A program made the translations under genes and the position numbers. A stretch of 64,000 nt of DNA from Rhizobiales bacterium IMCC20636 (GTDB taxonomy: Bacteria; Pseudomonadota; Alphaproteobacteria; Rhizobiales; GCA-2746425): positions 527,001-591,000 of the forward strand of contig CP018226.1 in NCBI GenBank assembly GCA_016865015.1, given 5' to 3'. Below, piece by piece: positions 1 to 64,000 of this stretch. The first letter of the stretch is position 1, and the number at the start of each line of letters is the position of its first letter. The notes under the pieces were generated by a model that saw nothing but the letters and a program-made list of their open reading frames with translations, was not told where the DNA came from and searched no databases.

Positions 1-990
1 CAAGCTTTGTTCCATCTGGACCTTGCCCGCGGAATAAGGTCGTGCAGACCAGTCGAAAGAGCCGAGAAAACAGTAGTAACGCCTGTTTTTCAAGAAACCC
101 AATTCAATTGCGATAGGCTTCCCGCCTGCCGTCATGACATAGACCAATGCGCCTTCCCGAGCAGCGCTATCGCCTTCGAGACTGGTGAGAAAATCCGAGG
201 CATGCTGACCGGAAAATGAGGAGGTGTTGCGGCCGCTTTCCTTTAGCCAGACACGTTTGAACTCCAGCGCCATTTCAATGGCTTCACAATAAGCATCCGT
301 ACCACCAAAATGGACTTCCAGATTTATTTCGCCAATTTCGTCTTCAATTTTCTTGTAACGTCTGCGCCTTCCCCGGCGGACACTTTTCTTGAAGCTGGCC
401 TGAAAGGTTTCCCAATTCTCGATCTGTTCCAGATCCATGATCAGGGAGCAGTCTTCAGTTTCTTGTATGAGGTTCGCTTCATCCAGAACTTTTGCCATCT
501 GGCTGTCTTTGGAAAGACGGTCAAATATGATGGCGTCAGCGGTGACCTGTTTGCTGAAGGTCTGCCAGCAGTCCCTCATTTTCGGCATCGACAAGACATC
601 TGTGTCCAGCAGCAGATTGCTGTACTGGGACATGGGGTTGCCGATGGATTGAAGGATAGTCAGACCTCCGGTCCGCTTGGTCTCAACAAGAGGCAGGATG
701 CAGGCCAATTGTTTGCCAACGCGAAATGTCACGATCTGCAAGCGCTGTCTGTCGTCCTTGGCTGAACCTTCCAGATAGTACTGACACCAGTTCTGGCACC
801 AGTCGAAGGTCTGGAAGTACCCGAAACCATCATCCACCTTGGCATCGAGCGCGCGCCATTCCGGCTCCAATGATGCAAGGGCTTGCAAGGTGTCGTGCAC
901 TTCGATCAGGACAGGCTGCGTCCCCGCCACATCGCTCGACTCGGGTGCTGTTGGTTGCCAGATTGAATCGAGAGTTGTCGTAATGGTCAT
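1..990 (-). CDS. GNAT-type (BioF2-like/CelD) acetyltransferase, 3' end missing
   Basis: An open frame of 330 codons runs leftward from an ATG at 990 off the window edge without a stop, so the C-terminus is missing. The translation has a Trp/Tyr-rich early part (GYFQTFDWCQNWCQYY near residues 55-70), a very basic stretch (KKSVRRGRRRRYKK near 200) and a later segment (PIAIELGFLKNRRYYCFLGS) typical of the GNAT-like fold found in CelD/BcsL and FemAB-type proteins. Such proteins acylate polysaccharide, lipid or peptidoglycan precursors; the substrate here cannot be told. It has no operon partner to its right, because the next gene (PfkB kinase) ends 216 nt away and is read in the same direction. 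The opposite strand also contains open frames, but they carry no recognisable protein. Confidence 0.72.
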   Translation of the reverse strand, partial: MTITTTLDSIWQPTAPESSDVAGTQPVLIEVHDTLQALASLEPEWRALDAKVDDGFGYFQTFDWCQNWCQYYLEGSAKDDRQRLQIVTFRVGKQLACILPLVETKRTGGLTILQSIGNPMSQYSNLLLDTDVLSMPKMRDCWQTFSKQVTADAIIFDRLSKDSQMAKVLDEANLIQETEDCSLIMDLEQIENWETFQASFKKSVRRGRRRRYKKIEDEIGEINLEVHFGGTDAYCEAIEMALEFKRVWLKESGRNTSSFSGQHASDFLTSLEGDSAAREGALVYVMTAGGKPIAIELGFLKNRRYYCFLGSFDWSARPYSAGKVQMEQSL

Positions 991-1206
991 AAGCCTGCCA
1001 GTTCACATGTCAAAATCCACCTCACTTGCTTCAGCACAGTGATGCGGTTGTCAGTGACAGAAACTATAAGGCTTGGGTTACCCTGTGGTTAAACGAGTCT
1101 TTGGACTCTGTTCACCATAGGCGTTGCGATCCATGTTTATCATATTGAAATATAACAAAAATTCCAATCCTGATTCATAAATCGGTTACCAAGAATCATG
1201 GCTTGT

Positions 1207-2133
1207 CTACAGGATCGCCTGCGCGCCCATTTCCACGGGCGTATTTGTATCACGATACATCATTGGCGACAGACCAGCCGCCCCGCCGACCCGACTGACA
1301 GCGATGGAACCGGCGTGGTTTCCTGCAGCCAGACAGTCCTCAGGACCTTTGTCTTGCAGCCAGGCTGTCAGAAACCCGGCGTTGAAAGCATCGCCAGCGC
1401 CGGTTGTATCAATCACCTGAACCTCGGAATGTGCCGGTTCGAAATAGCGTTGCCCAGCGATATGGAGTTCCGCACCTTCTGCGCCGCGCTTGATAACGGT
1501 CTGGGCGGCACAGGTCAGCGACACAGAATTTTGTGAAAGACGTTCAGCTTCTGCAGAATTGGGCATGAAGACATCCACTGCCGAAATCAGATCTGCCAGA
1601 TCGGGATGGCAGAACGCAGCTTCATCCCAACCGCAATCAAGCGATATTGTCAGATTGGCGGCGCGTGCTTTTTCAATCAGGTCGGGATGTTCAATGAGTG
1701 TGGTCAATTCACCGATGTGAAGATGGCGCAAACCGGGAAGCGCAAAGCTTGGACCGGTATTGGCTGGCAGTGCTGCGCTGGCGCGTCTTGTCAGAAATGC
1801 GCGCTCATTATTGCCTATCATGGCCACGGTAATTTGCGGGTCCTGACCCATTGGTGCCGGTTCACAATAACGGTCATCCAGATCCATCTGACGGATTTCG
1901 TCCAGTACGGTTTCGCGGAATGGGTCAGCGGGCAACATCGCTGTTATGGCAACCTTGTTGCCAAGAGCGGACAGATAGGCAGCGGTGATATAACAACCAC
2001 CACCGGCATGCATTTTCAAACTCTCGGCGTAGGTTTCCTGACCCAGTACCGGCATGGCGGGAAGACCGGTGAAAATCAGGTCACAATAGATCCGCCCCAT
2101 GCACAGGATTTTGGTGTCTGATCCGTGCTGCAT
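1207..2133 (-). CDS. PfkB-family carbohydrate kinase
   Basis: A 308-residue ribokinase/PfkB-fold kinase that would phosphorylate an imported sugar or sugar derivative with ATP. The C-terminal PfkB signature DTTGAGDAFNAGF lies at residues 242-254, and D248 is the expected catalytic base. A glycine-rich substrate-binding segment (HAGGGCYITAAYLSALG) lies near residues 42-58. The length is normal for the family. Its start overlaps the stop of the upstream ABC ATPase by one base (TAATG), so it is the last gene of the sugar ABC operon 7800-1207. The substrate is unknown. The absence of an isomerase or aldolase next to it means the route after phosphorylation is not visible here. Confidence 0.9.
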   Translation of the reverse strand: MQHGSDTKILCMGRIYCDLIFTGLPAMPVLGQETYAESLKMHAGGGCYITAAYLSALGNKVAITAMLPADPFRETVLDEIRQMDLDDRYCEPAPMGQDPQITVAMIGNNERAFLTRRASAALPANTGPSFALPGLRHLHIGELTTLIEHPDLIEKARAANLTISLDCGWDEAAFCHPDLADLISAVDVFMPNSAEAERLSQNSVSLTCAAQTVIKRGAEGAELHIAGQRYFEPAHSEVQVIDTTGAGDAFNAGFLTAWLQDKGPEDCLAAGNHAGSIAVSRVGGAAGLSPMMYRDTNTPVEMGAQAIL

Positions 2134-3188
2134 TATCTCAATGCCTCACCGGTCGCGCTGTCGAACAGATGCATGTTTTCAGAGTCTGCGCTGAGCTTGA
2201 TGATGCTTCCCAGTTCGGGCGGTGTGCGGCCGGAGGCTTTGGCTATCAATTCCTTGCCACCAACTGACACATAGACAAGTGTTTCAGACCCAAGCGGTTC
2301 CAGGACATCGACCTGGCCTTCAAACTGACCGTCCTCTTCAACGACCAGAAGATCATCTGGCCTCAGTCCCAGTGTGATCTTACCCTTGTGGTGGGCGGCG
2401 CTAGCGATGGGGATTTCCAGACCACCCTCTAGGGTTACAACACCATTTTCCAGTGTGCCCTCGATCATGTTCATGGACGGTGCGCCGATGAACTGCGCAA
2501 CAAATTTATTGGCGGGTTTGTGAAACACATCGAAGGGCGTGCCGACCTGCTGAATATGACCATCCTTCATGATGACGATGCGGTCGGCCATGGTCATGGC
2601 TTCCACCTGATCATGGGTCACGAAGATGATGGTGTTGCCAACCCGCTGATGCAGTTTCTTGATTTCCAGGCGCATCTGGGTGCGCAATTGGGCATCGAGA
2701 TTGGAAAGTGGCTCGTCAAACAGAAATGCAGCAGGATCACGGACCATCGCGCGTCCGATGGCAACGCGCTGGCGCTGGCCGCCAGACAGTTCGTTGGGGC
2801 GGCGGTCGAGCAACTCGGTCATGCCCAGCAGCTGCGCAACTTCGTCGATGCGGGCTGTTTTTTCCGCCTTGGAGGCTTTCGATGTGCGCAGACCAAAGCC
2901 GATATTCTTGCGCACGGACATGTGTGGATAGATGGCTTAATTCTGAAAGACCATCGCGATATTGCGTTCTTTCGGTTCGCGATGATTAACCAGTTCGCCG
3001 CCAATATGGATTTCACCGGAGGTGATGTCCTCAAGGCCGGCAATCATCCGCAAGGTCGTCGATTTGCCGCAGCCGGAAGGGCCAACCAGCACGACGAATT
3101 CACCATCGGCCACATCCAGATTGATGCCATGAAGCACTTCGACTTTGCCGTAGGATTTGACGAGATCTTTGATTGAAACGGTGGCCAA
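2133..3188 (-). pseudogene. Sugar ABC transporter ATPase (MalK/UgpC type) interrupted by a stop codon
   Basis: The reading frame 3188-2133 encodes a full-length MalK/UgpC-like ATPase (350 sense codons) broken only by an in-frame TAA at codon 84 (bases 2939-2937). Walker [10 protein letters not shown] is at codons 36-44, before the stop. The signature LSGGQ (about 134-138), Walker B FLFDEP (about 155-160) and the C-terminal regulatory domain come after it. The break falls inside the conserved segment MVFQN-*-AIYPHM, where relatives have a tyrosine, so one base change (TAT or TAC to TAA) explains it. Translation could restart at ATG codon 90, but that product would lack Walker A. It lies 4 nt after the lyase gene and overlaps the kinase start. 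It could be a recent inactivation, a suppressed stop or a sequencing error. Another ATPase, for example that at 31391-32425, might serve these permeases. Confidence 0.85.
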
Positions 3189-3192
3189 GAAA

Positions 3193-4680
3193 TTACTCCT
3201 GCATCAGCCTGTTGAACGCCTGTTGCAAGGCGTCATTTGCGGTTTTTTCCCGTGCAATTGTGGTGCTCTGTCTTTGCTGCAGTGCTGACAAAACGGATGT
3301 GTAATGCGCAAGGGCCTTTTCCATGGCCTCGGGCGCCGGGCCGCCAATGTGAGTGCGCAAGGCGACAAAGGTTTCTGCGCTGACGGCGGATTTGAAGTCT
3401 GCTTCACTCATGTTTGACGTGCGTTGTGTGTGGGCCTGGAAAGCCTCTGAGAAAGCGGAAAAACCGTCTCGCAGGGGCTTTCCAGCCGCAATCACCGCGC
3501 GGGAGGTTGTCGCGGCAATCTCATGGGCCTGACGGAACGACAGAGCTTCATTGCGGACCAGCGTGTCAGCCAGTTCGGTTATGGTGATGCAGGCTGCATC
3601 GGTCGTGGCCTGAACCCTGTCGCTCTGAATTGAGCAGGCGTCGACCAGTGCTGCCAGCAAGTTCAGCACACGGCCACCGCTTTCAAATGCGGCATAGCCT
3701 GCCTGCTGGACTTCACCTTCGCTGTCATTCATGTCGGTAAACGGTGTATTGTGCATGGTGTTGATGATCGTGTCACAGCGTCCGCAGGTGACAGAGGCCA
3801 TGTGGCGCAGATGTTCAATCGGAACCGGATTGCGCTTTTGCGGCATGATGGAGCTGATCTGAACCAAAGCATCCGGCACATATAGCTGGCCCACTTCAAA
3901 GGCGGTCCAGAACTGAAAATCCTGTACCAGGCGGCCCAGATGCAGAAACACCAGTTTTATCGCCGAGTAGAGGCCGGTGACATAATCCACCGAGGCAATG
4001 CAGCCATAGGAATTGCGCAAGGGTTCGGAGAATCCCAGCAGTTCGGCCATGCGCTCGCGATCTATGGGAAAGCCGGTGGTTGTGATGGCAGCCGCCCCCA
4101 TGGGGCAGTGGTCCAAACCGTCGCGTGCGGTCTGCAGACGCTCCAGATCGCGTAGCAGAACTTCAAGGGCAGCGCTCAGATAATGGCCAAAGGTGGTTGG
4201 TTGCGCAGGCTGGCCATGGGTATAGGCGACAATCAGCGTATCGCGTTCCCTGCGCGCTTTTTGCAGCATGGTGTCGGCCAGATGCTGAGCCTGCGCAATC
4301 AGCTGATCTGCGCGCTGCTTCAGCGCCAGTTTAAAGACTGTGTGGTCCATGTCATTGCGCGAGCGCGCGGTGTGCAACATGCCACCCTTGTCGGGGCCGA
4401 GCCGTTGTTTCAGTTCGGCTTCAACCAGAAAGAAATAATCTTCATATTCACCGGTGTAAGTCAGGCTCGGCACATCAATGGCATTGTCGATGTCGGACAG
4501 GACGTTTGCGATGGCAGTTGAGATGGATGCTTCCAGAATGCCGGTCTCGGTGAGCATCACCAGATGTGCCCGGTTGATGCTGCGTACCGCTCCGACATAA
4601 TGCGCTTTTGCGCCTTCGAACAGCGGGGCAAGGACCGTATCCTTGTAGACCGGATGGGGAAATTTGGTGAGATCGGTCAT
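3193..4680 (-). CDS. Argininosuccinate-lyase-like enzyme (fumarase/aspartase superfamily)
   Basis: A 495-residue protein with the superfamily layout: a TARSRND segment at about 104-110, [13 protein letters not shown] at about 154-166 (the His region that acts as general acid in argininosuccinate lyases), and the mobile-loop signature [10 protein letters not shown] at about 276-285 with the catalytic Ser. The family cleaves C-N or C-O bonds with release of fumarate. ArgH normally has HTGRSRND, and here the Gly is Ala. The gene sits between sugar permease and ATPase genes rather than with arg genes, so it probably acts on an imported amino-acid-linked or sugar-linked compound; this is inference. 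The start chosen (ATG at 4680) overlaps the permease stop by 4 nt. A longer in-frame extension to 4959 lies wholly inside the permease gene and was rejected. Confidence 0.82.
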
Positions 4681-5567
4681 CCCTTCAACCCCGCCATCAC
4701 CACACCGCGAATGATGAAGCGCTGGAAGATCAGAAACACGATGAGCGTCGGCAAGGTCGACAGCGCCGCGCCGGTCATGATGAGTTCCCACTCGACCTGC
4801 TGTTCCACGCTGAACGTGGTCAGTCCGACGGGCAGGGTGTAAAGTTCCTGACTGTTGGTGACGATCAGTGGCCAGATAAAGGCGGTCCAGTTTCCGAGGA
4901 AAACGAAGATCGCCAAAGCTGCGAGGGCTGGCTTGACCAGCGGCATGGCCACAGTCCACCAGATCTGGAATTCATTGAGGCCGTCAATGCGGGCCGCTTC
5001 GAGGAAATCATCGGGCACGGTTTCAAAGAACTGCTTCATCAGGAACACCCCGAATGCCGTCATCATGCCGGGGAACATGATGCCCCAATAGGTGTCCAGC
5101 CAGCCAAGCTTCGTGCTCATCAGATACCAGGGAATGACCAGCATTTCGGTTGGGATCATCAGCGTCGACAATATGGCGATGAATACAATGTAGCGGCCCG
5201 GAAACTTGAATTTGCACAGGGCATAGCCGACCATGCTGTCAAAGAAGACATTCGACACGGTGGTCAAAACCGCAATGACGAGAGAATTGGTGAACCAGTT
5301 GAAGAACCGTCCATCTTCCAGAACCAGTTGATAATTCTCGAGGGTTGGCTCTTCGGGAATGAGGTTGAGATTATAAACCTCGAAGGGAAACTTGAAGGAT
5401 GTCGACAGCATGTAGATGATCGGCATGATCATCAATATGCCGCCGCCAAACAACAAGATCCAGCGAATGAATTGGGCATAATTGCGGGGCGGACGCACGC
5501 CGACATTGCCGGTGTTTTTCAGCAGCGCTTCCGAGCTTGGCTTGATGGAGAGGTCGGTCGTGCTCAT
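4677..5567 (-). CDS. Carbohydrate ABC transporter permease (MalG/UgpE type)
   Basis: A 296-residue inner-membrane subunit with about six transmembrane segments. The first is near residues 30-52 (FIRWILLFGGGILMIMPIIY). The cytoplasmic EAA loop, EAARIDGLNEFQIWWTVAMP, is in the second half and docks with the ATPase. The C-terminus [12 protein letters not shown] is typical of MalG-like permeases. It forms a heterodimer with the product of 5569-6462, whose stop is 1 nt upstream, and receives sugar from the binding protein encoded at 6547-7800. The specificity cannot be read from the sequence. Confidence 0.92.
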   Translation of the reverse strand: MSTTDLSIKPSSEALLKNTGNVGVRPPRNYAQFIRWILLFGGGILMIMPIIYMLSTSFKFPFEVYNLNLIPEEPTLENYQLVLEDGRFFNWFTNSLVIAVLTTVSNVFFDSMVGYALCKFKFPGRYIVFIAILSTLMIPTEMLVIPWYLMSTKLGWLDTYWGIMFPGMMTAFGVFLMKQFFETVPDDFLEAARIDGLNEFQIWWTVAMPLVKPALAALAIFVFLGNWTAFIWPLIVTNSQELYTLPVGLTTFSVEQQVEWELIMTGAALSTLPTLIVFLIFQRFIIRGVVMAGLKG

Positions 5568-5568
5568 C

Positions 5569-6462
5569 TCATCGATCCCTCAAAATACGCAGTTGCAGCA
5601 GGCTGACCACCAGCAGCACCAGAAACAACACCACGGTCTGGGCCGCGGCATAGCCCATATCAAATCCGTTGAAGGCGGTGTCGTAGATCATCAGAACCAG
5701 CGGTTTTGTGGAATTCAAGGGACCGCCTGGATTGTTGGTCGTCATGTTGAAGACCTGGTCGAAAATCCGCAGGAAGCCAATGGAGGAAAACACCACGAGG
5801 AAGACGATGGTGGGTTTCAGCAGTGGCAGGGTGATTTCCCACAAGGTTGCCATTGGAGACACGCCATCAATGCGCGCCGCCTCATAATAGGTTTGGGGAA
5901 TGGCCCGCAATCCGGCCATGAAGATGATGATCTGGAAGCCAAGTCCGGCCCAGACCGCCGGTGCCAGTATGGCTGGCAGTGCATTGGTGGTGGAGTTCAA
6001 AAACTCGATTTGCGCAATTCCGAGGGAGGCTAGAAAATTATTGAAAACGCCTATGGGCACAGGCTGATAGAACCAGCGCCAGACCCAGGCCATGGCCACG
6101 GCACTGGTCATGAAGGGCACGAAATACAAGGCCCTTATGGTGCCGTGCATGAAGCGCACCTTGTCGATATGATAGGCCACGACGAACGCAATCACAAGAC
6201 TGACCGGAGTGCCGATGATGAGGTAGAGAAAGGTGTTCTGGAAGACTTTCCAGAACACCGGATCGTTGAACAGCTTTACGTAATTGTCGATACCGGTCCA
6301 GGTGCGGGTCCCCAGCAAATTCCAGTCCTGAAACGACACCAGAATGGCATTGGCTGTCGGGTAGAAGCGGATTGTCACATAAAACACGGTTGGAACCGCC
6401 AGAAAGCACCAGGCCCAAACGATCTGTTTTTGTGAAATTGTGAGGTTCTTATAAAATGCCAC
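5569..6462 (-). CDS. Carbohydrate ABC transporter permease (MalF/UgpA type)
   Basis: A 297-residue permease with about six membrane helices. The N-terminal helix is near residues 15-32, and the EAA motif EAARIDGVSPMATLWEITLP is near 205-225. An internal segment (GIDNYVKLFNDPVFWKVFQNT) is characteristic of UgpA/MalF-like subunits of family 1 sugar importers. It is the partner of the next gene downstream, with a 1-nt gap. The 84-nt gap to the upstream binding-protein gene holds a strong hairpin, which probably lowers permease expression relative to the binding protein. Confidence 0.92.
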   Translation of the reverse strand: MAFYKNLTISQKQIVWAWCFLAVPTVFYVTIRFYPTANAILVSFQDWNLLGTRTWTGIDNYVKLFNDPVFWKVFQNTFLYLIIGTPVSLVIAFVVAYHIDKVRFMHGTIRALYFVPFMTSAVAMAWVWRWFYQPVPIGVFNNFLASLGIAQIEFLNSTTNALPAILAPAVWAGLGFQIIIFMAGLRAIPQTYYEAARIDGVSPMATLWEITLPLLKPTIVFLVVFSSIGFLRIFDQVFNMTTNNPGGPLNSTKPLVLMIYDTAFNGFDMGYAAAQTVVLFLVLLVVSLLQLRILRDR

Positions 6463-6513
6463 GCATTTGTCCCGGCTTGAGCCCTGACCTGTCTCTATTG
6501 CTTCGGATCAAAC

Positions 6514-6539
6514 GCCCTGGCGCGCTATTGCGCCAGGGC
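6514..6539 (-). terminator. Intercistronic hairpin between binding-protein and permease genes
   Basis: A perfect 10-bp GC-rich inverted repeat (GCCCTGGCGC at 6514-6523, GCGCCAGGGC at 6530-6539) with a 6-nt loop. It lies 8 nt beyond the binding-protein stop and has no long T-run on the transcribed strand. As in malE-malF-type operons, it probably stabilises the upstream mRNA or attenuates transcription, so that binding protein exceeds permease. Confidence 0.7.
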
Positions 6540-6546
6540 AGGATTG

Positions 6547-7800
6547 TTACTGGTAATACTCATCCAGCAGTTTCTGCTCGGCTTCTGCCGCTGCTGCCAG
6601 ACTGTCTTCCAGAGACTGATCTTCCAGATCGGTGCGGCTGATCATATCAACCATGATCTGGCGCTGTCCGCTTTCATTGGCGAAAATGGTGGTGTGGGCA
6701 TATTCCAGACCCTTGATGAAGGGGCCAAAGGTTTCGTTGGAGGCGTTGGCTTCGGTCAGGGCAGCTGATGGCTTGGCGGGCAATTCGCCAACGGTGTCCA
6801 GCCATATCTGCATGGCTTCATCAGAGGTGATGTAAGCCATGAACTTGACGGCAGCTTCGTATTTCTCGCCTGTCGCCTTGGTGGTGATGGCATTGACCCA
6901 GTAGGAGGAATAGTTGGATTTGGTGCCATCGGCCGCAGCCGGAAGTTCAGCCACACCCCATTTCAGGCCACGCACCTTATCAAGCGCACCAATGCGGAAA
7001 GACCCATCGATATGCATGCCTGCACGGCCTGCCTTGAAGGCGGCCTGTGGCTCATCCATGAAGCCGACCTTGGTCACTTCGTGAATGTCTTCCAGATCGG
7101 TATAAAATTTCAGTGCAGCCAGTCCTGCATCGGTGTTGTAATTCACCGTCTGGTAATTGTTTGTGTATGGTTCGCCGCCAAACTGGCGGATCAGACCTTC
7201 GCGGAACCAATGATGATCCTGCGCCGTCATGCCCGTGGTGATGCCGACGGTGGTCAGATTTCCAGCGCCGTCCTTCTGCGCGAGCTTCTTGGCGCTTTCG
7301 ACCAACTCCTCCAGCGTCGCGGGCGGGCCATCAATGCCGGCCTTCTCGAACAGACGTTTGTTGTAAAACAGCGCCAGAGAGCGCACGGCTGTTGGCAGAG
7401 CCATGTAATTGTCGCCGCGCTTCATGGCCCGAACCATGGGGAAGAATTCGGCTTCGATCTTGTCTATGGGGAACTGGTCTGCTGGCAGGGGCTGTATCAG
7501 ATTGGCATCCACATAATCATTCAGCCAGCCATAGAACAGCTGAACCACATCGGGGCCTTGCCCTGCCGGAATGGCGGCAGCCACCTTGGTGCGGTAGTCA
7601 GCATATGGGAAGTGGGTCATCTTGACGGTGATATCTGGATTGGCTGCCTCGAAGTTTTCAATCAGCTGGTCCATCGCTGTAATGCGCGCTTCAAAGAAAT
7701 ATTGCCAATATTCAATTTCAACTGCCTGTGCAGAAAAGCTGCCACCTGCAGTGATTGCGGCTGTTGCCGCGCCCAAAATCCAATTGCGAAACTGTTTCAT
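6547..7800 (-). CDS. Extracellular solute-binding protein, family 1 (sugar)
   Basis: A 417-residue periplasmic binding protein. A signal peptide occupies residues 1-26 (hydrophobic core AAITAGGSF, cleavage after AQA). The mature part starts VEIEYWQYFFEAR, with the usual family-1 hallmarks: a potential domain I at 30-150 (FPYADYRTKVAAAIPAGQGPD) and a hinge segment later (GRAGMHIDGSFRIG). It is the first gene of the leftward ABC operon and would set specificity. It starts 155 nt from the divergent ROK regulator, so that regulator probably controls it. The sugar is unknown. Confidence 0.92.
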   Translation of the reverse strand: MKQFRNWILGAATAAITAGGSFSAQAVEIEYWQYFFEARITAMDQLIENFEAANPDITVKMTHFPYADYRTKVAAAIPAGQGPDVVQLFYGWLNDYVDANLIQPLPADQFPIDKIEAEFFPMVRAMKRGDNYMALPTAVRSLALFYNKRLFEKAGIDGPPATLEELVESAKKLAQKDGAGNLTTVGITTGMTAQDHHWFREGLIRQFGGEPYTNNYQTVNYNTDAGLAALKFYTDLEDIHEVTKVGFMDEPQAAFKAGRAGMHIDGSFRIGALDKVRGLKWGVAELPAAADGTKSNYSSYWVNAITTKATGEKYEAAVKFMAYITSDEAMQIWLDTVGELPAKPSAALTEANASNETFGPFIKGLEYAHTTIFANESGQRQIMVDMISRTDLEDQSLEDSLAAAAEAEQKLLDEYYQ

Positions 7801-7926
7801 GCGATTACTCCGTTTCTATCCACATATGGCTCGTCTGCTGACGACCCGCTTGAAATGTCCAACTTGCAGCCGGGGTTGAATGCTGCGAAACGCCTGTCAT
7901 TCAGCATTAATTCAAGTAAGTTGAGC

Positions 7927-7943
7927 ATTCAAGTTATTTGAAT
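7927..7943. promoter_or_regulatory. Candidate operator for the ROK regulator
   Basis: ATTCAAGTTATTTGAAT, a dyad with 6-bp arms and a 5-bp spacer, lies 12 bp before the ROK gene start in the short divergent region. A second half-site, ATTCAAGTAAG, starts about 18 bp upstream of it, giving a direct repeat of ATTCAAGT. The position fits autoregulation and control of the binding-protein promoter. Assignment is by position and symmetry only. Confidence 0.5.
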
Positions 7944-7955
7944 TAGTAAGTCTTT

Positions 7956-9137
7956 ATGAAACTTGATCGCAGCAGACCCATCATCGGTTCCAATGCCGAG
8001 CGCACGCGCTTTCACAACCGTCAGGTTATCCTTGCCTTGGTGCGCAGACATCAGCCGGTTGGACGGGCTGCCATTGCCCGCCTGTCGGGCCTGTCGATTC
8101 AGGCTGTCAGCAACATTATCGCGGAGCTTACGGAGCAATCATTTTTGAGTGTGGCTGGCCGAAATGTGAAGGGGCGCGGCCTTCCGGTCATTCAATATAC
8201 GCTCAACCGGGATGGCGTTTTTGCGCTTGGACTTGAAGTCCGTCCGAATGCGATGTTCGCCGCGCTGGTTAATCTTGCGGGCGAAACCCGCTTTACCAAA
8301 CGCATCAGCCTGCCATCCAGTACACCAGCCGTCGTGGCGGATCACGCCCTCAATCTGAAGGCAGAGGCCTTGCAGCATGCGGGGTTGCAAGGACCGCAAT
8401 TATTGGGGGCAGGGGTGGTCATGCCCGGTCCGTTTGGCCAGATCGGCCTGGATGATGATGGCCGCTCGGAACTGGAAGGCTGGGACGATATTGACCCGGT
8501 GGCCTTTTTTGAAGAGGTCCTTGGAACGGCTGTGGTGGTTGAAAATGATGCGACCGGGGCTGCTGTGGCCGAACGCATTGGCGGTGTTGCTCAGGATTTG
8601 AAATCCTATTGCTACATTTATTTCGGTGCCGGACTTGGCCTTGGGGTTGTGGCCGATGGTGAGGTCATGCGGGGAGCTTATGGCAATGCCGGTGAAATCG
8701 GTCACGTTATTGTCCAGTCGGGCCAGACACATGGTCGGTTGGAGAACTTTGCCAGCCGGATTGCCATCCGTGATCAATTGGCCAGCGCCGGACTGACCGT
8801 GGAAACAGTGGAAGATCTGGACAGATTACACAAACAGGCCAATGTGCCTTTGCTGGACTGGATACAAAGCGCTGCCCCACCCTTGTCACAAGCCATCGGT
8901 ATGGTGGAAAATCTGTTTGATCCGGAGGCTGTGATTCTGGGTGGCGCGTTGCCGGATGCATTGCTGGACGATCTGATTGCGGCGCTGGATTTGCCGGATG
9001 CATCGGTCTCCCGGCGACAGGACCGGAGGTTGCCACGCGTGTTGCGCGGTGCTTCGGGCCGCATGACCGCTGCATTGGGAGGTGCGGCTCTGGTCATTCA
9101 TGATGTTTCTACACCGCGCATTGTCGCGCATAGCTGA
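7956..9137 (+). CDS. ROK-family transcriptional regulator
   Basis: 393 residues. The N-terminal winged helix-turn-helix (about 20-75: HQPVGRAAIARLSGLSIQAV) is followed by a ROK sugar-kinase-like domain with an ATP/sugar-fold segment (VVMPGPFGQIG near 150), VVENDATGAAVAERIGG near 195 and YIYFGAGLGLGVVADG near 220. The CxCGxxGCxE zinc motif of ROK kinases is absent after the GNAGEIGH segment, so it is probably a sensor rather than an enzyme. It is divergent from the sugar ABC operon and is followed after 17 nt by the PIG-L deacetylase gene, so the two probably share a transcript. The expected role is repression of the ABC operon until the imported sugar or its phosphate binds. Confidence 0.9.
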   Translation: MKLDRSRPIIGSNAERTRFHNRQVILALVRRHQPVGRAAIARLSGLSIQAVSNIIAELTEQSFLSVAGRNVKGRGLPVIQYTLNRDGVFALGLEVRPNAMFAALVNLAGETRFTKRISLPSSTPAVVADHALNLKAEALQHAGLQGPQLLGAGVVMPGPFGQIGLDDDGRSELEGWDDIDPVAFFEEVLGTAVVVENDATGAAVAERIGGVAQDLKSYCYIYFGAGLGLGVVADGEVMRGAYGNAGEIGHVIVQSGQTHGRLENFASRIAIRDQLASAGLTVETVEDLDRLHKQANVPLLDWIQSAAPPLSQAIGMVENLFDPEAVILGGALPDALLDDLIAALDLPDASVSRRQDRRLPRVLRGASGRMTAALGGAALVIHDVSTPRIVAHS

Positions 9138-9154
9138 TCCGGGAATGGTGAATA

Positions 9155-11533
9155 ATGCCCAAGACTGATCCACAACGCATTTTCGACCAGATGCAGTCGC
9201 CTCGTATCGTGGCTCTTTGGCGTGCGCTGCAGCCACTGAAAAGTGTTGTGTCCTTCATGAATACCGGAGCGCATCCTGATGATGAGACTTCAGAAATGCT
9301 GGCGGCGCTCGGATTTCGAGATGGGCTGTCGCTGTCCTGTGCCTGCGCCAATCGCGGTGAAGGTGGACAGAATGATATTGGCACTGAAGTCACAGGGGAT
9401 CTGGGCGTGGTGCGGACTGCAGAAATGGAGCGTGCAGCGGATGTGCTCAATCTGCGACTCTATTGGCTGTCGGAAAGCCCGGAAGACAGTATTTTTGATT
9501 TCGGCTTCTCCAAAAGCGGTGAGGAAACGCTGGCAAAATGGGGCCATGAGCGCACCCTGAAACGGTTTGTTGAAATTCTCAGAACCGAGCGGCCAGATAT
9601 CATCTGCCCCACCTTTCTGGACATGCCCGGCCAGCATGGTCACCACAGAGCGATGACCCAGATGGCGTTTGAAGCCGCCGAAGTTGCAGGTGATCCCGAC
9701 TACACTGACGTTGCGCTGGTACCGTGGGAGGTGAAGAAAATCTATCTGCCGGCATGGTCCGGTGCGGGCGATGCCTATGATGACGATCTGCCACCGCCGC
9801 CTTCAAGCCTGATCATCAATGCGAATGGCGAAGACCCGGTGACCGGCTGGAGTTGGGCTCAGATCGGACAGCAATCACGTGTCTTTCACCGCACACAGGG
9901 CATGGGGCGTTGGTCGCCATTTGGAACAGACAACATATGGAAGTTGCATTTATCCCAGTCCCGTCTGAAAGGCCCTGACACCAAATTGAGCAGCGGGCTG
10001 CCTGAAAATCTTGGTGCTCTCGCAGACTTTGCCAATGCTCTGATGATCGAAAAGGAATTGCAGCAGGCCCATGATGCCTGTCTTGCAGCTCTTGAGAGCT
10101 TTCCGCATTTCAACGCGGTTCTGAAAGCGGCAACCGATGCTCTGAAAGCCATTCGTGTTGCCTACAAGGCGTGTCCTGAAGCCTGCCAAGGTGAAGTGTT
10201 GCATCGCCTGTTGCTGAAGGAAGAGCAATTATCTCATGTCATCCGCATTGCAGCGGGGGCGGATCTGCTGGCCACTTTAGGGCAGGACGCATTGCGCCCG
10301 GGAGATGCAGTTTCGGTTGATCTGCAGGTCAAGCAAGCCGCCATTCGCAATGTCGTGGTGAAAGCCGAGCCGGTGTTGGCTGAGGGCTGGAAGCTTGAAG
10401 ATGATGTCATGTCGGTGTCGTCTCTGGCACCGGTATCCAACCCCTATCCGGCGCGCTACATTCCCGGCCATGCCGCCGCTCCGTCCGTGCGCTTTCTGGT
10501 GACTTATGATGGCGTCACATCTGTCAGCAGCAAGGCTTTTGAAACGCCGCCACTGGTCCTGCCTGCGAGAAGCGCGACCATGGTGCCCGATTGCGCTTTG
10601 ATCAACCGGGCAACGGGGAACATGACGGTTTCGGCTCATCTTGGAGACATATTTCCGCATTCAGCCAAGGCCGAATTGGTGCTGCCCGATGGAGACGGCT
10701 TCTGGAAGGCTGCGCCGTCAGAAACCGGATTTGTCCTGACAGCTCCCGATGACGTTGAGCCCGGGCTTTATCAAATTCCGCTTTTGCTGGACGGACGCCC
10801 GGCCATGATGGTGCGCCGCTTTTCCTATCCGCATATTGCCCAGCGGATGCGTGCCACGCCTGCGCAGCTGACACTGCGTGTGGTCGTTGTGGCTTTGCCG
10901 GATGTTTCAATCGCCTATGTTGGCGGGGGCAATGATCGCGTGGTGCATTGGTTGCGGGCGCTGGGGCTGCGCGTTACCGAATTGTCGGATGATCAACTGA
11001 CCGAAGCTGACTTGAGCAAATTTGATACGCTGGTGGTGGGTATCTTTGCCCTGCGCACGCGTCCAGCTTTGCGCGCTTCCATGGATTTGGTGCATTCCTG
11101 GATTGAGCAAGGCGGTCATCTGCTAACGCTTTATCACCGGCCATGGGATGCCTGGGATGCAGATGAGGTGCCACCGCGCCATCTGGAGATTGGCAAGCCG
11201 TCCCTGCGTTGGCGTGTCACCGATGAAGCCGCCGAGGTGACGCATCTGATCGAAGATCATAAGCTTCTCACAATTCCCAATCGAATTGATAAAACGGATT
11301 GGGCGGACTGGCACAAGGAGCGCGGGCTGTATTTTGCCAAAGCCTGGGCGAGTGACTACAAGGCGCTGCTTTCGATGGCTGATCCCGGCGAAGACCCGCA
11401 TGAGGGTGCGCTGCTTTCCGCGCGCATCGGCTTTGGCCGGCATACGCACACATCACTTATCCTGCATCATCAAATGGAGAAGTTGACGCCGGGTGCCTTC
11501 AGGCTCATGGCAAATCTTGTTGCCGGTGCCTGA
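9155..11533 (+). CDS. Large PIG-L/LmbE-family deacetylase with C-terminal extension
   Basis: 792 residues, about three times the size of a minimal PIG-L deacetylase. The zinc-site motif HPDDE is at 40-44, followed by GEGGQNDIG near 66-74 and a distal HGHHRAM segment near residue 160 with the third zinc-ligand His. The family removes acyl groups from N-acyl sugars. The middle (about 320-580) looks like beta-rich domains. The last ~200 residues contain a Rossmann-like/GATase1-like segment (TLVVGIFALRTRP, then WIEQGGHLLTLYHRPWDAW). No signal peptide is seen, so the product is probably cytoplasmic. Its place beside the ROK regulator suggests that it deacylates an amino-sugar derivative imported by the ABC system; the substrate is unknown. 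Confidence 0.85.
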   Translation: MPKTDPQRIFDQMQSPRIVALWRALQPLKSVVSFMNTGAHPDDETSEMLAALGFRDGLSLSCACANRGEGGQNDIGTEVTGDLGVVRTAEMERAADVLNLRLYWLSESPEDSIFDFGFSKSGEETLAKWGHERTLKRFVEILRTERPDIICPTFLDMPGQHGHHRAMTQMAFEAAEVAGDPDYTDVALVPWEVKKIYLPAWSGAGDAYDDDLPPPPSSLIINANGEDPVTGWSWAQIGQQSRVFHRTQGMGRWSPFGTDNIWKLHLSQSRLKGPDTKLSSGLPENLGALADFANALMIEKELQQAHDACLAALESFPHFNAVLKAATDALKAIRVAYKACPEACQGEVLHRLLLKEEQLSHVIRIAAGADLLATLGQDALRPGDAVSVDLQVKQAAIRNVVVKAEPVLAEGWKLEDDVMSVSSLAPVSNPYPARYIPGHAAAPSVRFLVTYDGVTSVSSKAFETPPLVLPARSATMVPDCALINRATGNMTVSAHLGDIFPHSAKAELVLPDGDGFWKAAPSETGFVLTAPDDVEPGLYQIPLLLDGRPAMMVRRFSYPHIAQRMRATPAQLTLRVVVVALPDVSIAYVGGGNDRVVHWLRALGLRVTELSDDQLTEADLSKFDTLVVGIFALRTRPALRASMDLVHSWIEQGGHLLTLYHRPWDAWDADEVPPRHLEIGKPSLRWRVTDEAAEVTHLIEDHKLLTIPNRIDKTDWADWHKERGLYFAKAWASDYKALLSMADPGEDPHEGALLSARIGFGRHTHTSLILHHQMEKLTPGAFRLMANLVAGA

Positions 11534-12398
11534 CCCGGCAAGCAGGGGTGCAACGCGGTCGGATAATCTGCAGGCGGGTCTCTGGCTGATTGCGGATATG
11601 TGCCTCAACATCTGGGCCATTTCCATCGTCAAGGCATTGGGTGGGGGCTATCCGTCCTGGCAGATTGTCTTTCTGCGTGCGCTGGTGGGTTTGGCGCTGC
11701 TGCTGCCCTGGGTCTGGCGGGACCGGCAGGCTTTTGCAAACATTGAACACTGGGGATTGCAAATTCTGCGGATCGCCCTGTCCACCTTGACCCTGACGGC
11801 CAGTTTTTTTGCCGTTGCGCGGCTGCCTCTGGCCTTGTTCATGACGATGAATTTCACCCGCCCGCTTGTGCTGATTGCGATGGCCGCGCTGGTGCTGGGT
11901 GAAAAAGTGCCATTGGTCCGATGGGCTGCGGGCGCGGTGGGGCTTGTTGGAATTTTGATCGCACTCAACCCGGATAATGTGCCCTGGTCCTGGGGGCTTC
12001 TGGCGGTTGCGATCACGGTGTTTTCCGGAACGGCGGCGATTATCGTGACACGTAAACTGAAGGGCACGCCTGCCGTTGTGATGATGGCGTTTTATACCGG
12101 AGGCCTTGCGCTTTTGACGGCGGTTCCCGCGCAGCAGACTTGGGTGCCCATTGCGCCGGATCATCTGCCATATCTGCTGGCAGTCGGTGTGTTTTCGCAA
12201 TGCGCCCAATTCTGTTTTCTGCAGGCGCACTGGAAAGGCGATGCGGGGTTTCTCGGACCGCTGGGTTACAGCAGCCTGATTGTTTCAGGCACGGTGGGCT
12301 TTCTGATTTTCAATGAAGTGCCCACGCTCAACACGCTCATCGGTGCCACCATCATCGTGCTGGCAACAACGCTTCTGTCGGTCAGCTCAAAGCACTGA
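11526..12398 (+). CDS. DMT-superfamily transporter with two EamA domains
   Basis: About 290 residues with ten predicted membrane helices in two EamA repeats (about residues 15-140 and 150-285). A conserved first-repeat signature is visible (FLRALVGLALLLPWVW, then FTRPLVLIAMAALVLGEKVP). It would be an inner-membrane exporter or importer of a metabolite. The GTG at 11526 overlaps the preceding stop by 8 nt; a GTG at 11493 would add 11 residues, and neither has a clear ribosome site. It probably shares a transcript with the deacetylase. Its end overlaps the convergent TauE gene by 12 nt. Confidence 0.85.
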   Translation: MPDPASRGATRSDNLQAGLWLIADMCLNIWAISIVKALGGGYPSWQIVFLRALVGLALLLPWVWRDRQAFANIEHWGLQILRIALSTLTLTASFFAVARLPLALFMTMNFTRPLVLIAMAALVLGEKVPLVRWAAGAVGLVGILIALNPDNVPWSWGLLAVAITVFSGTAAIIVTRKLKGTPAVVMMAFYTGGLALLTAVPAQQTWVPIAPDHLPYLLAVGVFSQCAQFCFLQAHWKGDAGFLGPLGYSSLIVSGTVGFLIFNEVPTLNTLIGATIIVLATTLLSVSSKH

Positions 12399-13223
12399 AT
12401 AGAAGAAGCGTGCGGAGACGAGAATCAAAAATACGCCGAAGGCGATTTCCATATGCCGTTTGGACAGCCCATGGGCCATTTTCACACCCAGTGGTGCGAC
12501 CAGCATGCTGATCGGCATGATGAGGATGAAGGCCAGAAGGTTGATGTAACCAAATGAGAAGGGTGGCAGATCAGGATTGCCCCAGCCGGTGACCACATAG
12601 GTAATCGCTGCAGGCACTGAAATCAGTACGCCAAGACCTGCCGAAGTTGCCACTGCCTGATGGATGGGGCGGCCATAGGATGTCATGAAAACATTGTTCA
12701 GATTGCCCCCGCCAATGCCCATGAAGGTGGAGATAAATCCGATGAAAAACCCGACTCCGCCCTTGATGGGCTGTGGTGGAAGGTCTTCGCCAAGGCTCCA
12801 TTTGGCGCGGTTGAACAGCATTTTGATGGCGATCAGAAGGGCCACGACCGCGAATACGGTTTTCAGCACCTCTCCGGAGACAAAGGCGACAATGAACGAA
12901 GCAATCACGACTCCCAGCGGCACCATGATCACCCAGTTGCGCAACAGCGCTTCATCGGGTGCGCCGCGTTTTTGATGGGCACGAAAGGACCGAATGGAGG
13001 TTGGAATGATGATCGCGAGAGACGTGCCAACTGCGATATGAGCCTGGACGGAAGGCTCAACATTTTGAAAATTCAGAAACTCCATCAGGATTGGGACCAG
13101 AATGGCCCCGCCGCCAATGCCAAACAAACCGGCGAGAATGCCGGTCACACCACCGGCAGCCGCCATGGACAGCACCATGATAATCAGGGTGCCGGTATCA
13201 AGTGAAGAGATCATAATTTTCAA
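12387..13223 (-). CDS. Sulfite exporter TauE/SafE family protein
   Basis: A 278-residue membrane protein with about eight helices in two repeats, each opening with a glycine-rich motif: GLFGIGGGAILVPIL near residue 32 and TFMGIGGGNLNNVF near 165. These are typical of TauE/SafE (DUF81) carriers, which move sulfite, sulfoacetate or other small organosulfur or organic anions. It stands alone on the minus strand, between a convergent DMT gene and the phn genes 51 nt upstream. The substrate cannot be assigned. Confidence 0.9.
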   Translation of the reverse strand: MKIMISSLDTGTLIIMVLSMAAAGGVTGILAGLFGIGGGAILVPILMEFLNFQNVEPSVQAHIAVGTSLAIIIPTSIRSFRAHQKRGAPDEALLRNWVIMVPLGVVIASFIVAFVSGEVLKTVFAVVALLIAIKMLFNRAKWSLGEDLPPQPIKGGVGFFIGFISTFMGIGGGNLNNVFMTSYGRPIHQAVATSAGLGVLISVPAAITYVVTGWGNPDLPPFSFGYINLLAFILIMPISMLVAPLGVKMAHGLSKRHMEIAFGVFLILVSARFFYSVL

Positions 13224-13236
13224 TGCCTAGCAATTT

Positions 13237-13262
13237 CCCGGTATCGATAGACTACTGCCGGG
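13237..13262 (-). terminator. Small hairpin between phnN and the TauE gene
   Basis: CCCGG at 13237-13241 pairs with CCGGG at 13258-13262 in the 51-nt gap after the phnN stop. The stem is short (5 bp) and lacks a T-run, so this is a weak candidate for transcript-end or processing structure. Confidence 0.3.
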
Positions 13263-13274
13263 TAAACTCAATGG

Positions 13275-13868
13275 TTATTTTTGATCGGCTTCACCGGCTG
13301 ATGGTCTCTGGCGGTGCTGTTCAATGAGCCCGACAATGTGTTGTCCAGCCTCTGCTGCCGGGCCATTATTTGCCACATGAATGATGGGTGCTCTGGTCTG
13401 AAAATCGAGTTTTTGCTGTGCCAGTCTGGCGGATAGATCCGTATCGCTGCCGCGCCCGCGATTGGCGAGACGTTCTGCCAGAATGTCCGGATCCACATCC
13501 AGATGGATAATCTGCACATCTGAAAATGCGGCCTCAAGATGGTGCAAAGCACGGCGCGCGCCATTCAGAATGGCCTGCCCGCCCTGGTCCACATGATCCT
13601 TGACCGAGTTGGGAATGGCATAGTGCAGATCATGGGCCTGCCAGGTGACGGCAAATGCGCCAGACGCCTTGGCTTGCTGAAATTGGCCCGGCTCCATCGT
13701 GTCATGGTCTTCATGATCATTGTCGGCCGGGCGCGTGACAATACGGCGGACAAACAGAATGTCTGTTTTGTGTTTCAGGTTTTCACGCAGCCAGTTGATC
13801 AATGTGTCTTTTCCCGACCCGCTGGGGCCGACAATCACAAACACCGTTCCTGGGTGATGGTGGTCCAT
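13275..13868 (-). CDS. phnN: Ribose 1,5-bisphosphate phosphokinase PhnN
   Basis: A 197-residue guanylate-kinase-fold enzyme with P-loop GPSGSGKDT at 14-22. The protein has the PhnN profile (RRIVTRPADNDHEDHDTM, then FAVTWQAHDLHYAIP). PhnN converts ribose 1,5-bisphosphate to PRPP at the end of the C-P lyase pathway. Its start overlaps the phnM stop by one base (TGATG). The core C-P lyase genes (phnGHIJKL) are not in the window. The last ~12 residues are a short polar tail. Confidence 0.92.
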   Translation of the reverse strand: MDHHHPGTVFVIVGPSGSGKDTLINWLRENLKHKTDILFVRRIVTRPADNDHEDHDTMEPGQFQQAKASGAFAVTWQAHDLHYAIPNSVKDHVDQGGQAILNGARRALHHLEAAFSDVQIIHLDVDPDILAERLANRGRGSDTDLSARLAQQKLDFQTRAPIIHVANNGPAAEAGQHIVGLIEQHRQRPSAGEADQK

Positions 13869-15010
13869 CAGTTGACCCGTTGTCCCTGCCGCCAGACGGA
13901 GCGGACAATGGGCACGTCCCCACTGGTTTGCCGGACCCGGACCAGATCAGCGCGCAGGCCCGGCGCAATGCGGCCGCGATCGTCAAGGCCGACTGCTTTT
14001 GCCGGTGTTGCAGTGACCATGGCAATGGCTTGCGGCAAAGTGATGTTGATGGTGTCAGCCAAAATGAAAGGTGCATGCATGATGCTGAAGGGGACATAAT
14101 CAGACGACAGAACATCAAGCACGCCAGCCCGAGCCAGATCAGCGGCCGCAATATTGCCGGAATGGGACTTGCCGCGCACGACATTCGGCGCGCCCATCAA
14201 GACGCTCAGACCTGCGTCGTGGGAGGCTTTGGCGGCTTCCAGACTGGTTGGAAACTCGGCCAGGCGCACGCCGAAGCCGATGGATTCATCGACGTGATCG
14301 AGATTGGCATCATCATGGCTGGCCATGGGAATGCCGCGTTCATTGCAGATTCCGGCGATCATCTTGCGGTGTTTGTCAGAATAGCGCTCAGACCGGGCAA
14401 TCCGATTTTGAACAAAGACTTCAAAGGCTTCGTCGGAAAGCCCCTTCATGGTCTTGTAGTAGAGAATGTATTGATCCATGGACTGGAACTGGCGCTGTCC
14501 CGGCGCATGGTCCATCAGAGATACCAGCCGGATTTCCGGCACGCCGTCGAACTGGGCGAATTGCTCCATCACATCAGAGGCTGACACTTCGCAGCGCAGA
14601 TGCAGCAGGTGCTCTGCACGCAGCCGCCCCTCTTGTCCGGCCTTCTTCAATGCGTCGGCCATTTTGCGCATTTCGTCTTCTTCGAATTCGCCGCCTTCCT
14701 GATTTGTGCCCATGCGCAGGCAATCCAGCACCGTTGTTATGCCGGAGGCTGCAATCTGTGCGTCGTGAGACTGGATGGCTGCGGTTACGTTCCAGCGCAG
14801 GCTGGGGCGCGGCGTGTAATGGCCTTCCAGGTGATCGGTGTGCAGTTCCACCAGTCCGGGCAACAAGTAATCGCCCTCGAAATCTTCACCAATTGTGGAT
14901 GGTCCCTGGGTGACATCGACAATCACGCCATCACGCATTTGCACCGAACCGTGAATGATTTCGGTTTCCAGAATGATGTTGGCGTTGCGAAAAACAGTTT
15001 CGGAACTCAC
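13868..15010 (-). CDS. phnM: Alpha-D-ribose 1-methylphosphonate 5-triphosphate diphosphatase PhnM
   Basis: A 380-residue amidohydrolase-superfamily enzyme. Metal-ligand motif LHTDHLEGH is near residues 56-64, followed by SHDDANLDHVDES near 225 and a late SSDYVPF motif near 310, all typical of PhnM. It removes pyrophosphate from the ribose-1-phosphonate 5-triphosphate intermediate before the C-P lyase step. It overlaps the upstream DUF1045 gene by 4 nt and phnN by 1 nt, so the three genes form one operon. Confidence 0.93.
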   Translation of the reverse strand: MSSETVFRNANIILETEIIHGSVQMRDGVIVDVTQGPSTIGEDFEGDYLLPGLVELHTDHLEGHYTPRPSLRWNVTAAIQSHDAQIAASGITTVLDCLRMGTNQEGGEFEEDEMRKMADALKKAGQEGRLRAEHLLHLRCEVSASDVMEQFAQFDGVPEIRLVSLMDHAPGQRQFQSMDQYILYYKTMKGLSDEAFEVFVQNRIARSERYSDKHRKMIAGICNERGIPMASHDDANLDHVDESIGFGVRLAEFPTSLEAAKASHDAGLSVLMGAPNVVRGKSHSGNIAAADLARAGVLDVLSSDYVPFSIMHAPFILADTINITLPQAIAMVTATPAKAVGLDDRGRIAPGLRADLVRVRQTSGDVPIVRSVWRQGQRVN

Positions 15011-15720
15011 AGCGTTGGGGCCTTTCGGGCAGGTAATGAGGCAAGGGGAATTGAGGCGTGGATGGTAAAGGGTCCGGCTTTTTCAGCTTCGCAGAATAAT
15101 GTCAAATGATCGCATAGCAGCGGAGCCTGCAGATGCGGGTCAAACAATGTTTGCAGAACAGCTTCCATCTCGTCCGCCTCTTCCTCCGGCACTGGCCCGG
15201 TCAACGTCATATGAAAGCGAAAAGCGTCGAAAATATAGGGATAGCCCCATTCTTGCAGATAGGCGCGTTGTTGCTGTTCCAGCCTGTCAGGATTGCGTCT
15301 TGCATAATCCGCATCGCTCATCGGTGCACGAAGGCTTTCAAAACCCCGCACACATTCTGCCGCAAATCGGTTGAGCTCCCGGGCGTTGCTGTCGGGCACA
15401 AGCGCAAAGAACGGACCAAGCCGTCCGACTTTTAATTTCGGCATGGTGAAGGCTGCCTGGCTTTGGCAAAAACGCTCCATTGCAGTGACAAGCTGATTCT
15501 CATCGCTGCCGTCCGACAGCTCAAACGGGGCTTTCAACGTTGCATGAAACCCATAGCGCCGGGGCGCATGGGTCAGCTCTGCAAGACGTTCTGCGCTGAA
15601 TGGGGTGTAACCAAATTGCGGTAACAGCGCTCCGGAATAGGCATCCCTACCAAGCCATCTGGAAGCAAAATGCGTCAGATCATGGTCGGCGGGTGGCGTG
15701 TAGAACAGGGCGTAACGCAT
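15007..15720 (-). CDS. DUF1045 phosphonate-metabolism protein (2H phosphoesterase-like)
   Basis: A 237-residue protein of the DUF1045 family that accompanies phn genes. Two His-containing HxT motifs, GFHATLKAPF near 60 and FRFHMTLTGP near 170, match the active-site pair of 2H phosphoesterases. Other parts of the family profile are also clear (MRYALFYTPP at the N-terminus, GPFFALVP near 115). It is the first gene of the phn trio. A cyclic-phosphate phosphodiesterase role, like that of PhnP, is a reasonable inference because phnP is not seen here. Confidence 0.85.
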   Translation of the reverse strand: MRYALFYTPPADHDLTHFASRWLGRDAYSGALLPQFGYTPFSAERLAELTHAPRRYGFHATLKAPFELSDGSDENQLVTAMERFCQSQAAFTMPKLKVGRLGPFFALVPDSNARELNRFAAECVRGFESLRAPMSDADYARRNPDRLEQQQRAYLQEWGYPYIFDAFRFHMTLTGPVPEEEADEMEAVLQTLFDPHLQAPLLCDHLTLFCEAEKAGPFTIHASIPLASLPARKAPTL

Positions 15721-15947
15721 GGATGGGCTGCTTGTTGAGCTGGTTTTATGGCCTGAATTCGGCCGGGGTCGGATTCGTCTGCAGATCTTAATATGCCAGA
15801 TGGGCTGTAATATTTTGATGAATGTTTTGAATGCTTGCCGTCAAAATTCAAATGGAAGTGTGTCCTGCACTTCGCTAGAAGAAGAGCGCCTGCCACGATT
15901 CCATGCTTTTCCTGCATGCCATTTCTTCCCCCGTAAAGGACGCTGTG

Positions 15948-16742
15948 ATGACTTCTGAACTTGATAATAGGCTTAAGAGCGCGAAGATCATTGCCAAGGG
16001 CGCCGGCGACATGGCGCTGAATTTTTTCCAGGATATCGGGAAACTGGTTATTGAAAGCAAGGGCGTTCAGGACATGGTGTCCAATGCTGACCGGGATGTT
16101 GAAACCTTCGTGCGGTCTGAGCTGGCAAAACAGTATCCAGATGATGGCATTGTCGGGGAAGAGCATGACAACGTTGTTGGAACATCGGGCTATTGCTGGG
16201 TGATTGACCCGATTGATGGCACGGCCAATTTCGTCAATGGCATTCCTGCATGGTGCGTCATCATTGCCTGTGTCCATGAAGATGAAACCAAAATTGGTGT
16301 GATTTACGCGCCGTGGAGCGATGAACTGTTCTGGGCAGCCAAGAGGGCTGGCGCTTTTGTTAATGACAAGGCCCTGAAAACTTCGGAAACCGAAGGATTT
16401 CATGATGGTAATTTCGGAGTCGGCATGAACAGCCGGACCGATACGCGCCTGGTGGTCGATTTCATCAAGGTGCTGGCGGAAAAGGGCGGCCTGTTTTACC
16501 GCAATGCCTCTGGCGGGCTCAGCCTGGCCTATGTCGCAGCAGGTCGGCTGATCGGCTATGCCGAGCCACATATGAATGCCTGGGATTGTCTGGCGGGACA
16601 GTTGCTGATTGCTGAATCCGGCGGCATGATTGAACATCAAAGTGCTGATGACATGCTGAAAACCGGTGGTCGCGTTCTGGCGTCTGCACCGGTGATTTTC
16701 GATGCGCTTGTCGCCATGAGTGATGAGATATTTCCGGCTTGA
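15948..16742 (+). CDS. Inositol monophosphatase family protein
   Basis: A 264-residue Mg-dependent sugar phosphatase. Active-site motifs are in order: GEEHDN near residue 67, DPIDGTANFVNG near 86-97, and MNAWDCLAGQLL near 205. These carry the family metal ligands Glu, Asp-Asp and the distal Asp. The start at 15948 follows AAAGGA at 15935-15940; an upstream in-frame ATG at 15903 has no ribosome site. The gene lies 143 nt before an AfuABC-type importer on the same strand. Together they suggest uptake and dephosphorylation of a sugar or inositol phosphate; this is inference from context. Confidence 0.9.
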   Translation: MTSELDNRLKSAKIIAKGAGDMALNFFQDIGKLVIESKGVQDMVSNADRDVETFVRSELAKQYPDDGIVGEEHDNVVGTSGYCWVIDPIDGTANFVNGIPAWCVIIACVHEDETKIGVIYAPWSDELFWAAKRAGAFVNDKALKTSETEGFHDGNFGVGMNSRTDTRLVVDFIKVLAEKGGLFYRNASGGLSLAYVAAGRLIGYAEPHMNAWDCLAGQLLIAESGGMIEHQSADDMLKTGGRVLASAPVIFDALVAMSDEIFPA

Positions 16743-16885
16743 TGCCTGACAGATTCAGAGCTTGAAGCTGCCGGGTTAAATGCAGTTGTCACCGATTTTT
16801 TAATCGCTGAATAAAGAATTGATTGTCCGACCAAGTATCTTGTCCTAGGCTGGCCAAGAGACATCAAGATCTCTGGGAGGACATT

Positions 16886-17911
16886 ATGAAAAACACTTTT
16901 ACAGTCATTTCGGCTGGCCTGTTTGCTGCCCTGATGGCAGCGCCTGCGATGGCAGCAGACAAAATTACCTATTATTGCAGCGCGCAGGAAGACTGGTGCC
17001 AGCTTATGGCAAACGGCTTTCAGGACGCGACTGGTATCAAGGTCAATATGACGCGCAAAAGCTCTGGTGAGACTTTTGCCCAGATCAAGGCGGAAGCCTC
17101 TAATCCAAAGGGTGATATCTGGTGGGGTGGCACCGGCGATCCGCATTTGCAGGCGGCTGAAGAAGGCTTGACCGAGCCATATGTTTCGCCGATGCGCAGC
17201 GAGTTGCAGGATTGGTCCATCTCGCAGGCAACCTCTGCTGGAGACAAGACAATCGGTATTTATTCCGGTGCACTTGGCTATGGCTACAATTCAGAACTGC
17301 TGGAAAAGAACAATCTGCCGGTTCCGGCTTGTTGGAAAGATCTGCTGAAGCCTGAATATAAAGGCCATGTGCAGATGGCGAATCCGAATTCATCCGGTAC
17401 CGCCTACACGACACTTGCCACCATTGTGCAGCTGTTTGGTGAAGAGGAAGGCTTTGAATTCATGAAAGGCCTTCACAAGAACATCAACCAATACACAAAA
17501 TCCGGTTCGGCACCCATCAAGGCTGCTGCGCGCGGTGAGAGCACAATTGGTATCGTGTTCATGCATGATGCGGTGAAGCAGGCAGCAGCCGGTTTCCCAA
17601 TCAAGGTTGTCGCTCCGTGTGAAGGCACCGGCTATGAAATCGGCTCCATGTCGATCATCAAGGGTGCGCGCAATATGGACAGCGCGAAAAAGTTCTATGA
17701 TTGGGCTTTGTCGAAGGATGCTCAGGCACTTGCACTTGAAGTGAATGCATTCCAGGTGCCGTCCAACAAAATGGCGCCGACCTCGGACAAGGCGCCTGAT
17801 CTGGATTCCATCAAGCTGATCGATTATGACTTTGCAAAATATGGCTCCAGCGACGAACGCAAACGTCTGCTGAAGAAGTGGGACGACGAGGTGTCGACAC
17901 TCCCGCAATAA
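16886..17911 (+). CDS. ABC transporter substrate-binding protein, AfuA/FbpA-like
   Basis: 341 residues with a signal peptide (residues 1-24, cleavage after AMA) and a mature start ADKITYYCSAQEDWC. The fold is that of iron-type or AfuA-type binding proteins (GTGDPHLQAAEEGL near 90, GALGYGYNSELL near 133). The N-terminal Cys pair (YYCSAQEDWC) and the Trp-rich IWWGGTGD segment are more like AfuA-type proteins than the classical Tyr-Tyr iron-binding FbpA. GGGAGG at 16876-16881 sets the start. The ligand is probably a phosphorylated sugar given the phosphatase gene next to it; ferric iron remains the alternative. Confidence 0.85.
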   Translation: MKNTFTVISAGLFAALMAAPAMAADKITYYCSAQEDWCQLMANGFQDATGIKVNMTRKSSGETFAQIKAEASNPKGDIWWGGTGDPHLQAAEEGLTEPYVSPMRSELQDWSISQATSAGDKTIGIYSGALGYGYNSELLEKNNLPVPACWKDLLKPEYKGHVQMANPNSSGTAYTTLATIVQLFGEEEGFEFMKGLHKNINQYTKSGSAPIKAAARGESTIGIVFMHDAVKQAAAGFPIKVVAPCEGTGYEIGSMSIIKGARNMDSAKKFYDWALSKDAQALALEVNAFQVPSNKMAPTSDKAPDLDSIKLIDYDFAKYGSSDERKRLLKKWDDEVSTLPQ

Positions 17912-17920
17912 GTCATAAGC

Positions 17921-20122
17921 GTGCAATCACCTTCAAAAAAGACCTTCCCGGTTCTGATCTTCTGGATCATTGTCGGGTGGGTCGGTTTTCTGATCCTGCC
18001 TTGGTATGGAATCGAGGATTTCTGGACATTTGAATGGCTGGTGGATGGCTATCCACTGGACAGCGATTATGCGCCCGGAATTTTTCTGATTGCACAGGGC
18101 GAAAAGCTTTGGCTGACGCCTTTGCTACTACCGTTGATCGGGGGACTGTTTGCGTATCGTCTTGGCAAGGAACACGCGCTTTACGCGAATATCCTTATTT
18201 TGGCTGGTGCGTTTGGCTTTGCCTGGCTGATTGCCCAAGGGTTTGGCATTGGCTTGCGCGGCTGGTCCTATGATTGGCTTGAGGCGATCTTCGGTCCGCT
18301 GGACGACCGACAATTTGGCATGGGCTACGGCGCCATGCTGGTCTCTGCCTGTTTTCTGTTTCTGCTGACGCAGGGCATCGCCGCACGCGGTGCAGTCAAT
18401 GGTGATGTCTTTGTGGTGTCATCCATTGGCTTTGTCATTGCTGTCGTTGGCGTTTTCGTATTTTTCCCAATAGCACGCATGTTGATTGCCGCCTTCATTA
18501 CAGAAGAAGGCTCCTATTCGGTTTCGGTATTCTTTTCCAAGTTTCTCAGCAATCGCCTGTGGGGGCTTGGGTGTCTGTCGGGTGGCAAATGCGGGGCTGC
18601 CTGGAATTCATTGGCGCTGGCTGTTCTGGTCGGGTTCCTGACAACGGTCTTGGGTCTTGTGTTTGCTTTGGTGGTGACGCGCTCGGGCTTTCGTCACAAA
18701 CGTCTGCTTCGTGCACTCACTGTCCTGCCAATCATTACCCCGCCTTTTGTCATTGGTCTGGCACTGATCCTGTTGTTCGGCCTGTCAGGTTCGGTGACAG
18801 TGTGGGTTTCTGATCTGTTTGGCATTCAACCCACCCGTTGGGTGTATGGAATGCCGGGTGTCCTGATTGCCCAGCTTCTGGCCTTTACCCCCATCGCATT
18901 TCTGGTGTTGATCGGCGTGGTTGAGGGCGTCAGTCCTTCCATGGAGGAGGCGGCGCAGACCTTGCGGGCCAGCAAGTGGCAGGTATTCAGAACCGTGTCT
19001 CTGCCTTTGATGCGGCCGGGGCTTGCCAATGCATTTCTGCTGGGCTTTATCGAAAGCATGGCGGATTTTGGCAATCCACTGGTGCTCGGCGGCAATTTTG
19101 ATGTGCTGTCCACCGAGATCTTCTTTGCCATTGTCGGAGCGCAATATGATCAGGGCCGCGCGGCTGTTCTGGCCATCGTATTGCTCGCCTTTACCCTGTC
19201 GGCGTTCTATGCGCAGCGGTTCTGGCTGGGCAAGAAATCCTACACCACTGTGTCCGGCAAGGGTGATTCCGGCATTCACCCGCATATGCCCAACAGGCTT
19301 GCCATTCCGGTTTTCATTTCCGCCGGTGTCTGGGCGCTGTTCACAATCGTGATCTATGTGATGATTGTCTATGGCTCCTTTGTGGAGTTGTGGGGCGTCA
19401 ATGACACGCTGACATTCAAGCATTATGTGACAGCGTTTTCGGTGCGCATGGATGCAGAAGGCTTGCGCTGGACCGGCTCGGCCTGGAATAGCTTCTGGAC
19501 AACGGTACAGATTGCGGCTTTGGCAGCACCTTTGACGGCGGCTGTCGGGCTGATTACAGCCTATCTGCTGACACGACAGACCTTTATCGGCAAAAATGCC
19601 TTTGAATTTGGCACCATGCTGAGTTTCGCGATTCCCGGAACCGTGATTGGTGTCAGCTATATTCTGGCCTTCAATGTGCCACCGATCGAGTTGACCGGAA
19701 CAGGCGTGATCCTGATTGTCAGCTTTATATTCCGTAACATGCCGGTGGGTGTACGTGCCGGCATTGCATCGATGAGCCAGCTGGATAAAAGCCTGGATGA
19801 AAGTTCACTGACCCTTGGGGCGAATAGTGCGCAGACGTTCCGACTGGTTATTCTGCCATTGTTGCGGCCGGCCATTCTGGCTGCTTTGGTGTATTCCTTC
19901 GTGCGTGCCATGACGGCTATCTCGGCTGTTATCTTTCTGGTCAGCGCGGAATATGACATGGCAACCAGCTATATTATCGGGCGTGTGGAGAACAATGATT
20001 ACGGTCTGGCGATCGCCTATTCCACAGCGCTGATTTTCGTCATGCTTCTTGCCATTGCGATCTTGCAGCTGGCCGTCGGCAAAACCAATATCGGGCGTCG
20101 AATGAGCCAGCCAAAGCCATGA
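17921..20122 (+). CDS. ABC transporter permease with two fused permease domains (AfuB/FbpB-like)
   Basis: 733 residues, with two permease units in one chain. An N-terminal block of extra membrane helices (about 1-180) precedes unit 1, whose EAA motif EEAAQTLRASKWQVFRTVSLP is near residue 344. Unit 2 follows, with DESSLTLGANSAQTFRLVILP near residue 628. This length and fused architecture match AfuB/FbpB permeases. Start is a GTG 9 nt after the binding-protein stop, with only a weak ribosome site, which suggests translational coupling. It works with the neighbouring binding protein and ATPase. Confidence 0.9.
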   Translation: MQSPSKKTFPVLIFWIIVGWVGFLILPWYGIEDFWTFEWLVDGYPLDSDYAPGIFLIAQGEKLWLTPLLLPLIGGLFAYRLGKEHALYANILILAGAFGFAWLIAQGFGIGLRGWSYDWLEAIFGPLDDRQFGMGYGAMLVSACFLFLLTQGIAARGAVNGDVFVVSSIGFVIAVVGVFVFFPIARMLIAAFITEEGSYSVSVFFSKFLSNRLWGLGCLSGGKCGAAWNSLALAVLVGFLTTVLGLVFALVVTRSGFRHKRLLRALTVLPIITPPFVIGLALILLFGLSGSVTVWVSDLFGIQPTRWVYGMPGVLIAQLLAFTPIAFLVLIGVVEGVSPSMEEAAQTLRASKWQVFRTVSLPLMRPGLANAFLLGFIESMADFGNPLVLGGNFDVLSTEIFFAIVGAQYDQGRAAVLAIVLLAFTLSAFYAQRFWLGKKSYTTVSGKGDSGIHPHMPNRLAIPVFISAGVWALFTIVIYVMIVYGSFVELWGVNDTLTFKHYVTAFSVRMDAEGLRWTGSAWNSFWTTVQIAALAAPLTAAVGLITAYLLTRQTFIGKNAFEFGTMLSFAIPGTVIGVSYILAFNVPPIELTGTGVILIVSFIFRNMPVGVRAGIASMSQLDKSLDESSLTLGANSAQTFRLVILPLLRPAILAALVYSFVRAMTAISAVIFLVSAEYDMATSYIIGRVENNDYGLAIAYSTALIFVMLLAIAILQLAVGKTNIGRRMSQPKP

Positions 20123-20142
20123 CCCGGAACAAGGATTGACCC

Positions 20143-21222
20143 ATGACAATTGCTACCAGCAGCAAGGCGGCTTCGGTGACGTTCCGGAATGTCAAGAAAG
20201 TCTATGGCCGGGATGTTCTGGCCGTTGATGATATTTCGCTGCACATTGAACCGGGCAAATTGGTAACCCTGCTGGGCCCGTCTGGCTGCGGAAAAACCAC
20301 CACATTGCGCATGATTGCCGGGTTGGAGATGGCTACTGAAGGTCAGATCCTGATCGGGGATACGGATGTCACTAAATTGCCGGCCACAGACCGGGATGTT
20401 TCCATGGTGTTTCAATCCTATGCGTTGTTCCCGCATATGAATGTGCTGGAAAATGTGTCCTACGGCTTGAAATTCTCCGGGTTCAACAAGGCTGAAACAC
20501 GGGAACGCGCCCTGGCGGGGCTCGATCTTGTCGGACTGAATGGCTATGGCGACCGACTGCCATCGGAACTGTCTGGTGGGCAGCAACAACGTGTGGCGGT
20601 GGCACGGGCGCTGGTGCTGGAACCACAGGTGCTTTTGTTTGATGAGCCGCTGTCCAATCTGGATGCTAAATTGCGGCGGCAGGTGCGTGAGGAAATCCGC
20701 GACATTCAACAGAATTTGGGGCTGACCGTTGTCTATGTGACCCATGATCAGGAGGAGGCACTTGCGGTTTCCGACCGTATCGTTGTGATGCGCAATGCGC
20801 AGATCGCGCAGGAAGGCAGCCCACGTGATCTTTATGAACTGCCCAATGACGCGTTTGTTGCCGATTTCATCGGTGAGGCAAATCTGATGCCCTGTTCCAT
20901 CGAAAGTGTGGACAATGATGTGGCGACGATCAGCATCGGGTCTTACCGCCATCGTCTGCCCGCACGGGGTATGGCGCCTGGTGCCGCAACACTGGCTGTG
21001 CGCCCAAGCCGGGTGGAGCTGAAAGCTGATATGTCTGAAAACAGCATGACGGCCAAAGTTGTCAAGGCGACCTATGTCGGCAGTCACATGGAATATACGG
21101 TGGAAACCGAGTCCGGGACGTTGTTTGCGGTCTCCGGCAATGTGAGTTCGATCTTTGAAGCCGGTGCATCTGTGGCCATGAACTTTGCCGAATCTGGTCC
21201 GGTGCTTTTGCCAAAGAGCTAA
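20143..21222 (+). CDS. ABC transporter ATP-binding protein, AfuC/FbpC-like
   Basis: A 359-residue ATPase with Walker A GPSGCGKTT near residues 46-54, signature LSGGQQQRVAVARAL near 144 and Walker B VLLFDEPLSNLDAKL near 164, followed by the switch His in VTHDQEEAL. The C-terminal ~110 residues form a TOBE regulatory domain. It energises the fused permease encoded 20 nt upstream. Unlike the ATPase at 2133-3188, its FQSYALFPHM segment is intact. No terminator was recognised before the SulP gene 53 nt further on. Confidence 0.93.
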   Translation: MTIATSSKAASVTFRNVKKVYGRDVLAVDDISLHIEPGKLVTLLGPSGCGKTTTLRMIAGLEMATEGQILIGDTDVTKLPATDRDVSMVFQSYALFPHMNVLENVSYGLKFSGFNKAETRERALAGLDLVGLNGYGDRLPSELSGGQQQRVAVARALVLEPQVLLFDEPLSNLDAKLRRQVREEIRDIQQNLGLTVVYVTHDQEEALAVSDRIVVMRNAQIAQEGSPRDLYELPNDAFVADFIGEANLMPCSIESVDNDVATISIGSYRHRLPARGMAPGAATLAVRPSRVELKADMSENSMTAKVVKATYVGSHMEYTVETESGTLFAVSGNVSSIFEAGASVAMNFAESGPVLLPKS

Positions 21223-21275
21223 GGTAGGCTCTAAGCTGAAATGAGACTTGGATATCCAGGATTATTGATCGTTCT

Positions 21276-23117
21276 TTGCGAAAGCGTGATGTGCTTGTGA
21301 GAAAGTTTCTGTCAGCAGCTATCGGCTTTATCCTGAATGCGTTGGCGCAATTGTTCCGCCGCCCGGACTGGATAGGCCGGGTCAACCGCTATTCCCTGCG
21401 CGATGATGCCTTTTCCGGGCTGACCGGAGCGACAATCGTTCTGCCACAGGGCATTGCCTTTGCTGCCATTGCCGGTCTTCCACCGGAATATGGCTTCTAC
21501 ACCGCCATGATCACGCCCGTTGTGGCTGCGTTGCTGGGGTCATCCTGGCACACGGTTTCCGGGCCGACGACAGCGATTTCGGCGCTGGTGTTTGGTGCCC
21601 TGTCGGGAATTTACACGCCGGGCAGCACGCAATTTGTTGAAGCTGCTGTGACCCTTGCTCTGTTGGTGGGGTTGTATCAGTGGATGCTGGGGCTGGCGCG
21701 GCTTGGTGCGCTGGTGGATTTTGTGTCCCATTCGGTCATGACAGGCTTCATCACAGGTGCAGCCTTGTTGATTGCGCTGACGCAGGTCAAATCAGCGCTT
21801 GGGCTTGATTTGCCAAGGCCTGAGCATCTGCCGGAATTTGTCACGGCCCTTTGGAACAATCTGTCTCTGGTCGACCCGGTCTCACTTGGCATAGCACTGT
21901 CTGCCCTCGTGACGGGCTATGTTGTCAAACGCTTGCGTCCCTATTGGCCTAACTATTTGCTGGCGCTTTGCGTCGGGACATTGGTCTATCTGGGATTGGG
22001 CGGATCTGATCTGGATGTGGCCACGATTGGTGTCATCCCGTCGGTCATTCCGGCATTTGCGGTTCCGGATCTGGGGTTTGGATCGTTGCAGGATCTGGCG
22101 TCGCCAGCCTTTGCCATCGCAATGGTGGGCCTGCTGGAGGCCATGTCGATTTCAAAGGCTGTTGCATCCAAGTCCGGTCAGGACATCAGCAGCAATCGAG
22201 AGTTTATCGGGCAGGGCGTTTCCAATGTGGTCGGCAGTTTCTTTCATTGCTACCCAGGCTCCGCCTCCTTTACTCGCAGTGGTCTGAACTATGAATCCGG
22301 TGCCAAAACACCGCTTTCGGCCATCTTTTCAGCCATTTTCCTGTTTCTGATCCTGCTGCTGGTCGCACCCTATTTTGCCTATGTGCCGATACCGGCGATG
22401 GCCGGTGTCATCATTCTGGTGGCGTGGAAGCTGATCGATTTTCACGAGATTGCTCACATATTTACGACCAGCAAGACCGAAAGCTGGATCGCCGGGGTGA
22501 CCTTTGTCTCCTCTCTGGCCATCGATCTTGAGTTTGCAATTTATGCAGGTGTGCTTCTGTCTCTCGCCCTGTTTCTCAATAAGACCTCCAGGCCATTCAT
22601 CGGTATTGGTGCGCCGGACCCATCCGAACCAAATCGTCCGTTCAAGAATGCTGCCACCAACAATTTACCGGAATGTCCGCAATTGCTGATCGCGCGTCTG
22701 GACGGGCCGCTTTATTTCGGATCGGTCGAGTTTATCCGCCGTCAGTTTCGGCGGTTTGAAATTGAACGCCCCTTGCAGAAACATTGCCTGTTCATTGTGA
22801 AGGGCGTTGGAGAGATTGATCTGCCGGGCGCGGAATTGATGATTGATGAGGCGAAGCGACGGGAGGCGATGGGCGGATCCTTCCATCTGCAAACACGAAC
22901 GCCGCGGACGATCAGCAAGCTGGGCCGGTTCAAGGTGATGAAGAGCCTCACCAAGCAGTATATTCATTTGAGCAAGAATGATGCCATTGCCGATATTGTG
23001 CCGACGCTGGATCAGACCATTTGTGCGACCTGCCAGGTGCGGATTTTCCGGGAATGCCCAAAGGCTCCCGAAGTCAAGCACGCAGATGAGGTGCTAGAGG
23101 AAGAGCCTGCTCAATAG
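21276..23117 (+). CDS. SulP-family anion transporter with STAS domain
   Basis: 613 residues. The transmembrane part (about 40-430) carries SulP hallmarks (ATIVLPQGIAFAAIAGLPPEYGFYTAM near 52-80 and FFHCYPGSASFTRSGLNYESG near 330). A cytoplasmic STAS domain follows (about 475-590). The last 35 residues contain CATCQVRIFRECPKAP, a three-Cys tail of unknown role. The family carries sulfate, bicarbonate or C4-dicarboxylates. The frame has no good ATG start; TTG 21276 or GTG 21291 are the candidates. A hairpin at 23204-23233 closes the unit. Confidence 0.9.
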   Translation: MRKRDVLVRKFLSAAIGFILNALAQLFRRPDWIGRVNRYSLRDDAFSGLTGATIVLPQGIAFAAIAGLPPEYGFYTAMITPVVAALLGSSWHTVSGPTTAISALVFGALSGIYTPGSTQFVEAAVTLALLVGLYQWMLGLARLGALVDFVSHSVMTGFITGAALLIALTQVKSALGLDLPRPEHLPEFVTALWNNLSLVDPVSLGIALSALVTGYVVKRLRPYWPNYLLALCVGTLVYLGLGGSDLDVATIGVIPSVIPAFAVPDLGFGSLQDLASPAFAIAMVGLLEAMSISKAVASKSGQDISSNREFIGQGVSNVVGSFFHCYPGSASFTRSGLNYESGAKTPLSAIFSAIFLFLILLLVAPYFAYVPIPAMAGVIILVAWKLIDFHEIAHIFTTSKTESWIAGVTFVSSLAIDLEFAIYAGVLLSLALFLNKTSRPFIGIGAPDPSEPNRPFKNAATNNLPECPQLLIARLDGPLYFGSVEFIRRQFRRFEIERPLQKHCLFIVKGVGEIDLPGAELMIDEAKRREAMGGSFHLQTRTPRTISKLGRFKVMKSLTKQYIHLSKNDAIADIVPTLDQTICATCQVRIFRECPKAPEVKHADEVLEEEPAQ

Positions 23118-23203
23118 AAGGTGTTCCGCGGCGATTTAGTCCGAAGCTTCAACTGCGCTCCAAAGACGCAATATAAGCCTTCAAAATCAGGAAATTAACT
23201 GTT

Positions 23204-23233
23204 CACTGGCCCCAGAGTATGCTGGGGTCAGTG
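23204..23233. terminator. Convergent hairpin after the SulP gene
   Basis: CACTG-G-CCCCAG pairs with CTGGGG-T-CAGTG around a 6-nt loop: an 11-bp stem with one mismatch, lying between the convergent SulP and 23246-23860 genes. No long T-run follows, so it is a likely bidirectional terminator of moderate strength. Confidence 0.6.
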
Positions 23234-23245
23234 ATTGTATTGGTT

Positions 23246-23860
23246 TTAATTCACCATGCTCGCGCGGCCCTGACTGCAACGAATGCTGCTGTCTCTGTGC
23301 CAGATTTTGTAGCGTGAGGTGTTTGGAACGCCTTGAGCCATGCCATTGTCATTTGGAACATTTCTGGCATTGGCCGGTAGTGCACATTCTCTACGCACAT
23401 CCTTGGATCCAAGAACATAGGTATAGATCTGCGCATTACGCACCAGCGCTTGAGGCCTGCCGATATTGGAAGATTGTCGGCAAAGTGCATTATAGGCGAT
23501 GGTTTTGGCGTTCTGCAGATTGAAGTTCAGAGCACGACCGGCCGCATTGGATCGCAATGGTGCTCCCGAACGGCAATTGCGTGGCAATTGCCCACCCCGA
23601 ATAGCCGCGTCCATGCAGCCCATTGCGGCATCTGCCGCATGGAACCGGGCAAAGCCACGATTATTGTTGGTGTTGCCAGCTCTGCCCTGGAAGACAACAT
23701 CCCCATTGGGGATTGTTATCGAGCTGATGCCATCGGCTTTGACACGAACTTCATACTTGCACTGCCTGTCGGCAGCATCTGCACTGGTGATGGCCGCAGT
23801 CGCGACGCTGGTAGTTGCCGCAACCAATACGGCAAGTTTTGCAAACTGTGAAATAAACAA
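23246..23860 (-). CDS. Secreted protein of unknown function
   Basis: 204 residues with a signal peptide (about 1-29, cleavage after ADA). The mature part has six cysteines (RQCKYE, GCMDA, NCRSG, LCRQS, ECALP, RCSQG), an even number that suggests disulfides in the periplasm or outside the cell. Asn- and Arg-rich segments (AGNTNNNRGFARF; GRALNFNLQNAKT) are visible. No family was recognised. It is a single gene, convergent with the SulP gene. The 228 nt upstream of it hold no gene that I can support. Confidence 0.6.
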   Translation of the reverse strand: MFISQFAKLAVLVAATTSVATAAITSADAADRQCKYEVRVKADGISSITIPNGDVVFQGRAGNTNNNRGFARFHAADAAMGCMDAAIRGGQLPRNCRSGAPLRSNAAGRALNFNLQNAKTIAYNALCRQSSNIGRPQALVRNAQIYTYVLGSKDVRRECALPANARNVPNDNGMAQGVPNTSRYKIWHRDSSIRCSQGRASMVN

Positions 23861-24088
23861 AATTTCCTCCTTCTCAAGTGTTGCCCTTGGAGGAAATAAG
23901 CATCATCAGTTTAACGTTTGCTGAAAGCTCTATTCAGACCTGGTTCACGGTTCTTAATTCGCAAAGTTAACAGGGACTGTACAGAAGTAAGGACCAGTAC
24001 TGGATTGGCGCGGGATACCGTGCAAATTGCCATGCATCGCATCAGAATTTGGCGTTAAGCATGTCACAGTAGTTGTGCCAATTGCGTT

Positions 24089-24424
24089 TCACGCTTTCAG
24101 ATGAAGTGTGACCAACACTGTGCTTGAAGACCCATCTTCAAAATCGGCGCGGATGCGGAGCCAATTGCCAAAATTGGTGATGCGAGCGACAGCGATTTCA
24201 TCCTGCATCGCAGGCATTGCAACCCTGGTGCCTTCCGGAACCCAACGCATGCCGTCGGGCGACAGTTCAACACTGAAATCAGGTTGAACACCGACAGATG
24301 GTTTGAGGGCGCGGACGAAGATCACGGCTTCCCTGGCCCAGCCGCATTCATAGGGTTGGCTGGTGGCGCTGCCGGTCCAGTGTTCATTGCGGGTGACGAT
24401 GGCAGTGTGGCTTTCAGGCAGCAT
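24089..24424 (-). CDS. Small uncharacterised protein of the sugar-acid locus
   Basis: 111 residues with no signal peptide or membrane helix, probably a single beta-sandwich: alternating strands EAVIFVRAL, DFSVELSPDG, RITNFGNWLRIRADF and STVLVTLHL. Its ATG at 24424 overlaps the upstream stop as TGATG, behind GGGAGA, so it is translationally coupled to the 309-residue gene. A longer in-frame start at 24445 would overlap that gene by 22 nt. The family is not recognised. Constant linkage to the dehydratase operon suggests an accessory role in handling the same substrate. Confidence 0.6.
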   Translation of the reverse strand: MLPESHTAIVTRNEHWTGSATSQPYECGWAREAVIFVRALKPSVGVQPDFSVELSPDGMRWVPEGTRVAMPAMQDEIAVARITNFGNWLRIRADFEDGSSSTVLVTLHLKA

Positions 24425-25353
24425 CAGAAATCTCCCGAAATGCAAACAGAATCAATATAGAGGAAAGCGCTTTTCGCCACATCGGTTTCAGCAAAGACCG
24501 CGAAGTTCAGCATGCACCAGAGATTTTTCATGGCCGGAATGCTGATGGATTCAAAACCTGACATGTCAAATTCGCGATCATTGCATTGAAACGCCAGGGC
24601 CTTCATGTCGCCGAGATCGAAATCGAAGCGCAGATAGCTCCAATTTACCTTGGTGGGAATTTCATTGTAGCAAAGCCGTTGCGCGCCGCCGGGCAAATCG
24701 ACCCAGCCTTGTGGTTCAAGATGATAATGGCTGGCGGTTTTATCGCCTTTGCCGATGGCCGTGAAATCCGAAGTCTGGGGTTTGTACTGCCATTTTTGCA
24801 GATGCTCGCCATTTTCAGCGTTGAGAAAACGCAGATGCGGCATGATCCTGTCCGCATTCTGATCGGTGTCCCCGCCCTGCAGATCAAACAGAAACCCGAT
24901 TGAGCGGACGTCGGTTTCGCTCAGTTGCAGTTCGGTCGCTTCGGGTTTGAAGGTGAAGTAGGTTTCAAAGCGTATAGGCCCTCTTTTGCGAAATGTGTGG
25001 CGCTTGATTGCAACATTTTGCGCGCCAGGGCGCGGCCGCGTCGCCACTTTGAGTGCGTAAGAGCTGCCCGCGCCTCCATGAGAGCCGGCATCCCAATGAC
25101 CAAGCGTTGATAACATGGGGCTGGAATGCTGCGCATATCCGGGCAACATGGTATCCAGCGAGCCCTCGTAATTGCCGACCAATTGCGACCAGCCCGCATA
25201 ACCTTTGGAAAACTGGTCAAAACTGATGATACGCCGCATGGGGTCGAAACGGCTGAGGGCCGGATCGCTGAGGCGCATGGCGCGCAGCATGGCCTCTTCC
25301 AGATTCTGGTCGGCGGCGTTTTCTATCACTTTATTTGTCTCCATGCCCTGCAT
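24424..25353 (-). CDS. Uncharacterised 309-residue protein, probably carbohydrate-related
   Basis: No signal peptide. The sequence looks beta-rich, with many aromatic residues (FDQFSKGYAGWSQLVGNYEG near 45, RFETYFTFKPEA near 128, KVNWSYLRFDFDLGDMKALA near 245), like a jelly-roll lectin or carbohydrate-binding fold. I recall DUF6772-type proteins with this look next to sugar catabolic genes but cannot confirm the match. It starts 2 nt after the stop of the enolase-superfamily gene (an ATG at 25344 is also possible) and is coupled to the 111-residue gene after it. The function is unknown; a sugar-binding, epimerase-like or hydrolase role is possible. Confidence 0.6.
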   Translation of the reverse strand: MQGMETNKVIENAADQNLEEAMLRAMRLSDPALSRFDPMRRIISFDQFSKGYAGWSQLVGNYEGSLDTMLPGYAQHSSPMLSTLGHWDAGSHGGAGSSYALKVATRPRPGAQNVAIKRHTFRKRGPIRFETYFTFKPEATELQLSETDVRSIGFLFDLQGGDTDQNADRIMPHLRFLNAENGEHLQKWQYKPQTSDFTAIGKGDKTASHYHLEPQGWVDLPGGAQRLCYNEIPTKVNWSYLRFDFDLGDMKALAFQCNDREFDMSGFESISIPAMKNLWCMLNFAVFAETDVAKSAFLYIDSVCISGDF

Positions 25354-25355
25354 TT

Positions 25356-26519
25356 CTAGGGTGTTCGCAGACGTTCAACGACGTCCCAATTGATTTCCAG
25401 TCCGAGGCCTGGGCCGGTCGGCACGCTCAGTTCGCCATTTTTCTGGCGCTGGCTGGCGGATGCGATGTCGGCCATTTCGGTTTTGAAGGGGCTGATATCG
25501 CTGTGGCATTCCATCATGCGCATATTCGGCATGGCCGAGGCCACATGAATGCTGGCGGTTTCACAAACAATGCCGGACATGCCGATATGGGGGGCGTAGC
25601 CAACGCCACAAATATCGGCAAATTCGGCCATGCGTTTTGTTTCAGAGATGCCGCCGGAGCGGGCAATGTCGGGCTGCAAGACGGACAGAGTGCGGTTCTG
25701 CACCAGCCTTTGCGCCTGATCGACCGTATAATTGCTTTCGCCCGCAGCCAGCGGAACGTTGGTTCGTTTGCGCAATTCCTCGTAGCCGGCTTCATCTTCC
25801 GGGTCTAGCGGCTCTTCAAACCAGAAATACTTGTTATCTTCCAGAGCTTTGGCCACTTCCACCGCGCCATCCAGATTGTAAGCCCAATTGGAGTCAATAC
25901 AGAGTTCAGCGCCATCACCGGCGCGCTTGCGCATCCGCTCGATACGGCGGCATGAATCCTTGACGTGTTTACCGGTCTTGATCTTGATGCGGGGAAAACC
26001 GGCTTCCAGATAGGCATCCAGTTCTGCATCTGCTTCAGCGTCGTCGACCCAATTGATGGAAGCTGCATAGACAGGAATCGAGGTGCGGCCCTCGCCACCC
26101 AAAAGCATCCAGATGGGCATTTTGGCGGCTTTGCCGAGAATGTCCCACAAGGCAATATCGACGCCCGCAATCGCTTCAATCAGCATGCCGCCGCAGCGGC
26201 CTGACAGGGCCAGGCGCATGCTGTTCCAATGTGCACTTATCTGGTGCACAGGCTTGCCGATCAATCTTGGCCGCAAGGTCGAGTTGATGAGTTCCGCATA
26301 GGCTTTTGGCGCGAAGCGCGCCAGTGTTTCACCAACACCGACAATCCCGGCATCCGTTCTGATTTCCACCAGAACCAGAGATACATGCTCATAGGTTCCC
26401 CAGGATGTGACCGTGGATTTGGGAAGTTTCTGAGTCAGCGGATGGGCAATAACATCTGTGATTCTGATGTCAGGTGCGAACTCGCTGTGCGCTTGTGGCT
26501 GAGGGGAGGGCGCGCTCAT
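25356..26519 (-). CDS. Mandelate racemase/muconate lactonizing enzyme family protein (sugar-acid dehydratase-like)
   Basis: 387-residue enolase-superfamily enzyme. A KIKTGK motif near 175 carries the catalytic Lys pair. Metal ligands are expected in CIDSNWAYN near 205, WFEEPLD near 232 and AAGESNY near 258, and a His general base in YAPHIGMSG near 305. Relatives dehydrate or racemise sugar acids such as galactarate, mannonate or gluconate. The start at 26519 was chosen because the 124-residue extension to 26891 crosses the GntR operator and the GntR gene on the other strand. It heads the leftward operon and faces a GntR gene. Confidence 0.88.
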   Translation of the reverse strand: MSAPSPQPQAHSEFAPDIRITDVIAHPLTQKLPKSTVTSWGTYEHVSLVLVEIRTDAGIVGVGETLARFAPKAYAELINSTLRPRLIGKPVHQISAHWNSMRLALSGRCGGMLIEAIAGVDIALWDILGKAAKMPIWMLLGGEGRTSIPVYAASINWVDDAEADAELDAYLEAGFPRIKIKTGKHVKDSCRRIERMRKRAGDGAELCIDSNWAYNLDGAVEVAKALEDNKYFWFEEPLDPEDEAGYEELRKRTNVPLAAGESNYTVDQAQRLVQNRTLSVLQPDIARSGGISETKRMAEFADICGVGYAPHIGMSGIVCETASIHVASAMPNMRMMECHSDISPFKTEMADIASASQRQKNGELSVPTGPGLGLEINWDVVERLRTP

Positions 26520-26658
26520 GGCAGAGCCCTGATGGCCAATAGATGGGTGACGCCGGAGTGATTTTCCGGACGTGCGCTTGAGCAGGCATTTGTCATTGGT
26601 GGTTTTCTCCCGTTTGGCACACAGACTTACTGCAAACAAATCAACATAGCAATTAAAT

Positions 26659-26675
26659 AACATAGTTGCTATGTT
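26659..26675. promoter_or_regulatory. Candidate GntR operator AACATAG-TTG-CTATGTT
   Basis: A perfect dyad with 7-bp arms and a 3-bp spacer, midway between the divergent dehydratase and GntR genes. A further copy of the half-site (AACATAGCAA, 26643-26652) lies 16 bp to the left, and it also pairs exactly with TTGCTATGTT at 26666-26675. Three phased half-sites suggest cooperative binding by the FadR-type regulator and control of both operons. Confidence 0.75.
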
Positions 26676-26718
26676 GCTATCAAGCATGTTAGAGCATCTC
26701 AAACTTGAAGGAACCGAC

Positions 26719-27459
26719 ATGGTCAATGAGACTGAAGGCAGTTTGACATTCAACACCAAGCGGGCAGCGCCAGCGCGGCTTGCTGACACCGTGTCGGATG
26801 AAATCGCCTCGGCATTGTTTGACGGGCGCATTGCGCCGGGCGATCCATTGCCCTCGGAAGGTGAAATTGCGCGGCAGTTTGATGTCAGCAAACCAATTGC
26901 GCGTGAGGCCTTGCGCCTGTTGGCCGGCGCTGGTCTGGTTCACACACAGCAAGGCAAGGTGGCCCGTGCCAAGGCAATGACCGGCGAACCTCTGGATCGC
27001 ATTTATGGCTATGCGGTGCGCTCAAGTCTGAAGCGTTTGCAGGAAGCCAATGAAATGCGTCTGGTACTGGAATCCGGCATTGCCAGACTGGCCGCCAACC
27101 GCAGGGATCCCAAGGGACTGGCTGTCATGCGGCAGGCTCTGGAGATCATGCGGCATTCAATCGGCGAATCTGAAGAATTTACACAGGCGGATATCGATTT
27201 CCATCTTGGCATGGCGCTGACAACCGGAAATACGATGATCCGGATGCAGGTTGAAGGCATGCGTTCGGTCCAGCGCGAAGTGTCAGAACTGTTTTCCCGG
27301 CGCAGCAACCGTTCCAAAGCGGACTGGCAGGCCACGGTGCTGCGGCATGAGGCCATTTATGATGCGATCGCTGCGGGCTATCAAGCTGGTGCACAGGCAA
27401 CATTGGTGGCGCATTATGATGCGGCCAATATAGCGTCATTCGAGGTGGCCAATGGCTGA
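26719..27459 (+). CDS. GntR/FadR-family transcriptional regulator
   Basis: 246 residues. The N-terminal winged helix-turn-helix (about 15-80: ALFDGRIAPGDPLPSEGEIARQF, then SKPIAREALRLLAGAGLV) is followed by an FCD ligand-binding domain (about 95-235: RLVLESGIARLAA, FHLGMALTTGN, HEAIYDAI) with the usual metal-binding Asp/His set. The start at 26719 follows GAAGGAA; an upstream ATG at 26671 lies inside the operator and is unlikely. The SDR gene overlaps its end by 8 nt. It is the expected regulator of the surrounding sugar-acid genes through the dyad at 26659. Confidence 0.92.
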   Translation: MVNETEGSLTFNTKRAAPARLADTVSDEIASALFDGRIAPGDPLPSEGEIARQFDVSKPIAREALRLLAGAGLVHTQQGKVARAKAMTGEPLDRIYGYAVRSSLKRLQEANEMRLVLESGIARLAANRRDPKGLAVMRQALEIMRHSIGESEEFTQADIDFHLGMALTTGNTMIRMQVEGMRSVQREVSELFSRRSNRSKADWQATVLRHEAIYDAIAAGYQAGAQATLVAHYDAANIASFEVANG

Positions 27460-28237
27460 GACCACTAGCTTCCTTTCCGGCAAACGGGCGCTGGTAACCG
27501 GTGCCAATTCAGACATCGGTTACGCGATTGCGCAGGCTTTGGCAGCGCAGGGTGCGGATCTGGTTCTGCACCGGCGCAGTGATGCTAAACTCTCGGGTGA
27601 TACGAGATCGTTGTTTGAAACCTGTCCTGTCATTCTGGCTGATTTTCTGGAGACCGACGGAGCCTCCAGGCTTGCGGAAGCTGCTTTGGAGACAGGCCCC
27701 ATTGATATTCTGATTGCCAATGCGGCGATGGAACAACGCCAACCCTGGCCGGATATCGATCCGGCTTTCATCAATGCGCATGTGGGCGCGAATTTCACAT
27801 CGATGCTGATGCTGGTCGGTGCCTTGGTCCCGTCGATGGAGCAACGCAAATGGGGACGAGTGGTCGCCATTGGCAGTGTCATGGCGACACGGCCCCGTGC
27901 TGAAACAGCTGTGTATGCAGCGCTCAAATCTGCACAATTGACGGCTTTGCGCGCCATCGCGCGGGACGTTGCGCCCAACGGCGTCACCATGAATGTGGTG
28001 TCTCCCGGCGCGATCGAGACCGGTCATACGGCCGAGCTTTATGCAAAACCTGATTTTCGCAGAGCGGTCACTGCCAAAATTCCAATGGCCCGGCCGGGAA
28101 CGCCGGAAGACTGTGTGGCACCGGTCACCATGCTGTGCAGCGATGGTGCGAGCTACATTACGGGCGTTGATATTCCCGTGAATGGCGGATGGGACATCGG
28201 CGATGCGCCCGGAAATCTGATGAAATTCGGCCAGTGA
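27452..28237 (+). CDS. SDR-family oxidoreductase
   Basis: A 261-residue classical short-chain dehydrogenase. The cofactor motif TGANSDIGYAIA is at about 16-27, with Asp where TGxxxGIG has Gly. An NAAME segment is near 89. The catalytic Ser is in GSVMATRPRAETAVY, with YAALK near 150 giving the YxxxK pair. The C-terminal ITGVDIPVNGGW is typical of sugar-acid or gluconate dehydrogenases. It is coupled to the GntR gene by an 8-nt overlap and followed by the ABC importer. It probably oxidises or reduces the imported sugar acid. Confidence 0.92.
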   Translation: MAETTSFLSGKRALVTGANSDIGYAIAQALAAQGADLVLHRRSDAKLSGDTRSLFETCPVILADFLETDGASRLAEAALETGPIDILIANAAMEQRQPWPDIDPAFINAHVGANFTSMLMLVGALVPSMEQRKWGRVVAIGSVMATRPRAETAVYAALKSAQLTALRAIARDVAPNGVTMNVVSPGAIETGHTAELYAKPDFRRAVTAKIPMARPGTPEDCVAPVTMLCSDGASYITGVDIPVNGGWDIGDAPGNLMKFGQ

Positions 28238-28292
28238 CAGGGATGACGCTGGCCGCTTGTAACGACTGATAACGTTTTAATGGAGGAGTAAA

Positions 28293-29543
28293 ATGAAAAT
28301 GTTCAAAACGAGACTTACAGCCGCCGCGCTGCTTGGTGCCAGTTTTCTGGTGTCTCCAGCTGTTGCGCAGGAATTGCGTTTCACTGTCTGGACGGGCAAT
28401 GACGCCCATCTCAACATGCTCAACAGCATTGGTGACAGTTTCAAAGCCACACATCCGGATGTCACGGTTACGTTCGAGACCATTCCGGCAGGTGACTATA
28501 TCCAGAAACTCACATTCCAACTGGCTGGTGGCACGCCGCCAGACCTTGGCTGGATGTTTGAAAACTCGATGCCGACCTTCGTCAAGGCAGGTGTTCTGGA
28601 GGAGTTGACGTCAACTCTTGCCGCCACTGAAGGCTATGATCTGGACGATTTTTCAAAGCCTGCAATGGCGCTGTGGTCAACTGATGGTGCTGTCTATGGC
28701 GTGCCATTCTCAACGTCACCTTTCATGATGTTCTTCAACAAGGACATGTTCGATGCAGCCGGATTGGAAGATCCCCTGACCCTCGCCGACAAGGGCGAAT
28801 GGGATATGGCGAAATTCCGCGAAGTCTCGGCCGCACTGGCCGCTGCGAATGAAGGAAAATGGGGTTTTGAGTTCAAGGATGGTCAGGGCTATGACAGCCG
28901 GATCATGCACGCCATCATGCCGCCTATTCGGGTTTACGGCGGAAATGCCTTTGACAATGGCGAATGTGGCTTTGAAAAGCCGGAAGCGATTGCTGCGGTC
29001 ACCCAATTGCATGAGATGATCTTCAAGGATGGCTCGATTGTGCCACCGGGCGAACAGGGTGACTTCTTCTCCGGTAGTTCAGCAATGACCATCAATCAGA
29101 TTTCCCGTGCCTCCAAAATGCCAGGTGCCGGGTTCAACTGGGGCATTGCACCACTGCCAACAGGTCCTGCTGGCGCATCGCCAGTGATCGGACAGGCTGG
29201 ACTTGTTGTCTTTGCCAAAAGCAAGAACCCGGAACTTGCCAAGGAATTCATCGCGCATATGACCAATGCGGACAATGTTGCGGTGATGGCTCAGTTTTTC
29301 CCGCCGGCACGTAAATCCGTGCTGAACAGCGATGCATTCACCAATGCCAATGCGCTTATTCCTGCCGCGCAGATGGAAAATGTCAAAGCTGCCATTGCAA
29401 ATGGTCAGGTGCTGCCAAGTCATGAGAAAACACCTCAGATTGAAGCTGCCATGAAACCGCGCTTCGATGCGTTGTGGAAAGCCGATGCAAATGTCGAGGA
29501 AGCGCTGAAAGCGGTTTGTGCCGCCATTCAGCCACAGCTCTAG
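28293..29543 (+). CDS. Extracellular solute-binding protein, family 1 (sugar or sugar acid)
   Basis: 416 residues with a signal peptide (1-25, cleavage after AVA) and mature start QELRFTVWTG. Family-1 features are GDYIQKLTFQLAGGTPPDLGWM near 70-90 and FSTSPFMMFFNKDMFDAAGLE near 145. GGAGGAG lies upstream of the start, and 55 nt separate it from the SDR gene. It delivers substrate to the permeases encoded at 29582-31356. Two cysteines (NGECGF and KAVCAA) may form a disulfide. The specificity is unknown. Confidence 0.92.
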   Translation: MKMFKTRLTAAALLGASFLVSPAVAQELRFTVWTGNDAHLNMLNSIGDSFKATHPDVTVTFETIPAGDYIQKLTFQLAGGTPPDLGWMFENSMPTFVKAGVLEELTSTLAATEGYDLDDFSKPAMALWSTDGAVYGVPFSTSPFMMFFNKDMFDAAGLEDPLTLADKGEWDMAKFREVSAALAAANEGKWGFEFKDGQGYDSRIMHAIMPPIRVYGGNAFDNGECGFEKPEAIAAVTQLHEMIFKDGSIVPPGEQGDFFSGSSAMTINQISRASKMPGAGFNWGIAPLPTGPAGASPVIGQAGLVVFAKSKNPELAKEFIAHMTNADNVAVMAQFFPPARKSVLNSDAFTNANALIPAAQMENVKAAIANGQVLPSHEKTPQIEAAMKPRFDALWKADANVEEALKAVCAAIQPQL

Positions 29544-29581
29544 GCTGAAGCTCAAACAGACCTTTTGCATAGGACCGGGGC

Positions 29582-30511
29582 ATGACACCCAGTGAAAAAA
29601 CAACAACCATGGCGCACGCAAGCCGCGTGCCATGGTTGACCTTGCGCCGCAAAGAGGCGCTGGAAGCCTGGCTGTTTGTCAGCCCTACGCTGATCGGTTT
29701 CGTCATCTTCTTTCTTGGCCCGCTGATTGCCGTGGGCCTCTACAGCCTGACGGAATGGAACCTGCTGAGTCAGGAATCCACCTTTGTCGGTGTAGCGAAT
29801 TTCCGTGATGCCCTGACGGTCAATCCTGATTTCTGGCATGTGGTGCGCAATTCGGCGCTGTTTGCGCTTGGTCTGGTGCCGATGAATATGGCTCTGGCAT
29901 TGATGCTCGCCATTGCCCTGTCGCGGCCCTTTTTCGGGGTCGTTTTTTTCAGAACCATCTTTTTTGCGCCGGTTATTACCTCTGCCGTGGCCTGGGCCAT
30001 TGTCTGGAAGTTCCTGCTTCAGGGCGAGGCCGGTGCGGTCAACCAGTTGCTGGCCAGCATTGGCATTGACGGCCCGAACTGGTTGCGCGAACCGAATTGG
30101 GCGATGTTCGCCGTGATTGTCACTCGCGTCATCAAGATGGTCGGGCTCAACATGATCCTCTACATTGCAGCCCTGCAGGCGATCCCCCGGGATTATGAGC
30201 AGGCAGCCCAACTGGAAGGCGCTTCGCGCTGGCAGGTTTTCCATATGGTCATCTGGCCGCTGCTGGCTCCGACAACGCTGATCATCATGGTGATCACCAC
30301 TATCGGCTCGTTCAAGGTGTTCGACCACATCTATCTGATGACCGGCGGGGGACCGGAAAACGGCACGCTGGTGCTGGCCTATTACATCTACCAGCAGGGC
30401 TTTGAATTCTTCAATATCGGCTATGCCTCCGCGCTCGCCATCATCATGTTCGTGATTGTCCTGGCCTTGACGATTGTGCAGTTGATCCTGCGCCAGAAAG
30501 GATCGGGATGA
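29582..30511 (+). CDS. Carbohydrate ABC transporter permease (MalF/UgpA type)
   Basis: 309 residues with about six membrane helices; the first is LFVSPTLIGFVIFFLGPLIA near residues 31-50. The EAA-type loop EQAAQLEGASRWQVFHMVIWP is near 210. ATG 29582 is taken as start; a later in-frame ATG (29609) is possible. It overlaps the second permease gene by 4 nt, and the pair forms the transmembrane channel of the sugar-acid importer. Confidence 0.92.
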   Translation: MTPSEKTTTMAHASRVPWLTLRRKEALEAWLFVSPTLIGFVIFFLGPLIAVGLYSLTEWNLLSQESTFVGVANFRDALTVNPDFWHVVRNSALFALGLVPMNMALALMLAIALSRPFFGVVFFRTIFFAPVITSAVAWAIVWKFLLQGEAGAVNQLLASIGIDGPNWLREPNWAMFAVIVTRVIKMVGLNMILYIAALQAIPRDYEQAAQLEGASRWQVFHMVIWPLLAPTTLIIMVITTIGSFKVFDHIYLMTGGGPENGTLVLAYYIYQQGFEFFNIGYASALAIIMFVIVLALTIVQLILRQKGSG

Positions 30512-31356
30512 GCCTGTCTCATAAACAAATGCAGATGATCAAGCGCGTCCTGTGGACCGTCTCACTGATGATCGTGGCGGTGCCCTTTGTGTTTCCGTTC
30601 CTGTGGATGGTGTCATCGGGGTTCAAGAATGCGGCCGAGATTTTTGGTCAACCGTCACTGTTGCCAGCCACATGGCGGTGGCAGAATTTTCTGGAAGTAT
30701 TCGACCACCAGCCCTTTGCCCGGCAATATTTCAATTCGCTGTATATTTCAGGGGCAGTCACCGTGGTGACGCTGGTGATTTCCTCACTGGCAGGTTACGC
30801 GCTAGCGCGGCTGCGCTTTGCAGGCTCTGCGCTGTTGATGCTGTTCCTGATTTCAGCCCTGATGGTGCCGGAAGAAGTCACCATCATTCCGAACTTCTTT
30901 CTCATTCGCTTGATGGGCTTGATGGATACGCATGTGCCGCTGGTCCTGCTGCCGGTGTTTGGCGCGCATGGCGTGATGGCAACCTTCCTGATGCGACAGT
31001 ATTTCGTGGCGCTTCCGAAGGAGCTGGAAGACGCCGGCAAGATGGACGGGCTCTCACGCATTGGCATCTGGTGGAAAATTGCGCTTCCGATGTCACGTCC
31101 GGCGCTGGCTGCGGTGGCGATCATCACCTTTCTGCATTCGTGGAACCTGTTTCTGGAACCGCTGGTGTTTCTCTCCAGTCTGGAAAAGTTCACGCTGCCT
31201 TTGGCGCTGGCAAATTTCACCGATGCCTATGGCCTGCCGCTCTGGCATCTGCAACTGGCCGCCACAAGTCTCGCCGTGGTTCCCATATTGGGTGTCTATC
31301 TCATCGCGCAGCGCCAGATTATCGAAAGCTTTGCAATGTCAGGAGTGAAGGGATGA
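30508..31356 (+). CDS. Carbohydrate ABC transporter permease (MalG/UgpE type)
   Basis: 282 residues with about six membrane helices. LEDAGKMDGLSRIGIWWKIALP near residue 173 is the EAA loop, and the C-terminus IIESFAMSGVKG is the common MalG-type ending. Its start overlaps the previous permease by 4 nt (ATGA), and the ATPase gene follows after 34 nt. It works as a heterodimer with the 29582-30511 product. Confidence 0.92.
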   Translation: MSLSHKQMQMIKRVLWTVSLMIVAVPFVFPFLWMVSSGFKNAAEIFGQPSLLPATWRWQNFLEVFDHQPFARQYFNSLYISGAVTVVTLVISSLAGYALARLRFAGSALLMLFLISALMVPEEVTIIPNFFLIRLMGLMDTHVPLVLLPVFGAHGVMATFLMRQYFVALPKELEDAGKMDGLSRIGIWWKIALPMSRPALAAVAIITFLHSWNLFLEPLVFLSSLEKFTLPLALANFTDAYGLPLWHLQLAATSLAVVPILGVYLIAQRQIIESFAMSGVKG

Positions 31357-31390
31357 ACCGCATTTCCGAGTATCAATTGGACAAATATTC

Positions 31391-32425
31391 ATGACAAGCC
31401 TTGCCCTGAGTAATCTTGCCAAATCCTTTGGGCCTGTGAAGGTCATACGGGATATTGATCTGTCGATTGACGATGGCGAGTTTGTTGTCTTTGTCGGGCC
31501 GTCCGGCTGTGGGAAATCGACCTTGCTGCGGATGATTGCCGGTCTTGAGGACATTACCTCGGGCGATCTGATGATTGGTGAGCGGCGCATGAATGAAGTG
31601 TCAGCATCAAAGCGCGGTGTTGCGATGGTGTTTCAGTCCTATGCGCTCTATCCGCATCTGACGGTGCGGCAGAATATGGGGTTCGGTCTGAAGGTTCGGA
31701 AAATGCCGGTTGATGAGATCAATCAACGTGTTGATGAAGCCTCGGCAACCTTGAAACTGGACGTGCTGATGGATCGTTTTCCACGTGAGTTGTCCGGTGG
31801 CCAGCGCCAGCGAGTTGCCATCGGGCGTGCCATCGTCGGCAATCCTGACGTGTTTCTGTTTGATGAACCATTGTCCAATCTGGATGCTGAATTACGGGTT
31901 CACATGCGCGCCGAGATTGCGGCACTACATGGCCGCCTTGGTAACACCATGATCTATGTGACGCACGATCAGATTGAAGCCATGACGCTGGCTGACCGGA
32001 TTGTGGTTCTGCGCGATGGACGTATCGAGCAGGTCGGCACACCGCGTGAGCTGTATGCCCGTCCAGCCAATGTATTTGTGGCCCAGTTCATTGGCAGTCC
32101 CAAGATGAATATCTGTCCGGCGGCGAGCATTGCCAGGGAAATGAGTGGCGACAATCTTGAGCTGAACAAGGCAGTTCAGGTGGGGATACGACCTGAGCAT
32201 CTGCGCGTTGCGGCGAAGGACGCGGGCAATCTGAATGGTCGGGTTACGGTCAGCGAATACACCGGAGCCGGGTCATTGCTGCATATTGAGGTTGATGGCG
32301 TCGGATCGTTTCTCGTGGCAGAAGAAGGACAGGTCGGAGCGCAGCAGGGTGATGTGATTGGCCTGGCGTTTTCGAACGATGATGTTCATCTGTTTGACAA
32401 GGACGGTGTCGCCATCCACCGGTAA
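31391..32425 (+). CDS. Sugar ABC transporter ATP-binding protein (UgpC/MalK type)
   Basis: 344 residues. Walker [10 protein letters not shown] is at about 37-45, FQSYALYPHL near 80 is intact, LSGGQRQRVAIGRAI is near 135, and Walker B VFLFDEPLSNLDAEL near 155. The C-terminal TOBE domain runs from about 230. As in shared MalK/MsmK-type ATPases, it could in principle energise more than one importer, including the 4677-7800 system whose own ATPase is broken; this is inference. Confidence 0.93.
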   Translation: MTSLALSNLAKSFGPVKVIRDIDLSIDDGEFVVFVGPSGCGKSTLLRMIAGLEDITSGDLMIGERRMNEVSASKRGVAMVFQSYALYPHLTVRQNMGFGLKVRKMPVDEINQRVDEASATLKLDVLMDRFPRELSGGQRQRVAIGRAIVGNPDVFLFDEPLSNLDAELRVHMRAEIAALHGRLGNTMIYVTHDQIEAMTLADRIVVLRDGRIEQVGTPRELYARPANVFVAQFIGSPKMNICPAASIAREMSGDNLELNKAVQVGIRPEHLRVAAKDAGNLNGRVTVSEYTGAGSLLHIEVDGVGSFLVAEEGQVGAQQGDVIGLAFSNDDVHLFDKDGVAIHR

Positions 32426-32480
32426 ACTTGCCGCCAGAATGGGTTTCGGCTAGGGATTGGATTTTGCACAGGAGATCGCC

Positions 32481-33143
32481 ATGCCCGGCCCGAAAAACAT
32501 TCTATTCTATGGCGATTCCCTGACATGGGGCTGGATGCCCGTTCTGGAAGGAGCGCCGTCATACCGGTTCCCGTATGATCAGCGTCTGGCTGGTGTCATG
32601 GCTGCTGAACTTGGCGACGGGTTTCATATTGTGGAAGAAGGATTGAGTGGGCGAACCACCAGTGTGGATGATCCCAATGATCCGCGCCTCAATGGCAGCA
32701 CCTATCTGCCAGCGGCCCTTGCCAGCCATCTGCCGCTTGATCTTGTCATCGTGATGCTCGGCACCAATGACACAAAATCCATTTTCAACCGCACACCCTT
32801 TGAAATCGCCAATGGCATGGCAAAGCTTGTGGGCCAGATCGCCTCCAGTGCGGGTGGGGTGGGCACGCTGTATTCGGCACCCAAAACGCTTGTGGTGGCG
32901 CCGCCGCCCCTTGTGCCAATGCCACACCCCCACTTTCAGGGCATGTTTGGCGGGGGCCACGAGAAATCAGCTGAACTGGGCGCGCACTACCGCAATATGG
33001 CGGATTTCATGAAGGTGGATTTCCTCAACGCTGGTGATTTCATCACCACAGACGGCGTCGACGGGCTTCATCTGACAGCTCAGAACAATGCGGATCTTGG
33101 CAAAGCCATTGCGAACAAGGTTCACGATATTCTGAACGGCTGA
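32481..33143 (+). CDS. SGNH/GDSL hydrolase family protein
   Basis: 220 residues. Block I FYGDSLTWGW (about 10-19) holds the nucleophile Ser, block III GTNDTKS is near 97, and block V DGLHLTAQ near 197 holds the catalytic Asp-His. No signal peptide, so a cytoplasmic esterase, for example one removing acetyl or other acyl groups from an imported sugar. The start at 32481 follows AGGAG; an upstream ATG at 32457 lacks one. It lies 55 nt after the ATPase gene in the same direction, which suggests membership of the operon. Confidence 0.88.
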   Translation: MPGPKNILFYGDSLTWGWMPVLEGAPSYRFPYDQRLAGVMAAELGDGFHIVEEGLSGRTTSVDDPNDPRLNGSTYLPAALASHLPLDLVIVMLGTNDTKSIFNRTPFEIANGMAKLVGQIASSAGGVGTLYSAPKTLVVAPPPLVPMPHPHFQGMFGGGHEKSAELGAHYRNMADFMKVDFLNAGDFITTDGVDGLHLTAQNNADLGKAIANKVHDILNG

Positions 33144-33209
33144 TGCTTTGAGGTTTGGATTCGCTCCGGTAAGGTCGGTGGCAGTTTAGTTTGATCCTGA
33201 AAGATCTAT

Positions 33210-34406
33210 TTGTCCGCTTCCCGATCCCGTTCCTTGAGTCTGCTGCTTCTCGCGGAAGTGGCTGGAATGTCGCTGTGGTTTGTGTCGTCGGCAGTTTTGC
33301 CTGACATGATCCGTGAGGCAGATATGTCCGGACTGCGCCAGGCCGCATTGTCCAGCGGCGTGCAGGCGGGGTTTGTCGTGGGGGCTTTGCTGGTAGCCTT
33401 TTTCGGCTTGGCCGACCGTTTTGATCCAAGGCGCGTTTTTGCGCTCTCCGCTGTGTTGGCGGGGCTGGTAAATCTGACGCTTGTTGTATCACCGCCGGGG
33501 AGCGGTCTGGCCATAACAGCGCGGTTCGTAACCGGTGCTCTGCTGGCCGGGGTCTATCCGGTGGGCATGAAAATCATGGTGGGCTGGGGTCAGAAGGATC
33601 GCGGATTTCTGGTCGGTGCTCTGGTTGCAGCGCTCACATTCGGATCTGCCTTTCCTCATCTGCTGTCGCTTGCGGGCGGCGCTAATTGGCGCTTGATCAT
33701 TGCTGCGGTGTCGCTGGCGTCTGCCAGTGGTGGCTTGCTGTGTCTTCTGGTCGCCCTCGGCCCCTATCACTCCACCGCGCCGCGCTTCAATCCGCATATC
33801 ATTGTCTCTGCCTGGACGAACCGCCGTGTCCGTCTTGCCTATGCGGGTTACCTTGGACACATGTGGGAACTCTATGCCATGTGGGCCTGGGTTGGTCTGG
33901 CGACAGCGACGTCCTATTCAGTGACATTGCCGATGGATGTTGCGGATCGCCTGTCGACGGTTACGGCGTTCTCGGCGATTGCGGCAGGGGCGGTTGCCTG
34001 CGTCCTGGCGGGTCTGGTTGCTGACCGGATCGGCAAGGCAGAAGTCGCCATCATTGCGATGATTGTCAGTGGCCTGTCTGCGCTGGCTGTTGCCCTGACC
34101 TTCGGCGGATCGCCCTGGCTGACATTCGTGATTGTCGTTGTCTGGGGTATCAGTATCATTCCTGATTCAGCACAGTTCTCAGCGCTGGTGGCCGATTACG
34201 CCCCGGCAGATCAAGCCGGAAGCCTGATGACGTTCCAGACCGCACTGGGCTTTGCCCTGACCATTGTTACTGTTCAAGTCACGCCCATGCTTGCTTTGGC
34301 ACTTGGCTGGCCGATTGTTCTGGCCGGGCTGGCGCTGGGACCATTGTTTGGCGTTGTCGCCATGATGCGGCTGCGACGCCTTACATCTCAATCCGGTGTT
34401 CTATAG
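33210..34406 (+). CDS. MFS transporter
   Basis: 398 residues with twelve predicted membrane helices. It starts SLLLLAEVAGMSLWFVSSAVLPDM, has GLADRFDPRRVFALSAVLAG in the first cytoplasmic loop and the matching ADRIGKAEVAIIAM in the second half. The start is a TTG at 33210 with weak support; no ATG lies before helix 1. The last 6 nt overlap the convergent nagA gene. The substrate is unknown. It lies 66 nt after the SGNH gene and could be in the same transcript. Confidence 0.87.
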   Translation: MSASRSRSLSLLLLAEVAGMSLWFVSSAVLPDMIREADMSGLRQAALSSGVQAGFVVGALLVAFFGLADRFDPRRVFALSAVLAGLVNLTLVVSPPGSGLAITARFVTGALLAGVYPVGMKIMVGWGQKDRGFLVGALVAALTFGSAFPHLLSLAGGANWRLIIAAVSLASASGGLLCLLVALGPYHSTAPRFNPHIIVSAWTNRRVRLAYAGYLGHMWELYAMWAWVGLATATSYSVTLPMDVADRLSTVTAFSAIAAGAVACVLAGLVADRIGKAEVAIIAMIVSGLSALAVALTFGGSPWLTFVIVVVWGISIIPDSAQFSALVADYAPADQAGSLMTFQTALGFALTIVTVQVTPMLALALGWPIVLAGLALGPLFGVVAMMRLRRLTSQSGVL

Positions 34407-35552
34407 TTTCTTCCCGCCGCGCCAGACGGATTTGATGTTGAGCGTTTGGTCGAGATGAACCATATCTGCGGCTGCACCGGCTTTGAGATGACCGATACGG
34501 GTGTCAGCGCCAAGGCACATGGCAGGATAAAGCGATGCCATGCGCAGCGCCTCATCGACATTTACTCCGACGGTGCCGACCATGAAGCGAACCGCAGAGA
34601 TCATATCCAGATCAGCGCCTGCCAGCGTTCCGTCTGCCAGCACAAGCTTTCCGCCCTCACGATGGATTTTGCGGCCGTTCAGGGTGAAGGATTGCAGATC
34701 GGTGCCGATGGTGGGCATCGCATCTGAAATCAGAAAAATGCGACCAGGCTCACGTTTGGCTGCCAGCGCCGTTGCAATGGCTGCCGGATGAACATGGAAG
34801 CCATCGGCAATGAGACTGACAAACAGGCTTTCCGATTGCAACGCCGCCCCGACAAGCCCGGGTTCCCGGTGATGCAAGGGGCTCATGGCATTGAACAGAT
34901 GCGTGACCGCTCCGGCGCCTGCAATGGCGGCGGCCGTGGCGGTGTCAAAATCCGTATCGGAATGGCCCAGACTGACCAGTATACCGGCTGCGGTCAGCGC
35001 GGCGATCTGCGCGTTGCTGACAGATTCCGGAGCAACCGTGGTCATGAGAAAGGGCAGTGACTGGCGGGCGATTTTCAGGGCGTTGAGATCATCTTCGCTC
35101 ATCGGTCGGATCAGGGCTGGATCATGCGCACCTTTTCGGGCAACGGACAAATGCGGTCCTTCAATGTGCAGCCCGAGAAATCCGGGAAGGGCGGCTTTGC
35201 TTGCCGCAATGCCCGCTGCAATGGCGGCTTTCTGTACCTCCGGTGTGTCAGTAATCAGGGTCGGCAACAGGGAGGTGGTGCCATATGCCAGATGGGCTGC
35301 ACAGATGGTCTTGATGGCGTCCAAATTAGGGTGGTCGTTAAACAGAACGCCGCCGCCGCCATTGACCTGCAGATCGACGAAACCGGGTGCCAGCAATCCG
35401 CCGCCCAATATGTGCTGGGTGCAGTCTGGCGGGATGTCGTCTTCCGATACGATGTCCAGAACGCTGCCGTTCTGCACCAGCAGTACCGCATGTTCATGGC
35501 GCGACGCACCATCAAATATAGTGGCTCCTGAATAGGCGTCGATCTGGCTCAT
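34401..35552 (-). CDS. nagA: N-acetylglucosamine-6-phosphate deacetylase
   Basis: A 383-residue amidohydrolase. GGGLLAPGFVDLQVNGGGGVLFND is near residues 47-70, the metal-ligand segment LGLHIEGPHLS near 125, a SLGHSDTDF His near 215, HLFNAMSPLHHREPG near 237 and the catalytic Asp in LISDAM near 275. It converts GlcNAc-6-phosphate to glucosamine-6-phosphate and acetate. The ATG at 35552 follows AGGAAAC; the longer frame to 35894 overlaps the kinase gene and is rejected. It lies 40 nt after the GlcNAc-kinase-like gene, so the two make a two-step amino-sugar entry route. nagB is not in the window. Confidence 0.92.
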   Translation of the reverse strand: MSQIDAYSGATIFDGASRHEHAVLLVQNGSVLDIVSEDDIPPDCTQHILGGGLLAPGFVDLQVNGGGGVLFNDHPNLDAIKTICAAHLAYGTTSLLPTLITDTPEVQKAAIAAGIAASKAALPGFLGLHIEGPHLSVARKGAHDPALIRPMSEDDLNALKIARQSLPFLMTTVAPESVSNAQIAALTAAGILVSLGHSDTDFDTATAAAIAGAGAVTHLFNAMSPLHHREPGLVGAALQSESLFVSLIADGFHVHPAAIATALAAKREPGRIFLISDAMPTIGTDLQSFTLNGRKIHREGGKLVLADGTLAGADLDMISAVRFMVGTVGVNVDEALRMASLYPAMCLGADTRIGHLKAGAAADMVHLDQTLNIKSVWRGGKKL

Positions 35553-35592
35553 GAGTTTGTTTCCTGTTCCACCAAAACGATAATGCCGTGTC

Positions 35593-36465
35593 TTACGCCT
35601 GTTCTTTGCCAAAGCGGCGTATCGCCAGGGCTGCCGCGCCGCTGACCGCATCCGCAAGCGGTGGCAGAACCTGTTCGCGGTAGTCTGCACCCAGATATGG
35701 GACATATTTTGGACCAAGACCGCCCAGCATGCAAAATGGCTCACCGGCGTGCAGGTGCATGGCTTGTAAAACCTCTTCAATGACACGGACTGCCTCGCCA
35801 ATGAGTGCCCTGGCTGTTGGGTCATCCTGTTCGGCAAACTCAAAAATATCCGGTGCAAACCGACCGAAAGCAGCCGGGCTCGCCGTTTGGGCAAACGTCA
35901 CCAGCGTTTGCGGATCATTGTCGAAATGCGCCATCACTTTCTGCGTCAGTGGTGACAGCGGACTGATGTGTTCATGGGCCAGCAGCGCAGCTTCAAGCAG
36001 GGAGCGTCCGAGCCTTGCGCCACTGCCATGATCGCCGACGATGAAACCCCACCCACCACGGGGGATGAGTGTGCCGGATTTGCGCTGTATGAACACCGAC
36101 CCGGTGCCGATGATGGCCGCCGCACCGTCCTGCGATCCGATGGCACCTTCCAGCGCAATCGCGGCATCACTCTCGATCTGAAGGGCACGAAAGGGCAGCA
36201 GTTCGGACAGTTGCTCGGCGGCATTGTCTATATTGGCACCCGCAAGGCCCAGATAGGCCGAGAGTTCCTGGATCGTTTCGGCTGGCAGGCCAGCTGCCTT
36301 CAACGCCAATTCTGTGGCCTGAAGAATGTTTTTGTGCGCGCCATTCAGGTCAGACACGATGTTGGCTGATCCGGCGGTGCCGGTGCCAACAGGCGTGCCT
36401 GCAGCATCACACACAAGAGCACGGCACCCGGTTCCGCCCCCGTCAACTCCCAGAAAATACGCCAC
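35593..36465 (-). CDS. N-acetylglucosamine kinase-like (BadF/BcrA ATPase family)
   Basis: 290 residues from a GTG at 36465 placed 5 nt after GGGAGAG; upstream ATGs at 36486 and 36507 lack a ribosome site. The phosphate-1 motif FLGVDGGGTGCRALVCD is at residues 4-20, the phosphate-2/adenosine segment (AAIIGTGSVFIQRKSG) near 110 and GWGFIVGDHGSGARLG near 130, all typical of NagK-type kinases in this superfamily. It would phosphorylate GlcNAc for the adjacent nagA product. The late segment CMLGGLGPKYVP closes the nucleotide fold. Confidence 0.88.
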   Translation of the reverse strand: MAYFLGVDGGGTGCRALVCDAAGTPVGTGTAGSANIVSDLNGAHKNILQATELALKAAGLPAETIQELSAYLGLAGANIDNAAEQLSELLPFRALQIESDAAIALEGAIGSQDGAAAIIGTGSVFIQRKSGTLIPRGGWGFIVGDHGSGARLGRSLLEAALLAHEHISPLSPLTQKVMAHFDNDPQTLVTFAQTASPAAFGRFAPDIFEFAEQDDPTARALIGEAVRVIEEVLQAMHLHAGEPFCMLGGLGPKYVPYLGADYREQVLPPLADAVSGAAALAIRRFGKEQA

Positions 36466-36513
36466 AGAACTCTCCCGTCGGGACATTGGTGGGCCAACAT
36501 GCCGCACAATCTG

Positions 36514-37845
36514 TCAGGCGTCCAGAAGTGTCTCGGCACGGTCTATCACACGGTCCTGACCCAGGCTGGAATCCGGTGACAATGTTTGCAAAATGGCAGA
36601 CAGTTTCTCACGCCGGTCAGATGACATTTGATGAATCTCGGCAAAGCGTTTTGCCAGAGGATCATTGATATCAGCATGGGCTGAACTGCGCTGATGGATG
36701 AACACCAGCCAATAGGCGATCACATCATGGGCGCGGGGTGAGTGCAGGCCGGTTTTGTGTCGGTCGGCGATCACCGACAGGATGCGGACCGGCAGTTTCT
36801 GACTGCCATCGCCCGCGATCTGGGCCAGTTCGTGTTTCAGGGCAGGGTTGGCGAAGCGCTCGATCAACTGGTCGCAATAGTCAACGGTACTGGATTGGAT
36901 GGATGCAGGTAACGTGGCGGCGGCTTCCAGCATCAAGTCTTCAACTGCTTTGCGCAGCACGGCATCGGCAATGGCCTCGTGAACATAGACATGGCCGGTG
37001 TAAAGACCGGCATAGGCGAGGAATGAATGTGGGCCGTTCAGGAGCCGCAATTTTCGGTGCTCGAACGGGGCAACATCGTCGACGAACTGCGCTCCGACCT
37101 GATCCCAGGCAGGATGCGCGGTAGCAAAATCATCTTCAATGATCCATTCTGAAAACAGTTCGGTTGCAACGGGCGCCTGATCTGCCCAGCCGGTTTTCTG
37201 CTCAACCTCATGCCGCAAGGCGTCGGTGGTTGCCGGTGTGATGCGGTCGACCATGGTGCCGGGAAAGGTGACAGACGCGGCCAGCCAGTCGGCAAGGCCG
37301 AGACCAGCTTGCTGGTTGAACTCCAGCACCAGTCTTTTCAGGGTGGCACCATTATTCGACAGATTGTCACAGCTGATGATGGTGATCGGTGCGCCATGTG
37401 TCTGGTGTCGTATTTGCAGACCGAATGCCAGAAAGCCAATCGCTGTCAAAGGCTGGCCGCCAGCCAGTTCGGACGCGATGTCAGGGTTCTGGGTGTTGAG
37501 ATGCCCCGTTGCCGCATCACTGTGATAGCCTTTTTCAGTGATTGTCAGGCTGACGATTGCTGTGTCCGGGTCGGCTATCAAATCAATCACGGCTTGCGGA
37601 TTTTCCGGACCGACCAGAATCTGGTCGATGACGGAAATGCGCTGATACTGCGTGTCTGAAACGCTGTTGATGACCAAAGTATAATCAAAGTCCTGCGGTG
37701 CCAGACTGTCCCGTGCGGTGCTGCTTTTCAGCGACACGCCGGTAATTGTCCAGGCTTCACCGCCTCGGGCATTGGCGTGATGGGTGTACCAGGCCTGATG
37801 TGCCCGGTGAAAGTTGCCCGGACCGAGATGCAGGATGCGTTTCAT
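36514..37845 (-). CDS. uxuB: Mannitol dehydrogenase family protein, probable D-mannonate oxidoreductase (fructuronate reductase)
   Basis: 443 residues of the long-chain polyol dehydrogenase family. The NAD-binding start HLGPGNFHRAHQAWYTHH is near residue 6, the catalytic KLRLLNGPHSFLAYAG segment near 258. The enzyme reduces fructuronate to mannonate with NADH. ATG 37845 sits 1 nt after the uxaC stop, and an ATG further upstream lies inside uxaC. With uxaC and the divergent uxuA it completes glucuronate to 2-keto-3-deoxygluconate. A mannitol or other polyol dehydrogenase role is the less likely alternative. Confidence 0.88.
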   Translation of the reverse strand: MKRILHLGPGNFHRAHQAWYTHHANARGGEAWTITGVSLKSSTARDSLAPQDFDYTLVINSVSDTQYQRISVIDQILVGPENPQAVIDLIADPDTAIVSLTITEKGYHSDAATGHLNTQNPDIASELAGGQPLTAIGFLAFGLQIRHQTHGAPITIISCDNLSNNGATLKRLVLEFNQQAGLGLADWLAASVTFPGTMVDRITPATTDALRHEVEQKTGWADQAPVATELFSEWIIEDDFATAHPAWDQVGAQFVDDVAPFEHRKLRLLNGPHSFLAYAGLYTGHVYVHEAIADAVLRKAVEDLMLEAAATLPASIQSSTVDYCDQLIERFANPALKHELAQIAGDGSQKLPVRILSVIADRHKTGLHSPRAHDVIAYWLVFIHQRSSAHADINDPLAKRFAEIHQMSSDRREKLSAILQTLSPDSSLGQDRVIDRAETLLDA

Positions 37846-37846
37846 A

Positions 37847-39238
37847 TTATTTGGTTCCAAGGCGATAGGCATCAACCGCCAGATCCCTTGTCAGAAGGCG
37901 GGCAATTTCCAATGCATCAGAGGTTCCGAACAGGCCCCGAGAGATTTGCGTATCAAGATGCAGCGCAACGCCGCGCCGCCACAAATCATGGCGTGCCGGT
38001 ATGGACAGAAAAGCACGTGTATCATCGTTGAAGCCGGCGAGATTCCAGTAACCCGCAGTCTCGACCACAGCGTCAAAATAACGCGCAATGCCGTTGAGAC
38101 TGTCATGGAACCACCAGGGCGGCCCCAGACGCAGGCACGGCCAATGACCTGCCATGGGGGCCAGTTCGCGGGCATAGGTTGTCTCATCCAGTGTAAACAG
38201 AATGATGGTCAGATCGGGATTGTTGCCAACCTTGTTGAGCAAAGGTTGAAGGCCCCGGACCCAATCCACGGCGATTGGAATATCTGCGCCCATATCATTG
38301 CCAAAACGCTGAAAAATAGCGTCGTTTGTGGAGCGATAACTGCCGGCGTGAATCTGCATGACGAGGCCGTCATCGATCGACATCAAAGCCATTTCGGTGA
38401 GCATGCGCCCGTAGAACTGTGTCGCTTCCCTGTGGCCCAGCGGCGCGTTTAGTGCTTTTTGCAGCAGGGCCTGCATGTCTGTATCGGACACGTGTTCAGT
38501 ATGGATTTCGGTAATGGCATGATCGGTAGCCGTGGCTCCGGCGGCTTTGAAGGCGGCCCTGCGTTGCCGCAGTGCGTTCAGATAATCAGGGAAGGATGCG
38601 GTGTCTTCTCCGGTTAACTCGGCCAGTTTCTTCATATGGGAAATGAAGTCGGGAGATGCGGGATTGAGCACAGTATCGGGACGGAAGGTGGGGACAATGC
38701 GCCCCTGCCAATCGCTGTTTGCGATAGTCGCGTGGTCTTCCAGTGTGTCCAGGGCGCCATCTGTTGTCGCCAGCACTTCCATGCCGAAGCTTTCAAACAA
38801 GGCTCTGGGCAGAAATTCCGGCGTTTTCAGCTTTGCATCAATCAGATCGTAATAGGCATTGGCCGATTTCGGCGTCAAAGCTTCGGTTATGCCGAAGACA
38901 TTGGCAAATGTGTGCTCAAGCCATTGTCGACTCGGGGTGCCGAGAAAGCGGTCCCAGTGATCGGCAAAGATCTTGAAGATCTGTCGTGGATCGCGCTCTT
39001 CTGCGGTTGTTCCAACGCCAAGGCTTTCCAGCGAAATGCCCTGGCTGTAGAGCATGCGAAACACGTAGTGATCCGGAATGATCAGCAACTCAGCCGGGTC
39101 GGGAAACGGGGTGTTGCCGGCAAACCAGGAAGGATCGCAATGGCCATGAGGCGACACAATCGGGATATTACGAATGGTCTGGTAGATGGTGTCAGCTTTG
39201 GCCGGCAGATGGATTGTGCCCATGGGTGTATTGGTCAT
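37847..39238 (-). CDS. uxaC: Glucuronate (uronate) isomerase
   Basis: A 463-residue amidohydrolase-fold isomerase of normal length. The zinc-site start IVSPHGHCDPSWFAGN is near 27-42, LFESFGMEVLATTDGALDTLEDH near 150, and QIHAGSYRSTND near 300 has another metal-site His. It isomerises D-glucuronate to D-fructuronate (and galacturonate to tagaturonate). It overlaps the GntR gene by 4 nt upstream and is followed 1 nt later by uxuB. The gene order gntR-uxaC-uxuB-nagK-nagA suggests breakdown of oligosaccharides that contain both uronic acid and GlcNAc; that link is inference. Confidence 0.94.
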   Translation of the reverse strand: MTNTPMGTIHLPAKADTIYQTIRNIPIVSPHGHCDPSWFAGNTPFPDPAELLIIPDHYVFRMLYSQGISLESLGVGTTAEERDPRQIFKIFADHWDRFLGTPSRQWLEHTFANVFGITEALTPKSANAYYDLIDAKLKTPEFLPRALFESFGMEVLATTDGALDTLEDHATIANSDWQGRIVPTFRPDTVLNPASPDFISHMKKLAELTGEDTASFPDYLNALRQRRAAFKAAGATATDHAITEIHTEHVSDTDMQALLQKALNAPLGHREATQFYGRMLTEMALMSIDDGLVMQIHAGSYRSTNDAIFQRFGNDMGADIPIAVDWVRGLQPLLNKVGNNPDLTIILFTLDETTYARELAPMAGHWPCLRLGPPWWFHDSLNGIARYFDAVVETAGYWNLAGFNDDTRAFLSIPARHDLWRRGVALHLDTQISRGLFGTSDALEIARLLTRDLAVDAYRLGTK

Positions 39239-40002
39239 GAAGGGGTCCGTATTACAGCGTCTGGTTCAAAATAGTGGCTATGCGTCTGCTCCAGCCCGGA
39301 GAGGGTGTCGAGCACTGTATTCATGTGTCGCCTGGTCAGTTCGATTGCTGTCTCTTTATTTTGGTCGAGAATGAGGGTGAGCAGGTTCTGGTGATCCTGT
39401 AGCAGGCTTTTCTGGTGGGATTTACTGCGTAGAGCGAGAACACGGAGCCGATCAAGAAGAATTTTTTCCCGCTTCAAGACATCGGCGACGCGTGGAAACT
39501 GAGTGGCGCGTGCCAGCGTCAGGTGAAAGTCATCGTCGAGATGGCGGAATTCCTGATTGTCGCGGCGCTTGATGGCCTTTTTCTGGCGTTTCAAATTGTC
39601 GTGGAGACTGGCTGTAAAGGCGTCTGGCAGACCGGTATCACAAAGGTGACCGACCGTGGCAACTTCCAGAGCTTCGCGCATGAAACGTGCTTCCAGTATC
39701 TTGCGCCTTTGCAGCTTGGTTACAAAATTGCCCCGGCTGGGCTGAGTTGTCACCAATTGTGCTTCACGTAATTTTTGCAATGCTTCGCGAACAGGTGTGC
39801 GGCTTGAGCCAAATTTGCTGGCGATATCGGCTTCGGAAATGGCCTGGCCGGGCGGCAGTTCCATGGTCAGAATCATGGCCTGAAGAACGTCGAATATCTG
39901 ATTTCCGGCGGGCAGTGCCGGGTTGATCTCAGGGAAGCGCAACTCCGGCTGTTTTGCCTCCAGTGTTTCTTCCAACAGTGAAACTTCGGTTTGCTGCGCC
40001 AT
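39235..40002 (-). CDS. GntR/FadR-family regulator of the hexuronate genes
   Basis: 255 residues. The winged helix-turn-helix lies at about 40-105 (MELPPGQAISEADIASKF, SSRTPVREALQKLREAQLV), followed by an FCD domain (RFMREALEVATVG, DDDFHLTLARAT, DHQNLLTLI). ATG 40002 follows AGGGGAT; the start at 40056 would begin inside the operator. It is the first gene of the leftward hexuronate operon, divergent from the Gfo/Idh-uxuA operon, with a strong palindrome between them. Its role resembles UxuR/ExuR-type control by a hexuronate intermediate. Confidence 0.92.
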   Translation of the reverse strand: MAQQTEVSLLEETLEAKQPELRFPEINPALPAGNQIFDVLQAMILTMELPPGQAISEADIASKFGSSRTPVREALQKLREAQLVTTQPSRGNFVTKLQRRKILEARFMREALEVATVGHLCDTGLPDAFTASLHDNLKRQKKAIKRRDNQEFRHLDDDFHLTLARATQFPRVADVLKREKILLDRLRVLALRSKSHQKSLLQDHQNLLTLILDQNKETAIELTRRHMNTVLDTLSGLEQTHSHYFEPDAVIRTPS

Positions 40003-40025
40003 GGTCTCTATCCCCTTGTGCGCAG

Positions 40026-40065
40026 CCAGTATACCGGTATACAAATTTTTTCTCAACCGGTATGC
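40026..40065. promoter_or_regulatory. Candidate operator of the hexuronate GntR regulator
   Basis: The core is GTATACCGGTATAC (40029-40042), a perfect 14-bp palindrome. A larger inverted pair encloses it: CCAGTATACCGG on the left and CCGGTATGCTGG on the right match at 11 of 12 positions when inverted, and ACCGGTAT occurs in both arms. It lies just upstream of the gntR ATG in the 141-nt divergent region, so binding would affect both operons. Confidence 0.75.
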
Positions 40066-40143
40066 TGGAAGCGTGCTGTTTGCTATTCAGGCTCTGCGGT
40101 GGCGTGTTTTTCCGTGTTGAGCGTTTGGTTTTGGAGGTTTGCG

Positions 40144-41196
40144 ATGAATTTGGCCATGATCGGTCTGGGTATGGTGGCGGCAACGCATCTGAATGCCATC
40201 AAAGCAAGCAATAAAGATCTGACATTGCGCGGCGTCTGCAGCCGGGATGCGGGAAAAGCTGCTGCCTTTATTGCCACCCATATGCCCGATGATGCTGATC
40301 ATGTGAGGATTTACTCATCAGTCGATGAGATTGCTGCCGATTCCGAGATTGATTTCGTGATTGTGGCGACGCCGCCCAATGCGCGGGCAGATATCATCCG
40401 CAAGCTGGCAGCTGCTGGCAAACATATTTTGCTGGAGAAGCCGATTGAGCGGGATTGGAAAGCCGCCGCTGAGATTGTCGCGCAGTGTGAGGCGGCCGGG
40501 GTGACCCTTGGTGTCGTGTTTCAGCACCGTGCGCGGGATGTGTCTCAAAAGCTCCACGCGCTTCTTGCGTCCGGCGATACGGGTCCAATTCGCGTGGTTG
40601 AAATTGTTGTGCCGTGGTGGCGTCCGCAATCCTATTATGACGAGCCGGGGCGGGGCACCTATGAGCGCGACGGCGGCGGTGTTCTGATTTCACAGGCGAT
40701 CCACACCATGGATCTGGCGCTGTCTTTCACAGGTGGTGTCGAAAAAGTCCAGGCGATGGCGCGCACCAGCGCGCTGCATAAAATGGAGGCAGAGGATTTT
40801 GTCACTGCCGGTCTGGAATTTGAAAGCGGGGCTATCGGATCATTGACGGCCAGTACAGCATTCTTTCCCGGATCAGCGGAATCCATCACCCTGCATTGTG
40901 AGCATGTCTCAGTTTGCCTGAAATCCGGGAAACTCGATCTGCTCTGGCACGACGGCCGCACAGAAACTATTGGCGAAGACATGGCCAGTGGTGGCGGCGC
41001 CGATCCGATGGCTTTCACGCATGAATGGCATCAGGGTGTGATTGAAGATTTTGCCGAGGCATTGCGCAGCGGTAAACCACCATTGGCACCCGGGCGCGAG
41101 GCGCTGTTGGTGCATCGCCTGATCGATGCTCTTGTTCTGTCGTCTCGCGAGGAACGCGCTGTCACTCTGTCTGAACTGGATAATATCAATGACTGA
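40144..41196 (+). CDS. Gfo/Idh/MocA-family oxidoreductase (first)
   Basis: 350 residues. The Rossmann start MIGLGMVAATHLNAI is at about 5-19, the family Lys in ILLEKPIE near 98, and the substrate-domain segment GGGVLISQAIHTMDLALSFTG near 178-198 has the catalytic-type His. GGAGG precedes the ATG. It is an NAD(P)-dependent sugar or sugar-acid dehydrogenase of unknown substrate. It overlaps the next oxidoreductase gene by 8 nt and is cotranscribed with uxuA, so it may oxidise a uronate or a related sugar feeding the mannonate step. Confidence 0.9.
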   Translation: MNLAMIGLGMVAATHLNAIKASNKDLTLRGVCSRDAGKAAAFIATHMPDDADHVRIYSSVDEIAADSEIDFVIVATPPNARADIIRKLAAAGKHILLEKPIERDWKAAAEIVAQCEAAGVTLGVVFQHRARDVSQKLHALLASGDTGPIRVVEIVVPWWRPQSYYDEPGRGTYERDGGGVLISQAIHTMDLALSFTGGVEKVQAMARTSALHKMEAEDFVTAGLEFESGAIGSLTASTAFFPGSAESITLHCEHVSVCLKSGKLDLLWHDGRTETIGEDMASGGGADPMAFTHEWHQGVIEDFAEALRSGKPPLAPGREALLVHRLIDALVLSSREERAVTLSELDNIND

Positions 41197-42229
41197 TCCC
41201 ATTCGCTTTGCCGCTATTGGTCTCGATCACCGGCACATTTATGGCATGGTCCAGAATATGCTGGATGTCGGTTGTGAATTTGCAGGCTGGTGGACCGATG
41301 GCGAGCCGCCGACCCTGCCGGGGTTTATCAAGCGGTTTCCTGATGCAGAGCGTTTCACCCAGCGTTCCGAACTCATGGAAGACCGGTCTATTGATCTTTT
41401 TCTGATCGCGACAGTTCCTGTGGATCGCGCTGCGCTTGCCGTAGAAGCAATGAAACACGGCAAGGATGTCATGCTCGACAAGCCGGGCTGCATCAGTCTT
41501 GACCAACTTGCTGACATCAAAGCCACTGTGGCTGAAACAGGGCGCATCTGGTCGGTGGATTTTTCAGAACGCTTTGAAGTTGCCAGCGTCACCAAGGCCG
41601 CCGAACTGGTGCAGGCGGGGGCGATTGGCCGGGTGATACAAACGGTCGGGCTTGGTCCGCATCGGCTCAATCGGCCGACACGGCCGGACTGGTTTTTCAA
41701 ACGCGAAAAATATGGTGGCATCCTGTGTGATATTGCATCGCATCAAATCGATCAGTTCTTGTATTTCACCGGCTCCGATGATGCCGAGGTGACACTTGCC
41801 ACGGCAGCCAATTATGCAAATCCGGATGATCCGGGATTGCAGGATTTTGGCGAGATTGCACTGCGCAGCGCTCATGGTCATGGCTATATTCGGGTTGACT
41901 GGTACACGCCGGACGCGCTGCCCAACTGGGGTGATGGCCGGCTGACCCTGCTGGGCACCGAAGGCTACATCGAGTTGCGCAAATATGTCGATGTGGCGCG
42001 GGACGATGGCATCGATCATCTTTATCTGGTGAATGGCAGTCGATGCGAGAAGATCGATTGTTCCGATGCGGGCTATCCCTATTTCCAAAATCTGGCCAAT
42101 GACATTCGCGCGCGCACGGAAACGGCGATGCCGCAGGCCCATGCCTTCAAGGTGATGGAACTGGCTTTGAAGGCGCAATTGATGGCCGATACGGTTCTGC
42201 CATTTTCTGCATCAACCTCCCAAAAGTAA
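41189..42229 (+). CDS. Gfo/Idh/MocA-family oxidoreductase (second)
   Basis: 346 residues. The N-terminal segment RFAAIGLDHRHIYGMVQNML replaces the usual GxGxxA loop with GLDHRHI, which is unusual. MLDKPGC near 92 has Asp instead of Glu before the Lys-Pro pair. KREKYGGILCDIASHQIDQFLYF near 170-192 is the substrate-domain His segment. It overlaps the first dehydrogenase gene by 8 nt and lies 15 nt before uxuA. It is only distantly similar to its neighbour, so this is a pair of distinct enzymes rather than a recent duplication. Confidence 0.88.
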   Translation: MTDPIRFAAIGLDHRHIYGMVQNMLDVGCEFAGWWTDGEPPTLPGFIKRFPDAERFTQRSELMEDRSIDLFLIATVPVDRAALAVEAMKHGKDVMLDKPGCISLDQLADIKATVAETGRIWSVDFSERFEVASVTKAAELVQAGAIGRVIQTVGLGPHRLNRPTRPDWFFKREKYGGILCDIASHQIDQFLYFTGSDDAEVTLATAANYANPDDPGLQDFGEIALRSAHGHGYIRVDWYTPDALPNWGDGRLTLLGTEGYIELRKYVDVARDDGIDHLYLVNGSRCEKIDCSDAGYPYFQNLANDIRARTETAMPQAHAFKVMELALKAQLMADTVLPFSASTSQK

Positions 42230-42244
42230 GAGAGAGACAAATTC

Positions 42245-43456
42245 ATGCTGCAAACCTGGCGCTGGTTTGGTCCTGTGGACCCCATTACGGTTGACGATAT
42301 GCTGCAGGTCGGAGTTGAGGGGGTTGTGACGGCCCTGTATCATCTGACGCCCGGAACTGTGTGGACAATTGCCGAGATTGAAAAGCGCCAAAGTGCGATT
42401 GCGACGCGGCGCAACGGGGCTGCATCCGGCCTGTTGTGGGATGTGGTGGAAAGTCTGCCGGTTTCTGAAGCCATCAAGACACAAACCGGCGATTACAAAA
42501 CCCATATTGAGAATTATCGCCAGTCGATGCGCAATCTGGCGGCCTGCGGATTGCAGACAATTTGCTACAATTTCATGCCGATCCTGGATTGGACACGCAC
42601 AGATCTGCGTGCACCGATGCCTCATGGCGGGACTGCCATGCGCTTTGACCTGCTCGAGTTTGCCACCTTTGATCTGTTCGTTCTGGAACGTGCTGGTGCT
42701 GCCGAGGATTATCCCGCAGATTTCGTGGATCGGGCCAGGCAATTGTTCGCAACCATGGATGACGAGCAGAAAACGGCCCTGCAGAATAATATTGTGGCTG
42801 GCCTGCCAGGCGCAAATGACAATTGGACCCTGGAAGATATCCGCAGCCTGCTGAAAACCTATCAGGGCATCTCAGCGGATCAGTTGCGCAAACATTTGAC
42901 GGATTTTCTGGCGGAAGTCGTGCCGCTGGCGGAAGAACTTGGGCTGCGCCTGTGCTGTCATCCTGATGATCCGCCCTTTCCCCTGATGGGCCTGCCGCGC
43001 ATCATGTCGACTGAAGCCGATTATGCGCATGTGATGAAGACTGTCGCCAGCCCGGCAAACGGCATCACCTTTTGCACCGGGTCGCTGGGCGTGGCCGAGA
43101 AATTTGATGGTGCCGGTTTTGTCGAGCGGCTTGGCAGCCATATTCATTTTGTCCATCTGCGCAATACAATGCGGACAGAGCCGAGGGTTCCGGGGCGCAG
43201 CAGCTTTTTTGAGGCGGCACATCTGGAAGGCAACACCGACATGGTGTCCGTGGTGAAAGCGCTGATGCGCGAACAGCAAATCCGCAAGTCTGCAGGCCGG
43301 GCAGACTGGCAAATTCCGATGCGTCCAGATCATGGACAGGAAATACTTCATGATATTGCCGCTGGTGGCATGCCGGGTTATCCGCTGCTTGGCCGGATGC
43401 GCGGATTGGCCGAGTTGCGGGGGATCATGGCGGCTTGCGCATCGCCTGAAAAGTAA
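42245..43456 (+). CDS. uxuA: Mannonate dehydratase
   Basis: 403 residues of the Xyl-isomerase-fold UxuA family. The start TWRWFGPVDPITVDDMLQVG and the segment VTALYHLTPGTVW are diagnostic. CCHPDDPPFPLMGLPRI near 240 and ITFCTGSLG near 280 hold metal-ligand residues, with HIHFVHLRN near 300 and RPDHG near 360. It dehydrates D-mannonate to 2-keto-3-deoxygluconate, completing the uxaC-uxuB-uxuA route encoded on both sides of the GntR operator. No KDG kinase or aldolase gene was recognised nearby. Confidence 0.94.
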   Translation: MLQTWRWFGPVDPITVDDMLQVGVEGVVTALYHLTPGTVWTIAEIEKRQSAIATRRNGAASGLLWDVVESLPVSEAIKTQTGDYKTHIENYRQSMRNLAACGLQTICYNFMPILDWTRTDLRAPMPHGGTAMRFDLLEFATFDLFVLERAGAAEDYPADFVDRARQLFATMDDEQKTALQNNIVAGLPGANDNWTLEDIRSLLKTYQGISADQLRKHLTDFLAEVVPLAEELGLRLCCHPDDPPFPLMGLPRIMSTEADYAHVMKTVASPANGITFCTGSLGVAEKFDGAGFVERLGSHIHFVHLRNTMRTEPRVPGRSSFFEAAHLEGNTDMVSVVKALMREQQIRKSAGRADWQIPMRPDHGQEILHDIAAGGMPGYPLLGRMRGLAELRGIMAACASPEK

Positions 43457-43587
43457 TCACTTATCGATTTCTGCCTCGGACATTCTGAATACCTCAGAAA
43501 ATTGTGAGAAAAACACAGTTCTCAAACCCTGCATTTCCGCGGGCTTTGCGCGCAAAATTGAGGTCGCCAAACCGGTTTTCACTCAGA

Positions 43588-43624
43588 TGAATGGTTTCTG
43601 AACAGCTGGTTCAGGGATGGTTCG
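43588..43624. promoter_or_regulatory. Curlin-box 1 (double 11-bp-phased dyad)
   Basis: Half-sites TGAAT (43588), TGAAC (43599), GGTTC (43608) and GGTTC (43619), each pair spaced 11 bp and the pairs inverted about one centre. The spacers differ from copies 2-5 but the half-sites and phasing are kept. GTTC-N7-GTTC is intact; the left pair is GAAT-N7-GAAC. It ends 75 bp before the first curlin gene. Confidence 0.7.
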
Positions 43625-43698
43625 GACGCGCTCTCCTAAACCTTATTCATCGTCAAGCAGACGACGTTGATTAAAGATTTTAACTCAGGAGAGAAACC

Positions 43699-44130
43699 AT
43701 GAAACGCCTTACCCTTATCGCAACAGCAGTCGCACTCGTCACCAGCTTTTCCGCCCCCGCAATGGCCAATGGCATCAACATCGAACAGTTTGGCTTCGGC
43801 AATGCTGCCGGTGGTGGCCAGATGGGTGCCGGTAATATGATCGGTGTCTTTCAAAATGGTGCCTTCAACAACTCCATCACCGAACAGTTCGGCCATGGCA
43901 ATGTGGCAGCTACCGGTCAGGAAGGCTTCAACAACGCAGCAGACACAGTTCAGTTTGGCAATGGCAACCAGGCTGGTGTTGGCCAGTTCGGCAACAACCA
44001 CACATCAGTCCTGACACAGGATGGCAATGGCAACATCGCAGCTGGTGTTCAGGTCGGTAACAACTGCGCGGCCAATGTGGCCCAGAACGGCAGCGGCAAT
44101 GTCGCAGCCTTTGTCCAGACCTGCCCATAA
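43699..44130 (+). CDS. Curlin-repeat protein 1 (CsgA/CsgB-like)
   Basis: 143 residues: signal peptide 1-23 (cleavage after AMA) and a mature part built wholly of Q-x-G-x-x-N units with an exact 11-residue period (Gln at 30, 41, 52, 63, 74, 85, 96, 107, 118, 129, 140). This is the spacing of curli subunits, whose 22-residue repeats form stacked beta-strand-turn-beta-strand coils. The expected product is a secreted amyloid fibre subunit. Cys123 and Cys142 occupy ladder positions near the C-terminus. AGGAGAG precedes the ATG. Unlike copies 2-4 it has no CsgH-like partner: a strong terminator follows directly. It carries VAQNG where copies 2-4 have VGQSG or VGQTG. Confidence 0.85.
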   Translation: MKRLTLIATAVALVTSFSAPAMANGINIEQFGFGNAAGGGQMGAGNMIGVFQNGAFNNSITEQFGHGNVAATGQEGFNNAADTVQFGNGNQAGVGQFGNNHTSVLTQDGNGNIAAGVQVGNNCAANVAQNGSGNVAAFVQTCP

Positions 44131-44157
44131 ATTCAAGCAGATCACTTCAAACAGTTT

Positions 44158-44201
44158 GATGAGCCGGGACGTCAGAAGACGCCCGGCCATCCTGCTTTTT
44201 A
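44158..44201 (+). terminator. Rho-independent terminator after curlin gene 1
   Basis: A stem formed by GATG-A-GCCGGG-A-CGTC and GACG-CCCGGC-C-ATC around an AGAA loop (44158-44190), then CTGCTTTTT. The related hairpins after curlin copies 2 and 4 lack the long T-run. Confidence 0.8.
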
Positions 44202-44667
44202 TCCGCTGAGTATTTGGGCGGATTTCAATTTAGGCATTCTGCAGGTTCTTTCGGGGCCGTGCCAGAACGACGCATACGACGCGCCTGAGGATACAATCCG
44301 CGAGACGCGCACTTCAATTGTTGTGGCCATCACCAGCTCCGAGCTTTCGCGGTTTGAGGCAGCTTCCGGAGCAAACCCAATCCACTTCCATCGCGACATT
44401 CCAGATGCGGATGGACATGTTTCCCACTCCCTGACATCCCCTATCTGGCGCCCGACAATGTGCTGGACATTCTGGATCTGACCGGAAAGCTCATGGGTTG
44501 TGCGGACAAGCGCGCGCAGAAGCTGATTTGGTCCTGAAGTAACACGGTTTTATTATCGCGATCAGATTTGATCGTCTGCAGATACCCCGCCACACTGATC
44601 TTGTTGAACGCGACCTACATGAGTTCTGGCGCTGCGTAGCCTGTAGACTCCTCCCCCTCAATTTGAC
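44202..44667. other. Gene-poor stretch, possibly decayed coding sequence
   Basis: No gene with a start, ribosome site and recognisable product is seen. One forward frame stays open without a start codon from about 44197 to the TGA at 44478, and a second frame nearby reads IPYLAPDNVLDILDLTGKLMG before a TGA at about 44534. The composition resembles coding sequence, so this may be a frameshifted relic. Short minus-strand frames (44199-44399, 44491-44730) are judged chance. Confidence 0.35.
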
Positions 44668-44704
44668 TGAACGCAAGATGAACAACCGGTTCCAAAATGG
44701 TTCA
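44668..44704. promoter_or_regulatory. Curlin-box 2 (double 11-bp-phased dyad)
   Basis: TGAAC at 44668 and 44679, GGTTC at 44688 and 44699, then A. All four half-sites are symmetric about base 44686. It contains GAAC-N7-GAAC and GTTC-N7-GTTC, each matching the alphaproteobacterial LexA box. The end is 88 bp from the ATG of curlin gene 2. Confidence 0.75.
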
Positions 44705-44791
44705 GGCGGGGTGGGGCATGGTGTCTTCATCGAAACGCAATGACGCGGCTTCGAACCAGATCAAAAACAAATTTATCGAGGAAACAGACCC

Positions 44792-45223
44792 ATGAAACGC
44801 CTTACAATCATCGCAACAGCAGTCGCACTCGTCACCAGCTTCTCCGCCCCGGTTATGGCCAATGGAGTGAGCATTGAACAATTTGGCTTCGGCAATGCCG
44901 CCGGTGGTGGCCAGGTTGGCACAGGAAACCTGCTCGGTGTCTTCCAGGACGGTGCCTTCAACAACTCCATCACCGAACAGTTCGGCCATGGCAATGTGGC
45001 TGCAACCGGACAGAGCGGTTTCAACAACGCATCTGACACAGTGCAGAACGGCAATGGCAACCAGGCCGGTGTTGGCCAGTTTGGCAATAACCACACTTCA
45101 GTCCTGACACAGGACGGCAATGGCAACATCGCAGCCGGTGTTCAGGTTGGTAACAACTGCAGCGCAAATGTCGGCCAGTCCGGCAGTGGCAATGTCGCAG
45201 CCTTCGTTCAGGCTTGCCCATAA
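44792..45223 (+). CDS. Curlin-repeat protein 2
   Basis: 143 residues: signal peptide 1-23 (cleavage after VMA) and ten Q-x-G-x-x-N strand units plus a terminal partial unit, all with an 11-residue period. It differs from copy 3 (53271) at only two positions, S124/N and S130/T. Cys123 replaces the Asn of unit 9, and Cys142 replaces the Gly of unit 11. GAGGAAAC precedes the ATG. A hairpin and then a CsgH-like gene follow 87 nt downstream. It is probably a major fibre subunit, secreted through an outer-membrane curli pore encoded elsewhere. Confidence 0.87.
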   Translation: MKRLTIIATAVALVTSFSAPVMANGVSIEQFGFGNAAGGGQVGTGNLLGVFQDGAFNNSITEQFGHGNVAATGQSGFNNASDTVQNGNGNQAGVGQFGNNHTSVLTQDGNGNIAAGVQVGNNCSANVGQSGSGNVAAFVQACP

Positions 45224-45249
45224 GCTTCGATCAAATACTTCAACAGTTT

Positions 45250-45284
45250 GATGTGCCGGGCTGTCAGAGGACACCCCGGACATC
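45250..45284 (+). terminator. Intercistronic hairpin between curlin 2 and CsgH-like 1
   Basis: GATGTGCCGGG-CTGTC pairs with GACA-CCCCGGACATC around an AGAG loop. It is followed by ACTCTTTTC rather than a full T-run, so probably a partial terminator or mRNA-stability element making curlin more abundant than the CsgH-like protein. The same structure recurs at 57623-57657. Confidence 0.6.
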
Positions 45285-45310
45285 ACTCTTTTCAGGAAAA
45301 GGAAACCGAC

Positions 45311-45709
45311 ATGACCCGTTTTACCAAACATCTGACGACTGGCTCTGCCGCACTTCTGGCGCTTAGCCTGACCGGTGTTGCATTGGCTGGAACAAGCACA
45401 GCCAAGCCATCTGATGATCCGATCAGTTGTGAAATCAAAGCCACGCAAAACCGTGGCATGATCACACTGGAAACCCTGATCCACAGCGATACGTCTATTC
45501 AGGGCCAGTACCGCTTCAAGGTCAAAAGCGCCGGACGGTCCGGTAACACAAATATTTCACAGGGCAGCAATTTCCGTGCAGCCGCCGGAGAGTCTCTGCA
45601 ACTGGGCCGCATGATGCTGTCATCCGGCGCTATCTATGATGCCAGTCTCGACGTCACCGTTAGCGGTGTGCATTTCAACTGCGCTGAACGCATCGGTGGC
45701 GCCACCTGA
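45311..45709 (+). CDS. CsgH-like curli-associated protein 1
   Basis: 132 residues: signal peptide about 1-26 (cleavage after ALA), then a ~100-residue beta-sandwich. The profile ISCEIKATQNRGMITLETL, GQYRFKVKSAG, SGNTNISQGSNFRAAAGES, then YDASLDVTVSG, resembles CsgH, the alphaproteobacterial counterpart of CsgC, a periplasmic inhibitor of premature curlin aggregation. Cys40 and Cys124 may form a disulfide. ATG 45311 follows AGGAAAAGGAAA; the in-frame ATG at 45248 lies inside the intercistronic hairpin region and is rejected. It differs from the 57684 copy at two residues (P33/S and H122/S). Confidence 0.8.
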   Translation: MTRFTKHLTTGSAALLALSLTGVALAGTSTAKPSDDPISCEIKATQNRGMITLETLIHSDTSIQGQYRFKVKSAGRSGNTNISQGSNFRAAAGESLQLGRMMLSSGAIYDASLDVTVSGVHFNCAERIGGAT

Positions 45710-45725
45710 CCATGAGCGGCATGAT

Positions 45726-45781
45726 CTTCGATGGCACCAGGGCGTAAACCAGTTCATTTGCGCCCTGGTGTTCCATCGAAG
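45726..45781. terminator. Long convergent inverted repeat after CsgH-like 1 and hmgA
   Basis: CTTCGATGG plus CACCAGGGCG (45726-45744) pairs with CGCCCTGGTG and CCATCGAAG (45761-45781): a 19-bp stem broken only by a 2-nt bulge, with a 16-nt loop. The right arm is the last coding bases of hmgA. It probably terminates both convergent genes. Confidence 0.7.
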
Positions 45782-47112
45782 TGTTTTTTCAGATCGGCCC
45801 AACAGTCGATGTAATCGTCCTGCAAGGGAGCCTCTTTGGCTGCGAAGGCCGTCAGATGCTGCGGGAAGCGGGTCTCGAACATGAACGACATCGTGTTGTC
45901 GAGTTTTTCAGCCTGCAGCTTGGCATTTGATGCTCCCTCAAAGGCATCCTTGTCGGGTCCATGGGGCAGCATCATGTTGTGAAGGCTGATCCCACCGGGT
46001 GCGAAGCCTTCAGGCTTGGCATCGTAAACACCGTAAATATTACCCATCAGCTCGGACATGATGTTCTTGTGATACCAGGGGGGGCGGAAGGTATCTTCCG
46101 CAACCAGCCAGCGCTCTCGGAACAGTACAAAATCGATATTCGCAGTTCCCGGCTGACCGGAGGGTGCGGTCAGGACGGTGAAGATTGACGGATCGGGATG
46201 ATCAAACAGGATTGCACCGACCGGACAATAGGTGCGTAAATCATATTTGACCGGTGCGTAATTGCCATGCCAGGCGACAATGTCGAGCGGGCTTTGTGCG
46301 ATCGGTGTGGTATGAAACTGGCCGCACCATTTGATGGTTACGGTGGACGGAACTTCGCGATCTTCAAAGGCTGCAACCGGGGCCTTGAAGTCGCGACGGT
46401 TTGCCATGCAATTGGCACCGATCGGGCCTCTGCCCGGCAATTCGAATTTCTGTCCGTAATTCTCGCAGACAAAGCCGCGTGCGGGACCCTCGATCAACTC
46501 CACCCGATGCACCAGACCGCGCGGAATGATGGCGATTTCCTGTGGCTCAAGGTCAATGATGCCAAGCTCGGTGTGAAACCGGATGCGGCCTTGCTGAGGA
46601 ACGACCAGCATTTCGCTGTCAGCGGAGTAAAAATATTCATCCACCATGCTTTCGGTGACGAGATAGACATGGGCTGCCATGCCGACTTGTGTGTTGACAT
46701 CACCAGCTGTGGTCATGGTGCGCATGCCGGTGATCCAGTTGAGGTCCTGTGCGCCTGCATCAAACGGATTCCAGCGATACTGGCCCAGCGAGATCACATC
46801 GGGATCAACATGGGGGGCTGACTTCCAGTAAGGAACGTCGATCTTTGTATAGCGATTGGAATGTTTGACCGATGGACGGATGCGGTAGCACCAGGTGCGT
46901 TCATTTTGATGGCTGGGCGCGGTGAAAGCGGTGCCTGACAGTTGCTCCGCATAAAGGCCATATTCGCATTTTTGCGGCGAGTTCATGCCCTGTGGCAAGG
47001 CACCGGGCAGCGCCTCGGTCTCATAATCATTGCCAAACCCCGACATGTAGCCGGGGTGTGTTCCATTGGTGGCAAGTTGTTGAATGATGGGGCGATTGTC
47101 TGCTGTATTCAT
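45754..47112 (-). CDS. hmgA: Homogentisate 1,2-dioxygenase
   Basis: 452 residues of the Fe(II) ring-cleavage enzyme of tyrosine and phenylalanine degradation; the product is maleylacetoacetate. The N-terminal [19 protein letters not shown] and the central [28 protein letters not shown] segments are diagnostic. The metal site lies in the C-terminal cupin ([20 protein letters not shown], with His and Glu ligands, and a further His at [11 protein letters not shown]). The start at 47112 follows GGAG; an ATG 4 codons upstream is possible. It stands alone, without maiA or fahA, between curlin cassette B and the malonate locus. Confidence 0.95.
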
Positions 47113-47324
47113 CTCATTCTCCATTCAGTTGCCGGTTTAAAAGGTAACGCCTGACAAATCGGCCTTGTTTTGCCCGATCCAGCGTATGTCAGGATGACAT
47201 TGCACAGCGATCTGGAAGCAAAACAATTTGAGCTGTCCATTTTGTATGCGTGTTGTGCGCAGCGGACAAGTGGCTTCAACCCGTGACGCGCGGGCGCATG
47301 TCAGCAAGCTGCGCAAGCTTTGTG

Positions 47325-48839
47325 CTAGCTGGAGAACAGGTCGCCGAACTGGTCTCGCAGTGCTTTTTTCTGAACTTTGCCCATCGTGTTTCGGGGCAGT
47401 TCAGGCAGGATAATCAGCTCTTTGGGTTGCTTGAAGCGTGCCAGTGATGTGCCGATATTGGATTTGATGGCTGCAAGATCCGGTTTGCTATCACCTTTTG
47501 CAACGATGATTCCGACGACGGTTTCACCAAAGTCGGGGTGCGGCACTCCGATCACCGCGCTTTCCAGGACACCGTCTTCCTGGTCCAGCAGCAATTCAAT
47601 TTCCTTGGGGTAAATATTGAACCCGCCTGAAATGATGAGATCCTTGTTGCGGCCGACAATATGCAGGTATCCGTCTTCATCGAACTGCCCCAGATCACCG
47701 GTGATGAAAAACCCGTCGGCGCGCAATTCCTCTGCGGTCTTTTCAGGCATCTGCCAATAACCCTTGAACACATTTGGCCCGCGGACCTCGATCTCGCCGA
47801 TCTCGCCATTGGGCAGTGTTTCGCCTGTCTTGCTGTCGGTGATCTTGATCTCGACGCCGGGCAAAGGGAAGCCGACCGTTCCTGCGCGCCGTTCGCCGGA
47901 ATAGGGATTGGAGGTGTTCATGTTGGTTTCGGTCATGCCATAGCGTTCAAGGATCTTATGGCCGGTGCGTTGTTCAAACTCGACATGGGTTTCCGCCAGC
48001 AAAGGTGCACTTCCGGACACGAAAAGGCGCATGTGTTGCGTGAGTTCCCTGGTGAAGCGCGCATCGCCGAGAAGTCGCGTATAAAATGTCGGCACACCCA
48101 TCATGGTTGTCGCACGGGGCATCTGCTCAATCACCACATCCAGATCGAATTTCGGTAAAAAGATCATCTGACCGCCAGCCAGAAGGGTGATGTTTGATGC
48201 CACAAACAGCCCATGTGTGTGGAAAATCGGCAGAGCGTGCAGCAACACGTCCTGCGAAGTGAATTTCCATTCTGACACCAGGGTCTGCGCGTTGGACAGT
48301 AAATTTCCCTGTGTCAGCATCGCGCCCTTGGAGCGTCCGGTTGTGCCGGATGTGTAGAGAAACGCCGCCAGATCATCTTCTGTGCGTGGCACAGTTTCAA
48401 ACGTTTCCGGCAGTGCCTCGGCTTTTGCATGGAATGTGCCTGAGCCATCTTCATTCAGAGTTTTCAGAACGGCGTTACACGCATCTGCGACAGGTTTCAG
48501 TGCATCTGCCATGCGCTGGTCGCACAGCAGAATCCGTGCGCCGCTGTTTTCAACAAAATAGGTCACTTCATCGGCCGTGTAGGCGGTGTTCAGTGGCAGG
48601 AAAACAATCCCTGCCTGAACGCAAGCTGCGTAAACTGCCAGCGCTTGCGGCGATTTCTGGATCTGAACGGCTACCCGGTCGCCGGGCTCAAGCCCAAGCT
48701 GTGTCAGCAGATTGGCATATTGCGCCGCCATTGCGAGAAAGGTGGCATGGGTGATCGTCTGGCCATCCTGCAATTGCAGAAAGTCGGTTGCTCTGCCGTG
48801 ATGCTGTCCAAACAATGTGTCGTAGAGAGGATTGGCCAT
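47325..48839 (-). CDS. matB: Malonyl-CoA synthetase (AMP-forming acyl-CoA ligase)
   Basis: A 504-residue ANL-superfamily ligase of MatB length. The AMP-binding P-loop YTSGTTGRSKGAMLTQGN is near 160-177, the adenine segment RYGMTETNMNTSNPYSGERRAGTVG near 290-314, and the hinge/C-terminal domain (TGDLGQFDEDGYLHIVGRNKDLIISGG) and catalytic Lys (RNTMGKVQKKALR) near the end. GERRAGTVG is typical of malonyl-CoA synthetases. It makes malonyl-CoA from malonate, CoA and ATP. It lies 43 nt downstream of the TRAP genes on the same strand. Malonyl-CoA decarboxylase (matA) is not in the window. Confidence 0.88.
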   Translation of the reverse strand: MANPLYDTLFGQHHGRATDFLQLQDGQTITHATFLAMAAQYANLLTQLGLEPGDRVAVQIQKSPQALAVYAACVQAGIVFLPLNTAYTADEVTYFVENSGARILLCDQRMADALKPVADACNAVLKTLNEDGSGTFHAKAEALPETFETVPRTEDDLAAFLYTSGTTGRSKGAMLTQGNLLSNAQTLVSEWKFTSQDVLLHALPIFHTHGLFVASNITLLAGGQMIFLPKFDLDVVIEQMPRATTMMGVPTFYTRLLGDARFTRELTQHMRLFVSGSAPLLAETHVEFEQRTGHKILERYGMTETNMNTSNPYSGERRAGTVGFPLPGVEIKITDSKTGETLPNGEIGEIEVRGPNVFKGYWQMPEKTAEELRADGFFITGDLGQFDEDGYLHIVGRNKDLIISGGFNIYPKEIELLLDQEDGVLESAVIGVPHPDFGETVVGIIVAKGDSKPDLAAIKSNIGTSLARFKQPKELIILPELPRNTMGKVQKKALRDQFGDLFSS

Positions 48840-48882
48840 CATCAGGCTCCTGCTTTGAATTCATTCGTTGTGGTCATTGGTG

Positions 48883-50199
48883 TCACAGCGCGGCTCCCAT
48901 GACCGCATCCGGCAACCATGTTGCCAGTCCGGGAAAGACACACAACAGGATGATAGCCAGAACCATACAGGCCACAAAGGGCAGGGATCCGGTCAGGATG
49001 GTCTTCAACGAGATGTCAGGCGCAATGCCGTTGATGACGTAGAGGTTGAGACCGACCGGTGGAGAGATCAGGCCGATTTCCATATTGATGGTCAGGATAA
49101 CTGCGAACCAGATTGGGTCAAATCCAGCTGTGGTGATGATCGGCAACAGGATCGGGGCGGCCATCAGGATGACCGCAACGGGGGGCAGAAAGAAGCCGGC
49201 GATCAGGAGGAAGACATTCACCGCCGCCATCAGGATCCATGGATTGACGTCCAGTGTGCCGATCCATGCGGCGATGGACTGGGTGATGAACAGGCTCGAC
49301 AGCATGTAGGAAAACACACCGGCTGCCGCGATGATAAACAGGATCATCACGCTTTCCCTAGTGCTGTCCCGCAGCACAACCCAAAGGTCTTTGGGGTTCC
49401 ATAATTTATAGATCACCATGGCGATGACAAGGCAGAGCAAGGCACCGACAGCGGCTGTTTCCGACGGTGTGGCGACACCGCCATACATGGCATAGAGAAC
49501 GCCAAGGATAATCAGAAGGAAGGGCACCACGCGCGGAAGAATTTCGAATTTCTGCTTCCAGGTGTAACTCCCACTGGCCAACAATGCCTTGTCGCCAGAT
49601 TTCCAGGTTGAATAGAGCGACCAGGTCATGAACAGCACGACCAGCAACAGGCCTGGAATGACACCGGCCAGGAAGAGGCGGCCAATCGAAGTTTCGGTGG
49701 CGATTCCATAGACGATCATGGTGACAGAGGGCGGGATGAGAATGCCCAATGTGCCACCAGCGGCGATCGAGCCAGCTGCGACGCCATCGGGATAGCCGCG
49801 CTTGCGCATTTCCGGGATGCCCATCTTGCCAATGGCGGCACAGGTTGCGGGGCTGGAGCCGGACATGGCCGCGAACAATGCGCAGGCACCAAGGTTGGAA
49901 ATGACCAGGCCGCCGGGTACCCGTGTCAGCCAGCGCTCAAGGGCTTCATACAGGTCTGCCCCTGCCCGGGTCGACGCGATGGACGAGCCCATGATGATGA
50001 ACATCGGAATTGACAGAAGCGCGAAATTATCAAGCTTTCCAAAAAAGATTTCAGGCAGCAGTTCCAAGGACCGCATCCCGTCAAACATCATCAGGAAGCC
50101 GGTTGAAACGATGAGCAGGCCGAGCGCAACCGAGACGCCGGAAAAGAGTACAAAAATGGTGGAGATGGCGACAATTGCGCCCAATGCAAGCGGATCCAT
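48883..50199 (-). CDS. TRAP transporter large permease (DctM type), probable malonate
   Basis: 438 residues with about twelve membrane helices. It contains the DctM segments GSSPATCAAIGKMGIPEMRKRGY near 115 and AAGGTLGILIPPSVTMIVYG near 150, and GLISPPVGLNLYVINGIA near 380. It forms the Na+-dependent channel with DctQ, whose stop it overlaps by one base. The association with matB and a MatR-type operator indicates malonate, as for rhizobial MatPQM; the assignment is by context. Confidence 0.9.
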   Translation of the reverse strand: MDPLALGAIVAISTIFVLFSGVSVALGLLIVSTGFLMMFDGMRSLELLPEIFFGKLDNFALLSIPMFIIMGSSIASTRAGADLYEALERWLTRVPGGLVISNLGACALFAAMSGSSPATCAAIGKMGIPEMRKRGYPDGVAAGSIAAGGTLGILIPPSVTMIVYGIATETSIGRLFLAGVIPGLLLVVLFMTWSLYSTWKSGDKALLASGSYTWKQKFEILPRVVPFLLIILGVLYAMYGGVATPSETAAVGALLCLVIAMVIYKLWNPKDLWVVLRDSTRESVMILFIIAAAGVFSYMLSSLFITQSIAAWIGTLDVNPWILMAAVNVFLLIAGFFLPPVAVILMAAPILLPIITTAGFDPIWFAVILTINMEIGLISPPVGLNLYVINGIAPDISLKTILTGSLPFVACMVLAIILLCVFPGLATWLPDAVMGAAL

Positions 50200-50747
50200 C
50201 AGGCGTCATCCAATCCGAAAGGGGTGTCAATCTTGAGGAGAACTGCTGCAAGATCAGCAATCAGTTGCAAGAGGAACAGCGCAAATCCAATTGGCAGCGC
50301 AGCGTAGGGTATCCACAGGCGGACGCCCCAAATGGTGTCTGATTTCCAGTTCTTTTCAAATGCCAGATGCCAGAATTCAAAACCATACCAAAGCATCAGT
50401 GCCACCATCAGGATGGACAGCGAGAGTGTGAACAGAGCCATGACAAAGCGTGCGCGTTTGCCAAGTGACAGCGGAATGAGATCAACATTGACATGTCCAC
50501 GCAATCGCTGGACGTAAGGCAGGCCAATCAATGTCGATGCGATGGCAAGATAGATGACGGCTTCGGTTTGCCATATGGTTGATCCATTCAGCACGAACCG
50601 AATGAAGATCATCTGGCAGGTAATTCCGACTGCCGCGACGATCATGGCGGCTGAACACCATCCTGCAATCGTAGAGAGAGCAGCCACAATCCGCAGGAAA
50701 GGGTTATCACCCGTACGCGATGCGACGGCTGTGCTTTGACCAGCCAT
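50199..50747 (-). CDS. TRAP transporter small permease (DctQ type), probable malonate
   Basis: 182 residues with four membrane helices (about 30-55, 65-85, 105-125, 145-165). The DctQ signature RLRGHVNVDLIPLSLGKR is near 82-99. It pairs with the large permease and anchors the binding protein. It follows the binding-protein gene after 70 nt. Confidence 0.9.
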   Translation of the reverse strand: MAGQSTAVASRTGDNPFLRIVAALSTIAGWCSAAMIVAAVGITCQMIFIRFVLNGSTIWQTEAVIYLAIASTLIGLPYVQRLRGHVNVDLIPLSLGKRARFVMALFTLSLSILMVALMLWYGFEFWHLAFEKNWKSDTIWGVRLWIPYAALPIGFALFLLQLIADLAAVLLKIDTPFGLDDA

Positions 50748-50817
50748 GGCTTGTATCCTTCAAAATTTGGGCACTTGCAGTTGGAAGGCCGCCCGGAAGC
50801 GGCCTTCCAGATGAGGA

Positions 50818-51804
50818 TTACTCGACAGCCAAAGCCATATCAAGAAGGGCCTGACCATCCGGGACTTCCTCGACGAAAGCCTTATAGGAGGTTTCCTGTG
50901 CCAGGGCGCGCCATGCGGCAAAATCTTCGGCCGACATCTCGGCGATCTCGACGCCAGCATCGCGGAAGACCTGCTCTGATTCAGCATCTTCCTTCTTGGC
51001 TTCTGCCAGATAATAAGCCTCTGCCTTTGCAGATGCGGCTGTCAAAGCAGCCTGCTGTTCGGCGTTCAGTCCGTCAAAGGTCGACTTGTTCATCAATAGC
51101 GGCTGATACATGAACCACAGGGCGACATCACCAGCTGGTGTGTAGCAGCTTACCTGCTCGTAGATGCGATAGGAGACAAATGACGATGATGATGTGTTTG
51201 CGGCGTTTAGAACGCCGGTCTGCATGGCATTATAGATCTCAGATGATGCCATTGATGCGATCGATGCACCGGCTCCGGCCAACATCTGCTCGAATGCCTT
51301 TCCAGCAGCGCGGGTCTGCAAGCCCTTCACGTCTTCAGGTGCTGTGATGCATTTGTCTTTGCCGGCAAATCCGCCAGCCAGATAGCCGTGGACCAGGACC
51401 ATGACATCGTCTTCAGCCATTTTTTCTTCCAGGGCTTCCATGAAAGGCGATGCGCTGAGACGGGCTGCGTGATCGTGGTTTTTAACCAGGCCCGGCATCA
51501 AGGTGAGATTGTATGCTGGCTGTTGTCCACCAGCATAGCTTAGTGGCAGCACAGTCATATCAAGCTGGCCACGGCTCAGCGGACGATATTGTTCGCGCGG
51601 CTTGAACAGAGATTTCGATCCGAAGATCTGAATCTCAAGATCCACATCGGCAGCAGCCACTTCATCGGCAACTATCTGAGCTACTTTATGGCGAACGTCC
51701 TTGTTTGACCATTGATGTGACAGACGCAGCGTTTCCGCGCTTGCAGCGCTCCCAAAGCCAATACTGGCCACAATGGCGACCGTTGTCAGAAATTTCGTTT
51801 TCAT
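50818..51804 (-). CDS. TRAP transporter substrate-binding protein (DctP type), probable malonate
   Basis: 328 residues with a signal peptide (1-22, cleavage after ASA). The mature start ETLRLSHQWSNKDVRHKV and the segment EIQIFGSKSLFKPREQYRPLSRGQ near 62-85 with the ligand-binding Arg are DctP hallmarks. ATG 51804 follows GGAGG; the frame extended to 51870 crosses into the operator region. It is the first gene of the leftward matPQM-B-like operon. It has two Cys (CITAPED and SCYTPAG). Confidence 0.9.
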   Translation of the reverse strand: MKTKFLTTVAIVASIGFGSAASAETLRLSHQWSNKDVRHKVAQIVADEVAAADVDLEIQIFGSKSLFKPREQYRPLSRGQLDMTVLPLSYAGGQQPAYNLTLMPGLVKNHDHAARLSASPFMEALEEKMAEDDVMVLVHGYLAGGFAGKDKCITAPEDVKGLQTRAAGKAFEQMLAGAGASIASMASSEIYNAMQTGVLNAANTSSSSFVSYRIYEQVSCYTPAGDVALWFMYQPLLMNKSTFDGLNAEQQAALTAASAKAEAYYLAEAKKEDAESEQVFRDAGVEIAEMSAEDFAAWRALAQETSYKAFVEEVPDGQALLDMALAVE

Positions 51805-51885
51805 AGTTTCCTCCATAAGTGTGACCAGATTTACTCTGGCTCTGGCCAAACCTCCTTCCATAATTTGCATGCTACGTCAATATTG

Positions 51886-51895
51886 TTGTATACAA
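51886..51895. promoter_or_regulatory. MatR-type operator TTGTATACAA
   Basis: A perfect 10-bp palindrome in the 138-nt divergent region between the dctP-like and GntR genes. It matches the inverted TTGTA/TACAA core described for MatR of rhizobial malonate operons. A position near the promoters of both genes supports repression relieved by malonate. Confidence 0.75.
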
Positions 51896-51942
51896 TTTGT
51901 AGATTATTGCATTCTGCGGCGGCGTTGTGCTATGCATCCTGC

Positions 51943-52590
51943 ATGGAATTGAGGCGAGCAAACAGAATTGCCGAGACATTGGAACAGCTGGTGTTTTCGG
52001 GTGAATACCGGAACGGTGAGCGTTTGGATGAACATAAGCTTGCCGAATATTTCCGTGTCTCGCGCACTCCCATACGCGAAGCACTTCAAGTGCTCGTCTC
52101 TTCAGGCATGGCGGAGCAGATTCCGCGGCGCGGGGTGTTTGTCCGACAACCGGGCCCTGTAGAGCTTATGGAAATGTTCGAGACCATGGCTGAACTGGAA
52201 GCCGCCTGCGGCCGGTTTGCAGCGACACGGATTTCCGAAGCCGGTTTGCAGCAATTGTTTGATGCCAACCAGAATTGCCAGCAAGCCATCGAAGAGCAGG
52301 ACCACGACCGCTACTACGCTGAAAATGAAGTGTTTCATCATGCCATCTACAAAGGCTCGGCAAACAGCTATCTGGAAAAGCAGGCCTTGCAGCTTCAAAA
52401 CCGTTTGAAACCCTATCGCAAGATACAGCTTCGGTTCCGCGGGCGCCTGGCTCAGTCGATGGCGGAGCACGAGTCGATTGTTGCCGCGCTGCAAGATGGC
52501 GACGCAGAAAAAGCATCTGACGCCTTACGCCGCCATGTGGCCGTTCAGGGCGAGAAATTTCATCAACTGATAGCCAGTCTCAACACTTAG
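51943..52590 (+). CDS. matR: GntR-family regulator, MatR-like
   Basis: 215 residues: winged helix-turn-helix (about 5-70: GEYRNGERLDEHKLAEYF, SRTPIREALQVLVSSGMAEQIPRRGVF) and FCD domain (AACGRFAATRI, NEVFHHAIYKGS, AEHESIVAAL). The start at 51943 was chosen because the extension to 51865 would include the operator; no good ribosome site precedes it, so it may be weakly translated. It is divergent from the malonate TRAP-matB operon with a MatR-type palindrome between. The symbol is given on family plus operator plus neighbours. Confidence 0.8.
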   Translation: MELRRANRIAETLEQLVFSGEYRNGERLDEHKLAEYFRVSRTPIREALQVLVSSGMAEQIPRRGVFVRQPGPVELMEMFETMAELEAACGRFAATRISEAGLQQLFDANQNCQQAIEEQDHDRYYAENEVFHHAIYKGSANSYLEKQALQLQNRLKPYRKIQLRFRGRLAQSMAEHESIVAALQDGDAEKASDALRRHVAVQGEKFHQLIASLNT

Positions 52591-52626
52591 CATTTCGTTT
52601 TCTCATGGCGGTCGGAGAGGGCCTCC

Positions 52627-53106
52627 TCAAAGCCATCTGCGGACACGCTTGCAGTAAGCGGCGTAATTTGCGGGGAACTGCGCCGACAGATATTGCTCCT
52701 CCGGTCTGATCATCCAAAGTTGCAGGATAATGGCCGAGGCAATAGCCGATGCGGACAGCCACATAGAATTGAACACAATGCCACTTGCGAAAACAGCCAC
52801 GATGGCACCCAGATAATTCGGGTTGCGTGAAATCCGATAGGCTCCATTTGTTACCAGTGCGGTTGTTGGCAGCCCGGGAAGACTGGGTTGCGCTGCAGCC
52901 GCGAGCGAACGTTTCGCCCAGACGATCATACCAACGCCCGCACCCGCCAGTGCTATGCCAAAAGCGATCCGAAGGGGTTCGGGCAGAAACGGGACGTGGC
53001 TCGGCATGAGCCATTCGGCAACCAGTCCAAGCAAAGCAAGTGGGAACAGAACCACATCACCGATCTTCCAGGCATGGTGATGCGCAGCAGCTGCCTGCTT
53101 GTCCAT
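52627..53106 (-). CDS. Isoprenylcysteine carboxyl methyltransferase (ICMT)-family membrane protein
   Basis: 159 residues with about four membrane helices and the ICMT/phospholipid-methyltransferase motifs: TTALVTNGAYRISRNPNYLG near 80-99, containing the SAM-site RNPNYLG, and RPEEQYLSAQF near 132-142. The family methylates small lipids or modified cysteines; the substrate in bacteria is mostly unknown. It is convergent with the matR-like gene, and its start lies 41 nt from curlin-box 3, pointing away. Confidence 0.85.
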   Translation of the reverse strand: MDKQAAAAHHHAWKIGDVVLFPLALLGLVAEWLMPSHVPFLPEPLRIAFGIALAGAGVGMIVWAKRSLAAAAQPSLPGLPTTALVTNGAYRISRNPNYLGAIVAVFASGIVFNSMWLSASAIASAIILQLWMIRPEEQYLSAQFPANYAAYCKRVRRWL

Positions 53107-53146
53107 GCGCGTCTCCTTTGGATCAATTTTAGTCTGTCCAATTCCC

Positions 53147-53183
53147 TGAACGCAAGATGAACAGCTGGTTCCAAAATGGTTCA
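53147..53183. promoter_or_regulatory. Curlin-box 3 (double 11-bp-phased dyad)
   Basis: TGAAC at 53147 and 53158, GGTTC at 53167 and 53178, then A. It has both GAAC-N7-GAAC and GTTC-N7-GTTC and ends 88 bp before the curlin 3 ATG, exactly as in copies 2 and 4. Confidence 0.75.
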
Positions 53184-53270
53184 GGCTGCGTGGGGCAAGG
53201 TGTCTTCATCGAAACGCACTGACGCGGTTTCGCACCAGATCAAAAACAAATTTATTGAGGAAACAGACCC

Positions 53271-53702
53271 ATGAAACGCCTTACAATCATCGCAACAGCA
53301 GTCGCACTCGTCACCAGCTTCTCCGCCCCGGTTATGGCCAACGGAGTAAGCATCGAACAATTTGGCTTTGGCAATGCCGCCGGTGGTGGCCAAGTTGGCA
53401 CAGGAAACCTGCTCGGTGTCTTTCAGGACGGTGCCTTCAACAACTCCATCACCGAACAGTTCGGCCATGGCAATGTGGCTGCGACCGGCCAGAGCGGTTT
53501 CAACAACGCATCTGACACAGTGCAGAACGGCAATGGCAACCAGGCCGGTGTTGGCCAATTCGGCAACAACCACACGTCAGTCCTGACACAGGACGGCAAT
53601 GGCAACATCGCAGCCGGTGTTCAGGTTGGTAACAACTGCAACGCAAATGTCGGCCAGACCGGCAGTGGCAATGTCGCAGCCTTCGTTCAGGCCTGCCCAT
53701 AA
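53271..53702 (+). CDS. Curlin-repeat protein 3
   Basis: 143 residues with the same signal peptide (1-23) and 11-residue Q-x-G-x-x-N ladder as copy 2, from which it differs at two residues. Cys123 and Cys142 are kept. GAGGAAAC precedes the ATG. It is followed 129 nt later by a CsgH-like gene, across a different spacer with its own hairpin. Its near-identity to a gene 8.5 kb away implies recent duplication or gene conversion. Probable secreted amyloid subunit. Confidence 0.87.
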   Translation: MKRLTIIATAVALVTSFSAPVMANGVSIEQFGFGNAAGGGQVGTGNLLGVFQDGAFNNSITEQFGHGNVAATGQSGFNNASDTVQNGNGNQAGVGQFGNNHTSVLTQDGNGNIAAGVQVGNNCNANVGQTGSGNVAAFVQACP

Positions 53703-53777
53703 GCTTCGATGGACCACGTCAAATACCCAAAAGGCATTCCCTTATGGCTATGTGGCCTCATTGAAACAGCCAAATGT

Positions 53778-53800
53778 GCCGAGGGATTTGTATCCCTGGC
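53778..53800 (+). terminator. Hairpin between curlin 3 and CsgH-like 2
   Basis: GCC-G-AGGGAT pairs with ATCCCT-GGC around a 4-nt loop, 31 nt before the CsgH-like ATG. It differs in sequence from the hairpins at 45250 and 57623 but sits in the same place, so it may serve the same attenuating role. Confidence 0.45.
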
Positions 53801-53831
53801 CATCCCGATTTTGGAAAGCGAGTAATATACA

Positions 53832-54230
53832 ATGACACGTTTTAGCAAACATATGGTCTCCGGCGCAGCCGCGCTTGTGGCGCTCAGCCTGACCGGTGTT
53901 GCGCTGGCCGGAACCAATACCAGCGGTTCATCTGATGATCCGATCAGTTGTGAAATCAAAGCCAGCGAAAACCGTGGCATGATCACACTGGAAACCCTGA
54001 TCCACAGCGATACGTCCATTCAGGGTCAGTACCGTTTCAAGGTCAAAAGCGCCGGGGCTTCCGGCAATACCAATCTGTCACAGGGCAGCAATTTTCGTGC
54101 AACGGCCGGAGAGCCACTTCAACTGGGCCGTATGATGCTGTCCTCCGGTGCGGTTTATGACGCCAGCCTCGACATCACCGTAAGTGGTGTGAGTTTCAGC
54201 TGCGCCGAACGCATTGGCGGTGCCACCTGA
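53832..54230 (+). CDS. CsgH-like curli-associated protein 2
   Basis: 132 residues: signal peptide about 1-26 and the same beta-sandwich pattern as the other two copies (ISCEIKASENRGMITLETL, GQYRFKVKSAGASGNTNLSQ, YDASLDITVSGVSFSC). It is the most diverged of the three, with changes in the signal peptide, in the segment TNTSGSSDDP and at several core positions. Cys40 and Cys124 are kept. Like the others it would act in the periplasm on curlin subunits; that role is taken from the CsgH family and from pairing with curlin genes. Confidence 0.8.
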   Translation: MTRFSKHMVSGAAALVALSLTGVALAGTNTSGSSDDPISCEIKASENRGMITLETLIHSDTSIQGQYRFKVKSAGASGNTNLSQGSNFRATAGEPLQLGRMMLSSGAVYDASLDITVSGVSFSCAERIGGAT

Positions 54231-54548
54231 TACCGGGAAATTCCACGACCTCCAAGTCTTCCCAGTTAAGGGCTCCTTTCAACGGGAGCCCTTCCTTTTT
54301 GACACATGTTTCGAACTATTCAGTACACACAGAGCATGCTGCGTTGGCAGTGATCAGAGATGTCGCATTTGGTGCCAATCCGTCGTTTTTATTTGAACGG
54401 CCAGACCTCGTCCAGTTGCCCTGGCGTGGCCGCCCCGCACCTCAGAATAAATCAATAAATTCGATAATAGATCATAGTATTTATCGTTATTCCAATAGTT
54501 CAAAAAATGTTAGTGCGTGCCGACAAATATGGAAAGCGGTTGAACAGG
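54231..54548. other. Intergenic stretch after cassette C
   Basis: It begins with the terminator of cassette C. The rest (about 54301-54548) shows no credible gene; the short frame at 54299-54559 has no recognisable product. The last ~100 bases are AT-rich (54440-54520) and probably contain the promoter of the lipoprotein gene. Confidence 0.5.
54268..54300 (+). terminator. Rho-independent terminator after CsgH-like 2
   Basis: AAGGGCTCC and GGAGCCCTT form a perfect 9-bp stem with an 8-nt loop, followed by CCTTTTT. Confidence 0.85.
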
Positions 54549-54848
54549 ATGGCAAATAGTTTGAGAATTATCCCTGTATTGGGTGTCTTGGTTGCTCTTG
54601 TGAGTGGGTGTGCAAAAGAACCTGGCCTAGGCGCGGCTATTTCTGCCCGCGGCGAAAAGGCGAGCAAAGTCGCTGTTGAATACATGATCGGCGAAAAACT
54701 TGTCGCATCCGGAGAAAAGAATGTTCGTGCAGGGCAGAAACTGGTCGAACAGGGCCAGACTCAAATCCGTGATGGGCAAGTGATGCAAGAAATGGCCCGA
54801 CGCTCATTTTGTGAAGATACCGCGAACAAAGATCCTGCCTGCCAATAA
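54549..54848 (+). CDS. Small lipoprotein of unknown function
   Basis: 99 residues with a lipoprotein signal: hydrophobic segment LGVLVALVSGC, with a VSGC lipobox whose Cys would be lipidated. The mature part is mostly helical and charged (ISARGEKASKVAVEYMIGEKL, then GEKNVRAGQKLVEQGQTQI) with possible coiled coil, and ends with two cysteines in a short tail. The ATG at 54549 is favoured; 54507 would add 14 polar residues before the signal. No family was recognised. It stands alone, 98 nt before the DUF992 gene. Confidence 0.65.
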   Translation: MANSLRIIPVLGVLVALVSGCAKEPGLGAAISARGEKASKVAVEYMIGEKLVASGEKNVRAGQKLVEQGQTQIRDGQVMQEMARRSFCEDTANKDPACQ

Positions 54849-54946
54849 TCAACATCAATGAACCAGCTGTGCCCCACAAGCGGAATTGGGCGAGTGAGGC
54901 TACACCTTGTAGCGGGCAAATTTGCCCAAACCGGAGAGAATGAAAC

Positions 54947-55429
54947 ATGAAAATTATTCAGATCGTAGCGGCTTCCATCTTTACTGCGTCAGCCTTGGTG
55001 CCAATGACAACACATGCTGCGCCAAGTGGCGACAGAATCGGTGTTCTCGAATGTACCGTTGACGGCGGATTTGGTCTGCTCGTCGGTTCAAGCAAGAAGG
55101 TGAACTGTACTTTTGCGCAATCAGGCGGCGGAGTTGACACCTATACAGGCACGATCAGCAAACTTGGTCTGGACATCGGCATTACCGGAAAATCATACCT
55201 GAAATGGGTTGTTTTCACGCCGACCGGTACTGAACTGCCGGACCATCCGCTTGCTGGTAAATATGCCGGGGTCTCGACGGGATTGTCGCTTGGCATTGGT
55301 CTGGGTGCAAATGCGCTTGTCGGCGGAAATGACAAGCAAATTGGCTTGCAGCCATTGAGTGTTGAAGGTCAGACAGGTCTGAATATTGCGCTTGCTGTCT
55401 CAACGCTCAGACTTGAGCCGTCAAACTGA
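54947..55429 (+). CDS. DUF992-family secreted protein
   Basis: 160 residues with a signal peptide (1-23, cleavage after THA). The mature start APSGDRIGVLECTVDGGFGLLVGSSKKVNCTF, with a Cys pair about 18 residues apart, is the DUF992 pattern; Gly-rich strands (GLSLGIGLGANALVGGND) follow. Periplasmic or surface protein of unknown role, common in Hyphomicrobiales. AGAATGAAAC precedes the ATG. The repeats resemble neither curlin nor CsgH. Confidence 0.8.
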   Translation: MKIIQIVAASIFTASALVPMTTHAAPSGDRIGVLECTVDGGFGLLVGSSKKVNCTFAQSGGGVDTYTGTISKLGLDIGITGKSYLKWVVFTPTGTELPDHPLAGKYAGVSTGLSLGIGLGANALVGGNDKQIGLQPLSVEGQTGLNIALAVSTLRLEPSN

Positions 55430-55555
55430 TTTCAACACGCACATGACGGGGGAATCGTCATGTCTTCTGCCGCACGCCAACTGCCAGGAAACATGGCAGT
55501 TGGCGTGGTGCCGATGCAAAGATGAAACGGCATCAGTGCTCATTGCATAAAAGAT

Positions 55556-55999
55556 ATGGGGTATAGCGAAATGGATAATTGCTTTGGATCCGACCTTGCG
55601 GAACTTCTGAAGCCGGAAAACGAGCAAGCTGTTATTTCATTACCTGCCTACAGGGATACAAGGCTGGACTACGTAGTCGGGGATGATTTCGAGAAAACGA
55701 TCATCTGGATTCAAAACGCGCATATCTATACATTTCACAATCAGGCCTCGATAAGCTTCGCATTTACTGCTTCAGGTGGTGATAGGCGGTTCACAGCACG
55801 TGTGTTGGATCGGCGGTCTGTCCAAGATGACGAAGACGGGCCTGTCTTCATGTACCGCGTCAAAATGCTGGTACAGATTGGAAATATCTCGAACAGACTT
55901 GACCTGCTTTTGTGTGAAACACCATTGGTGGATGCACCCGCTATAATGTGTCGTCAGGATTTTGCGCAATTCCCTGATTTTACTCAGGGGCGGGACTAA
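55556..55999 (+). CDS. Uncharacterised small cytoplasmic protein
   Basis: 147 residues with no signal peptide or membrane helix. It is beta-rich, with segments RLDYVVGDDFEKTIIWIQNAHIY, SISFAFTASGGDRRFTARVLDRR and PVFMYRVKMLVQIGNISNRL. No family was recognised. The start could be ATG 55556 or 55571; neither has a strong ribosome site. The end overlaps the convergent LysR gene by 20 nt. Confidence 0.5.
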   Translation: MGYSEMDNCFGSDLAELLKPENEQAVISLPAYRDTRLDYVVGDDFEKTIIWIQNAHIYTFHNQASISFAFTASGGDRRFTARVLDRRSVQDDEDGPVFMYRVKMLVQIGNISNRLDLLLCETPLVDAPAIMCRQDFAQFPDFTQGRD

Positions 56000-56942
56000 T
56001 AGGATCAGGTGCTTCGGTTCCCTCGATCAGATCGACAAGACGTGGCGCAATGTGCTGTTCCATGCCCGCCTGTTCGAGCATGATCATCTGATTGTCCTCG
56101 ACCCGTCCGGCTACGCGACGAAGAATGGCAAGCGCCTGTGCTATCAACTGGGTGTCTGATTCAGCATTCCAGACAGCATAAATCGGAAATGGAAAGACCG
56201 GCGCGTTCTGTACGAGGTGAAGCGCGCCTTCGCTCACTTCGGTTTCAATAAAGCGGGCGGGAAAATATGCAGCACGATTATGTTCAATCACATAACGCGC
56301 TGAGAGCGTGCCAAGCGCCAGCGTAACCTGAGAGGCGCGGAAATCCGGAAAATGCGTCTTATGTGCCTGAACGAATTCCGGGCCCCAGTCGATAAAGACA
56401 TAATCGCTGCCAAGGTCACTCGAACGGTTGGGCTGGGGAGAGGCCAGGACCAGCGAATCTTCCATGAGGACCTCGACATTCAGGCCGGGCCGTAATTGCG
56501 GCGTATACATCACAGCAATATCGACGAGGCCATCCAGCATCAAACGCAGCAGCCGATCCGGCATGCCCATTTCTGCACGCAGTGCAACGTCCGGCATCAT
56601 GCGCTCAAGCAGGCGCAGCCATCGCATCGCGAATTTTGGCCACAAGCTGTATTGGCTCCCAATGGATAAGGCTTTTGCAAACGTGTCAGGCACGCCCACC
56701 TGATATTTTGCTTCCTCCCAAACCTTCATCATCGAGCGCGCAAAGCGTTCAAACTGTTCGCCTGCCGGAGTCATCTTGGTTCCGGTCTTGGCGCGAATGA
56801 AGAGCGGCCTCCCAAGCTCAGCCTCAAGCCGCTTGACGCGCGCACTCACTGTGGATTGCGTTACATTCAACCTTTTGGCTGCATTGAAAAAACTGCCTGA
56901 CGTGGCGATTTCAAGAAAAGTGCGGGCAAGTACAATATCCAT
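55980..56942 (-). CDS. LysR-family transcriptional regulator
   Basis: 320 residues. The N-terminal helix-turn-helix occupies about 1-60 (ARTFLEIATSGSFFNAAKRL, VTQSTVSARVKRLEAELG), followed by the LysR substrate-binding domain (about 90-290). It does not sit divergent to an obvious target: to the right lie cassette D and 222 nt without genes. It could therefore regulate the curlin cassettes or distant genes; nothing in the sequence decides this. Confidence 0.9.
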   Translation of the reverse strand: MDIVLARTFLEIATSGSFFNAAKRLNVTQSTVSARVKRLEAELGRPLFIRAKTGTKMTPAGEQFERFARSMMKVWEEAKYQVGVPDTFAKALSIGSQYSLWPKFAMRWLRLLERMMPDVALRAEMGMPDRLLRLMLDGLVDIAVMYTPQLRPGLNVEVLMEDSLVLASPQPNRSSDLGSDYVFIDWGPEFVQAHKTHFPDFRASQVTLALGTLSARYVIEHNRAAYFPARFIETEVSEGALHLVQNAPVFPFPIYAVWNAESDTQLIAQALAILRRVAGRVEDNQMIMLEQAGMEQHIAPRLVDLIEGTEAPDPISPAPE

Positions 56943-57040
56943 TGAAGTAAGTTACCCGATTAAATTTCATTCGTAAGGCGAATTAGCAGAAATGGCGCTC
57001 ATGCCATTCATTTTTGCTGTTTCCGCACGCTCGAAACCCC

Positions 57041-57077
57041 TGAACGCAAAATGAACAGCCGGTTCCAAAATGGTTCA
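57041..57077. promoter_or_regulatory. Curlin-box 4 (double 11-bp-phased dyad)
   Basis: TGAAC at 57041 and 57052, GGTTC at 57061 and 57072, then A. Both LexA-like pairs are intact and the end is 88 bp before the ATG of curlin 4. Confidence 0.75.
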
Positions 57078-57164
57078 GGCGGCGCGGGGCATGGTGTCTT
57101 CATCGAAACGCAATGAAGCGGTTTCGAACCAGATCAAAAACAAATCTATCGAGGAAACAGACCC

Positions 57165-57596
57165 ATGAAACGCCTTACAATCATCGCAACAGCCCTCGCA
57201 CTCGTCACCAGCTTTTCCGCCCCGGTTATGGCGAATGGTATCAACATCGAACAATTTGGCTTCGGCAATGCTGCCGGTGGTGGCCAGGTTGGCGCAGGTA
57301 ATATGCTCGGTGTCTTTCAAAATGGTGCCTTCAACAACTCCATCACCGAACAGTTCGGCAATGGCAATGTAGCCGCAACCGGGCAGGAAGGCTTCAACAA
57401 CGCAGCTGACACCGTTCAGTTCGGCAATGGCAACCAGGCCGGTGTTGGCCAGTTTGGCAACAACCACACTTCTGTCCTGACACAGGACGGCAATGGCAAC
57501 ATCGCAGCCGGTGTTCAGGTTGGTAACAACTGCAACGCAAATGTCGGCCAGTCCGGCAGTGGCAATGTCGCAGCCTTCGTTCAGGCTTGCCCATAA
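57165..57596 (+). CDS. Curlin-repeat protein 4
   Basis: 143 residues with the shared signal peptide (1-23) and 11-residue Q-x-G-x-x-N ladder. Residues 24-87 follow copy 1 (NGINIEQ, GAGNM, FQNG, QEGFNNAADTVQFG), whereas residues 110-143 follow copies 2 and 3 (NCNANVGQSGSGN, VQACP). Unit 4 reads FGNGN where the other copies have FGHGN. Cys123 and Cys142 are present. GAGGAAAC precedes the ATG, and the CsgH-like gene is 87 nt downstream. Probable secreted fibre subunit. Confidence 0.87.
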   Translation: MKRLTIIATALALVTSFSAPVMANGINIEQFGFGNAAGGGQVGAGNMLGVFQNGAFNNSITEQFGNGNVAATGQEGFNNAADTVQFGNGNQAGVGQFGNNHTSVLTQDGNGNIAAGVQVGNNCNANVGQSGSGNVAAFVQACP

Positions 57597-57622
57597 GCTT
57601 CGATCAAATACTTCAACAGAGT

Positions 57623-57657
57623 GATGTGCCGGGCTGTCAGAGGACACCCCGGACATC
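57623..57657 (+). terminator. Intercistronic hairpin between curlin 4 and CsgH-like 3
   Basis: The same stem as at 45250-45284 (GATGTGCCGGG paired with CCCCGGACATC through CTGTC/GACA), followed by ACTCTTTTC. A likely partial terminator setting the curlin to CsgH ratio. Confidence 0.6.
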
Positions 57658-57683
57658 ACTCTTTTCAGGAAAAGGAAACTGAC

Positions 57684-58082
57684 ATGACCCGTTTTACCAA
57701 ACATCTGACGACCGGCTCTGCCGCACTTCTGGCGCTTAGCCTGACCGGCGTTGCATTGGCTGGAACAAGCACAGCCAAGTCATCTGATGATCCGATCAGT
57801 TGTGAAATCAAAGCCACGCAAAACCGTGGCATGATCACACTGGAAACCCTGATCCACAGCGATACGTCTATTCAGGGCCAGTACCGCTTCAAGGTCAAAA
57901 GCGCCGGACGGTCCGGTAACACAAATATTTCACAGGGCAGCAATTTTCGTGCAGCCGCCGGAGAGTCCCTTCAACTGGGCCGCATGATGCTGTCCTCCGG
58001 TGCTATCTATGATGCCAGTCTCGACGTTACCGTCAGCGGCGTGAGCTTCAACTGCGCCGAACGCATTGGCGGTGCTACCTGA
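57684..58082 (+). CDS. CsgH-like curli-associated protein 3
   Basis: 132 residues, two substitutions from the 45311 copy. Signal peptide about 1-26, then the CsgH-type beta-sandwich with Cys40 and Cys124 conserved. ATG 57684 follows AGGAAAAGGAAA; the frame extended to 57621 overlaps the intercistronic hairpin. It is cotranscribed with curlin 4 and ends before a terminator shared with cassette C. Expected role: keep curlin subunits soluble in the periplasm. Confidence 0.8.
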   Translation: MTRFTKHLTTGSAALLALSLTGVALAGTSTAKSSDDPISCEIKATQNRGMITLETLIHSDTSIQGQYRFKVKSAGRSGNTNISQGSNFRAAAGESLQLGRMMLSSGAIYDASLDVTVSGVSFNCAERIGGAT

Positions 58083-58414
58083 TACCGGGAAATTCCACGA
58101 CCTCCAAGTCTTCCCAGTCAAGGGCTCCTCTTTGTGAGGGGCCCTTGTCTTTTTACGTGGCTACTGGCGCGCATATTCAAAGCATCGCAGGCAAATTGCC
58201 TAAACGGATCGTTGAAGTAGAGCGCTGATATGAGGTGAGCGAACGTTTTCGTTGGACAATCGCTTGTCTGTCAGGTCCTGGTCTTCTGTTTTTTCGCGCC
58301 ATATCCCGTGATTTCGCCAAAAATCCACGAGTGTTGCTGACAAAGCACATCCACAACGTCAGAATGCATCTAATACTCTTTTATCATAAGATTCGTTTTC
58401 AAGGGTTATTCTGA
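58083..58414. other. Intergenic stretch after cassette D
   Basis: It holds the cassette D terminator (58120-58155) and then about 260 bases without a credible gene. The last ~50 bases before the beta-barrel gene are AT-rich and probably hold its promoter. No curlin-box is seen here. Confidence 0.5.
58120..58155 (+). terminator. Terminator after CsgH-like 3
   Basis: AAGGGCTCCTC pairs imperfectly with GAGGGGCCCTT, followed by GTCTTTTT. The left arm is shared with the cassette C terminator but the right arm has drifted. Confidence 0.7.
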
Positions 58415-59332
58415 ATGAAACAGGTGTTTTTCGCTGCTGCAATTCTTCTCGCGGGAAGCGGGGGTGGTTTCGCTGCGGATTTCAATATGGCGTTTGGTGA
58501 TGCGGCTGCTGACACGCCTGAAGGTTTGTTGGCAGGTGGGCTTATCAGTGTTTATGGTGGGTACCTGGGCTATGAGAACGAACAGGTCGACATTGGTGAT
58601 GAGGAACAGGGGATCATAGGGGCCAGGGGGGCCTACGCGCTGCCAATCAATTCCAGAATCAGTGCTCAGTTCGACCTGATCGGTGAATTGAATGCAACCG
58701 GCTCAGATGACGATGGTGATCTCACCCGCGGGGATTACATGGGCGCCGTGCATCTCGACATGCGTGATCCTTCTGCATATCTGTTTGGTGCCTTTGCCGG
58801 GGCCGGTCAGTCGTTTGATGATGGTGACAATGATGATGATCCAATTGGATTCTGGTTTGTCGGAGTGGAAGGCCAGAAATATATCGGCAATGTGACTCTC
58901 GGCAGCCAAATCGGTTATGTGGTTTCCGATGAGAACAACAATGAGTCGATCAGTGATGCCTGGTTTGCTCGTGCGACGGCTGGCTACTATTTCACTGAAA
59001 ATACCAAGCTTTCCGGCGATTTTGCTTTCTTTACCGGTGAGCGCAGAAACGGAAACCCGAAAGGCACCATGGATGTGCTGAGTTGGGGCGCGCGCGTCGA
59101 CCACTTCTCTTCCGAGTTTCCGGTTGGTATGTTCCTTGCCTATAATGGCTTTGACTATGAGGGTGACAGAGCGTCTGACGAAAGTGACGCGCCTTTTGTT
59201 CATGAAGTACGTATCGGAGCGTCGTTGATGCTTGGAGCGAGTAGCCTCATGGAGAATGATCGTCGTGGTGCGGGCGCTGATCTTGCGCCGATCAACCGCT
59301 GGACTTCCACATCGGCTAACGAAATCGACTAG
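58415..59332 (+). CDS. Predicted outer-membrane beta-barrel protein
   Basis: 305 residues with a signal peptide (1-20, cleavage after FAA). The mature part alternates amphipathic strands and acidic loops (DDGDLTRGDYMGAVHLDMRD, DDGDNDDDPIGFWFVGVEG, YFTENTKLSGDFAFFTGE) in an outer-membrane barrel pattern. The C-terminus is polar and does not end in Phe, so the final strand is unclear. Start ATG 58415 has a poor ribosome site. It is a single gene closed by a strong terminator. A porin or surface barrel is likely; no similarity to the CsgG pore (a lipoprotein) is seen. Confidence 0.7.
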   Translation: MKQVFFAAAILLAGSGGGFAADFNMAFGDAAADTPEGLLAGGLISVYGGYLGYENEQVDIGDEEQGIIGARGAYALPINSRISAQFDLIGELNATGSDDDGDLTRGDYMGAVHLDMRDPSAYLFGAFAGAGQSFDDGDNDDDPIGFWFVGVEGQKYIGNVTLGSQIGYVVSDENNNESISDAWFARATAGYYFTENTKLSGDFAFFTGERRNGNPKGTMDVLSWGARVDHFSSEFPVGMFLAYNGFDYEGDRASDESDAPFVHEVRIGASLMLGASSLMENDRRGAGADLAPINRWTSTSANEID

Positions 59333-59373
59333 CTGGCTGTCTCTGTAGAGCGCTACTACAATCAGACGATTTA

Positions 59374-59402
59374 GGGCTCCTTTCAAAAAGGAGCCCTTTT
59401 TT
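59374..59402 (+). terminator. Rho-independent terminator after the beta-barrel gene
   Basis: GGGCTCCTTT and AAAGGAGCCC make a perfect 10-bp stem with a 3-nt loop, followed by six T. The arm resembles the terminators of cassettes C and D. Confidence 0.92.
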
Positions 59403-59477
59403 GTGGGATTGTGGATGTAACATGGAAGGTTGCGTCATCAATCTGAGCTGATCGATGACGCTGATGGCGGCAAACTG

Positions 59478-59849
59478 TCAATAGCAGTAATTGCGGCCAT
59501 AGGTGTTGTTGGTGCAGATCGGCATGCGCCGTGACTGGCTTGCTTCAATGTCCTTTACGAGTTCATTGAGAGCTGGATCCCCGGCAGAGGCTTCCATAGC
59601 AGCAGCGAAAGCATCCTCGCGGGAGGTGATTTCATTGTTTGGAGCTGGCAATTGAGCCTCCTGCAGATCTGAGCGCAACCGAATGGCAGCGAGTATAAGC
59701 ACTGCGTCATTCCGCTCCTTGCCGAGCGCAAGCAGTTTTTCCGACATCGAAATCTGTTCGAGCACAGACGGATTTGGCGCTGCATCTTCAGCAAAGGCAC
59801 CCGTCATTACGCAAATGGTGAAGGCACCGGCAAGTAAAATCTTTTTCAC
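59478..59849 (-). CDS. Small secreted protein of unknown function
   Basis: 123 residues with a signal peptide (1-20, cleavage after AFA). The mature part is a helical region (EQISMSEKLLALGKERNDAVLILAA) and ends with a short Cys/Tyr/Asn tail (CTNNTYGRNYCY) that may form a disulfide loop. No family was recognised. It is convergent with the beta-barrel gene. The 312 nt between it and curlin 5 carry curlin-box 5 but no other gene. Confidence 0.6.
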   Translation of the reverse strand: MKKILLAGAFTICVMTGAFAEDAAPNPSVLEQISMSEKLLALGKERNDAVLILAAIRLRSDLQEAQLPAPNNEITSREDAFAAAMEASAGDPALNELVKDIEASQSRRMPICTNNTYGRNYCY

Positions 59850-60038
59850 TAGAAAGCTCCATGGTTTGTATCAACGATACATCTGTAACGACGTATCAAG
59901 AGTCTGAAACCATAAAAATATGGTCGCAAAATGTTGGAGATTTTGACCTTTTTGCGACCAGTACGATGGCAAGTGGTTGGTGATTGTTTGCGCGAAGCAG
60001 GCCGCGACCTGTCACATATGTTTGCTCTGTTGAAACCC

Positions 60039-60075
60039 TGAACACAATATGAATGACCGGTTCCAAAATGGTTCA
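60039..60075. promoter_or_regulatory. Curlin-box 5 (double 11-bp-phased dyad)
   Basis: TGAAC at 60039, TGAAT at 60050, GGTTC at 60059 and GGTTCA at 60070. GTTC-N7-GTTC is intact; the left pair is GAAC-N7-GAAT. It ends 87 bp before the curlin 5 ATG, with much of the leader of copies 2-4 conserved. Confidence 0.7.
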
Positions 60076-60161
60076 GGCGGTGCGGGGCATGGTGTCTTTA
60101 TCGAAACGCAATGAAGCGTTGTGAAGCAGACCAAAACCAAATTCAAAGAGGAAACAGACCC

Positions 60162-60575
60162 ATGAAACGCGCAACCCTGAAAACCACAATCGCCGCCCTG
60201 ACAATCGCAACAGTTGCTGCCATGACAGCCACACCATCCATCGCTGGTGGTTCAATCTCCGTCTCTCTGACGCCGCAGGATGCGGAACAGGAAAAAGCCA
60301 TGCGTGCCGGCCTTATGATCTTCGGCATTGTCAATGGTATCAAGAATGGTGGACACATCGGCCAGAACGGAAATGGCAATACAGCCGGACTTGGACAGAA
60401 TGGCAGCGGAAACCTTGGTATCGTTCATCAGGAAGGCGATGGTCACAATGGCACTGTCCAGCAGAATGGCAACAACAACGCCCACGGATTGTTCCAGTTT
60501 GGTGAAAACACCGATGGTCATGTTGCTCAGAATGGCAATGGCGAAACAGGTGCGACATTCCAGTTTGGCTGGTAA
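60162..60575 (+). CDS. Divergent curlin-repeat protein 5 with N-terminal non-repeat domain
   Basis: 137 residues: signal peptide about 1-28 (cleavage after SIA), a non-repeat region (about 29-62) containing a helix-like stretch (PQDAEQEKAMRAGLMIFG), then seven Q-x-G units with an 11-residue period (Gln at 68, 79, 90, 101, 112, 123, 134), ending FQFGW. It lacks the two C-terminal Cys of the other copies. It shares the curlin-box and the GAGGAAAC leader, so it is coregulated. Its different start and end make it a candidate minor subunit or nucleator, like CsgB beside CsgA; that is inference. A strong terminator follows. Confidence 0.82.
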   Translation: MKRATLKTTIAALTIATVAAMTATPSIAGGSISVSLTPQDAEQEKAMRAGLMIFGIVNGIKNGGHIGQNGNGNTAGLGQNGSGNLGIVHQEGDGHNGTVQQNGNNNAHGLFQFGENTDGHVAQNGNGETGATFQFGW

Positions 60576-60641
60576 GTCGGTTTGAATGGACCCATTGAGC
60601 CGCATCGCCTTCGGCAGTCGCCGTCCCATCCAAACATACAA

Positions 60642-60684
60642 AAGCGGGTGCGTTGAGATGATCAACGCCCCGCTTCCATTTTTT
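60642..60684 (+). terminator. Rho-independent terminator after curlin 5
   Basis: AAGCGGG-T-GCGTTGA pairs with TCAACGC-CCCGCTT around GATGA: 14 bp with one unpaired T, followed by CCA and six T. It also lies beyond the stop of the convergent rhodanese gene. Confidence 0.92.
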
Positions 60685-60756
60685 GCTTATACGTTCAATG
60701 TCCAACCGTTCCGGATAGCGCAGTCCGAAAAGGGCTGGCGTCAGGTCTCCCGGATA

Positions 60757-61131
60757 TCAGCTTTCCATTGGGCCGCCGGCCTCTTTCCAGTCACCGATGC
60801 CACCCACATTTATAACGGATGTATATCCCATTTCTTGCAGGGTCTTGCCCGCAAGAGCCGCCTGGCCACCAACGCCGCAAACAAGCGCGATTTTGGCGTC
60901 TTTTTGCAGCGCCTTGTTATGAAACGGGGTTGCCGGATCTGCGGCAAATTCAATAAATCCACGCGATATGCGCAACGCGCCGGCAATTGTTCCACTGCCG
61001 TCGATGTCTTTTGCATCGCGCACATCGACAAAGACCGTGTCACCGGCCTTGTGAATTGCGATGCCTTCTTCGGAACTGATGCGTGGAACGGTGCTGTTGG
61101 CGGCCTCAAGATAGTCATTTGCAGTTTTCAT
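60757..61131 (-). CDS. Rhodanese-like domain protein
   Basis: 124 residues, a single rhodanese domain without signal peptide. The segment VFVDVRDAKDIDGSGTIAGALRI is near 33-55, and the active-site Cys85 in IALVCGVGGQAA can carry a persulfide; NVGGIGDWKEAGGPMES ends the protein. A cytoplasmic sulfurtransferase or Cys-based sensor is expected. It is a single gene; the LacI gene upstream reads the same way 86 nt before it. Confidence 0.9.
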   Translation of the reverse strand: MKTANDYLEAANSTVPRISSEEGIAIHKAGDTVFVDVRDAKDIDGSGTIAGALRISRGFIEFAADPATPFHNKALQKDAKIALVCGVGGQAALAGKTLQEMGYTSVINVGGIGDWKEAGGPMES

Positions 61132-61217
61132 TGGGGCATTCCTCTCAGATTGTTAGCTGGGATGTAAATCGAATCCATTAGAACAGATCAGATAGGTTTC
61201 GTAACTTAAAAACCAAC

Positions 61218-62243
61218 TCAAGACTGTCCGGAAATATCACGCAGGGATGATCGTTCGACAATTTTTGTATCGATGCTGATGTTTTGAGCGGGTGCTCTGT
61301 CTCGCGCCATTTTTATGATCAGGCGCGCAGCCTCCCGGCCCATGCGGCGGTGGGGCACATGCACAGTGGTGAGACCGGGCTCGACGGCTTCCGCCAGATC
61401 AATGTCATCGAACCCCACGACTGATACATCATCGGGGACGGTCAGTCCCGCGTCCCGGACTGCTTTCAGAGCTCCGGCCGCCTGAACATCATTGCCACAA
61501 ATTATGGCTGTTGGCGGCGGGTCCAACCTGAGAAGCTGTCGCGCTGCGGTCTTGCCTTGCTCGATTGTGTATTTCGCCTCAACCAGATATGGCGGCTGCA
61601 AGGTCAAACCGTGCTGCTTCATGGCGTCAGACACGCCATGGATGCGCTCACTCGCTCTATCATTACCCTTGGTAATTCCGCCAATCATGGCGATATGGCG
61701 GTGGCCGTGTCCGATCACATGCATTGCCATGTCATAGGCTGCCTGATGGTTGTCAAATCCCACATTGCAGTATGGGGAGTTCGGGGCTGAGGTCCACATC
61801 AGAACAAAGGGAACGCGTCTTGCCTTCAGGAATTCATAAGTTTCCTCTGGACGTTCCTGACCAATCAACACAAGGCCGTCCACACCGCGTCCTAAAAGTG
61901 CCCTGATCTGCTGGGCTTCCTTTTCCGGATCATATTGGGATGTGGCCACCAGAAGCGTAATGCCGGACAAGGACAGTTCTTCCTGAAGAAATTGAAGACC
62001 TCTTGCAAAGATTGCACTTTCCATTGTTGGAATGATGGCGCCCACTGTGTTGGTGCGGTTCGATGCCAGAGCCATGCCGCCGAAATGCGGCGTATAGCCC
62101 AAATCCGCGATGGCCGCTTCCACACGCAGTTTTGTCGAGTCGCGCACTTGAGCCGGCAGATTGAGACAGCGTGACACGGTCGCTGTCGAAACACCGGCCA
62201 GGCGGGCTACATCGTCAAGAGTGGGCAGGTTGATGGTGTTCAT
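61218..62243 (-). CDS. LacI-family transcriptional regulator
   Basis: 341 residues. The helix-turn-helix TLDDVARLAGVSTATVSRCL is at about 8-27 with the hinge after it, followed by a periplasmic-binding-protein-like sensor domain (about 60-330). It is related to GntR (gluconate) and sugar-type repressors, with IGGITKGNDRASERIHG near 195. It is divergent from the TRAP operon, with two LacI-type operators in the intergenic region, so it is the probable repressor of that operon. The ligand may be a sugar acid that the TRAP system imports. Confidence 0.93.
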   Translation of the reverse strand: MNTINLPTLDDVARLAGVSTATVSRCLNLPAQVRDSTKLRVEAAIADLGYTPHFGGMALASNRTNTVGAIIPTMESAIFARGLQFLQEELSLSGITLLVATSQYDPEKEAQQIRALLGRGVDGLVLIGQERPEETYEFLKARRVPFVLMWTSAPNSPYCNVGFDNHQAAYDMAMHVIGHGHRHIAMIGGITKGNDRASERIHGVSDAMKQHGLTLQPPYLVEAKYTIEQGKTAARQLLRLDPPPTAIICGNDVQAAGALKAVRDAGLTVPDDVSVVGFDDIDLAEAVEPGLTTVHVPHRRMGREAARLIIKMARDRAPAQNISIDTKIVERSSLRDISGQS

Positions 62244-62511
62244 AAGTTGAGACTCTAACCTTGCTGAGGGAACAAGTGAAGGTGGTTCGCTTGTGTCTCA
62301 TGGCTCTTTGGCAGGCCGGATAGTGCCAGGCCTTGCCACTGCACTGGGTCCAAATGGCGGAGTTCAGCGGATGGTTTTTGGTTCTGCGTGTTGCAACCAG
62401 CCTGAAAAATTCAGTGAATGTCTGGTGTGAAATACCCATTTTTTCAAACTGAAACCAGTCCTCACAGCATCAGGCAGCACCGCAAAGGGTTATTGAAATC
62501 TTCAATCTTTA

Positions 62512-62525
62512 TGTAAGCGCTTGCA
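62512..62525. promoter_or_regulatory. LacI-type operator O1 (TGTAAGCGCTTGCA)
   Basis: A near-perfect 14-bp palindrome around the CpG centre that LacI-family dimers recognise (AAGCGCTT core). Its centre is 22 bp from O2, close to two helical turns, on the TRAP side of the divergent region. Confidence 0.85.
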
Positions 62526-62533
62526 TTTCTAGA

Positions 62534-62547
62534 TGTAAGCGCTTACA
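62534..62547. promoter_or_regulatory. LacI-type operator O2 (TGTAAGCGCTTACA)
   Basis: A perfect 14-bp palindrome with the AAGCGCTT core, 47 bp before the first gene of the TRAP operon. Together with O1 it would occlude that promoter. Confidence 0.88.
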
Positions 62548-62593
62548 AATTCAAGTCAGCAGAAGGTTGCACGTTTGGGAGGACGTTCAAACT

Positions 62594-62800
62594 ATGACTC
62601 TTTTTACCAAGCAAATGCTCATCCTATCGCTCATTCTTTTCCTGATCTTTTTTACAAATGTCGGGTTTGGTGCCGCAGGGCTGGGTGAATTTCTGGGCGA
62701 TGTTCCCCAGATGCTGCTGCTGCTTGCGTCCGTATGCCTGTTTGTCATCGGCATTCTGCAATGTGAATCACAATCCAAGACAGTCGAGAAATCGGACTGA
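62594..62800 (+). CDS. Small membrane protein leading the TRAP operon
   Basis: 68 residues with two hydrophobic segments (about 8-28 MLILSLILFLIFFTNVGFG; 38-58 MLLLLASVCLFVIGIL), like a two-helix membrane protein. GGGAGGA lies 10 nt before the ATG at 62594; an in-frame ATG at 62567 is less likely. The TRAP binding-protein gene follows after 26 nt. It is too short for DctQ (four helices) and of unknown role; it may assist the TRAP system. Confidence 0.7.
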   Translation: MTLFTKQMLILSLILFLIFFTNVGFGAAGLGEFLGDVPQMLLLLASVCLFVIGILQCESQSKTVEKSD

Positions 62801-62826
62801 CATCAAAGTTAACCGGGAGGAATACA

Positions 62827-63981
62827 ATGAAATTAAGAAAACCAATCACCGAGATTGAGTCGCTTGAGCGACGGAATTTCATGAAGCTGGCTGCTGCAGG
62901 CAGCTTTACTGTGGCCGCTGTTGCAGGTGCTGCGGGAACCTTGTGGTCCTCTGATGCCATTGCACAGACCGCGAAGGAAGAGTCTGACCGCGAACGGGCA
63001 GCAGATCACATCATGACCATCGCTACGGCGTATGTGATGACAGCAGATCGCAGCTATCCGATCATGCAGCTTGATTTCAAGGAAAACATCCAGAACGCGA
63101 CCAATGGCAAAGTCTATGTCAAACTGGCTCCAGGCGGGCAGCTTGGTGCTGGTGGTGCACTGGTGCAAAAGGTGCAGGGTGGCACTATCCAGGCAGCTCA
63201 GCATTCGCTGTCAAACTTTGCGCCATTTGCGCCGGTGGTTGATCTGATCAACATGCCTTATCTGTGTGGATCCAATCAGCGTTTCGTGAATCTGGTGAAT
63301 TCCGATCACTGGAAAAACACGGTCAATCCACTGGTTGAAGCAAAAGGCTTCAAGCCGCTTTACTATGTGGTGATCGATCCGCGGGTTGTGGCCGTGCGCA
63401 AGGGCGGCGAAGGCCCCGTCAAAACGCCGTCAGACCTTGAAGGGTTGAAGTTCCGCGTTCCAGGTTCGAAGATGCTTCAGCAATATTACCGCATGGTGGG
63501 TGCCAACCCAACGCCGGTTGCATGGGGTGAAACACCTTCTGCGATCAAGCAGGGTGTTGCAGATGCGCTGGATCCTTCGGTTGGTGCGCTGTATGTCTTC
63601 GGCTTCAAGGACATCTTGAGCCATGTCACCTTCACCCGTGCGGTGCCGGACAGTCAGGTCTATTCCTGTAATGCCGAATGGTTCAACGGATTGCCTGCCG
63701 ATGTTCAGGAAGGCATTGAATTTGCCTCTGAAATCACCTCACAGCAGAACCTTGCCAAAGTGCCTGCGGCGCGTAACTTCGCGATGGCGGAACTTTCGAA
63801 ATCCGGTGTTGAATTCTATTCTCCAACGGCTGATGAACTGGCTGAATGGGAAGCTGCCGGCGGGTACCAGCGCAGCGAATGGGACAGCTTCAAAACCGAG
63901 CTGGCCGGTTCTATGGATGCCTTCGATCAGATGGTCGAGGCGGCTGGCACTCAGGGCCGATCCTATGTGCACGACGCCTAG
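62827..63981 (+). CDS. TRAP transporter substrate-binding protein (DctP type) with Tat signal
   Basis: 384 residues. A twin-arginine signal with ERRNFMKLAAAG, then the hydrophobic segment SFTVAAVAGAAGTLW, directs export of the folded protein. The mature part is DctP-like: LAPGGQLGAGGALVQKVQGG near 97-116 and the ligand Arg region near 200 (PSDLEGLKFRVPGSKMLQQYY). GGGAGGA precedes the ATG. It is preceded by the small membrane protein and lies behind two LacI operators; permeases are expected beyond the window's right edge. The ligand is not known. Confidence 0.9.
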   Translation: MKLRKPITEIESLERRNFMKLAAAGSFTVAAVAGAAGTLWSSDAIAQTAKEESDRERAADHIMTIATAYVMTADRSYPIMQLDFKENIQNATNGKVYVKLAPGGQLGAGGALVQKVQGGTIQAAQHSLSNFAPFAPVVDLINMPYLCGSNQRFVNLVNSDHWKNTVNPLVEAKGFKPLYYVVIDPRVVAVRKGGEGPVKTPSDLEGLKFRVPGSKMLQQYYRMVGANPTPVAWGETPSAIKQGVADALDPSVGALYVFGFKDILSHVTFTRAVPDSQVYSCNAEWFNGLPADVQEGIEFASEITSQQNLAKVPAARNFAMAELSKSGVEFYSPTADELAEWEAAGGYQRSEWDSFKTELAGSMDAFDQMVEAAGTQGRSYVHDA

Positions 63982-64000
63982 TCGGAGCCACTGAAGTCGG

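Follow-up and report, generated by a model that had tools for sequence, protein, structure and literature searches.

The gene at 60162–60575 (+ strand) of the window, the 64,000-nucleotide stretch analysed here (positions 527001–591000 of a one-contig genome), encodes a secreted curlin that belongs, on sequence comparison, to a separate conserved orthologue group with a head of its own. As judged from the same comparisons, this minor curlin partners with a Cys-bearing major curlin and csgH and has its own copy of the curlin promoter box, and within the genus the majors alone have been multiplied. We read it as a dedicated minor curlin, one-ended and most likely an initiator, in a curli-like amyloid system of the Hyphomicrobiales that lacks CsgG and is associated with CsgH. 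We regard this reading as evenly poised. The initial annotation had proposed a nucleator-like minor subunit, which is still the best reading of the gene and is partly supported by its sequence. In its favour are the existence of a distinct, conserved minor-type curlin (a head-bearing group, with one copy against multiplied majors), the pairing with a major and csgH in 78 of the 80 best of 105 loci, and a CsgB-like degeneracy of the C-terminal units. Against it, CsgG and CsgF were not detected in the host genome, the CsgB family model is not selective for the minor, the absence of Cys is not diagnostic, and net charge does not separate minor from major.

The coding sequence translates into 137 amino acids followed by a stop. 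A mechanical open reading frame opens at 60111; the start at 60162 is supported by the leader shared with the other curlins, GAGGAAACAGACCC-ATG, and by the orthologues, in which the A-G-G junction at the inferred cleavage site is also kept. The gene is laid out as follows:

60162–60245, + strand: signal peptide, residues 1–28, with cleavage inferred at SIA-GG
60246–60353, + strand: head, residues 29–64, with a predicted strand at mature residues 3–8 and a predicted helix at mature residues 13–29
60354–60572, + strand: curlin repeat region, seven QxG units, ending in FQFGW

The Q-x-G motifs fall at residues 68, 79, 90, 101, 112, 123 and 134, giving seven units at an exact 11-residue spacing, of which six are full and the seventh is shortened by the stop. 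Shuffling the mature sequence 20,000 times gave runs of at most 3 at this spacing. The Pfam Curlin_rpt model (PF07012) matched the protein with 25.1 bits, above its gathering cut-off of 20.7. The seven units, the lack of any Cys and the aromatic C-terminus FQFGW that had been ascribed to this gene were all borne out by the translation. The non-repeat head was likewise present (GGSISVSL...NGG, residues 29–64); its length, previously put at 34 residues, becomes 36, the figure depending on where the repeat is counted from. A genome search upheld the assignment of curlin repeats to five genes, finding none elsewhere in the 4.79 Mb genome.

The other four curlins of the window, the majors, are accompanied by three csgH genes:

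43699–44130, + strand: major curlin 1, 143 aa, curlin repeats, with a Cys pair
44792–45223, + strand: major curlin 2, 143 aa, curlin repeats
45311–45709, + strand: csgH copy a, matching PF21112 and NF041112
53271–53702, + strand: major curlin 3, 143 aa, curlin repeats
53832–54230, + strand: csgH copy b, CsgH profile match
57165–57596, + strand: major curlin 4, 143 aa, curlin repeats
57684–58082, + strand: csgH copy c, CsgH profile match

csgH lies behind three of the four majors, and each of the three csgH genes adjoins a major. The major–csgH unit is repeated as near-identical copies within 43699–58082, with unrelated transport and catabolic genes in between; the stretch 54947–55429 between curlin units encodes a DUF992 protein (E 9e-47).

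A protein search of 199 genomes, taken as an even draw from the order, gave a match to the minor curlin in 30. Twenty genomes carried a full-length, head-bearing minor, one per genome in that search; nine others gave weak repeat matches only, and the last (G157, where CsgG is present) had a fragment at a contig end and was excluded from the 20. For named genomes, the loci analysed were the best 80 of 105, a selection biased towards close relatives; they span Roseibium, Mesorhizobium, Aquamicrobium, Chelativorans, Rhizobium, Agrobacterium, Devosia, Pelagibacterium and others, with Rhizobium lusitanum supplying two. At 78 of these best 80 loci, a major curlin, csgH and the minor follow one another in this order on one strand, and csgH is present at 79; the two exceptions to the order are a locus that reaches the contig edge (L098) and one where csgH was not detected (L102). 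Matches to the minor were also found in 41 plasmid records, 37 of them from Rhizobium.

Profile searches set the group apart. An HMM built from the head only recovered 101 of 101 minor ORFs (some of whose loci stem from the same genomes) and matched nothing else at E < 1 among 14,904 ORFs, and an HMM of the minor scored 146–209 bits for minors versus 23–84 bits for 138 other curlins. In three comparisons with genomes of the genus, in which the largest dS values are close to saturation, dN/dS was 0.02, 0.02 and 0.06 for the head, 0.00, 0.01 and 0.02 for the repeat region, and 0.26, 0.18 and 0.27 for the signal peptide. By this measure, the head is under purifying selection. Decay of a fifth curlin copy was ruled out by these ratios together with the fixed mature length, which is 107–110 residues in all 81 minors compared.

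Mature majors have a length of 120 residues in 80 of 83 sequences and open with a curlin unit directly behind the signal peptide. They carry Cys at mature residues 100 and 119 (82/83 and 81/83 sequences, respectively). This pair sits in the last units, where one Cys takes the place of a ladder Asn, and a disulphide-clamped amyloid end in the majors is possible. No Cys was found in 74 of the 81 mature minors and two were found in the other 7, so the absence of Cys is no fixed mark of the minor class. Minors with two Cys, both within the repeats, occur in Devosia and two Rhizobiaceae MAGs (L140, L141, L158, L177, L100 and L101). A nucleator-style excess of basic residues in the minor was considered and rejected: its net charge lies above that of its major in only 45 of 79 pairs.

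Within the minors of the best 80 of 105 loci, units 1, 2 and 4 retain the ladder Asn (N73 and N84 in 100%, N106 in 99%), and the equivalent residue is H95 in unit 3 (99%) and T117 in unit 5 (94%). Position 128 in unit 6 is mixed and the last Gln, Q134, is kept in 43%. The ladder Asn therefore fades toward the C-terminus, where the units are degenerate. Copy number also differs between the classes: five genomes of the genus have 4, 4, 3, 3 and 1 majors (two majors in G080 being interrupted by contig ends) and one minor each. A single minor is not universal, since Mesorhizobium sp. AR07 has four major–csgH–minor sets (L138, L139, L142 and L157).

AlphaFold2 modelling of the mature minor, from an alignment of 57 orthologues taken only from the window and the named loci, gave a best model with a mean pLDDT of 96.1 and a pTM of 0.88; across the five models mean pLDDT ran from 96.1 down to 76.8. 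The model has a strand at residues 3–8 and a helix at 13–29, followed by seven solenoid strands. The major was predicted to have 11 strands and no head (pLDDT 97.9). Residues 34–109 of the modelled minor superposed on E. coli CsgA as solved by cryo-EM (8enq_A) with a Z-score of 9.3 and an rmsd of 1.3 over 76 residues, leaving the head unmatched, and the modelled major gave a Z-score of 19.8 over 109. Foldseek also ranked 8enq_A first for the minor, as a weak match (E 0.15). With the whole mature minor as query, residues 1–33 were hardly covered in the Foldseek and VIA lists. The prediction is thus a seven-strand curlin solenoid resembling that of CsgA for the repeats, preceded at its N-terminal end by a head folded as strand plus helix. 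An amphipathic capping helix was rejected as a description of the head, the hydrophobic moment of its helix being reached by 38% of shuffles.

The position of the head in the chain leads us to infer that it lies over the solenoid's N-terminal edge. Because the head is predicted to be a folded N-terminal element, a one-ended subunit at a fibre end is the more specific hypothesis. With its N-terminal end blocked, the minor would stack on majors by its opposite end alone and so take up a terminal position in the fibre. Its most likely part there would be that of an initiator, which may start each fibre by templating the first major and, by way of the head, keep the fibre at the cell. A point against a one-ended subunit is that the C-terminal end of the minor is degenerate too, and neither end might be a good template.

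A one-ended solenoid would suit either end of a fibre equally. The minor could instead be a terminator or tip subunit, one that adds to the growing end and stops growth, setting fibre length or showing the head as an adhesin, and the C-terminal degeneracy would weaken templating as such a role would have it. However, the analogy with curli loci, whose sole known second curlin is, in the accessible text of PMC10192328, the nucleator, speaks against this, and nothing specific favours the tip. We consider a terminator unlikely.

It is also rather improbable that the minor is just another structural subunit, built in along the fibre together with the majors, its head being a surface decoration with no role at an end. 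The box, leader and strand of the minor are the same as those of the majors, its modelled repeat region superposes on CsgA and its net charge is not distinctive, all of which such a subunit would share. Nevertheless, the head is placed at the N-terminal edge of the stack, the mature length is fixed in 81 of 81 sequences, and the copy number of the minor does not track that of the majors in the genus.

The preferred reading of the minor as an initiator has to accommodate a genome in which the curli exporter was not found. CsgG (PF03783) gave no match in the host genome at E ≤ 0.001, in a search that did find it in four control genomes, and the best match to CsgF there (0.124) fell short of the cut-off. 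Among the 20 genomes with a full-length minor, 18 had no match to CsgG, the exceptions being G015 (2.0e-26, on another contig) and G098 (4.2e-4, at the cut-off). For CsgF, 19 of the 20 had no match, and the sole one, in G154, lies more than 2 Mb from the minor and near a 1306-residue curlin-like ORF. CsgF was found in six of six genomes picked for having CsgG beside other curlins. CsgH was detected in 20 of the 20 genomes with a full-length minor, versus 28 of the 199 overall. With CsgH always present and CsgG mostly undetected, the module is CsgH-associated and CsgG-less. As CsgG and CsgF went undetected, the minor cannot be anchored in the manner of CsgB.

Beyond the three module genes, no family was found at a fixed place around the module; the next families were of generic ABC and LysR types at scattered distances. 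In a system lacking CsgG and CsgF, and with no further gene in common around the module, part of their work could fall to a small third partner, but it is very unlikely that the minor is such a non-fibre factor of the periplasm or outer membrane, aiding export or solubility, because its seven units with intact Q are under the strong selection expected of a protein that stacks with curlins and the role of inhibitor is already filled by CsgH, the R. palustris protein being reported to inhibit CsgA fibrillation (PMC4838910). An ORF for a 305-aa secreted protein at 58415–59332, between the majors and the minor, has a weak match to an outer-membrane barrel (E 0.19). It was rejected as a candidate exporter: its relatives are absent from the other loci among the 118 scanned, with hits in the window alone. 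The 1306-residue curlin-like ORF (L097:965–4885) contains 47 repeat-motif hits, in a genome with a nearby CsgF match and no CsgG match.

In E. coli, the gene order is csgBAC, with csgB first, and CsgB works through CsgG and CsgF, which serve export and anchoring. As with CsgB of E. coli and Salmonella, the minor is a second curlin, distinct from the major of the same system and encoded beside it, and has curlin repeats, degenerate terminal repeats and a predicted CsgA-like solenoid. Unlike CsgB, it carries an N-terminal head predicted as strand and helix, sits after csgH behind its own box, and comes from a genome without detected CsgG or CsgF. The terminal repeats of CsgB are described as degenerate, which the authors tie to a lower propensity for assembly, and the C-terminal repeat R5 faces CsgF in the E. 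coli model (PMC10192328). The extra element of the minor is N-terminal, so its geometry would differ from that of CsgB. The CsgB equivalog model NF007506 scored the minor at 31.6 bits, below the curated cut-off of 165. A closer kinship of the minor to CsgB, as judged by family models, was rejected: the four majors also score higher with the CsgB than with the CsgA model, so that the CsgB model does not single out the minor. Given the missed cut-off and the absence of CsgG and CsgF, we do not file the minor as CsgB, although it may work like CsgB.

According to the accessible text of Dueholm et al. 2012, many Alphaproteobacteria have curlins and csgH, often without csgE, csgF and csgG (PMC3521004). 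The present locus resembles their csgA/B–csgH loci, with csgH adjoining the curlins. The same text holds CsgA and CsgB homologues to be distinguishable in the Gammaproteobacteria only and does not mention the shared promoter box, whereas the two classes here are cleanly split by head, HMM score and Cys pair. Sleutel et al. 2023 counted CsgG as missing in 1033 of 43,279 CsgA-bearing genomes, a small minority (PMC10192328). The present curlins resemble these CsgA orphans in lacking a detected CsgG, and the accessible text describes no head-bearing class among the orphans. In the curli literature covered, mostly outside the subscription journals and accessible in part, we came across neither a head-bearing class of curlins nor the box; a review leaves the role of the curlin clusters of Agrobacterium and Rhizobium etli unassigned (PMC4018554).

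The head offers a sequence criterion for telling minor from major curlins outside the Gammaproteobacteria, going beyond the accessible text of the 2012 survey (PMC3521004). With this criterion, one can test whether the nucleation of an amyloid by a second subunit is a general feature or one tied to CsgG and CsgF. We put forward, tentatively and with more doubt than confidence, that the curli-like amyloid of the Hyphomicrobiales is made independently of CsgG by a three-gene module that consists of a disulphide-bearing major, CsgH and an N-capped, one-ended starter, under one dedicated box-binding regulator. If this is right, where a fibre starts and in which direction it runs would be set by a built-in cap, with no need of CsgB, CsgF or CsgG. 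An amyloid subunit that is one-ended would also provide a simple means of addressing fibre polarity.

The curlin box is a 35-bp motif with four half-sites, GAAY-N7-GAAY-N5-GTTC-N7-GTTC, for which the window has these exact matches:

43589–43623, + strand: box of major curlin 1
44669–44703, + strand: box of major curlin 2
53148–53182, + strand: box of major curlin 3
57042–57076, + strand: box of major curlin 4
60040–60074, + strand: box of the minor curlin

As first annotated, box and leader are common to all five curlins. The box begins 122 nt upstream of 60162 and at −110 to −123 relative to the other four genes. The host genome contains five exact matches, at the five curlin promoters, and zero exact matches to the reversed pattern. 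The named loci, the best 80 of 105, were scanned with up to two mismatches and with R accepted where the GTTC half-sites begin. A box preceded the minor in 68 of 80, the major in 77 of 79 and both genes in 66; neither the reversed pattern nor dinucleotide shuffles yielded any (0/80 for the minor, 0/79 for the major). The recurrence of the box upstream of both classes indicates that the switch of the majors is also present, as a separate copy, at the minor. With the same box and leader as the majors, the minor promoter gives no hint of low expression.

One-mismatch sites occurred in at least 19 of 20 genomes scanned, and the reversed pattern gave none among the matches listed. Among the control loci, L090 and L092, which have csgH and no detected CsgG, carry two-mismatch sites; the other seven, six of them adjoining CsgG, had no box at up to two mismatches. 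The box was rejected as a lead to an exporter, as the one-mismatch sites precede assorted secreted proteins, none an evident exporter. Several of the extra near-match sites lie ahead of predicted secreted proteins (L203–L221).

The box points to a curli regulator in both plant-associated and marine members of the Hyphomicrobiales. In Rhizobium mesoamericanum STM3625, the strain of locus L170, ‘csgAB’ (locus tags BN77v1_p11016 to 11018) is reported to drop 2.6 to 3-fold with root exudate (PMC5789663). The three consecutive tags fit the three-gene module by count, if they are assumed to correspond to L170.
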